Source: an uncultured Ardenticatenia bacterium (GTDB lineage: Bacteria; Chloroflexota; Anaerolineae; 4572-78; NAK82). From it: a DNA stretch of 33,397 nt. How positions within the stretch are numbered: the stretch's first letter is position 1; each line of letters opens with the position of its first letter. The notes under the pieces were generated by a model. That model had not been told where the DNA came from and did no database searches. It saw only the letters and a program-made list of their open reading frames with translations. Position numbers and translations under genes: made by a program. Of the stretch, positions 1 through 33,397 are shown in pieces. The stretch spans positions 1-33,397 of the forward strand of contig CAKZLO010000042.1 in NCBI GenBank assembly GCA_937127125.1, read 5' to 3'.

Positions 1-5
1 CCCAT
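1..5 (-). CDS. possible start of a further minus-strand gene (edge)
   Basis: An ATG on the minus strand begins at position 5, with an AAAGG ribosome-binding-like motif 8 bases upstream. Only the start codon and the first bases of the next codon lie inside the window, so nothing can be said about the product. The call depends only on the start and its ribosome-binding site. Confidence 0.25.
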
Positions 6-19
6 GAAATATGCCTTTG

Positions 20-88
20 TCATTCTGACTGACCTCGCAGTCTGTCCAACACAATGGCGCCGACCAGCACGGCACCGGCTACACGATT
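20..88 (-). pseudogene. possible remnant of an ABC sugar permease C-terminus
   Basis: On the minus strand a short open stretch closed by TGA at 20-22 translates to a hydrophobic tail, AGAVLVGAIVLDRLRGQSE. This resembles the last transmembrane segment and basic end of ribose/xylose-type (RbsC/XylH) ABC permeases. An in-frame stop lies just upstream, so only about 22 codons remain and no start is available. It could be the scar of a deletion that placed the upstream operon next to a second sugar-transport locus, or a chance hydrophobic frame. The family resemblance is from memory and rests on very few residues. Confidence 0.3.
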
Positions 89-114
89 GCACGTCCATCA
101 TCACTCTATTGATC

Positions 115-1047
115 TTATTCCACAGCATCGAGCGCAGGCGGCAAAGCATACCCATTCGGAAACTCCGGGCTGAGCTGGTAATCCACGATGCGTTCTAGCA
201 ACTTGAGGTACTCAATGCCATCCCGTGCCGCCGTGTCGGCATCCGGCACCATTGGTGAGCTCTCAATGGTGCAATAGCCGCTGTAGTTGACCTTCTTGAT
301 GGCACGAATGACCGTTTTGAAGTCGATCGAGCCATAACCAGGCGTGAGTGAATTTGAGTCGCGGAAGTGCATGTGCCACAGCAATGGATGGGCATCCATG
401 ACCGCTTCGTATGGATCGAGCTCCTCGATATTGACGTGGAACCAGTCAAGCTGAATGCCAATGTTGTCACAACCAGTCAACTCGATCATGCGCTTGTGGT
501 TGAGCACTGTATTGACGAACTTGCCCATCTCCAAATGGTTGGTTGCCTCAAAGACCAAGCGGATGTTCTTCTGCCTAGCGTAGTCGGACATGCGGCGCAG
601 CGCATCCACTGCGATCGCAGTGCACTCGGCGACATTTTGGGCCGTGACCGGGGCGTGGATAGCCACGGCTACGGTGACAAAAGCGGCGCCCAATTCGGCA
701 GCAAAATCGATGGTGCTGCACGTCTCGGAGACGGCCAGATCGGCAGTCTTGGGTTCGGTCAACGTCTTATACGTTGGTGAGTAGGGATCCCATTCCTCGC
801 CCCAACATTCGTTGACCGACGACACTGTCAACTGGTAATCCGCTTTGAGCTGCTGGTGCCTCCGCAGATAAGGTTCCATCTTAACCCCCAAGCCATAGCG
901 CCCTTTGGGGGGACAGACCTCGATAGCATCGTACCCGAAGCGCTTCAGGCGCTGATAGGTTTTTTCCGGATGCAGGTATGCTTCTTCCTGCCCAAAGGTG
1001 AGCTGGAAGTAGCTGAACTTGAGACGGTTCTTTGTCGTATTGTTCAT
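115..1047 (-). CDS. TIM-barrel sugar phosphate isomerase/epimerase (xylose isomerase-like)
   Basis: This is a cytosolic 310-residue protein of the AP endonuclease 2 / xylose-isomerase-like TIM-barrel superfamily, which interconverts ketoses or hydroxy-acid intermediates (D-tagatose 3-epimerase, IolE/IolI, hydroxypyruvate-isomerase types). The usual Glu-Asp-His-Glu metal set can be read in order: Glu in FEATNH, Asp in QLDWFH, His in WHMHF and Glu in TIES near the C-terminus. Length is typical. The start has AAGGA three bases ahead of ATG (AAGGACACG). It is the last gene of the sugar operon, 34 bases after the medium-chain dehydrogenase gene, so it probably acts on a keto-sugar made by the operon's dehydrogenases. 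The substrate cannot be read from sequence. Confidence 0.85.
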   Translation of the reverse strand: MNNTTKNRLKFSYFQLTFGQEEAYLHPEKTYQRLKRFGYDAIEVCPPKGRYGLGVKMEPYLRRHQQLKADYQLTVSSVNECWGEEWDPYSPTYKTLTEPKTADLAVSETCSTIDFAAELGAAFVTVAVAIHAPVTAQNVAECTAIAVDALRRMSDYARQKNIRLVFEATNHLEMGKFVNTVLNHKRMIELTGCDNIGIQLDWFHVNIEELDPYEAVMDAHPLLWHMHFRDSNSLTPGYGSIDFKTVIRAIKKVNYSGYCTIESSPMVPDADTAARDGIEYLKLLERIVDYQLSPEFPNGYALPPALDAVE

Positions 1048-1081
1048 CGTGTCCTTATCGCAACTCCTTTGTAATGCAAAG

Positions 1082-2098
1082 CTATGCCCAGTCGCGCCCG
1101 TTGGGGTGAATCAAGGCTTTCACATCCTGCTTGGCGCGCAGGTTGGCAAAGGCAGTTTCCCACTCCTCAAGTGTGTAGTGGCTGGTGATCATGGGATCCA
1201 GATTGAAGATGCCCCGATCGAGCAGGTCGACTGCGTGCTCCCACGTCTCGCGACCGTTCCAGCTCCAGCTGCCGCGGATGTCCAGCTGGCCCAAGCTGAC
1301 CTCATCCAGATTAATGGAGATCTTACGCCCCCACAGACTGATGAAGACGATCACACCCTTGCCGCCGGGTCCCTCGTGTGCCTTGCGTGCGCAGTCTATA
1401 GCGTGCTGAACACCTTCCTGGCTGGCGGAACACTCCAACACAAATTCGGCACCCTTACCGTTGGTGATTTCCATTACCGCCTCTGCTGGCCCGTCCTCAG
1501 AGTATAGGATGACATCGGCACCTACCTGTTTGCCGATCTGCAGACGTTTCTCGTCGCTCTTCAGCCCGATCAGGATGACGCGCCTCGCACCGCACAGCTT
1601 GGCATACTGGACCGCCATGATTCCCATCGGTCCTGGTCCGACGATCACGACATCGTCGCCTACCTTGGCCTGAGCGCGCTCCTGCATCAGATGATGCGTG
1701 GCAACAATTGGTTCACACAGGCAGGCGTGATCCAGCGACACGTGATCAGCCACACGATAAGCCACATGTTGCGGGATGCGCATGTAAGGTGCGAAGGCGC
1801 CATCCACCGTGACTCCCAGCCACTGGCCCTTGCCGCATTCGATATCGGCAACCAACTTATCCCCTTCCTTGATGTGTCTCACGTTGTTGCCCACCCGATA
1901 GGCAATCCCAGAGAACTCGTGGCCCAGTGTAACTGGCGCATGGTAGAAGTGGCGATCCTCTTGGATCAAGAGGTCGCTGCCACATACGCCGGCGGCGTAC
2001 ACTTTCATCAAGATATCATCCGGCCCGATCTCGGGTTCTGGAATTTCACACAGTTCCACGTGCCCCACACCGGGCGCTGTCTTGCGCAGAGCTTTCAT
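1082..2098 (-). CDS. medium-chain zinc-type alcohol/polyol dehydrogenase lacking the structural zinc lobe
   Basis: This is a 338-residue NAD(P)-dependent dehydrogenase of the medium-chain (sorbitol/threonine dehydrogenase) family. The catalytic-domain motifs GVCGSD (first zinc Cys) and GHEFSG (zinc His-Glu) are near the N-terminus, and the Rossmann motif GPGPMG is at mid-length. The usual four-Cys structural zinc loop is absent: that place reads ECGKGQWLGVTVDGAF, with one Cys. The ATG at 2098 (MKALRK) is chosen because GGAGAG lies nine bases upstream and family members start this way. A GTG at 2149 would add 17 residues and overlap the preceding stop. It likely oxidises a sugar or polyol hydroxyl for the downstream isomerase. 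Confidence 0.85.
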   Translation of the reverse strand: MKALRKTAPGVGHVELCEIPEPEIGPDDILMKVYAAGVCGSDLLIQEDRHFYHAPVTLGHEFSGIAYRVGNNVRHIKEGDKLVADIECGKGQWLGVTVDGAFAPYMRIPQHVAYRVADHVSLDHACLCEPIVATHHLMQERAQAKVGDDVVIVGPGPMGIMAVQYAKLCGARRVILIGLKSDEKRLQIGKQVGADVILYSEDGPAEAVMEITNGKGAEFVLECSASQEGVQHAIDCARKAHEGPGGKGVIVFISLWGRKISINLDEVSLGQLDIRGSWSWNGRETWEHAVDLLDRGIFNLDPMITSHYTLEEWETAFANLRAKQDVKALIHPNGRDWA

Positions 2099-2145
2099 AA
2101 GCCGTTTCTCTCCAGATTCATTCTGTGTTGCGATCACAACTCCTG

Positions 2146-3285
2146 TCACGATGCACCATAGCTTCGATGCTGGAGCGCGGTCTGGTATACTTTGTGGATG
2201 CGATCCGGGGTAACGTCTGCCTGGATGTTGTGCGAGGGCACGAACACGTAGCCACCGCCTGGCGCCATAATGTCGAGCGTGCGTTTGATCTCATCCTCGA
2301 TCTGCTGCGGCGTGGCGAAGGGAAGGACTTTCTGCACGTCAATGGCACCACCCCAAAAACACAGCTCCTTGCCAAACTCGCGCTTCAGACGCGCGATGTC
2401 CATTTTGCGTGCGCTGCGTTGGATGGGATTAAGGATGTCTACTCCGATCTCAATGAAATCAGGGATGAGGTCGTACACAGAACCACAGGAGTGATAGAAG
2501 ATCTTGGCCTGGGTCTTTGAGTGGATGAAGTCGAAAATGCGACGCTGTCGCGGCTTGATGAACTTGCGGTACATCTCCGGCGAGATATATGGGCCGGTCT
2601 GGATGCCCACATCATCTCCTTGCGCCACGACATGTACGTAATCCCCTACAGCGTTTAGAAAGGCGTCCCACAACGCGATATCAGTTTCGGTGATCTTGTC
2701 TAGGAGCGCTTCGGCAAAGCCTGGATCCCAGTACAAGTCGGTGAGAAATTGTTCGTATCCACGGAGCACGCAGCCGCCCTCGAATGGACCCAGACACATG
2801 ATATCGGCCACAATTGCATAGTTAGTGTTCTCGTAGAGCGCTTTCGCTTCCTCACGCAAGCCGGCCACCCGTCCTGGGTCATATGGGTCTGGCCAAGTGG
2901 CTGTCGCCAGGTCATGCACGGTTGCATCGGCAAGCGGCCGCTCCACTACATCATAGTAATAGCAGGCCTTCTTCCAGCGAATGTTGAACTCGTCGTAGAA
3001 GCTGTCATCGGGCATCTCGCGCGGCTCGAAGCACCATGGCCCCTTCATCGCCACGGTGCGAAAGTCCACCTCATAACGCTGCAGAAGGTCCTCGCCTGGA
3101 TAGACAGTGTCCATCTGACGATGCGAGATGACTGGCTCGGCATCCGCTGGCATGCCTAGGTACTCGCGCAGATTTTGATAGGCAATGCGGGTCAGCGTGG
3201 TCACGATAGTGCCACCAAGGTCAATGGGCACCTTGTCCGGCTCCCCATGATTCAACGCAGCCAGCACACGCTCACGTGAGTTCAT
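2146..3285 (-). CDS. uroporphyrinogen decarboxylase-family protein (MtaA/CmuA-like) in a sugar operon
   Basis: This 379-residue protein belongs to the UroD superfamily, which includes haem-pathway decarboxylases and corrinoid-linked methyltransferases such as MtaA and CmuA. Family signs are RERVLAALNHGEPDKVP at residues 4-20, YHSCGSVYDLI at 264-274 (His265 and Cys267, the zinc-ligand HxC pair of the methyltransferases), and GGGYVFVPSHNIQ at 343-355. It is unlikely to be true HemE, because it has the HxC pair and lies in a sugar operon. The ATG at 3285 is preceded by AAGGAG and overlaps the previous stop as ATGA, so translation is coupled. No corrinoid protein gene is in this operon; the nearest is at 22927-23568. 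Demethylation of a methylated sugar or glycoside is a possible role, by inference only. Confidence 0.8.
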   Translation of the reverse strand: MNSRERVLAALNHGEPDKVPIDLGGTIVTTLTRIAYQNLREYLGMPADAEPVISHRQMDTVYPGEDLLQRYEVDFRTVAMKGPWCFEPREMPDDSFYDEFNIRWKKACYYYDVVERPLADATVHDLATATWPDPYDPGRVAGLREEAKALYENTNYAIVADIMCLGPFEGGCVLRGYEQFLTDLYWDPGFAEALLDKITETDIALWDAFLNAVGDYVHVVAQGDDVGIQTGPYISPEMYRKFIKPRQRRIFDFIHSKTQAKIFYHSCGSVYDLIPDFIEIGVDILNPIQRSARKMDIARLKREFGKELCFWGGAIDVQKVLPFATPQQIEDEIKRTLDIMAPGGGYVFVPSHNIQADVTPDRIHKVYQTALQHRSYGAS

Positions 3286-4271
3286 GGTTGCTCCTTGAGT
3301 AGTTTCTGATTGACAATAAGCACCTCGCCGCTGGCCGTTCCTATCAGTAACGGTGCGCTGTCGTCCAAACCAAGCGGTGCCGCCACGCAGGTCATAGCAG
3401 AGTCGATCTGCAGCCCAGAGTGCCACTCCTCCCATGTTTCGCCATCGTCATCGGAAAGCAGCAGGTTATCGCCAACCAGCACGAGCAGGCGTGGGTGCTT
3501 GGGATACTGGGGATCAAGCAGGATGCTGTTGATTGGTCCTGACAGGAGGTTTTCGCCCAGTCGTGTCCACGTGTGTCCTCGGTCTCTCGAGCGATAGAGA
3601 CCCATTGATTCGCTGCCGGCAAACAAGGTGCCATCCGTGGCGTAACATGGCGAGATCGCCAGGCTCAGCACGGGCGCGAAATCGGTCGAACGCAGTCCCG
3701 CCGGGCCACGGTCGACCTCGCGCCAGGCGCGGCCCCCGGTGGTGCTGCGGAAGATTCCACTGTCTGTGCCGACGAAGAGTGTCTCGTCGCGTGCGTAGTC
3801 GGGTGACACTGCCAAAGCCAATATATTGAGATCCAGCAGCCCAAAGTTCCAGGCCGCCCAGTGCTGCCCACGATCAGCAGAGCGGAAGACACCGTCCTCT
3901 ATTGTGCCCGCGAACACGCAGCCATCTTCTAGATAATTAGGTGATACGACCAGCACAGAGACGAAGGGTGGTGGGGACGACAGTGCAGCCGTATGCCAAG
4001 TATGTCCGCCGTCTTCGGAGCGCAAAACAGCACCAGGCACACCGGCAAACACAGTCCTGTCAGCAGCAAAATAGGGCGAGAGCACCACGGCCGAGGTGGG
4101 CAATGGCTTTTCAGGTCGCAACGAATCGTATGCCAGTTGCCAGGTTTGGCTGGCGTCACTGGAACGATACAAACCAGAGGAACGGGCGGCGAAGCAGATC
4201 CCGTCGCGCGCGAAGTCTGGCGAGGCAGCCAGAGCATGTACGATCTCTGTGATGGGTGTCTCGTCTCTCAT
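3282..4271 (-). CDS. Asp-box (BNR-type) beta-propeller protein
   Basis: This protein of about 329 residues is built from repeated units of the form SPxYxxDxTxFxGxxxGxxRSxDxGxxW. Six Asp-box tips are visible: SSDASQTW, SEDGGHTW, SADRGQHW, STTGGRAW, SRDRGHTW and SDDDGETW. Such repeats form six- to eight-bladed propellers in sialidases, VPS10 domains and YCF48-like proteins. There is no signal peptide, transmembrane helix or sialidase catalytic FRIP motif, so it looks like a cytosolic binding or scaffold propeller and not an enzyme. The ATG at 4271 is used; an in-frame TTG at 4280 is possible and neither has a clear ribosome-binding site. The gene sits 13 bases after the GroEL-like gene and overlaps the UroD-family gene by 4 bases. 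Confidence 0.8.
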   Translation of the reverse strand: MRDETPITEIVHALAASPDFARDGICFAARSSGLYRSSDASQTWQLAYDSLRPEKPLPTSAVVLSPYFAADRTVFAGVPGAVLRSEDGGHTWHTAALSSPPPFVSVLVVSPNYLEDGCVFAGTIEDGVFRSADRGQHWAAWNFGLLDLNILALAVSPDYARDETLFVGTDSGIFRSTTGGRAWREVDRGPAGLRSTDFAPVLSLAISPCYATDGTLFAGSESMGLYRSRDRGHTWTRLGENLLSGPINSILLDPQYPKHPRLLVLVGDNLLLSDDDGETWEEWHSGLQIDSAMTCVAAPLGLDDSAPLLIGTASGEVLIVNQKLLKEQP

Positions 4272-4284
4272 GTTAGTCAATTGC

Positions 4285-5982
4285 TCATAGTTTCTTGGGG
4301 GGACTCAAGTCGGGCAGAGGGGCCTGTTCCGGCTGAGCATGATGTACCATCACGTCGATGGTCAACGCCTGTGCCGCACTCGTGACAGCCGCATAGGCTA
4401 CTGATTTGGTAACAATTGCTGGGTCAAAAATCCCTGCTTCCGTCATGTTCACCACGCGCTCACGCACGACGTCGAATCCATAACCCGGACCGTGTTGCTT
4501 GACTGCGGCCAGAGTCTCAGAGGCGTCGAACCCGGCATTGGCAATGATAGCGCGGATCGGTGCGGCCACCGCGTCGGCCAGAATGTGATAAGCAGCACGT
4601 TCATCAGGGTCAACAGCCGCGCGCGCCATCGCTTCGAGGGTCGGACGACAGCTCCATAAGGCAACCCCACCGCCCGGCAAGACCCCTTCGCGCAGTGCAC
4701 CACGCAGGGCCGCCGCCGCGCGCTTTGCGCGTTCAACCCGTTCGTTGATTTCACGCCGGGTCATTCCACCTACCCAGAGGGTGGCTGAGCCGCCCAGCAG
4801 CTTGCCGATACGCTCTCGCAACAAGTTGCGCGTATTGGGATTATCGGTGCGCTCAAACGCGGTGCGTATGATGGCAATGTGCTGGCGCAGCTGGCGGGCG
4901 TTTCCCTTGCCGCCGATAATGCCGAAATTGTAGCGGTCGGCCCAGGCGCGGCGTGCAAAACCGAGGTCCTCGCGTCGGATGCGTTCGAACGAGTCACCAG
5001 CCGCCTGAACAAATGGACGTCCGCCGGTCAGTACGGCAAGGTCTTCCAGTGCCCATGCTTTTTGCTCCTTGTCCCACCCTGGTGTCTTGACGGCCACTAC
5101 TCGCAGCTTCTCCGGGTGCTTGTTAGACAGCAGAAAGCCGATAGCACTGTCCGAGATATCGCCAATTACCATGAGCAAGGAGCGAATGTTATGCCGGATG
5201 ACCAATGCCAGGGGTGGATAGAGTTGCTGCGGGTGCTTGATCTCGAGATCGCTGATCAGGATGGCGCTTTCTTCCAGATCGATGCGCAGTTGGTCGTCGC
5301 CGTCCAACATGCCGCGTGAGACGACCCCGCGTTCCCAGTACATGCCCTCGACATACTCGCGCTCCAGCTCACGGCTACGGCCGGGGCGAATCTCCACGCG
5401 GCCGAACTCGCCCACGATGTCGAAGATCTCCCCAAGCATATCAGCAAGAGGCGGGTCGTAGCAGACGGTTTCGGCAATGTGCGCCAGCTCTGACCTGCCT
5501 GAAAGGTGGATGGTCATCTTGTTGAGCTGTTCCAGGATCGTTTGCAACCCCTTTTCGAGGAAGACCTGCAATCGGCGTGCGTTGCCGCCTGCGCTGATAT
5601 AGTGCACCCCGCGCTGGAACACAGCCTGAAACAACACAGCAGCGGTGGCTGTGCCATCTCCCACTTGCTGTTGCAGTCGCCACAACACATCGCGCAGAAA
5701 CATTGCTCCCACGTCGGCGTCACGGTCGGGAAGCTCGATAATCAAACGGGCAATTGTTCCGCCGTCATCAAGGAGCTGTGGCGTCTTGTCATGGTAATCG
5801 ACGTGATCGATGGCGACTACGCGTGGTCGCGGGCCCAGCGTAGGACGGATGGCGTTTACCAGCTGATTGATACCACGCTGCATGCCGCGGTAGGTGGCCG
5901 GCTGGAACACCACCCGTTCCATATTGGTGTAAATGGTGGGCTGCATAACCCGAACGCGAGGTTTCCGGAATGGAGGGATCAT
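4285..5982 (-). CDS. divergent GroEL-like (Cpn60) protein with Arg at the catalytic Asp398 position
   Basis: This 565-residue protein is recognisably group I chaperonin along its whole length. It has GINQLVNAIRPTLGP (37-51), LDDGGTIA (71-78, matching TKDGVTVA with Asp52), VGDGTATA (107-114, matching AGDGTTTA with Asp87), VEGMYWERG (211-219), VAVKTPGWDKEQKAWALED (296-314), LPGGGVAL (435-442) and GIFDP (517-521, matching Asp495). A gapless comparison of residues 404-439 with GroEL places Arg421 where GroEL has Asp398, the residue needed for ATP hydrolysis. Tyr203 and Phe204 of the apical substrate site correspond to Gly and Met, and there is no GGM tail. The ATG at 5982 follows AAGGGG and lies three bases after the permease stop. 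No groES is present. It is probably a specialised, slow or non-hydrolysing chaperonin paralogue, not the housekeeping GroEL. Confidence 0.88.
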   Translation of the reverse strand: MIPPFRKPRVRVMQPTIYTNMERVVFQPATYRGMQRGINQLVNAIRPTLGPRPRVVAIDHVDYHDKTPQLLDDGGTIARLIIELPDRDADVGAMFLRDVLWRLQQQVGDGTATAAVLFQAVFQRGVHYISAGGNARRLQVFLEKGLQTILEQLNKMTIHLSGRSELAHIAETVCYDPPLADMLGEIFDIVGEFGRVEIRPGRSRELEREYVEGMYWERGVVSRGMLDGDDQLRIDLEESAILISDLEIKHPQQLYPPLALVIRHNIRSLLMVIGDISDSAIGFLLSNKHPEKLRVVAVKTPGWDKEQKAWALEDLAVLTGGRPFVQAAGDSFERIRREDLGFARRAWADRYNFGIIGGKGNARQLRQHIAIIRTAFERTDNPNTRNLLRERIGKLLGGSATLWVGGMTRREINERVERAKRAAAALRGALREGVLPGGGVALWSCRPTLEAMARAAVDPDERAAYHILADAVAAPIRAIIANAGFDASETLAAVKQHGPGYGFDVVRERVVNMTEAGIFDPAIVTKSVAYAAVTSAAQALTIDVMVHHAQPEQAPLPDLSPPKKL

Positions 5983-5985
5983 ACA

Positions 5986-7110
5986 TCACCCCTTAATGGC
6001 GCCCGCCATCACACCCTCGACAAAGAAACGTCGGAAGATGAGATAGACCACCAGCAGCGGTAAGATGGAGGCGAACACACCGGAGTAGATTACCTGAAAG
6101 TTGGTGGAGAACTGGCCGGCCGTGTTCGCGATGAAGGGCAACAGGGTGGTATTGGCCGGATCGAGATAGACATACGGCTCCAGGAACTGATTGTAGAAGA
6201 GTGGCAGCTGGATAACTGTCAGGCTGACGATGGGCACCTTGAGTAGCGGAAAGAGGATGTGCCGGATATATTGCCATCGGCCAGCTCCATCCAGCATGGC
6301 CGACTCCTCCAGGTCGCGCGGGATACCGCTGATGGCACTCACGAAGATCATAGTGGAAAGCGCAGTGCCCTTGATGTTGATCAGGATAACGGCAAGGAGC
6401 TGCAGGGCGTGGCGCATGAAGCTGTTCTGCACGTCATAGCCCGGGAAGAGCTTGAAGAACCACTGGAACATCTGATACTGCGGCAGGATGATCAACATAG
6501 CCGGGATGACCATCTGCAGGAGATACAGGTTATAGACATACATCTGGTCACGCCGACGCAATCCAGCCAGACCATAGCCAGTAAGGATGGAAAGTACAAT
6601 CAGGATGCCCAGACTGACAAACGCTATCAGAATGGTTCTTATAAGCGCTGCCCAGAAATTGCTACCACCTGCCTGGCCAAAGAGCAGCGTTTGCCAGCCG
6701 TTGAACAGATAGAACCCCTCGAAATAACTCTTGATTCGTTCTTCGGGGATATTGTATTTCTTAGCTATCTCTGCCAAGGTCTCCCGGGCGCCCAAGAATT
6801 TGCCTTTCGGGATACCCAACGCTTGCTTCATTTCTTTGAGGTCGAGATTGTAGAAGACGGACAGGTTGCCCACCTCAGTGTTCATATCTACCGGTCTTGC
6901 CTTGGGCAACCATAAGTGGAGTTCACCAGCATCCGCAGTAGCGACAAACGTGCGCACGAATAGTATGTAGAATGGGAAGATGGTGAACGCACTGTAGATC
7001 AACATCACAGCGATCCCAAATATTCTAAGCGCCAATCTCCTCTTGGAAAGGGTCCAGATGGAAGTGCGCTGCGCTTGCAAGGCTTCAAGAGTCTGCACTT
7101 GACTTGTCAT
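5986..7110 (-). CDS. ABC sugar transporter permease, MalG/UgpE-like, with enlarged first periplasmic loop
   Basis: This 374-residue inner-membrane permease belongs to the carbohydrate uptake (CUT1) family. Six membrane helices can be placed near residues 30-52, 152-180, 188-210, 237-259, 292-312 and 340-360. The cytoplasmic EAA loop that contacts the ATPase is at 268-293 (EESAMLDGAGRW and so on). The family is usually about 280 residues; the excess is a loop of roughly 95 residues between helices 1 and 2. That loop contains TLAEIAKKYNIPEERI at 111-126, which looks like a helix-turn-helix or LysM-like element. The ATG has GGAGG ten bases upstream. It pairs with the upstream permease; no ATPase gene is in the window, so a shared MsmX-type ATPase is likely. 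Confidence 0.92.
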   Translation of the reverse strand: MTSQVQTLEALQAQRTSIWTLSKRRLALRIFGIAVMLIYSAFTIFPFYILFVRTFVATADAGELHLWLPKARPVDMNTEVGNLSVFYNLDLKEMKQALGIPKGKFLGARETLAEIAKKYNIPEERIKSYFEGFYLFNGWQTLLFGQAGGSNFWAALIRTILIAFVSLGILIVLSILTGYGLAGLRRRDQMYVYNLYLLQMVIPAMLIILPQYQMFQWFFKLFPGYDVQNSFMRHALQLLAVILINIKGTALSTMIFVSAISGIPRDLEESAMLDGAGRWQYIRHILFPLLKVPIVSLTVIQLPLFYNQFLEPYVYLDPANTTLLPFIANTAGQFSTNFQVIYSGVFASILPLLVVYLIFRRFFVEGVMAGAIKG

Positions 7111-7148
7111 TGCGATAATTCCTCCAAATTCCTGGCCGAACCTCTAGC

Positions 7149-8102
7149 CTAGTATTGCAGTCTGCGCTGCAGACGTTGCAACGCGATACCCACCAGCATC
7201 AGTGGCAAGAAGGTCTCAAGTGCCAGGGTCATTCCCATCGAAAGACGTTCGACTTGGAAGCCGTAAATGAAGAAGAGCACACTAAGGAACCTGGCGTTAG
7301 GATTGACATACAAAGCTCCCAGCGCTACCAGCTCGTCGAACACAGCCCATGATCCGATCAAACACATAGTCGTGGCCAGGATGAACGAGGGCCACATCTG
7401 CGGGAAATAGATGCGCGTGAGACGCTGCCAGTAGGAGGCACCATCGACGACGGCTGATTCAATCGTTTCCTTGGGGATTGAGAGCAGGCCGGAGAGAAAG
7501 ATCGCCATGTTATAGCCTGCGTAGCGCCAACCTACCATCAGTGGCAACAGGAGTGCTGTACCGGTGGCAGTATAGATATTGATCGGTTCTTTCAGAAGTC
7601 CCAGTCTCATCAGCAGCAAGTTGGCAGAACCCGTCTCTTTGGCAAACAGCATCGAGGCCATGTATCCGACAGCTAGTCCTGACACCATCAGTGGCAAGTA
7701 GATAACAGTGAAGAAGCCACCGCGAAAGCCTATTTCGTACATCAGCAGTGCCAGGGTCAAGCCGAAGATGTACACAGTCGTGTAATTCAGAGCGACGAAG
7801 ATAATGGTGCGTTGAAACGCTGGCAAGTAATCTTCCTGCACAGCGCGATCGGTGAACAGGGCGACGAAGTTACGGAGCCCAACGTAGTTCACCAGGGGAT
7901 CGTTGAACTGCGACATATCCGTCAACAGGATCGGGATGGCTACAAAAAGTGGTACGATGTTCAGTATGACAAAGAAGAACAGCTGAGGCAGGATAAACTT
8001 CCAGTCCTCGAGGATGCGGCGCCTGCCAAGCGCAGTCGTTTTCGGGACAGTTGGTCCCTGAAATGTTACACCACTTGGAGGCTTTGTAGCAGCTACTTGC
8101 AT
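7149..8102 (-). CDS. ABC sugar transporter permease, MalF/UgpA-like
   Basis: This 317-residue integral membrane protein of the CUT1 binding-protein-dependent transporters has six predicted helices, beginning with PQLFFFVILNIVPLFVAIPI. The EAA-type loop reads ETIESAVVDGASYWQR followed by ITRIYFP-like spacing in the C-terminal third. The ATG at 8102 is chosen because AAGGAG lies six bases upstream; a longer frame starting at 8168 would run back through an intergenic hairpin. With the second permease and the solute-binding protein it forms an importer for a sugar, oligosaccharide or polyol. Expression relative to the binding protein is probably lowered by the hairpin just upstream. Confidence 0.92.
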   Translation of the reverse strand: MQVAATKPPSGVTFQGPTVPKTTALGRRRILEDWKFILPQLFFFVILNIVPLFVAIPILLTDMSQFNDPLVNYVGLRNFVALFTDRAVQEDYLPAFQRTIIFVALNYTTVYIFGLTLALLMYEIGFRGGFFTVIYLPLMVSGLAVGYMASMLFAKETGSANLLLMRLGLLKEPINIYTATGTALLLPLMVGWRYAGYNMAIFLSGLLSIPKETIESAVVDGASYWQRLTRIYFPQMWPSFILATTMCLIGSWAVFDELVALGALYVNPNARFLSVLFFIYGFQVERLSMGMTLALETFLPLMLVGIALQRLQRRLQY

Positions 8103-8127
8103 CGCAATCTCCTTCTGTGAAGGATGA

Positions 8128-8158
8128 GAGGCGGCCTGCCAGGCCGACAGGCCGCCTC
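8128..8158 (-). terminator. intercistronic hairpin between solute-binding protein and permease genes
   Basis: A perfect 11-bp inverted repeat, GAGGCGGCCTG and CAGGCCGCCTC, is separated by a nine-base loop. It lies in the 75-base gap after the binding-protein stop codon and ends about 15 bases before the permease ribosome-binding site. No T-run follows on the transcribed strand, so a partial terminator or mRNA-stabilising stem, as between malE and malF, fits better than a full stop. Confidence 0.7.
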
Positions 8159-8177
8159 GTATCCACACTTATTCAAA

Positions 8178-9668
8178 TCATCCAGGCACTTCGGGCAGGG
8201 TGGGCAGGTTGGGATCGGGCAGACCCTCGAAGCTCTCCTCCCAGTTCTTCTGCAAGATGTCCAGGCAGTCTTGCACTGTGATCTTGCCGGCGAACAGGTC
8301 GGTGAAGTAAATGTTGTTGCCGTTGGACTCCCAGTCGAAGACACCCTTGGAGCCCTTCTTGCGGTAGGGGCTGGAGAGCACCACACCGGTCCAACCCTGT
8401 TCGAACTTGGTGTTGGGCCACGGACCCTCCTTGTCGCCGATCCACTTCAGAACCTTGACGTATTGCCACCCCTTGAGTTCGAATGGCTCATCGAGCTTGT
8501 AGAGCGGCACGCGACCTTCCACCTGCGCCTTCATCGGCACGGCCTCAGGGCTCCAGAACCAGTTCCACGCCTGCACGATCTGTGGCCAGATGGGCAGCTT
8601 CTGCACGCCTTCGCGCATGAACCACTGATTGTCGATGTTGGGTGGCAGCGCGGCCTGTAGCCAGACCTCCTGACCATCGGCAGGCGGGGTGGCGGGCAGA
8701 CCCTCCTGGTGCCCGGCGGTGGCGAACGGCGAGCCGGCGGCCATGGCCTTGTCCCACACCCACGGGCCGTGGAGCATCATGACCGACTTGCCGGCGATGT
8801 AGCTGGCCTCCATGTCGCCCTCCCACAGCCGGCTGGGCATGTTGTCGGGGATCCAACCCTTGTCCTTCGCCTTGAGCCAGAACTCGAAGAAGTAGCGATA
8901 GGGCGAGTCGGGATCGTTGAACTTGCGCTTGCCCAGCCAGCAGTCAGCCAGATCTTGCCGCGTGGCGTCCTTGTATGCCAGGGTCATGTGGTCGGGATAG
9001 GGGATGCCGAACACCCAGTTGTGCCAGGACTGGTTCCAGAACCACTCGACGCCTTCGGTGGCCTTGGCCCAGGCGGTGCCTTCGTCGAGCCACTTCTCCA
9101 GGTCGGCCCAGGTCTTCACGTCGCGATGCGGGTCGAGACCAGCCTTCTCCATCAGCTCGGCGTTGTACTGCCAAGTGATGACATAGCCTTGGAAGACATC
9201 CAGCGAGCGCGGACCGGGCAGGCCAAAGAGCTTGGGCCAGGCGTTCTTGACATCATAGGTCCAGCGGTCCCACCACTGGAAGTCCACCGTGCTCAGGTCG
9301 ACCGCCATCAGATAGTTGTCTTTCTTGAAGAAGATCTGCATTTCCTGGGTGAGCTCGATGGCAGCCAGGTAACCGCCAGCAACTTTGGCCTCGTAGGCAG
9401 CGGCCGTGTCCTCGTTGATGGAGAAGACGTTAACCTTGATGCCAGGATTCTCCTCCTCGAAGACAGACCACACTTCCTGGTATGCCTTCTCATACTCGGC
9501 CAGGGACATCACGTCCAGCACGACTTCCTCCGCCTTGGGGGCGAACTTGGCCGGAGCGGCCTGTGCCGGTGCCGGAGAACCCATCACATAGGGCGCCACT
9601 GCCAGACCGGCGGCTGTCATCGCCGAGATGCGCAAGAAATCTCGCCTGCTCAGATTCTTGTTTTCCAT
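8178..9668 (-). CDS. Tat-exported extracellular solute-binding protein, family 1
   Basis: This 496-residue substrate receptor belongs to the ABC sugar importer encoded directly downstream. The N-terminus carries a twin-arginine signal, SRRDFLRISAMTAAGLAVAP, ending near an AQA-AP cleavage site, and has no lipobox Cys, so export is probably through Tat without lipidation. The mature part follows family 1 (MalE/UgpB-like) architecture: VWSVFEEENPGIKVNVFSI near the start, then a Trp- and Tyr-rich second half typical of sugar binders. The ATG is preceded by AAAGGAGGG at ten bases, the strongest ribosome-binding site in the operon, which fits the need for excess receptor. The ligand cannot be assigned from sequence. 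Confidence 0.92.
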   Translation of the reverse strand: MENKNLSRRDFLRISAMTAAGLAVAPYVMGSPAPAQAAPAKFAPKAEEVVLDVMSLAEYEKAYQEVWSVFEEENPGIKVNVFSINEDTAAAYEAKVAGGYLAAIELTQEMQIFFKKDNYLMAVDLSTVDFQWWDRWTYDVKNAWPKLFGLPGPRSLDVFQGYVITWQYNAELMEKAGLDPHRDVKTWADLEKWLDEGTAWAKATEGVEWFWNQSWHNWVFGIPYPDHMTLAYKDATRQDLADCWLGKRKFNDPDSPYRYFFEFWLKAKDKGWIPDNMPSRLWEGDMEASYIAGKSVMMLHGPWVWDKAMAAGSPFATAGHQEGLPATPPADGQEVWLQAALPPNIDNQWFMREGVQKLPIWPQIVQAWNWFWSPEAVPMKAQVEGRVPLYKLDEPFELKGWQYVKVLKWIGDKEGPWPNTKFEQGWTGVVLSSPYRKKGSKGVFDWESNGNNIYFTDLFAGKITVQDCLDILQKNWEESFEGLPDPNLPTLPEVPG

Positions 9669-9731
9669 TTGTTAGTTTCCCTCCTTTGGTTAAGAAACAA
9701 GAGCCGAAACTTTTTATGCTCAAGCATGCAT

Positions 9732-9744
9732 GATAGTAACTATC
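9732..9744. other. 13-bp palindrome GATAGTAACTATC upstream of the solute-binding protein gene
   Basis: A perfect dyad with 6-bp arms around a single base lies in the 182-base gap between the isomerase-like gene and the solute-binding protein gene. It could be a small operator or an internal mRNA stem. I saw no convincing promoter hexamers in this gap. Confidence 0.25.
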
Positions 9745-9850
9745 GGTTTTCCTTGTTCCTTTTTGGGATCACCCCCTTTCACGATGTCCCAGGCACCCAC
9801 TCTCGTTGCTGAAAAAGGTGTTGCGTTCGCTGGCGTAGAATGGTGTGCAC

Positions 9851-11266
9851 TTAACCCAGATGGTGATACACATCCCAGCCTAGATAGGTGTCAAAGGCCT
9901 CGGCCAGGATGTCACCTACGTGAGAACCGTTGATAGCGCAGTGGTGTGCGTGGCCATTAAGGCACAAATAGCGCATCAAACCATCTAGATCTGGCACCTT
10001 GACCACAGCGCGCATGCCCGACATTTCCGAGAGAGGATCGTCAGTGAACTCGCCCTCTGCCACCACAGCGCGAATCAGGCCCAACCGATCGTCGGTGTCG
10101 AGACGGGCGAAGGTGACCGGTCCGGGTGCCGGGCGACCGTCCAACGCTCCCCATGTATTCTCTGGCCCTAACGTAGTGCCCAAGATTTCTGCTGAGATCA
10201 TCTTGATGTCTTGGACCAGGCTGCGTGGCCAATTACCACAGTGAAACAGGAGCAACTTGTCCGGTTCATCGTTGTAGTTATTGTTCCAGTCCACCAAGGC
10301 GCTGGGTGTGCCGGAAGCCAGCTGCAGGGCCACCATGCCAGCGACGCCGCAGATGTCGACCTCGCATGCACTGGGCATCAGTTGATCGCTCATCATGCTC
10401 ATCAGCGTGCAGGCGTTGATCCCATAATTCTGCTGAATGGAGGTCCAACACTGGAAGGCGGTAGCGTCAATCGAATTCGCCTTCATCCAGTCAGAGATGA
10501 CGACACCCAGCTTTGCCATTTTGACCAACGCAGCCTCAGGTGCCCCGCCCGTGTTGGTGTATGCCTTGATCTCGTCCAGTTTGGCGCGTACCCGTGCATC
10601 GTTGTCAGCCAGCTTCTGTGCGCCCCCAATGATTTCTGAGAGATCTATCGTGGAAACGTTGATACCAGATGCCTCCAGAATCTTCTCGCTGAAGCGCACT
10701 GTTTTGAAGGCATCGGGGCGTGCACCAATGGCACCTAAGCGCAATGTGCGCATGCCGTTGACAACACGGCAGAGTTTGTAGAAGCGGGTCACCTCAGCCT
10801 TAAACTCGTCCGAGCGCGGATCGAGGGTATGGCGGCGTGTGACACTGAACGCATAGCCATATTGGTACAGATTGTTGCAAACCGAGAGCTTACCACAATA
10901 GGCGTCACGCCGATCAGCCGCTGTCAGCGCTGTGGTCTTATCCGGAAACGCATGCACCAGAATTGGGATATCCAGACCTGCAAGGCGGATCGCGTCGGCA
11001 ATGCCTTTTTCATCGCCAAAATTGGGCAGAGTCACCAAGATGCCCCCGATGCGGTCGCGGTGGGCCTTGAACAGCTCGGCACACTTCTGAGCATCTTCCC
11101 AAGTCTCGACGGCGCCCAGCTTGGTGGTCTTCTCGTCTGGGGTGACCACTTCAATGCCCAATTCGCCGAGAACAGCCAGGATTTCCTTCCGCCCTTGTTC
11201 CACCAAGCTGTCGGCGAAGAAGTTTCGGTTGCCTACAATTACTCCCAATGCATTCTTTAGCTGCAT
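9851..11266 (-). CDS. L-fucose/L-arabinose isomerase-family protein
   Basis: This is a 471-residue cytosolic protein of the FucI/AraA-like aldose-ketose isomerase superfamily. The C-terminal half has the family pattern: [12 protein letters not shown] at 271-282, SACEVDICG at 299-307 (Glu302 or Asp304 as candidate metal ligands), [10 protein letters not shown] at 338-347 (His342), and a His-rich end ([17 protein letters not shown]) like the C-terminal His of FucI. It would convert an aldose to a ketose using a divalent metal. The ATG at 11266 follows AAGGAG at six bases; a longer frame to 11350 lacks such a site. The length is below FucI (about 590), so it belongs to the shorter uncharacterised branch. 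The sugar is unknown. Confidence 0.82.
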
Positions 11267-11335
11267 AAAGATCTCCTTTCTTCGACTGTACAGGCGATGT
11301 TGTGCTATGCCGTCATACCATCCAACAATCTCAAG

Positions 11336-11345
11336 TGAACAAATG
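11336..11345 (-). promoter_or_regulatory. possible internal SorC-type operator half-site
   Basis: TGAACAAATG matches ten consecutive positions of the 14-bp dyad found at the operon promoter (TGAACAAATGTTCA on that strand). It lies in the 99-base gap between the VOC gene and the isomerase-like gene. The second half of the dyad is not conserved, so this may be chance. Confidence 0.25.
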
Positions 11346-11365
11346 GCCAACTTCGCGCCATTTCT

Positions 11366-11899
11366 CTAGACTTCCTCTTCGGGTGGATAAATTTTCTCGG
11401 GTTGGGCGCGACGCTTAGGCCGTGAGATGAGCTCCAGGGTTGTGCCGATCAGTTCTTCGGTGTCCAGATATGCATAGTGACCGTCACCGTCCAGCCCGAA
11501 GCCACTGCCGTCCATTGTCATTTGCAGTCCAGCGGCTTCAGCGCACTTGAGTGCCTCTTTCATATCGTCTACGAGCACACCGAAATGATGCACACCGTAG
11601 CCGTGGGCTTTCACGAATTCGTCATAGACGGTATCACCTTCGAGGATCTCGATCAGCTCGATGCGCAGCGGCCCAAGCCAGCTGAGCGCAACGCGCATCT
11701 TGTGTTCAGCGGGGCGACCACGATAGGACATCCGTTTCACCAGTGGCTTACCATACGTGTAGAAGTGCCACGGACCGATGCCAAAGAGCTTCCAATAGGC
11801 TTCGACGGCTTTCTCCAGGTCCTTAACCACAATGCCGACCTGAGCAATGCCGTTCTTCAAGAATGGAAGCGGATGATTCACTGGCAAATTATCGGACAT
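11366..11899 (-). CDS. VOC-superfamily (glyoxalase/methylmalonyl-CoA epimerase-like) protein
   Basis: This 177-residue protein has two paired beta-alpha-beta modules of the vicinal oxygen chelate fold. The first module starts AQVGIVVKDLEKAVEAYW at residue 19 and the second VHHFGVLVDDMKEALK. Of the four usual metal ligands, the first is Gln20 in place of His; Glu in LRIELIEI, His in GVHHFGV and Glu in GTTLELI remain. The family includes epimerases, lyases and dioxygenases acting at carbons next to a carbonyl. Placed between a polyol dehydrogenase and an isomerase, it may epimerise or dehydrate a keto-sugar. The ribosome-binding site is weak (GAGAGAGA). Confidence 0.85.
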   Translation of the reverse strand: MSDNLPVNHPLPFLKNGIAQVGIVVKDLEKAVEAYWKLFGIGPWHFYTYGKPLVKRMSYRGRPAEHKMRVALSWLGPLRIELIEILEGDTVYDEFVKAHGYGVHHFGVLVDDMKEALKCAEAAGLQMTMDGSGFGLDGDGHYAYLDTEELIGTTLELISRPKRRAQPEKIYPPEEEV

Positions 11900-11977
11900 G
11901 CAGTTGTCTCTCTCTCATCCTCGAGTTACAGCGCTCTCTCAGAGCCTTTACCCCTTCATCGCGTCGAAAATGTTGGA

Positions 11978-13063
11978 CTACTGATTCGCTCTGGCATCTT
12001 CTGGGTTTGGGAAGAAGACCGCCTTGAGCACTTTGCCTTCCAGGGCGAGTGTGGCCCCCTCTTTGAACTGGTCAAGCGGGAAGCGGTGCGTGATCAGCTT
12101 CTCAAACGGATACTTGCCCGAGGCAAGCAATCTGAGTGCCTGATACTGATGGCGGGGGCCAAGTGTGGTTGTGCCAATGAGATAGAGCCCGTTGTAATGC
12201 ACAAGGTTCATATCAATGGGGGGTTTGCTGTCATTTTTGGGCAGACCACCGAAGAGCAGAATACGCCCCCCTTTGCGGGCCATCTCCACAGCTTGCACCT
12301 GGGTTGTTGGCACAGAGTTGGCTGTTATGACGACGTCTGCCCCTCTGCCTCCGGTAAGGCGTCGCACTTCTGCGACCACATCGGACTGAGCAGCGTTGAT
12401 GGTGGCATCCGGTCCGAACGCCTCGGCCATCTTGAGACGGTCTTCTGATACGTCGGCGATGAACACCTTGTCAGCGCCCCGGGCGCGCGCCAACATTGCA
12501 TGGGTACAGCCCACCGGGCCGGCCCCAATGATGGCCACGGTATCGCCCAGCCCAACCCAACCTTTCTCCTGTGCGTGAACGCAAGAGGAGATCGGCTCGG
12601 ATATGGCAGCTAATGCTGGGTCCAAGCCTGGCGGCACCGGTTGCATAATGCCATTGCGCGCTGCTTCCGGCGGTATGGCCATATATTCGGCAAATCCACC
12701 CGGCCAAGCTTGGGCAATTTCACGATAGTTATCGCACAGCTCGTATTTGCCAGTCATGCAGAAATCGCATTTGCCACAATAGACAAACGGCGCAATAGCT
12801 AACAGATCACCTTTGCGCCACGGTCCCGCATAGTTTTCGCCGACTTCTTCTACCCAGCCGGACACTTCGTGACCAATGATCCATGGCAGCGTGACTCGGA
12901 TGTGTCCGCTGCGCAACGTTCGAAGATCCGAACCGCACAGACCGCAAGCATACACCTTGAGCAGGAAGCCTTCTCGTGGTACCTCCGGCACAGGCACTTC
13001 TTCCACGCCGAAGTCCATCGGCGCGCGCACCACAACCGCTTTCATCGTATCAGCCATATGCAC
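11978..13063 (-). CDS. zinc-dependent polyol/sorbitol dehydrogenase-like medium-chain dehydrogenase
   Basis: This roughly 360-residue NAD(P)-dependent dehydrogenase is close to L-threonine 3-/sorbitol dehydrogenases. It carries the catalytic zinc motifs CGLCGSD and GHEVSG, a complete structural zinc loop ([15 protein letters not shown]) and the nucleotide motif GAGPVG. It would oxidise a secondary hydroxyl of a polyol or sugar. The start is ambiguous: GTG at 13063 has AAGGA seven bases upstream, ATG at 13057 is six bases further in, and ATG at 13045 begins the family-typical MKAVVV. It follows the SAF-domain gene by 20 bases. It differs from the dehydrogenase at 1082-2098, which has lost the structural zinc loop, so the operon carries two distinct dehydrogenases. 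Confidence 0.88.
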
Positions 13064-13083
13064 GTTCTTGTCCTTTTCCTCGC

Positions 13084-14394
13084 CTATTGCCTTTCCAACG
13101 ACTGTTCTGTAGCCAGCATCGTGTCTTGCAGCTGGCGCAGCTGGTACACGAGCTTCGTCGTGTCGGGGGTGACGTTTTCTTCGGTCAACATTTCGCCTTT
13201 GGCGATATCTTTGATCACCTTGCCCCCCACAGCCAGACCCATTGGCATCGCCTTGAGCGCGCGTGCTTCGGCGTAGGGATAGACCAGATTATAGATGTCT
13301 GGACTTCCCAGATCGCCTACTGTCTCGCCTGCCTTCAGCGGTCGTTTGGCGATCGGCACTACTTCCGCTACCAAGCGGTCGGAGAACAGGGTCGCTTCGC
13401 CATAAATCACAGCCTCGGCGACAGACAGGGGGGTCTCAATGGCGCACAGGTGGTACGGTCGGTAAAGCGTGTAGTAGGGACCGTCGCCCATAGCATAGAA
13501 GCGCATATCGGCACGGATGCGCGGATCATCACTGGTTACAACGGCAAAGACACCGGGAGATACCTTGCCGATTGAGTACTCGACACATCCACGATGATGA
13601 AGGATGCCGCCATCTTCCTTAGGGATGAGCACTTTGTTGAGGTCAGGCACATCCACTCTGGCACCGTGGCAACCGGGCACATCGATTGCCAGCCCGGTGG
13701 CATTTGCCATAGCAGCCAACTCCACCATCGTTTTGGTACCGTCCTGGAATGCGGCCAGCATTTTGGGGTTCATGTTTTTGCGCTGTGCTTCCTCGCGACA
13801 GCTCTCTGGGGTGGCCTCGTAATTGATCGGGTTATTCTTCCCTTTGCCAAGACATACTACATCAAAGCCCAGCGAGGTGGCAAAATCGTATAAGGTTTTG
13901 CACACTCCCGGCTCATCACCCATAGCGGCAGTGTAGACGCATCCTATCTTCTCGGCCATGCGGTGAAGGATAACCCCCACCGTGACGTCGGTTTCGACGT
14001 TTAGCATAATCACATGCTTGCGGTTGAGAATGCTATTCCACGCTACCTGAGTACCTACTTCAACGAGGCCTGTCGCTTCGACCAGAGCATCCAGGCTCTC
14101 CAGCTGGGTCAACACCATGGCGTCCTCAGTAACCACACGCTTGCCGTTGCGCAAAGCGTCCTCCGCCTCACTCGGCCGGTTGGTGATGCATATGTCTGAA
14201 TCAGGCACACCAATCTCTTTGAACGTCGCCACAGGACGGCTGGTATCTACATCGGCAATAGCCATAATGTCCATACCAGCCATTTTGTGCACCACGTGGA
14301 CCATCCCGGAACCCATCTGGCCGCACCCGACCAATCCCACCTGAATGGGGTTCCCTTCTGCCTCGAGTCTTCGTAAATGTCCAAGTAGTTCCAT
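13084..14394 (-). CDS. SAF-domain NAD(P)-dependent oxidoreductase (homoserine dehydrogenase-like)
   Basis: This 436-residue protein has an N-terminal Rossmann domain with GLVGCGQMG at residues 20-28, followed by a homoserine-dehydrogenase-like region. A C-terminal SAF domain (around 345-410) contains [21 protein letters not shown], the pattern shared with antifreeze-like and FlgA-type domains. Proteins of this architecture occur in sugar and sugar-acid operons and are often misnamed as flagellar proteins. The reaction is not established here; oxidation or reduction of a branched or acidic sugar intermediate is plausible. It is the first structural gene after the regulator (19-base gap). The ATG at 14394 has no clear ribosome-binding site, so it may be translated by coupling. 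Confidence 0.8.
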
Positions 14395-14413
14395 GAGGAG
14401 TTCACGTTACCTT

Positions 14414-15379
14414 TCACTTGTGAGAGTTTGACTCGCTTAACAGCCGGGTGGCCGTGCGATCATCGGTCACCAGCACATTGATCAGTGATCCGCGCAGAGC
14501 TGCCCGAATGCTCTCATACTTGCCGGCGCCTCCCGCTACACCGATGACTCTTGGGATGCACTTGATCTGTTCCAGTTCGAGGGCAATGATCCGTTCGTTA
14601 ACCTCGTGTCTAATAGGGCGGCCATTGGCGTCGTAACAACGTAGGGCAATGTCGCCCACCATGCCCAGCGCTTTTAATTCATTGATTTGTTCCTCTGTTA
14701 GCAGAGAGCTCACCTGAAGCACCACCGAATCCGGCGTGAGAGCTCCCAGGCCAACCAAAGCCACATCCGCGCGTGCCGCCATGTCCAGCGTTTCAGCGAT
14801 GTGCGTGTCGGCCAACAAAGCATCGCGGGCTAGCTTACTGGCCACGATCCCAGGTGCCGGGATCATACGGGAACGCGCTCCCAATGCCTGAGCTGCCCGT
14901 CGAGTAAGGTCGCCGCCATATACCTCTGCTTCGGGACGTCCCAATCCGCCGGCCATCTGGACAACTGTCATATAGGGCCAGTTACGCGACGGGAGAGCAT
15001 CAACAGTGGCGCGGAGGGTAGTTCCCCAAGACATTGTGAGGATCTCACGGCCTTTGAGACAACGTATCAGGCAATCGGCTGCTGCCTGTCCCAGCTCTCG
15101 CACAACGTTGGACCTGTCGTAACGGGCTGGGGAGACCACTACTGCTTCTAACAGGTTAAAACGAGCCTCCAATTGACGTTCGAGATCTGCGAAGGTGCCC
15201 GGTGGAGGCACCACTGTAATCTTAACCACCCCCTCTTGTCGTGCTTGCTCCAGCAATCGCGACACCTTGACACGTGACAGACCAAAGCGACGCGCAATGT
15301 CATGCTGCGTCAACTCGTCTTGATAATAAGCCTTGGCGATTTTATAGAGGAGATTCTTATCGCTGGCGTGCGTGCTCAT
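14414..15379 (-). CDS. SorC/DeoR-family sugar-binding transcriptional regulator
   Basis: This 321-residue repressor has an N-terminal helix-turn-helix ([24 protein letters not shown] at about 24-47) and a C-terminal SorC sugar-phosphate-binding domain with [17 protein letters not shown] and a late [13 protein letters not shown] motif. SorC regulators bind TGnnCA dyads and release DNA when a phosphorylated sugar binds. Matching dyads flank the promoter of this gene, so it most likely represses itself and the eleven or so genes downstream. The ATG at 15379 is chosen because the frame's longer form would extend through the promoter. The leader is about 100 bases. No strong ribosome-binding site is visible. 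Confidence 0.92.
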
Positions 15380-15452
15380 GCCGCCACAATACCACAATCT
15401 CTCGCTGCCGAGCCACACACTTCGCCAGCGTAAGTCCCCGCAGCGAGCAATA

Positions 15453-15466
15453 TGTGCATTTGTGCA
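15453..15466. promoter_or_regulatory. SorC-type operator candidate O3
   Basis: TGTGCATTTGTGCA fits the TGnnCAnnTGnnCA pattern of the other two sites at this promoter. It lies about 15-28 bases downstream of the predicted transcription start, where a bound repressor would block elongation or clearance. Confidence 0.5.
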
Positions 15467-15469
15467 TGC

Positions 15470-15485
15470 TCGTGCAAATGCACGA
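15470..15485. promoter_or_regulatory. SorC-type operator O2 over the transcription start
   Basis: TCGTGCAAATGCACGA is a perfect dyad with 7-bp arms. It covers the predicted start site just downstream of the -10 element. Larger arms, GTGCATTTG and CAAATGCAC, also pair from 15454 to 15483, linking this site to the neighbouring one. Confidence 0.7.
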
Positions 15486-15487
15486 TT

Positions 15488-15516
15488 ATTATAGCACATC
15501 CAGTTGTATTTGTCAA
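15488..15516 (-). promoter_or_regulatory. consensus sigma-70 promoter of the sugar operon
   Basis: On the minus strand TTGACA (15511-15516) is followed after exactly 17 bases by TATAAT (15488-15493), a perfect match to the housekeeping consensus. Transcription would begin near 15481 and read into the SorC-type regulator and the catabolic and transport genes. A promoter this strong implies tight repression when the sugar is absent. Confidence 0.9.
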
Positions 15517-15517
15517 G

Positions 15518-15541
15518 TGTTCATATGTGAACATTTGTTCA
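15518..15541. promoter_or_regulatory. SorC-type operator O1 upstream of the -35 element
   Basis: Two overlapping dyads share the half-site TGAACA at 15528-15533: TGTTCATATGTGAACA (15518-15533) and TGAACATTTGTTCA (15528-15541). The second has the same spacing as the sites at the transcription start, so repressor bound at both could loop across the promoter. Confidence 0.7.
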
Positions 15542-15598
15542 TTCGCTACATGACTTGCTGTCGACGTAGCGCGGCAAGAAGCGGGAACGGATTTATCC

Positions 15599-17077
15599 TC
15601 ACCAGCTTTGGGGAACGCGGAAGCACAAGAAGCTCTGCTGGGAGCAGAACGCGTTCCACTGACGTATCATTGACTCAAGACAGCTGTCTGGTCTGGCGCG
15701 CGAGGTGAACCCGCGTTCTCGCGATGGGGATACTTCATCTGGGCGAAACTCAAGTGTCTTCTGACAGTATGTGTAGTAGTCCTTGAAGCTTCGCAAGCTC
15801 ACCTGTATTGAGAAACGACCCGGTTCCCGGCTCATCGGACAGCACGGGTCAATCGTGTGCACCTGATTGATCATTTTTAACAAGTGGGGTGGATATGATT
15901 GCCCAATCTCACGTGCTACACGCAACGTTTCACGAAAGGAACGCTCGTCTTCGCCTGGCAGGTTGAGTGAGAAATAGACGTACAAGGGCATGCCGGCTTC
16001 CGCTAACGCAGCGAGGACAGGATAGAGGTGTTTATTAGAAAAGTACTTACCGTTAATTCGCCGCACCTTCTCGCTTCCGGAGAGGAGCGTCAAAGCCACT
16101 TCGGAGCGCGATACATCCACCGTCCTCGCGAAATCGCGCACAAACTCTTGTGACGGCAGCTGAAAATGCTCATTATAAACGCCAATGCGCACGTTGCGCT
16201 GCCGCAGCTCGGCAAAGAGCGTCCGCCAGTAGGTCTCCTCAAAGATAGCCGGATCCAGGTTGAAGGCTACCTGGTCAATACCTTGCCTAGCCAGTTGTGC
16301 GACATCCTCGACCACCTTCTCTGCCGAGCGCAGGGCGATTTGCTCACGTCCTGCCAGCAAACGATGTGACTCCTTTCCGCCTCCGCAGAAGGAACAGTCG
16401 AAAATGCACCCACGTCCGATGCACAGCCAGTGTCCACGCAACCCGTTCATCGTGCGCGTCAGATTAGTGGGCTCAAATTGAAGCGTCCCATACCAGTCGG
16501 CATGTTCCAAGAAATCGAGATTCACAAAGTCCAGCGCGTCGATCTCGGCGGAAGTGGCGCAATAGGAGAGTGGATTCTCAATCACCTGGCCGTGCTCGCG
16601 GTAGGAGAGGTTGGGCACAACCGAGAGATCTGGTGTCGGACGTGACAGCTCCGCCATCAGGCTGGAGAGGGGTTGCTCGGCATCTCCGCGGATGACAAAA
16701 TCCACTTCTGGAAACAAACGCAGGATCTCAGAAGCGTAGACAGATGCTGTGATGCCCCCGAATACCACGCGGGCGTCCGGCAGAATTTCTCGACAGGCCC
16801 TAGCCACACTGATGGCGCCGAAGGCATGCTCGAACCAGTGCAGATCCACCATAACCAAGCGGACACCCTTTTGTTCCTTGAGCCATGGTTTTAGCTTAAA
16901 ACTGCGGTCGCGGAGCATCTCTGCTGGATAGTTGATCCCCCTGACACTATACCCTTGGCTCCGGAGCATATTAGCCAGCCCAATCACGCCCACCGGGATC
17001 AGGAAATAGAATCCCAAATCCTGGTAGCCAGAGTCAACGGCATGGCGCGCAGGGTGGATATACAAAACGTCTGTCAC
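15599..17077 (-). CDS. radical SAM protein with B12-binding-like N-terminal domain
   Basis: This protein of about 492 residues has an N-terminal Rossmann-like cobalamin-binding-type domain (roughly 1-140: SVARACREILPDARVVFGG, then EVDFVIRGDAEQPL). A radical SAM core follows, whose cluster Cys are C224, C228 and C231 in GCIFDCSFCGGG. B12-dependent radical SAM enzymes of this layout methylate or rearrange unactivated carbons. The classic DxHxxG cobalamin motif is not seen, which is common in this class. GTG at 17077 is preferred because GGGAG lies six bases upstream; a TTG at 17113 would add 12 residues. The substrate is unknown. It is last in a minus-strand series with an ICMT-like, an AroE-like and a nitroreductase gene. 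Confidence 0.82.
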   Translation of the reverse strand: MTDVLYIHPARHAVDSGYQDLGFYFLIPVGVIGLANMLRSQGYSVRGINYPAEMLRDRSFKLKPWLKEQKGVRLVMVDLHWFEHAFGAISVARACREILPDARVVFGGITASVYASEILRLFPEVDFVIRGDAEQPLSSLMAELSRPTPDLSVVPNLSYREHGQVIENPLSYCATSAEIDALDFVNLDFLEHADWYGTLQFEPTNLTRTMNGLRGHWLCIGRGCIFDCSFCGGGKESHRLLAGREQIALRSAEKVVEDVAQLARQGIDQVAFNLDPAIFEETYWRTLFAELRQRNVRIGVYNEHFQLPSQEFVRDFARTVDVSRSEVALTLLSGSEKVRRINGKYFSNKHLYPVLAALAEAGMPLYVYFSLNLPGEDERSFRETLRVAREIGQSYPPHLLKMINQVHTIDPCCPMSREPGRFSIQVSLRSFKDYYTYCQKTLEFRPDEVSPSRERGFTSRARPDSCLESMIRQWNAFCSQQSFLCFRVPQSW

Positions 17078-17194
17078 AAAACACTCCCAACTTGTGGAAT
17101 ACAGGTGTGCCAAGAGGATCCTATGCCCCTGGTTCAGCGTGGTAGTATTGCTTCACAGGCGACCAATCTCCAGCACACGAAACTATTCAGCCTA

Positions 17195-17842
17195 TTATTG
17201 TTGTCCCGAGTGCTCATCTCCTTCCAATTTCACACGCACCGGGCCACGCCAGGGAAATAGCCGCGGCACCTGACGTTGATACTGGCGATACAGCTCGCCA
17301 TACTCCGCAACCAGCCGGCTTTCTTCCAAGAAAGTCCCTATGTAAAGGTAGAGTGAGAAAACGATAGAAAGTGCAGCTCGATTCACACTCATACTTGGAG
17401 CAACCCATATCAGGATAAGCCCCAGCAAGTACTGCGGGTGGCGTACCCAACGGTACATGCCTGAAACAATGAGTGGTGCACAGCGATAAGTCGCCGCACA
17501 TTCAGGGTCGAAGAGCTGGCGTATTCCTAGGAAGCTCCACACGTCGACCAAAAGGGTCCCGTAGACAATCCCCAAAACTGCCAGCCCCTCGATCGCCCAA
17601 GCCAGCTCATACCATGGGGTGGCAAGCACATATAGCTTCTGATCGGGCAGTACTATCAGCATGGCGCCAAGGGGCAGAAGCAACACAGAAGCGATGCAAT
17701 TGTACACCAAGCGATACCACCGATCGAACCATGTGCCCAGTCGCCATCGTATCCAATCTTTCGTAGAACGACTTGCCAGCCAGCTATGGAGCGCGGCGTA
17801 TACGACCGAATACACGACAATAACAACGACGCCCGTCAGCAA
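17195..17842 (-). CDS. NnrU / isoprenylcysteine carboxyl methyltransferase-like membrane protein
   Basis: This is an integral membrane protein of about 215 residues with five or six hydrophobic segments. The start resembles NnrU and MddA (ALHSWLASRSTKDWIR, then WYRLVYNCIASVLLLP). The end carries the SAM-binding signature of the ICMT/PEMT family: RWVRHPQYLLGLILIW and EESRLVAEYGELYRQYQRQV. It probably methylates a small thiol, isoprenoid or lipid at the membrane; methanethiol S-methyltransferase (MddA) is one known member of this group. The start is TTG with only a weak upstream purine run, so an internal GTG is possible. It lies 52 bases after the aroE-like gene. Confidence 0.78.
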   Translation of the reverse strand: MLTGVVVIVVYSVVYAALHSWLASRSTKDWIRWRLGTWFDRWYRLVYNCIASVLLLPLGAMLIVLPDQKLYVLATPWYELAWAIEGLAVLGIVYGTLLVDVWSFLGIRQLFDPECAATYRCAPLIVSGMYRWVRHPQYLLGLILIWVAPSMSVNRAALSIVFSLYLYIGTFLEESRLVAEYGELYRQYQRQVPRLFPWRGPVRVKLEGDEHSGQQ

Positions 17843-17894
17843 GTGATCTGAAACCTATCCCCAATCTCTCTGTCTATCGCGCTGTTGTCTCAGA

Positions 17895-18761
17895 TTAAGA
17901 AGCGAACACTTCCTCCAGGGCACGCCGCATCACTGAAATGGGAGGCTCAACGCCTGTCCACATCTGGAAAGCAATGGCACCTTGGTAGACCAGCATACCC
18001 AGGCCATCCAGTGTGCGTGCTCCACGTCGCTCTGCTGCGGTCAGGAAAGCAGTGCGCGGCGGGTTGGGAATCACATCGCATACTAGGAGATCATCCCGAA
18101 TTGACGACATCGCCACGCGGGGCATCTCCGCAACATTCGGGAATAACCCAATTGAGGTTGCGTTGATCAGGATGTCTACGTCAGGCGGTACAGTGTACTC
18201 ATCTTGCCAAGACAAGTACTCAGCGGCAACCCCTGTCTTCTCGCGCAAATGATGTACCAGTTCTTTCCCGCGCGCGGCAGTGCGGTTGACAATCACGATA
18301 TGGCTGGCACCCGCTAATGCCATTTCCACCGCCATGGCACGTGCCGCGCCACCTGCACCCAGAAAAACCACCCGCTTGCCTCGAGGATCGACGCCAGCAT
18401 CCTCGCGCACCGAACGTAGAAACCCCTTGCCATCCGTGTTATAACCGATCAGCTCGCCTTCCTGGGCAACCACTGTGTTCACCGCACCGATCAGCTGTGC
18501 CTCAGGAGAAAGACGATCCAAGTGGGGGATGACTGCTACCTTGTGCGGAATGGTCAGATTGATGCCGCGCATGTTAAAAGCGCGGAGGCCACGCATAGCA
18601 TCTGCAAGCTGCTCCGGTCGCACTTCGATGGTGAGATAGCGCCATCTAAGACCACAAGCGTCGAAAGCTGCTTGCTGCATCACACATGTGGGATTCTCAG
18701 CCACCGGATAGCCAAAAACACCCACTAGATCTTCCTTGTACGAACGTGGCTGTCCGGCCAT
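17895..18761 (-). CDS. shikimate dehydrogenase-like protein with altered substrate-binding serines
   Basis: This 288-residue protein has the AroE fold. The catalytic pair is present: Lys74 in NLTIPHK and Asp110 in NTDGKGF. The NADP Rossmann motif is GAGGAARA, and the C-terminus has LDGLGMLVYQGA. The N-terminal substrate loop differs from the norm: GYPVAENPTCVMQQAAF stands where AroE has GxPxAHSxSPxxHN, so the two shikimate-binding serines (Ser14 and Ser16 in E. coli) correspond to Asn23 and Thr25. It may still act on shikimate or quinate, or on another cyclic polyol acid. GAGGTG sits just ahead of the ATG. No other shikimate-pathway gene is nearby. Confidence 0.85.
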   Translation of the reverse strand: MAGQPRSYKEDLVGVFGYPVAENPTCVMQQAAFDACGLRWRYLTIEVRPEQLADAMRGLRAFNMRGINLTIPHKVAVIPHLDRLSPEAQLIGAVNTVVAQEGELIGYNTDGKGFLRSVREDAGVDPRGKRVVFLGAGGAARAMAVEMALAGASHIVIVNRTAARGKELVHHLREKTGVAAEYLSWQDEYTVPPDVDILINATSIGLFPNVAEMPRVAMSSIRDDLLVCDVIPNPPRTAFLTAAERRGARTLDGLGMLVYQGAIAFQMWTGVEPPISVMRRALEEVFAS

Positions 18762-18850
18762 TTCACCTCAGCATCTCCTTTCCTCGGCAATTTTCTTCAT
18801 CAAAGACTTTCTTTGCTGGTATGTCTTGGGAATAGCAATCCCTTGTCCTC

Positions 18851-19345
18851 TCAGAATGTCTCATAGTGGACCTTGCGCTCGTCAAACTTGGTATGCGCCG
18901 GTTTCGTTTCCGCGGGATGCCCAACCGGTACCAGGCAAAGAACGCGCAGGTGGTCAGGAACACCTAACAGGCGCCGCACGCGTTCCTCATCCGTGCTCTG
19001 TGGGTAGACAGCTACCCAGACAGCCCCCAGATCAAGGCCGGTTACAGCTAGGAGCAAGTTCTCTGTTAGAGCGCTGCAATCTTCAATCCAGTGAGCGGAT
19101 CGCCTTGGGTCTCCCAGGATCACAAACACAACTGGAGCAGACCTGCACATTGCCGCCCAAGGATGCACTCTGCTCAGCTCCTCGCGCAAGTCGGCCCGAC
19201 GGACCACAATGATTTCCCAAGGTCGTGCATCGTCGGCAGACGGGGCGGCCATTGCTGCTTCAAGCAAAGCTTTGATTTGTGATTCCGAAATGGGGTCCGC
19301 AGTGTATTTGCGGATACTGCGTCGCTTCTTAATCAGCTCCAACAT
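18851..19345 (-). CDS. nitroreductase-family FMN protein
   Basis: This short 164-residue member of the nitroreductase family begins LIKKRRSIRKYTADPIS, the FMN-phosphate-binding RRSxRxY motif. It has AAPSADDARPWEIIVV for flavin contact and a late ALTENLLLAVTGLDLGAVWVAVYP helix typical of the dimer. Such proteins reduce quinones, nitro compounds or specific enones with NAD(P)H. The start is well supported by AAGGAGGGG five bases before the ATG. It is first in the four-gene minus-strand series and has a candidate promoter about 165 bases upstream. Confidence 0.88.
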   Translation of the reverse strand: MLELIKKRRSIRKYTADPISESQIKALLEAAMAAPSADDARPWEIIVVRRADLREELSRVHPWAAMCRSAPVVFVILGDPRRSAHWIEDCSALTENLLLAVTGLDLGAVWVAVYPQSTDEERVRRLLGVPDHLRVLCLVPVGHPAETKPAHTKFDERKVHYETF

Positions 19346-19507
19346 GCTGTCCCCTCCTTACATAAGCTACTTGGGCGTTCCAGACGCCACGAAAATGGCT
19401 CGTCGCTGCACACTGATTTACTCCCAGCGGAGATTATCGCGGGCTGAGGACTGATGGATCGGCCTCGCAGGCGAGCACTTGCAGCATTATCGTTTGTGTA
19501 TAAGTAA

Positions 19508-19537
19508 ATTATAGAACATGCCGAATGATGTTGCCAG
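19508..19537 (-). promoter_or_regulatory. candidate promoter for the nitroreductase gene series
   Basis: On the minus strand a perfect TATAAT (19508-19513) is preceded at an 18-base spacing by CTGGCA, four of six matches to the -35 consensus. It reads toward the nitroreductase gene. The rest of the 287-base gap 19346-19632 shows no gene and no clear terminator for the upstream activator gene. Confidence 0.45.
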
Positions 19538-19632
19538 CGACGTTTCCATTGAGATCTTAAGCAATAGGCATCTGAACAGCATAACATAGATGTTTGGCAA
19601 AGATTGAAAGAAGCTATCTTGTCGATTGGGCC

Positions 19633-21504
19633 TCAGTGTGGGGATAGTCGACAATTGCGCGCGAATATCTTTCCAAATCCGGGGTATGGAGCCAGCTCAA
19701 TGAAATGTACTCGTGACCGCAGCGCCTGCGCCGTTTTGCGCAAGGGCTCTGATAGCAACAGCTGGCGCGCACCGACACCAGCAGCATTCCCGATCTGGGA
19801 GAAACGTTCTAGAGGGAGTGCTGGTAACATCCCTATAGCCACCGCGTTTCCTATGTCAATATAGCTGCCGAAGGCACCAGCAAGCAACACTTTGGCTATC
19901 TGGTCTGCGGAGACCCTGTTTTCTCGGAGCAACACCTCGATGCCAGTCTGAATTGCCGCCTTAGCCAGCTGAATTTCACGGACATCCTGCTGGGTCACTG
20001 TGATGACATATTCGTTCCGCTCCGCCAAGATGAATTCCCACTGGTTATCTACACGATGCAAATGTGGATGAGAGTCCCTCTGGAAGGTCCCATTTTCCCC
20101 CAGAACTCCAGCCAGGCGCAGCTGCGCCACTGCATCCAAGATCCCTGATCCGCAAATGCCCACCGGAGTGGCATCGTCTATGGTCTTGTAAAATACCCGG
20201 TCAGGGGTGATTTGTACGCGCTCTATCGCACCCGTTGTAGCGCGTACGCCATACTTGATGTGGTAACCTTCAAAGGCTGGGCCAGATGCGCAGGACAAAC
20301 TGGTGATGGCGCCCTCGGGCGTAATAAGCGAGATCTCGGTATTAGTACCAATGTCAATCACCAAAGTAGTGCTTTCCGACCACGCTTGAGCAGTGGCGAT
20401 CAGCACAGCAACATGATCGGCGCCGACATAGCCAGCAATATTGGGTGGTATATACAGATGAGCGCCCGGAGCCACCGCGAGGCCGATGTCGCGTGCTCTT
20501 ATGTCTAAGTCGCTGACCACAGCCGGGATAAAGGGTGAACGTGCCAGCTGGTGCGTAGGCAGGCGTAACAGCAGGTGATGCATGGCTGTGTTACCCACGA
20601 TGACCACTTCTAGGATATGCTGACGATCTGTGCCAGCTTTCGCGCACAGCTCGCCGATCAGCTGATTGATCCCCTCGACCACCACTTGCTGCAGCCTGTG
20701 GGCGCCTCCTGAGTTGCGTTCGGCATATGTGATGCGACTGACGATATCCTCACCATAACTGGTCTGTGGGTTTGTTATCCCTTGAGCCGCAAGCATGTGG
20801 CCGCTATAGAGATCGACCAGGTAACCTGCGATTTTGGTCGAGCCAAGGTCAACGGCAAGGCCCAAAGGAGGAGCACCTACCGGGGTTACTGCCACGATCT
20901 CGTTCCCGCGTATGTGAGCCTGACAGCGCCAATCCCACGCGCGCAGCTGATGTGGAAGTTCCTGCAATACACCCAGGTCAATCGAATCGGCTGGTGTATC
21001 ACAAGAGCGGTTGACCACCTGGAGCAGGTTTTCGGCGTCGGCCAGCGGTCGGTCAAGCGAAGGGGGATCCAATGCGACAGCCAGAGTGCGCACTGGAGGA
21101 GCTATGGCGGTTTCCGCTTCTTCCATTCCTTCCACCTGGGTGCGCATCGGTGTGCTCAGTGACTCAGAAGGTACACTTATCTGACAGTTGCTGAGTGGGT
21201 ATGCCATACAGGCCAGTCGGAAGTTCTGCTCCAATTCCTGCTGAGATAGGGCTTCTCGCTCAGGAACGGTCAGCTCAGAAACTTGGCCTGAGACTACACG
21301 AACCTTGCAACGTCCACAGATACCCACGCCGCCGCAGATGCTGGTCAGCTCCACGCCCAAACGGCGCGCCGCTTCTAGCAAGGACACGCTGGCGGGCACC
21401 TCGCCGCGCCGGCCTACAGGCTCAAATACAATGTGGACAGTGGTTTCGGAGGGAGTATTGTCATCCATGGCTTGATTCTGCTTGATCTGATCCTGATTTG
21501 TCAT
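19633..21504 (-). CDS. corrinoid reductive activator (ASKHA ATPase with N-terminal [2Fe-2S], DUF4445)
   Basis: This 623-residue protein is of the RACE/RamA-like type, which uses ATP and low-potential electrons to return inactive Co(II) corrinoid proteins to Co(I). A plant-type ferredoxin domain at about 20-115 has cluster ligands Cys57, Cys63, Cys66 and Cys99 (SICGGVGICGRC and RLAC). The actin-like part has LGLAVDLGSTKIAGYLVDL, VIVGNTAMHHLLL, VIDIGTNTEISL and LAGAFGSYID, the nucleotide-binding loops. It closes the operon with the methyltransferase and corrinoid protein, its expected client. The ATG at 21504 lacks a good ribosome-binding site; ATG at 21468 is an alternative. The gap before it contains two stems. 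Confidence 0.9.
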   Translation of the reverse strand: MTNQDQIKQNQAMDDNTPSETTVHIVFEPVGRRGEVPASVSLLEAARRLGVELTSICGGVGICGRCKVRVVSGQVSELTVPEREALSQQELEQNFRLACMAYPLSNCQISVPSESLSTPMRTQVEGMEEAETAIAPPVRTLAVALDPPSLDRPLADAENLLQVVNRSCDTPADSIDLGVLQELPHQLRAWDWRCQAHIRGNEIVAVTPVGAPPLGLAVDLGSTKIAGYLVDLYSGHMLAAQGITNPQTSYGEDIVSRITYAERNSGGAHRLQQVVVEGINQLIGELCAKAGTDRQHILEVVIVGNTAMHHLLLRLPTHQLARSPFIPAVVSDLDIRARDIGLAVAPGAHLYIPPNIAGYVGADHVAVLIATAQAWSESTTLVIDIGTNTEISLITPEGAITSLSCASGPAFEGYHIKYGVRATTGAIERVQITPDRVFYKTIDDATPVGICGSGILDAVAQLRLAGVLGENGTFQRDSHPHLHRVDNQWEFILAERNEYVITVTQQDVREIQLAKAAIQTGIEVLLRENRVSADQIAKVLLAGAFGSYIDIGNAVAIGMLPALPLERFSQIGNAAGVGARQLLLSEPLRKTAQALRSRVHFIELAPYPGFGKIFARNCRLSPH

Positions 21505-21559
21505 CTGTCGCTTTATTGAATCGAATGGTTAGGAGAGGACGAGACAATGCTCAGCTCAC

Positions 21560-21582
21560 AGTTGGTTCGGCGGTTCCCAACT
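21560..21582 (-). other. stem-loop in the methyltransferase-activator gap
   Basis: AGTTGG and CCAACT pair across an 11-base loop, about 55 bases ahead of the activator start on the transcript. Together with the neighbouring G/C stem it may lower activator expression relative to the two upstream genes. Confidence 0.35.
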
Positions 21583-21594
21583 CATGACAATGAA

Positions 21595-21616
21595 GGGGGG
21601 GTTAAGGCTACCCCCC
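21595..21616 (-). terminator. GGGGGG/CCCCCC stem after the methyltransferase gene
   Basis: Six G and six C pair across a ten-base loop (GTTAAGGCTA) in the 178-base gap between the methyltransferase and activator genes. There is no T-run after it on the minus strand, so partial termination or mRNA end protection is more likely than a full terminator. Confidence 0.5.
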
Positions 21617-21682
21617 TCCCACACTACGATGTCTGCTTCCAGGCTGGAGCGCAAAGCCAGGGTGAGAACCCACTCAAGTTGT

Positions 21683-22924
21683 TCAGCGATACACCCCGTA
21701 CTCGCGCGTAAACTCGAACATCGCCTTAACGTTCTCCGGCTTGGCTTCGTCGAGAAGTGCCGAAGTATCCATAATGTATCCGCCATCTTTGCCAACTGTG
21801 TCGATCAGCCACTTGCAGTAAGCCTTGACATCATCCGGCGTTCCGGTCAGCAGCAGGCGATTAGGGACATTACCTGAGATAGCTGCGATCCCTTTCAGCA
21901 TCTCCTTGGCCTTTGCCATGTCCATAGTGGCGAAGTGATATACCACCTTGCCCTTGGGCACGTCGACGAAATACTTCAGACGTGGTGTGTCGTTGCCTTC
22001 GCAGTAGATCACGACGATGCAGCCTTTCTCCACCAGGCCCTCGATCGCGCGCTTCAGGAAAGGCCAATAGAAGGTTTTGTACTGCTCGTCGGACATGAAA
22101 CCCTCTGAGCCTTTGTGCATCCAAATCCAAGTGAGTGGCAGATCAGCTCCGGCGGCAGCAGAACCATACTCGATGCACAGTTGTGTCGCAATTTCGAGAG
22201 CCTTGAGGAGCTTATCAGGCCGTCGGATCATATCCGCCATAATGCCACGCGTGCCGCGCAAGGTATCTCCAATGATGTCAAAAGGTGGCCAGCTTAAAGC
22301 ACCATAGGCCAAAGGAAAACCTTTTTGTTTGATCTCCTGAGTATACTGCCCTAAAGAGGCAAACCACTCGCTCAGCTGCTTTCCCGCTTCGATGGCGTTC
22401 TGCAATGCCTGTTGAACTTCTGGGTTGGCGAACATCGGCAAGAGGCCGGTCCAGCCGAACCACATCATCAGCCGCATCGGGGGAAAGCCGGCGAACCCTT
22501 CTAATGCCTTAAACGAACGGGGCAGCCACTTGGTGGCCATAAAGTGTGAGGGATCATAAATAAACTCATCGTACTCCTCGGCCTTCATGTACTCGCCTTC
22601 GATGAACTGGTACATGATGTTGTCACCGAGTCCATGTCCAGCCCACTTGAACCACTTAACACCCAAGAACTCCATCGGCCGCGCTGGGTAAGCGAGGACA
22701 GGACCGAAGTCTGCGTCGGGCTGGAAGTCATCCACGAACTTGTGACATGCGCGGCGCGCCAGCGCGTAATCATTCATAGCCTCTTTAATGGTGACGCCTG
22801 CATAATTGTAGACGAAAAGCTCGTAGGGCCCCATAATGGGCACGCGATCCGGCACCTTGCCTGTGCAGGCATCTAGGATGCGCTTAACACGTTCCTGGTA
22901 AAGCTCTTCGGGCGACTTAGCCAT
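21683..22924 (-). CDS. UroD-superfamily corrinoid-dependent methyltransferase
   Basis: This 413-residue member of the uroporphyrinogen-decarboxylase superfamily sits directly after a corrinoid protein gene, the arrangement of methanol, methylamine and aryl-O-demethylase systems. Motifs are KVPDRVPIMGPYE at 23-35, VVIYCEGNDTPRLKYF at 304-319 (Cys308, where other members have HxCG), GNVPNRLLLTGTPDDVKAYC at 351-370 and GGYIMDTSALLDEAKPENV at 381-399. It would move a methyl group to or from the corrinoid; the donor is unknown. ATG at 22924 is chosen because AGGAGGG lies eight bases upstream and the start is two bases after the previous stop; a GTG at 22945 would overlap the corrinoid gene. No second methyltransferase to tetrahydrofolate is in the window. 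Confidence 0.88.
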   Translation of the reverse strand: MAKSPEELYQERVKRILDACTGKVPDRVPIMGPYELFVYNYAGVTIKEAMNDYALARRACHKFVDDFQPDADFGPVLAYPARPMEFLGVKWFKWAGHGLGDNIMYQFIEGEYMKAEEYDEFIYDPSHFMATKWLPRSFKALEGFAGFPPMRLMMWFGWTGLLPMFANPEVQQALQNAIEAGKQLSEWFASLGQYTQEIKQKGFPLAYGALSWPPFDIIGDTLRGTRGIMADMIRRPDKLLKALEIATQLCIEYGSAAAGADLPLTWIWMHKGSEGFMSDEQYKTFYWPFLKRAIEGLVEKGCIVVIYCEGNDTPRLKYFVDVPKGKVVYHFATMDMAKAKEMLKGIAAISGNVPNRLLLTGTPDDVKAYCKWLIDTVGKDGGYIMDTSALLDEAKPENVKAMFEFTREYGVYR

Positions 22925-22926
22925 TG

Positions 22927-23568
22927 TCAATTCCCTCCTGTCCACTGATTGGCTAATTTGACGGCAGCGGCAGCATCTGGACCATAAGCATCGGCACCGA
23001 TGTACTTGGCTGCATCTTCATCCATCGGAGCGCCACCGATCATGATCTTGACCTTGTCGCGCAGTCCGGCTTCTTTGATCGCTTCGACGGTCAGGCGCAT
23101 CTGGTCGAACGCCAGTGTGAGAAACCCGCTCATTCCTACAATTTCAGGTTTGTGCTCGCGAATGGCCTCCACGAATTTGGCAGCTGGAACATCGACCCCC
23201 AGGTTGAAGACCTGATAATTGTTGACCTCCAACATAAATGCCACGATGTCTTTGCCAATGTCGTGAATATCACCTTCCACGGTGCCGATGACTACCTTAC
23301 CACGTGGGGTTGTCTCAGCCAAAGCTTCACCGCGAAGCTTAGGTTTCACCATCTCGGCGATTTCCTTTAGCATCTCGCCAGCGACGACCAGCTCAGGCAG
23401 GTAGTACTCCTTGCGCTCATAGCGCTCACCCACAATGACCATGGCTTCTTGACCTGCTTCCAGTAGCACGCGTGGGTCAGTACCTGCCTCCAACATCTGC
23501 CTGGCTATTTGCAGCGCTTCTTGATCTTTCATGTTGGCAATAGCATCAACCAGTTTCTCTTTTGTCAT
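22927..23568 (-). CDS. corrinoid (methylcobamide-binding) protein, MtbC/MttC-like
   Basis: This 213-residue methyl carrier has a helical N-terminal cap (about 1-90) and a B12-binding Rossmann domain. That domain contains GTVEGDIHDIGKDIV, the DxHxxG motif whose His coordinates cobalt from below, then the SGFLT and IGGAP motifs that cradle the nucleotide tail. It shuttles methyl groups between the UroD-like methyltransferase and a second, unseen acceptor enzyme, and is reactivated by the [2Fe-2S] ASKHA protein. AAGGAG lies seven bases before the ATG. It is the first gene of the operon, 206 bases after a terminator hairpin and cobalamin riboswitch. Confidence 0.95.
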   Translation of the reverse strand: MTKEKLVDAIANMKDQEALQIARQMLEAGTDPRVLLEAGQEAMVIVGERYERKEYYLPELVVAGEMLKEIAEMVKPKLRGEALAETTPRGKVVIGTVEGDIHDIGKDIVAFMLEVNNYQVFNLGVDVPAAKFVEAIREHKPEIVGMSGFLTLAFDQMRLTVEAIKEAGLRDKVKIMIGGAPMDEDAAKYIGADAYGPDAAAAVKLANQWTGGN

Positions 23569-23773
23569 GATCCTTCTCCTTCAAATTCAGATGCACATCT
23601 TTCGCGAAGAACAGGCAAAAGTCTTTGGAGTGGTCCCTATGTCTGTCTCTGACACGCTCTGCTATACACAGGGTTGAATAGCTACACCAGGCCGAGGAGA
23701 ACCCGATCAATCTGGATTCCTAATCGATATTCACCCCCTTCCGTTCTGGTATCAGTATGATATTAACTAAGAA

Positions 23774-23810
23774 GGGAGTGGTCGAAGCACTTCAGACTTC
23801 AACCACTCCC
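23774..23810 (-). terminator. riboswitch expression-platform terminator hairpin
   Basis: GGGAGTGGT and ACCACTCCC form a perfect 9-bp stem, extended inside by TGAAG/CTTCG-type pairing. It is followed on the minus strand by TTCTTAGTTAATA, a modest T-rich run. It lies 28 bases after the riboswitch and before the corrinoid operon, as expected for transcriptional attenuation. Confidence 0.75.
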
Positions 23811-23838
23811 TCTACCGCGGAGGAGTTGTGGTTGCTAA

Positions 23839-24018
23839 GGCAAGGCAGGTATCCTGGCTTGCTAGCACACAGCGATATACTTGCGCAGCTAATGAATCTA
23901 GACCAGCCGCGATGCTAGCCTACAGTTGCGGGACAGCGCCGGACTTCCTCAAAATTGTGTGAGGTCACCGGCTTCCCCTTTTAAGCCCGGCCCTTCCGTT
24001 GGCACAGGGCACCTTGCC
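23839..24018 (-). promoter_or_regulatory. cobalamin riboswitch
   Basis: Read on the minus strand, the 180-base element begins GGCAAGGTGCC and ends ACCTGCCTTGCC, whose GGCAAGG and CCTTGCC arms form P1. Between them are the conserved blocks in order: AAAAGGGGAAGCCGGTG, AGTCCGGCGCTGTCCCGC, AACTGTA, then GCCAGGATACCTGCC (B12 box region). This order and content are diagnostic of adenosylcobalamin-type riboswitches. It is transcribed toward the corrinoid operon. Confidence 0.93.
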
Positions 24019-24034
24019 AGAGCTTTGCGTATAA

Positions 24035-24063
24035 ATTATACATGGCTTGTGTGACGGTGCAAA
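24035..24063 (-). promoter_or_regulatory. promoter of the riboswitch-controlled corrinoid operon
   Basis: On the minus strand TTTGCA (24058-24063) and a perfect TATAAT (24035-24040) are 17 bases apart, placing the transcript start near 24028, ten bases before the riboswitch P1 stem. Confidence 0.75.
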
Positions 24064-24183
24064 CTCGCCAGAGACCTACTGTAGCTCTTTTTACTGCCTT
24101 ATTTCACGCATGGAGTCGCGACCTAAAGACCCTTCCGGTGCCCTCCACGCCGAACGGTTGTGGCTGTTGTAGGGTTAAACGGA

Positions 24184-24211
24184 TGTTAGTCCTTGAGTGC
24201 ACGGAGGCAGG
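24184..24211 (+). repeat. 28-bp direct repeat, copy 1
   Basis: This 28-base unit, with core CCTTGAGTGCACGGAGGCAG, is repeated exactly at 24245-24272, a period of 61 bases. No further copy was seen in the window. It contains the dyad GTGCAC at its centre. It lies in the divergent regulatory interval upstream of ftsK. Confidence 0.85.
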
Positions 24212-24244
24212 GGTGGAGGAGAAACGGCCAACGCCCGGCTGGTC

Positions 24245-24272
24245 TGTTAGTCCTTGAGTGCACGGAGGCAGG
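24245..24272 (+). repeat. 28-bp direct repeat, copy 2
   Basis: This is the second exact copy of the 28-base unit, ending 16 bases before the -35-like TTGACA of the ftsK promoter. The 33 bases between copies are unrelated to the repeat. The placement suggests paired activator or repressor sites. Confidence 0.85.
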
Positions 24273-24288
24273 TCTTTTGCCAAAAAAC

Positions 24289-24317
24289 TTGACAAATCGA
24301 GCAGAGAGATACAATGA
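24289..24317 (+). promoter_or_regulatory. candidate ftsK promoter
   Basis: A perfect TTGACA at 24289-24294 is followed by TACAAT after 15 bases or AATGAT after 17 bases. The first has a better -10 but short spacing; the second has ideal spacing but a weaker hexamer. The ftsK start is about 60 bases downstream. Confidence 0.5.
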
Positions 24318-24376
24318 TGAAATTAGAGTTTCTGAGGATTTGCTGATAAGCGCCCGTTCACAGGGGAGGACCTGTT

Positions 24377-26704
24377 ATGTCTAGGCGTGCATCCAGCAAG
24401 AAGCGCTCTGCCCAGCGCAACAGACGACCCGAGGTGGCTGGGGTTATTTTGCTTATATTAGCGCTGATCACAGCTCTCAGCCTTCTCTCGGCCAATCGCG
24501 GTCCCATCACTCACCAATGGCTGTACTTTCTGAACCAACTTGTCGGTTGGGGCGTATACGCAATGCCGCTACTTCTGGCAGCGCTGGGCATTTGGCTGCT
24601 GCGCCGTTTCGCTCTGGATCGGACAGAGGAGCAAGGGGAAAAGCTGATAGGGGGACTCCTCCTTTTCTTGACTCTACTGGCCATCTTCCAGCTGATAGAG
24701 CCGCGTGAGGAGCTTGCCACAGAGGCACAACCAGGCGGTGGAGGGGTGGTCGGCTGGGCTATCGGCACCATGCTTACGAACGGTCTAGGTGCAGTTGGGA
24801 CCGTGATCGTGCTGGCTGCTGTGCTCTTTGTATGTCTCATCTTGCTTTCAGACCTGTCGTTTGCCGAGCTGATCCTATGGGTGCGCGGGCAAGTCCAGAG
24901 AATGAAGGAGAGGCGACGCCAGGAGGAGTTGGCTCGCATGAGCGCTCAACCACCTTTGCCTTCTCCTCAGCAGGAGGCAAAGACACCCAGTTTGCTAAGA
25001 CGTTTGCTTTCACCACCTGAGGCATCCGTTCCTGCTCCGCAAATGCGACCGCGAGTTACGACACTCTCTCAAGAGGCATTATCAAGCCCAACCAGTCCAT
25101 CTCGACCAGGGGCCTCTGGTACTTCCCCGTCAGGTGCCCTTGCCCCAAGAGTTGTGGGGGGTCAGGTGTGGAGGCTGCCCCCCATTGAGGCGATCTTGGA
25201 GGAAAGCGTCGAGCAAGAGATCAGTCAACAAGATATCCGCGAGCGAGTGCGCATTATTGAGGAAACGCTGGCCAGCTTTGGGATTGAGGCGCGTGTGCGC
25301 GAGATAAACCCGGGTCCGGCGGTCACCCAGTTTAGCATTGAGCCCGGTTATATGAATACGAAGGATGCCCAGGGACAACCGCGCAAGGTGCGTGTATCCC
25401 GAATCGTCAACCTGGCCAACGACCTTGCCCTTGCTCTCTCGGCCAGCCCCATTCGCATTGAGGCACCTATCCCCGGAAGGCCTTATGTGGGCATCGAGGT
25501 GCCCAACACTGTCAAGTCACTGGTGTCTTTGCGCAGTATCCTTGAGTCGGACGTGTTCAGACAACATCCTGGTGCGTTGCGCTTCGCGTTGGGGCGTGAT
25601 GTTTCCGGTCAACCGATTGTGGCAGACTTGGCAGCTATGCCACATTTACTAATCGCGGGCGCCACTGGCTCTGGAAAGAGTGTCTGCATCAACGCGATCA
25701 TTGCAGCTTTCCTGTTCACACATACGCCAGAAACGCTCCGCATGATTATGGTGGACCCTAAAATGGTGGAACTGATCGGGTACAACGGCATCCCTCACCT
25801 GCTCGCTCCCGTTGTGGTTGAGCTGGACAGGGTGATGGGAGTGCTCAACTGGGCTACTCGTGAAATGGATCAGCGTTATAAGACTTTTTCCCAGCTGGGT
25901 GTGCGCAATCTGGTAGCCTACAATGAGCTGATGCTGAGCAAGGGGCAGCCCCCCATGCCCTATATCGTGATAATCGTGGATGAGCTGGCCGATCTCATGA
26001 TAACGGCTCCGGATGAGGTGGAGCGGACGGTTACTCGCATTGCCCAGATGGCGCGTGCTACCGGCATCCATCTCATTATTGCCACCCAACGTCCCTCTGT
26101 GGATGTTGTCACAGGACTCATCAAGGCTAACTTCCCGGCTCGCATTGCATTTGCAGTGACCAGCCAAGTGGACTCGCGAGTTATCCTGGATACTCCTGGA
26201 GCAGAAAGGCTGCTTGGACGTGGCGATATGCTTTTCATGTCCCCCGAGAGCACCAAGCTGCAACGGTTGCAAGGCGTTTATGTCTCAGATCGGGAGCTGT
26301 CACGGCTGGTGCGCTTTTGGAAGGGCATAGGGACACCTCAGCAGACATCGTTGCCATCGGCGGACACTGGGCGCTCAGCGTCCGATGTGGCTGGCCTGAA
26401 AGGACAGGCAGTGGTACAGGCGACGTTGTGGCCGGAAGCCGAAGACCTCAACGAAAGTGTCTCCTCAGAAAAAGGTGAGGATGACCTGCTGGAGCGAGCC
26501 ATTGAGGTGGTGCGCTCACAGCGTCGTGCTTCGGTTTCGCTCTTGCAACGGCGTCTGCGTATCGGATATGCTCGTGCTGCGCGTCTGATAGATCTACTGG
26601 AAGAGCGTGGTATCATTGGTCCCGATGAAGGGGGCGGTCGCGCCCGCCAGGTGTTTGTTACTGCGCCAGGCGAGGGAGAGAAGCGAGAACCCAGTGGTCG
26701 GTGA
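24377..26704 (+). CDS. ftsK: FtsK/SpoIIIE DNA translocase
   Basis: This 775-residue membrane-anchored motor pumps chromosome ends through the division septum. About four membrane helices lie within the first 165 residues, followed by a Pro/Ser-rich linker to about 260. The RecA-like motor then has Walker A GATGSGKS (about 428-435) and Walker B IVIIVDELADLM (about 530), and ATQRPSVDVVTGLIKANFPARIAF, the FtsK signature. The C-terminal winged-helix gamma domain (VSLLQRRLRIGYARAARLIDLLEERGIIGP) would read KOPS/SRS-type polar sequences. GGGGAGGA precedes the ATG by six bases. The length matches SpoIIIE-type proteins (about 790), shorter than E. coli FtsK. The next gene overlaps its 3' end. Confidence 0.96.
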   Translation: MSRRASSKKRSAQRNRRPEVAGVILLILALITALSLLSANRGPITHQWLYFLNQLVGWGVYAMPLLLAALGIWLLRRFALDRTEEQGEKLIGGLLLFLTLLAIFQLIEPREELATEAQPGGGGVVGWAIGTMLTNGLGAVGTVIVLAAVLFVCLILLSDLSFAELILWVRGQVQRMKERRRQEELARMSAQPPLPSPQQEAKTPSLLRRLLSPPEASVPAPQMRPRVTTLSQEALSSPTSPSRPGASGTSPSGALAPRVVGGQVWRLPPIEAILEESVEQEISQQDIRERVRIIEETLASFGIEARVREINPGPAVTQFSIEPGYMNTKDAQGQPRKVRVSRIVNLANDLALALSASPIRIEAPIPGRPYVGIEVPNTVKSLVSLRSILESDVFRQHPGALRFALGRDVSGQPIVADLAAMPHLLIAGATGSGKSVCINAIIAAFLFTHTPETLRMIMVDPKMVELIGYNGIPHLLAPVVVELDRVMGVLNWATREMDQRYKTFSQLGVRNLVAYNELMLSKGQPPMPYIVIIVDELADLMITAPDEVERTVTRIAQMARATGIHLIIATQRPSVDVVTGLIKANFPARIAFAVTSQVDSRVILDTPGAERLLGRGDMLFMSPESTKLQRLQGVYVSDRELSRLVRFWKGIGTPQQTSLPSADTGRSASDVAGLKGQAVVQATLWPEAEDLNESVSSEKGEDDLLERAIEVVRSQRRASVSLLQRRLRIGYARAARLIDLLEERGIIGPDEGGGRARQVFVTAPGEGEKREPSGR

Positions 26705-27899
26705 GGCACTGCGTTGTCTGACGTTGCTCTTGGTAATTCCACCAGGAGTGCTGCTTCTCGGTCCTCTATTACTGATTGCAGCTGCCAAAGGTACCCAGCG
26801 TCTTGGTCCACTGACCCTTGACGTGCGGCGCAGTGGTTCGAGGGGACGTGTGACAGCCGGTCTAACAGGGTTTGTACTGTGGATTGCAGTCTGGGGAGGA
26901 CTGTTGTGGTTGTTTTGGCCAGTAGCTGAGCGCTTTAACTTCTCATATAGTATCGCCTCACCGCCAATGACGCAAGCGCTATCGCCCACTTCCGGGTCGG
27001 GCGAGGTCAATCTGACCGCTAGTGTCACCGCCTTTGCCACATTGCCGCCTGTAGCTAGGTTGCCCCTCGCAGATGGTACAACACCGCTTGTTGCGCAGTC
27101 AACGCCACCGCTTGTTTCATCCAGTGTTGTGCCCTCCGTCACCGCGCATGGTTCGTTAGTGTCGCCTACCTTTACACCATTGGTAGTCTCCACGCCTAGC
27201 CTGAAGTTGAGAATCACACCGTCTGCTACTGGTTTCGCATTGCCGACGCCCACCTTTACGATGACACCGACAGAGCCTCCAACCGCGACTTCTACTCCTA
27301 CTCCGTCTGCGACATGGACGCCCACTCCAACGGCGAGCCCATCTCCAAAGCCAACGGTGACACCCACTGAGAGTCCATCTCCGACCGCGACGGTGACGCC
27401 AACGCCGACCGAAACGTCGACCCCGACGCAGATGCTCGTGAGGGTGCCGTCACCTACCCCGTCATATACTGTGACGGCGTCACCTACGCCGTCGCCCACG
27501 GTCACTGCGACGCCAACAGCGGACTATGCGCGAGAGGCGATTGCAACTGTCGGGGTAGCTAACGAAGCGTTGCGGCTTGCGATCGAGCTCCCTTCGCAAG
27601 AACGATTGAGCACCCTTGGCGAATACTGGAAGGAGAGAGCGTTTCCAAACGTGCAAGCCTTTGTCTTTTCCATAATCAAGCTTGTAGGAAGACCGGTCAA
27701 GGCGTCCTATGTATATCTGATACCTCCAAGCGCTACATATGACCATCTTAGAAGGAGGGCGCACGTGAACGCGATTGAAATCTGGACATACGAAGGTTCT
27801 AAGGTGGTCTACAAAGAGGAATTTGTGTTTCATTACGTTCTGGCGCAGCATGGGACAGGCTGGGCAATTGTCGATTATACTTATAGAAATGTGCCATGA
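26694..27899 (+). CDS. membrane-anchored protein with long Thr/Pro-rich linker
   Basis: I do not recognise the family. The protein of about 401 residues has two N-terminal hydrophobic segments (LTLLLVIPPGVLLLGPLLLIAAA and GFVLWIAVWGGLLWLFW). A Ser/Thr/Pro spacer follows, becoming near-perfect TPTP/SPTP repeats at about residues 183-278 (27242-27525). The C-terminal domain of about 120 residues is alpha/beta-like (AREAIATVGVANEALRLAIELP and so on, ending VDYTYRNVP). It would sit in the membrane with the C-terminal domain held away by the linker. The GTG at 26694, overlapping the end of ftsK by 11 bases, is chosen over 26607, which lies deep in ftsK. The linker DNA is low-complexity and prone to slippage. 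Confidence 0.7.
   Translation: MVGEALRCLTLLLVIPPGVLLLGPLLLIAAAKGTQRLGPLTLDVRRSGSRGRVTAGLTGFVLWIAVWGGLLWLFWPVAERFNFSYSIASPPMTQALSPTSGSGEVNLTASVTAFATLPPVARLPLADGTTPLVAQSTPPLVSSSVVPSVTAHGSLVSPTFTPLVVSTPSLKLRITPSATGFALPTPTFTMTPTEPPTATSTPTPSATWTPTPTASPSPKPTVTPTESPSPTATVTPTPTETSTPTQMLVRVPSPTPSYTVTASPTPSPTVTATPTADYAREAIATVGVANEALRLAIELPSQERLSTLGEYWKERAFPNVQAFVFSIIKLVGRPVKASYVYLIPPSATYDHLRRRAHVNAIEIWTYEGSKVVYKEEFVFHYVLAQHGTGWAIVDYTYRNVP
27242..27525 (+). repeat. low-complexity Thr/Pro-coding repeat tract
   Basis: Degenerate hexamer-scale repeats of the kind CCGACG/CCAACG/CCCACT encode alternating Thr/Ser-Pro. The tract produces a spurious long Gly/Val/Asp-rich frame on the opposite strand. It may vary in length between strains. 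Confidence 0.7.
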
Positions 27900-27985
27900 C
27901 CGCGTCGTCTCGGTGAAAATAGCTTGTGCAGCTCAGAGCAGCTCAAGGTACCGAGCGCTATTGTCGATCTAAATAGGAGCAGGAA

Positions 27986-29359
27986 TTGGCAAAAAGTCAG
28001 ACACGGTTTGTTTGCCAACAGTGTGGAAGCATCCAAACCCGATGGCTGGGACGGTGTCCGGAGTGTGGTGAGTGGAATAGCCTGGTCGAGACGCCTTTTC
28101 CGGCTCAGGGCGCCCGCGCGAGCCGCACGCCAACCGTTGAGGGTTCGGAAAGCCGACCTCGCCAGCTGAGTGAAATATCCACCGACGGTTTCGATCGCCT
28201 GTCGCTCGGTATCGGGGAGCTGGATCGTGTCTTGGGTGGTGGCTTGGTGCCGGGATCACTGGTTCTGATCGGAGGCGATCCAGGTATTGGCAAGAGCACA
28301 TTGGTGCTGCAAGCATGTGGTCATATCGCGAGCAATGAGCGCCCCGTTCTCTACATCTCGGGAGAGGAGAGCGCGGAGCAGATTAAACTGCGTTCCAGTC
28401 GTATCGGTGTCAGTGGAGACGGGCTCTATATCTTGCCGGAGACTAATCTGGATGTGATTATTCATCACGTTCAGCAGTACCAACCACAGCTGGTGGTCGT
28501 TGATTCCATTCAAACAGTCTACGTAAACGATCTGGATTCCCCGGCCGGGTCCATTGGTCAGGTGCGCGAATGTGCAGCTCGTTTGATGCGTGTGGCCAAG
28601 ACGCACAGCATTCCGGTCCTCCTCGTTGGTCATGTAACCAAAACAGGGGTTATTGCCGGCCCACGTGTTCTAGAGCACACCGTGGACACCGTGCTATACC
28701 TGGAGGGCGACCGATTTCACATTCATCGACTGTTGCGTTGTGTCAAGAATCGCTTTGGACCGGCAAGTGAAGTGGGAGTCTTCGAGATGCAAGACACCGG
28801 TATGATCGAAGTGGCGAACCCCAGCCAGGTGTTCCTGGCCGAGAGGCTGGCACAGGCTGCTGGATCGGCGATCGCCGTGACAATGGAAGGCACGCGTCCT
28901 CTACTGGTGGAGATCCAGGCACTCAGCAGCACCACCGTTTTTGGCAATCCGCGCCGCACAGCAAACGGGATTGACCTCAACCGACTATGGCTGTTGGTGG
29001 CTGTATTAAGCAAGCGCGTCGGTGTGCGGTTGTTCGATCAAGATATATTTGTCAACGTGGTGGGTGGCTTTAAGGTCAACGAACCGGCAGCTGATCTTGC
29101 TGTCGCGTGTGCCATCAATTCGAGCTTCCGTGATGTGCCCGTTGCCTCGGATATAGCAGTGATCGGTGAAGTTGGGCTCTCTGGTGAGCTGCGGGCAGTA
29201 ACTCAGCTGGAAACGCGCCTTAAGGAGGCAGCCAGGTTGGGTTTTAAGCGATGTCTGGTGCCTCAGTCACGTTCGCTCCAGCGGATCAAAGTGCCCGACT
29301 TGGAGATTCTGGTCGCGCGTACGCTCGCCCAAGCCCTTGAGATCGCATTGTTGTCGTGA
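27986..29359 (+). CDS. radA: DNA repair protein RadA/Sms
   Basis: This 457-residue protein helps process recombination intermediates and branch migration. An N-terminal C4 zinc finger has Cys10, Cys13, Cys24 and Cys27 (CQQCGS and CPECGEW). The RecA-like ATPase has Walker [10 protein letters not shown] near 97-105 and the RadA-specific KNRFG motif near 253-257. A Lon-protease-like domain forms the C-terminus ([29 protein letters not shown]). The start is TTG at 27986 with AGGAG six bases upstream, giving MAKSQTRF, the usual RadA start. It overlaps the DUF951 gene start. Confidence 0.96.
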
Positions 29360-29574
29360 TAACTATGATTGATCCGACCGATATCCAAATTGACGATGTT
29401 GTTCAGTTGCGTAAACCCCATCCCTGCGGGGGCAACACGTGGCAGGTGGTCCGAATCGGCACAGATATTGGCATCCGTTGTCTCACCTGTCATCGGCGTG
29501 TCCTATTGCCGAGAAGTGAATTCGCGCGTCGTGTCAAGGTTGTCTTGCAGCGCAAAATGTCTCAGCAGGGATAA
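29356..29574 (+). CDS. DUF951 small zinc-ribbon-like protein
   Basis: This protein of about 72 residues matches the DUF951 pattern: a short beta-rich start, [21 protein letters not shown], then [18 protein letters not shown]. The Cys in HPCG and the CLTC pair suggest a metal site. DUF951 proteins are widespread in Firmicutes and Chloroflexota and have no firm function; nucleic-acid binding is plausible. The GTG at 29356 overlaps the radA stop (GTGA), and an ATG at 29365 is an equally good start. Coupling to radA suggests co-expression. Confidence 0.88.
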
Positions 29575-29580
29575 GCCTGT

Positions 29581-29610
29581 TTGTGACAACACGTACTGGG
29601 ATGCTATACT
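29581..29610 (+). promoter_or_regulatory. candidate extended -10 promoter
   Basis: TTGTGA (29581-29586) and TATACT (29605-29610) are 18 bases apart, with TG one base before the -10 (TGCTATACT). It lies just after the DUF951 stop and about 50 bases before the next gene, so that gene and the envelope genes after it probably form a separate transcript. Confidence 0.6.
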
Positions 29611-29658
29611 TTGTGAAGTGGAAACCAGTCCGGTACTGCTGAGAGGGAGCAAGTCAGC

Positions 29659-30066
29659 GTGAACTTATCAAAGAGACCAGCACATAGTTCGGCTTCTTGG
29701 GGAGCGTTTGTCTTGTTCTACGTGCTGATGCTCATCATCATCGCCTTTCTGGATTGGATGAATGGGCTGTTACGTCTGCCTTACTACCTCACTCAGGTAG
29801 GGTTATTGACGTTAGGTGTGGGGATTTTCGCCATTTGCGGCTGGCGCTTTCCCTCCATGCAGGCTGAATATAGCGCATTGCTTGCCTTTACAGTTGGGGT
29901 GTTGACTATCATACCTGCAGTTCTGATGAGTTTGCAGCATATGACGGAAGGGTTCTGGAATCAGTATTTCTTGATCGCCTTCGGAATGGCAAGTGGTAGT
30001 TCGCTGGGTTTTCTGTTTACCAGCTTGGCGAGGAGTCGCGTTGCTGCGCGCCCGAAGAAGGAATGA
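29659..30066 (+). CDS. small four-helix membrane protein, unknown function
   Basis: I do not recognise this 135-residue protein. Four hydrophobic helices are visible near residues 15-34, 43-62, 73-92 and 103-123, with a basic C-terminus (ARSRVAARPKKE) that should face the cytoplasm. There are no obvious catalytic residues. The start is GTG with AGGGAG nine bases upstream. It precedes the glycosyltransferase gene by 14 bases, so a role in envelope lipid or glycan handling is a guess from context only. Confidence 0.75.
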   Translation: MNLSKRPAHSSASWGAFVLFYVLMLIIIAFLDWMNGLLRLPYYLTQVGLLTLGVGIFAICGWRFPSMQAEYSALLAFTVGVLTIIPAVLMSLQHMTEGFWNQYFLIAFGMASGSSLGFLFTSLARSRVAARPKKE

Positions 30067-30080
30067 GCGGATAGCACTCC

Positions 30081-31046
30081 ATGTCCACAGGTGAACCTTG
30101 TTCTACACCACCTATAATCCGTTGTAGCGTTGGGATTACCGCCCACAACGAAGAGGCTAACATCGGTCAGCTCCTAGAAGCTATGCGTAACCAGCGCCTG
30201 CGTACGGTGGAAATCACCGAGATCATTGTGGTCGCTTCGGGTTGTACAGATCGCACCGAGGAAATCGTGCGCGAGCACATGGCCTGCGACCCGCGCATCA
30301 AGCTGATCGTCCAGGAAAAGCGTGAGGGCAAGACCGCGGCAGTCAATCTTTTCTTGGCCCATGCAAAGGAGAACATCTGTGTTTTGGAAAGCGGTGACAC
30401 ATTGCCTGGCGAGGATGCTATCGAAAGCATGGTGCGGATGTTCGCCGATCCTGCTGTGGGTATGACTGGCGCGCACAAGGTGCCGGTGAATGCGCCGGAG
30501 CACATTGTGGGGTACATGAGCCACTTGCGCCTCCGCTTGGAACACCAGCTATGTCTTGAGATTCCGCGCTTGGGTGAGCTGATCGCGTTCCGCAAGGTGT
30601 TCGACCATATTCCCCATGATGTGGCCATGGATGAAGCTTTTGTGGAAGCATTGGTGGTGCGTCGCGGACTGCAGGTGCGTTATGCGCCGGATGCAGTGGT
30701 GTATAACATGGGCCCGCAAACAGTGGGTGATTTTATCAAGCAGCGCCGGCGCAACTACGCAGGACACTTGCACCTGATGGAAAAGTATGGTTATCGAGTA
30801 TCAAGCCTGGATGCCGGTCGGGTGTTGCGCTTGGCATTGACAGAAGTGTGGCGTGCTCTCCAGCTCATCTGGGCACTCTTTGTGTTGGCTTTGCTTGAAG
30901 GCGTAGCACGGCTGCTCGGTTGGTGGGACTACCGTGTGCGCCACCGCCGACATGAGGTGTGGGATATCGCCTGGACCACCAAGCGAGTGACCCCTCCATC
31001 TAGCGTGCATCTTTCGTCTTTACCACCTCACACAAGACAGGAATGA
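30081..31046 (+). CDS. family 2 (GT-A) glycosyltransferase
   Basis: This 321-residue inverting glycosyltransferase has VGITAHNEEANIGQLLEAM at about 17-35 for the nucleotide-sugar site, a TEIIVVASGCTDRTEEI strand-helix, and ESGDTLPGEDAI in the DxD position. Later motifs are AMDEAFVEALVVRRGLQVRY and QRRRNYAGH, a variant of Q(Q/R)xRW. One hydrophobic segment, LQLIWALFVLALLEGVARLLGW, near residues 257-280 anchors it to the membrane. Together with the UPF0104 protein four bases downstream it is likely to build a membrane glycolipid. Such pairs are common, with the UPF0104 protein assisting lipid handling. Confidence 0.88.
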   Translation: MSTGEPCSTPPIIRCSVGITAHNEEANIGQLLEAMRNQRLRTVEITEIIVVASGCTDRTEEIVREHMACDPRIKLIVQEKREGKTAAVNLFLAHAKENICVLESGDTLPGEDAIESMVRMFADPAVGMTGAHKVPVNAPEHIVGYMSHLRLRLEHQLCLEIPRLGELIAFRKVFDHIPHDVAMDEAFVEALVVRRGLQVRYAPDAVVYNMGPQTVGDFIKQRRRNYAGHLHLMEKYGYRVSSLDAGRVLRLALTEVWRALQLIWALFVLALLEGVARLLGWWDYRVRHRRHEVWDIAWTTKRVTPPSSVHLSSLPPHTRQE

Positions 31047-31050
31047 AACG

Positions 31051-32040
31051 TTGAAGAAACACCTATTCACCTTGCTCAAGGTGGTAGTCAGCCTGGGCCT
31101 GATTACATATTTGTTTACACGTATGGATCTTGGGCAAGTGCAGTTTGCACTGCACACTGCTGACTATCTATACCTGCTGCCGGCAGCTTTGTCATTTCTC
31201 GCGGCGATGACCAACTCGGCTTTTAAATGGTACATTTTGTTGCGTGCTCAACGCGTTAATGTGCCTTTCCGTGCTATTCTCAGCTACACATACGTGGGTT
31301 TCTTTTTTAACAACTTTCTGCCTGCTAACGTGGGCGGAGATGTCATGCGTGGTTATGGCCTGGCGCGCTACACAGAGCGCACTGCTGAAGCAGCCGTGAG
31401 TGTGATCGTAGACCGCATTGTAGGGTTGTTGGCTTTTATGGCAAGCGCGGCAGTGTCAGCTGCGGTGGCAGTCCTGCTAATGCACCGCACAGAGCTGCAA
31501 GGCGTGGAACTGGCAGCCGTGCTTGGGCTTGGCCTTGTGACAGGTGGATTGGCTGGCATGCTCAGCCGTCGGGTGCGCAGCTTGCTTGGCAAGGCCTTCA
31601 GTTGGGGACCACTTACTGCGCTGTCGTCCATCTATCGGAGTGTTTCAGAGGCGCTTGATGCCTATCGCCATAGCTACAGCACCTTGCTGGCAGCTTTCTG
31701 TGTTTCTTTGCTCACCCTTATCCTCACTAACCTGACCGACTACCTAATTGCTCAGTCACTGGGTGGCGGTGTTGCTTTGATCTACATTTTTATCTTCAAT
31801 CCCATTATTGCGTTCGTTTTGTTGGTGCCCATTTCGATCGGTGGGTTGGGTGTCACGCAAGCTGCCTACCCCTTCTTCTATGGGTTGGTCGGGGTACCAA
31901 CCAGCCTAGCTTTTTCCATTTCATTGCTTAAACAACTGATCGTCTACGCTACCAGCTTGCTTGGAGGAATTCTATGGTGGCGTGGAAGGGCAGGTGCGGG
32001 TGAAGCGACTCGTTACCCTGTGGAGGTATCAGGCACCTGA
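31051..32040 (+). CDS. UPF0104 (YbhN/AglD/LPG-synthase transmembrane-like) protein
   Basis: This 329-residue polytopic membrane protein with seven or eight helices belongs to the group related to the flippase domain of lysylphosphatidylglycerol synthase. Signature stretches are NNFLPANVGGDVMRGYGLAR in the first half and VPISIGGLGVTQAAYPFFYG near the end. No catalytic aminoacyl-transfer domain is attached, so lipid flipping or assisting the adjacent glycosyltransferase is more likely than lysyl transfer. The start is TTG with AGGA nearby (AGGAATGAAACG). It is the last gene of its cluster. Confidence 0.88.
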   Translation: MKKHLFTLLKVVVSLGLITYLFTRMDLGQVQFALHTADYLYLLPAALSFLAAMTNSAFKWYILLRAQRVNVPFRAILSYTYVGFFFNNFLPANVGGDVMRGYGLARYTERTAEAAVSVIVDRIVGLLAFMASAAVSAAVAVLLMHRTELQGVELAAVLGLGLVTGGLAGMLSRRVRSLLGKAFSWGPLTALSSIYRSVSEALDAYRHSYSTLLAAFCVSLLTLILTNLTDYLIAQSLGGGVALIYIFIFNPIIAFVLLVPISIGGLGVTQAAYPFFYGLVGVPTSLAFSISLLKQLIVYATSLLGGILWWRGRAGAGEATRYPVEVSGT

Positions 32041-32237
32041 ACCTGCCGAGCACTATGCGTGGCAGTCTTCCCTGATCTGCACTTGCTCAAAGTATCCATA
32101 CAAAGGTGCACCTGGCTGTCAGACCCTTTGTGTCTACCAGCATCCGCGATTTCCTCCTGCTTTGCCTTATTGGGTATCGAGGCTTATGCTGCGCTATCTG
32201 GGGTTCCTCTCAGGGAGAGGATATCTTGCGAAGAGGG
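32041..32237 (+). other. intergenic part with two weak stems, no supported gene
   Basis: The 316-base gap 32041-32356 has no supported gene. CTGCC/GGCAG pairs soon after the UPF0104 stop and CCTCTC/GAGAGG pairs with a three-base loop at 32206-32220. Neither is followed by a T-run. Either could be a weak terminator for the preceding gene. The right part holds the promoter of the VWA gene. Confidence 0.4.
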
Positions 32238-32266
32238 TTGCCTGCGCACAGTCATTTGCATATAAT
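32238..32266 (+). promoter_or_regulatory. promoter of the VWA-domain gene
   Basis: TTGCCT (32238-32243) and a perfect TATAAT (32261-32266) are 17 bases apart. Transcription would start near 32273, leaving a leader of about 85 bases before the AAGGAGGT ribosome-binding site. Confidence 0.75.
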
Positions 32267-32356
32267 TAAGGGTATTCCGGGGTGAGCAATGAGAAAGCCG
32301 GACATTCTCCACCGAGGGGATGTCTACATCGCCAGTGCAATGCCAAGGAGGTCACA

Positions 32357-33397
32357 ATGATGCACTTTGCTTTCCGGTTGTTATTCGTGGTGCTGTTCCT
32401 GGTCGGTTTGCTTCCTGTAAGCATATATGCGCAGGAACCTTCCGCTACCGCATTGTCGGTTAGTGTGGATGCCTCGAATGTGGCTAATTTCCCCCAAGTG
32501 ACGCTGATGCTGACGGTGCGTGACTCTTATGGACGTGTGGTGTCTGAGCTTTCACCCGATGCCATCCAGGTCTTTGAGGACAGTGACACACAGGCGCGTC
32601 CAGTGTTGAGTGTCGAGCCGCTCATCAATCCTTCACGGCCGGTATATGTGGTTCTGGTGTTGGACATTTCTGGCTCAATGATTGGCCAGCCGGTGAAGGA
32701 TGCAAAGGCAGCAGCTCGCGCGCTTATTGAACGCATGGGGCCGCAAGACTATGTGGCGTTGATCGCGTTCAAGATCTCCATTGCATTGGACGAGCTGGAC
32801 CCCACGCGGGAACACTTGTTCACGTCCGACCACGCTTCAGTACTGGCGCTGATTGACCGTCTGAGGGCCAAGGGAGGTACACCGCTCTATGATGCTCTAT
32901 TTAAGGCAGCGCGCTGGGCGAAGAACATGGCGCCAAACAATCGCGCCATTGTGTTGCTCACGGATGGGGTAGACGAAGATCCTGGAAGTAGACTGGCGAC
33001 CCCTGATGATGCCATTGCAGAAGCAGCGCGCGCCAACATCCCTATCTTTGCCATTGGATATGAGGGGGTAGGGGGTCGGCTGGCGCGCGAGTTCCTCCAG
33101 CGAGCTGCACGTGAGACAGGTGGTTCATATCAAGAAACCCCTGATTCAGCACAACTGGTCTCCCTGTTTCGTGATATCTTAGAACGACCTAAACAGGAAT
33201 CTCGTTTGATCTACCGTTCTGGGTTGTTGCCGGATGGCCAGGTGCATCAAGTGCGGGTACGTGTGCGCATTGGTGATCAAGTAGGCGAAGGTGTGGGGAC
33301 TATTGGACCTGTACCGTTCATTCCGACCCCAACGCCGACGTTCACTCCCACGGCTACGCCTACTGTGACGCCGCTGCCCACGGCGACATCGTCGCCT
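32357..33397 (+). CDS. secreted VWA-domain protein with Thr/Pro linker (cut by the right edge)
   Basis: The frame is open for 347 codons to the window end. An Sec-type signal peptide (FAFRLLFVVLFLVGLLPVSI, then YAQ) is followed by a small beta domain (VTLMLTVRDSYGRVVSEL). A von Willebrand A domain follows, with an intact metal-ion site: DISGS with Asp103, the later GGTPLYDAL Thr, and LLTDGVDED Asp. The sequence runs into a TPTPTFTPTATPT linker at the edge, like that of the protein at 26694-27899. It is probably a surface adhesion or assembly protein. AAGGAGGT four bases before the ATG is an ideal ribosome-binding site. The C-terminal part is not visible. Confidence 0.9.
   Translation, partial: MMHFAFRLLFVVLFLVGLLPVSIYAQEPSATALSVSVDASNVANFPQVTLMLTVRDSYGRVVSELSPDAIQVFEDSDTQARPVLSVEPLINPSRPVYVVLVLDISGSMIGQPVKDAKAAARALIERMGPQDYVALIAFKISIALDELDPTREHLFTSDHASVLALIDRLRAKGGTPLYDALFKAARWAKNMAPNNRAIVLLTDGVDEDPGSRLATPDDAIAEAARANIPIFAIGYEGVGGRLAREFLQRAARETGGSYQETPDSAQLVSLFRDILERPKQESRLIYRSGLLPDGQVHQVRVRVRIGDQVGEGVGTIGPVPFIPTPTPTFTPTATPTVTPLPTATSSP

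Follow-up and report, generated by a model that had tools for sequence, protein, structure and literature searches.

The window, by which we mean the whole stretch of 33,397 nucleotides that was analysed, carries a sugar operon on its minus strand (Table 1). The operon runs from a SorC-type regulator through a DRL oxidoreductase, a dehydrogenase, a VOC protein, an isomerase, a sugar-binding protein and two permeases to a GroEL-like protein, here called GEL, and continues with a beta-propeller protein, here called PROP, a URO-D protein, a second dehydrogenase and a TIM-barrel protein. The GEL start follows the stop codon of permease 2 by 3 nt and the PROP ATG follows the end of GEL by 13 nt, and because these gaps are so short GEL is very likely co-transcribed with the permease and PROP genes. 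An earlier, sequence-only reading of this DNA had already proposed co-transcription with the transport genes; it did not mention PROP, which turns out to be more constant at GEL loci than any other feature. The PROP stop overlaps the start of the URO-D gene by 4 nt. In the region of GEL, the same frame of the plus strand is interrupted by several stops. The real start of permease 1 probably lies inside the ORF listed, and the binding domain of the sugar-binding protein gave no family match. Elsewhere in the window (19633-23568), genes for a corrinoid protein, a URO-D-type methyltransferase and a ferredoxin-ASKHA-type activator are clustered, and from their sequences they apparently form a corrinoid methyltransferase set.

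Table 1. Features of the sugar operon in the window, listed from the head of the operon.
Feature	Position	Strand	Remarks
SorC-type sugar-responsive regulator, operon head	14414..15499	-	PF04198 Sugar-bind
DRL oxidoreductase + SAF domain	13084..14394	-	PF21135, PF08666
Zinc alcohol dehydrogenase, threonine dehydrogenase-like	11978..13063	-	NCBIfam
Glyoxalase/VOC protein	11366..11899	-	PF13669
L-fucose isomerase-type sugar isomerase	9851..11350	-	PF02952, E 2.2e-28
Tat-exported sugar-binding protein of ABC transporter	8178..9668	-	TAT signal; precedes permeases
Sugar ABC permease 1, MalF/UgpA type	7149..8168	-	NCBIfam GlcT/UgpA
Sugar ABC permease 2, MalG type	5986..7110	-	PF00528, NCBIfam MalG/UgpE
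GEL, GroEL-like putative pseudo-chaperonin, 565 aa	4285..5982	-	ATG 5982, stop 4285-4287
Arg421 codon, site of GroEL catalytic Asp398	4720..4722	-	alignment to E. coli GroEL
PROP, predicted seven-bladed beta-propeller, 329 aa	3282..4271	-	ATG 4271; alternative start TTG 4280
URO-D/methyltransferase-like protein	2146..3285	-	PF01208; AAGGAG ahead of ATG 3285
Second zinc alcohol dehydrogenase	1082..2149	-	NCBIfam
Xylose isomerase-like TIM-barrel protein	115..1047	-	PF01261

PF00118 (Cpn60_TCP1) matches GEL over the whole model (positions 2-487, E 2.6e-41, 142 bits against a cut-off of 34.3). GEL shares about 30% identity with both E. coli GroEL and the ordinary GroEL of its host; between those two proteins the identity is 58%. 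It misses the cut-off of the GroEL equivalog TIGR02348 (347 against 582 bits), and the sole GroEL-level model that it passes is the looser PRK12849 subfamily (369.6 against 352). Alignment to E. coli GroEL pairs Asp73 of GEL with Asp52, Asp109 with Asp87, Arg421 with Asp398, Asp520 with Asp495, Gly224/Met225 with Tyr203/Phe204 and residues 437-439 with the GGG of positions 414-416. The nucleotide-contact residues Asp87, Gly414-416 and Asp495 (GroEL numbering, as in what follows) are thus present, while the catalytic Asp398 is absent, as is the GGM tail. The alignment confirms what the sequence-only reading had said of this protein, namely an arginine at the Asp398 site and no GGM tail, and every residue number that it gave is correct, including the counterparts of Asp52, Asp87 and Asp495, the Gly/Met apical pair and the GGG turn. 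The equatorial strands that join subunits and the inter-ring Arg452 are retained; GEL would be a group I chaperonin paralogue that assembles into a GroEL-type ring. The bridges Arg197-Glu386 and Asp155-Arg395, which belong to the allosteric, ATP-driven cycle of GroEL, have lost their Arg sides. The predicted structure (pLDDT 88) has the GroEL subunit fold, with TM 0.82-0.84 to GroES-bound GroEL; that it comes closest to this open form carries little weight without a control prediction of an ordinary GroEL.

In a search of 61 genomes the family stood clearly apart from ordinary GroEL: full-length members scored at least 433 bits and ordinary GroELs at most 318. Scanning 84,980 species genomes yielded 80 GEL loci; nearly all are from Chloroflexota, and one clade comes from drafts of Acidimicrobiia/Actinomycetota. 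A more distant tier was added by surveying 199 genomes of the same class. Among 117 distinct relatives, position 398 is Arg in 72, Ala in 12, Glu in 8, Lys in 6, Gln in 5, Asp in 4 and another residue in 10. Since 113 of the 117 thus have a residue other than Asp, against Asp398 in 18/18 ordinary GroELs of the same class (which also all keep Asp52), the replacement is not a matter of chance. The four Asp-keeping relatives make up one sister group, and no Asp was found at the hydrolysis site in the GEL family proper. A maximum-likelihood tree that omits the position-398 column places a single loss of Asp398 at the base of 78 representatives (SH-aLRT 90); the site has since changed repeatedly among other residues and never reverted to Asp, so that the loss has been irreversible. 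Three of the four members of the sister group (L126, L128-L130) carry Ala at Thr90 and none has a propeller neighbour; the group possibly pictures the ancestral state. The Acidimicrobiia/Actinomycetota loci (L064, L080, L086, L110) carry operons in the order binding protein, permease, permease, GEL, propeller; as they form one clade nested among Chloroflexota, horizontal transfer of the whole module into that lineage is suggested.

The rest of the pocket has fared unevenly. Asp87 and Asp495 are invariant wherever readable in the 117 relatives and the GGG is nearly so; Thr90 is Ala in 105, and only 56 keep Asp at position 52, which is often Asn or Ser. In the apical domain, 90-100% of GELs have hydrophobic residues at positions 199, 200, 204, 233, 234, 237, 259 and 261, and the groove is retained together with the pocket; within the GroES/substrate site, Tyr203 is lost and position 264 is altered. 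Between members of the window's genus, dN/dS is 0.048 for GEL, 0.103 for PROP and 0.03 for the permease. A pseudogene was considered for GEL and rejected, the frames being intact and dN/dS between congeners 0.03-0.05. The family is apparently large and undescribed: literature searches for a link between GroEL, propellers and Chloroflexi, with subscription papers mostly outside their scope, found no prior description. GEL genes pass the general "chaperonin GroEL" model, and so they are probably filed in databases as ordinary GroEL.

The host, a 3.7 Mb draft genome in which the window is one contig, has two ordinary groES-groEL pairs on another contig, C11, and groES occurs only there, beside the two ordinary groEL genes; the sequence-only reading was right that groES is missing from the window. 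These pairs (L001 and L002) are near-identical and lie about 25 kb apart, and only one of the two GroELs has a GGM tail. The host encodes three divergent GroEL-like genes (in the window, on C3 and on C6), each with a PROP-type propeller gene immediately downstream on the same strand; they have Arg, Glu and Tyr at the Asp398 site and Asp, Lys and Asn at the Asp52 site. A search for heat-shock control by CIRCE, allowing up to three mismatches, found no site at GEL and likewise none at an ordinary groEL locus, so it says little about such control. GEL is not the only GroEL of its host, and an ordinary groEL accompanies it in most genomes; none was seen in three drafts (G002, G038, G049). In one of them groES stands at the end of a contig, another has genus-mates with ordinary groESL, and completeness is 83% in the third, so the gap is most likely missing sequence. 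This coexistence and the retained ring-joining strands would suit a GEL that serves as an inactive regulatory subunit in mixed rings with ordinary GroEL. We consider this highly improbable, as GEL is so remote in sequence from the host's own GroEL and as the three host paralogues are each tied to their own propeller, not to groEL.

In GroEL, the D398A mutation leaves about 2% of the ATPase activity and slows the release of substrate (PMC3813556), and a double mutant deficient in ATPase persists as a stable symmetric complex (PMC5941174). From these precedents we infer that GEL would bind nucleotide, would hydrolyse little or none of it, with a rate at most a few percent of normal, and would dwell in a long-lived state as a holdase or assembly scaffold for PROP rather than as a cycling folding machine. 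The earlier description of GEL as ATP-binding and slow or non-cycling is a well-supported inference on this ground, given the loss of Asp398, the frequent Asn or Ser at Asp52, the Ala at Thr90, the invariant Asp87 and Asp495 and the nearly invariant GGG; its further claim, that GEL serves one sugar pathway, is not supported, as set out below. Two points count against a non-hydrolysing GEL: Arg, Ala, Glu and Tyr at site 398 need not all abolish hydrolysis, and an Asp at position 51 might partly compensate for the missing one. Taken further, the second point would make GEL an active, rewired ATPase, slow but cycling, in which another acid, for example Asp51 or residue 397, replaces Asp398, perhaps with a GroES encoded elsewhere. 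Of the close relatives, 97% have Asp at position 51, where GroEL has Lys or His; Asp87, Asp495, the GGG and the groove are intact, and groES was found in 10/12 genomes checked. However, only 58% of the distant relatives, which also do without Asp398, have Asp51, residue 397 is variable, Asp52 and Thr90 are eroded and the two bridges lack their Arg side. We regard a rewired, cycling GEL as unlikely.

PROP is matched by PF14870 (YCF48/BNR; 34.6 bits against a cut-off of 27) and misses the cut-off of the YCF48 equivalog PRK13684 (38.5 against 326 bits). Its predicted model (pLDDT 92), from which the number of blades is derived, has YCF48 (2xbg/5oj5) and GH74 as best structural matches, with seven-bladed designs and RACK1 also found. 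In this model the first strand begins at residue 11, which would leave no room for a signal peptide, so PROP is predicted to be cytosolic; a hydrophobicity test of 82 PROPs found no strong leader, and the same test missed most of the Tat-exported binding proteins. In the majority of the distant relatives (among them L156-L163 and L168-L172), the partner is a tandem double propeller of 630-657 aa with a GH74-like layout, and the genes for these tandem propellers often overlap GEL by 4 nt.

A propeller gene lies directly downstream of GEL in 70/77 close and 18/27 distant relatives, against 0/17 ordinary groEL genes. Conversely, 20 of the 21 strong propeller matches in the 199 genomes adjoin a GEL; the only one without a GEL neighbour is L177 (G113:C11). 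The distance matrices of GEL and PROP are correlated (r 0.76, 53 pairs; maximum of the Mantel null 0.18), and at 22 loci with permeases r is 0.96 between GEL and PROP, against 0.84 and 0.74 for GEL or PROP with the permease. The conserved adjacency of the two genes shows functional coupling; contact does not follow from it.

The predicted seven blades match a sevenfold ring, and PROP could accordingly be pictured as a cap or plug on a seven-subunit GEL ring that replaces GroES and yields a static container or scaffold. The absence of a nearby groES, the changes at Tyr203 and position 264 and the match of the GEL model to the open, GroES-bound state, which comes without a control prediction, would be in keeping with such a cap. 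On the other side, conservation within PROP is uneven, being concentrated in some blades, the distant relatives have double propellers, and the blade number rests on a model. We give a propeller cap a slim chance. A propeller acting as a one-chain lid or core on the ring, the two proteins forming a static machine for organising the uptake or catabolism of sugars, is likewise a long shot; if true, it would be a chaperonin turned structural scaffold.

The sequence-only reading saw in GEL a chaperone of the transporter or enzymes of its sugar pathway, and the propeller would then be merely another protein of that pathway. The order permease, GEL, PROP in the window agrees with this, and sugar ABC permeases lie upstream in 38/70 close relatives (30 within 300 bp), although ordinary groEL loci, being short upstream, are a weak control for this linkage; on the tree it requires at least six changes. 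The propeller linkage, however, is nearly twice as frequent and reaches the distant relatives, of which only 2/25 have permeases. The operons themselves also differ: the transporters are either 60-70% or 25-30% identical to those of the window and belong to very different lineages, the regulators vary (SorC, LacI), as do the enzymes (GH32 in one large subgroup), and elsewhere the GEL-PROP pair, or GEL alone, stands beside SMC, aldehyde ferredoxin oxidoreductase or nothing recognisable. Because the permeases, regulators and enzymes vary and the linkage is partial, sugar import is a frequent setting and not a constant partner; the constant companion of GEL is the downstream beta-propeller. A chaperone for the sugar pathway itself is thus decidedly unlikely. 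At some loci (L042:11183-13435, also L040 and L081), a LacI-family regulator carries a URO-D domain, an unusual fusion of about 751-759 aa, and its gene is divergent from the GEL-propeller operon. GEL was also considered as a substitute for the ABC ATPase missing from the operon, and this found no support. ABC transporters of this sugar-import type often share an ATPase encoded elsewhere, and the host genome has five above-cut-off PF17912 matches (MalK-type ATPase) outside the operon, so GEL need not fill such a gap.

With slightly less than even confidence, we favour the reading that GEL is a pseudo-chaperonin that binds nucleotide, barely hydrolyses it, and folds, holds or assembles the propeller encoded next to it, the pair being an accessory of sugar operons. 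The hydrophobic apical groove would be used on one dedicated client, the cytosolic PROP from the next gene, without a GroES-timed cycle. Operons for sugar import and catabolism would carry the pair as an accessory that can be reused; by analogy with YCF48, PROP presumably does the work and makes contact with the pathway, with GEL as its scaffold. Against a dedicated client stand the 16/104 readable GEL loci that have no adjacent propeller, four of them in the Asp398-keeping sister group. Beta-propellers, moreover, usually fold without a dedicated chaperonin, which counts against PROP as a client.

ATP-driven cycling is the defining trait of chaperonins. In bacteria, a widespread group I lineage has lost Asp398, once, and is under strong purifying selection, which suggests that the ring or fold can be useful without the cycle; the loss, together with the constant propeller neighbour, suggests a dedicated non-cycling chaperonin ring for one partner. 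The genetic link between GEL and PROP would provide a natural one-client system whose client can be read from sequence, and with it a direct test of why chaperonins meet beta-propellers in eukaryotes (CCT with WD40 proteins, and the BBS proteins).

Compared with known systems, GEL shares with GroEL (TIGR02348, PF00118) the whole fold, Asp87, the GGG, Asp495, the ring-joining strands and the apical groove, and differs from it in lacking Asp398 and the GGM tail, in the erosion of Asp52 and Thr90, and in being paired with a propeller rather than an adjacent groES. The phage EL chaperonin is, like GEL, a distant relative of GroEL and works without E. coli GroES, but it keeps the Asp398 equivalent (Asp412) and hydrolyses ATP (PMC7185714). 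Chlamydiae GroEL2 and GroEL3 are likewise extra, fast-evolving paralogues beside an ordinary GroEL, with different ATP-binding and GroES-binding regions, and the part of their description drawn on here reports no propeller partner (PMC1892554), in contrast to GEL; GEL also fails their models (NF038370/NF038369; 81 and 116 bits against 600) and is unrelated to them by model score. YCF48/HCF136 (PF14870) resembles PROP in sequence and fold, but it is a photosystem II factor, whereas PROP is predicted to be cytosolic and has another gene context. CCT/TRiC folds seven-bladed WD40 propellers (PMC8544692) and so resembles GEL as a chaperonin with beta-propeller clients, if PROP is indeed one; it differs as an active group II ATPase with many clients, GEL having seemingly one partner, encoded adjacently. 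The parallels with CCT and with the BBS chaperonins are ones of analogy and not of membership. By that analogy, the closest functional parallel to GEL is BBS6/BBS10/BBS12, which have a degenerate ATP hydrolysis motif and assemble a complex with beta-propeller subunits (PMC5534436); these are eukaryotic group II proteins for which rings are not reported and which act via CCT, whereas GEL is bacterial and of group I.
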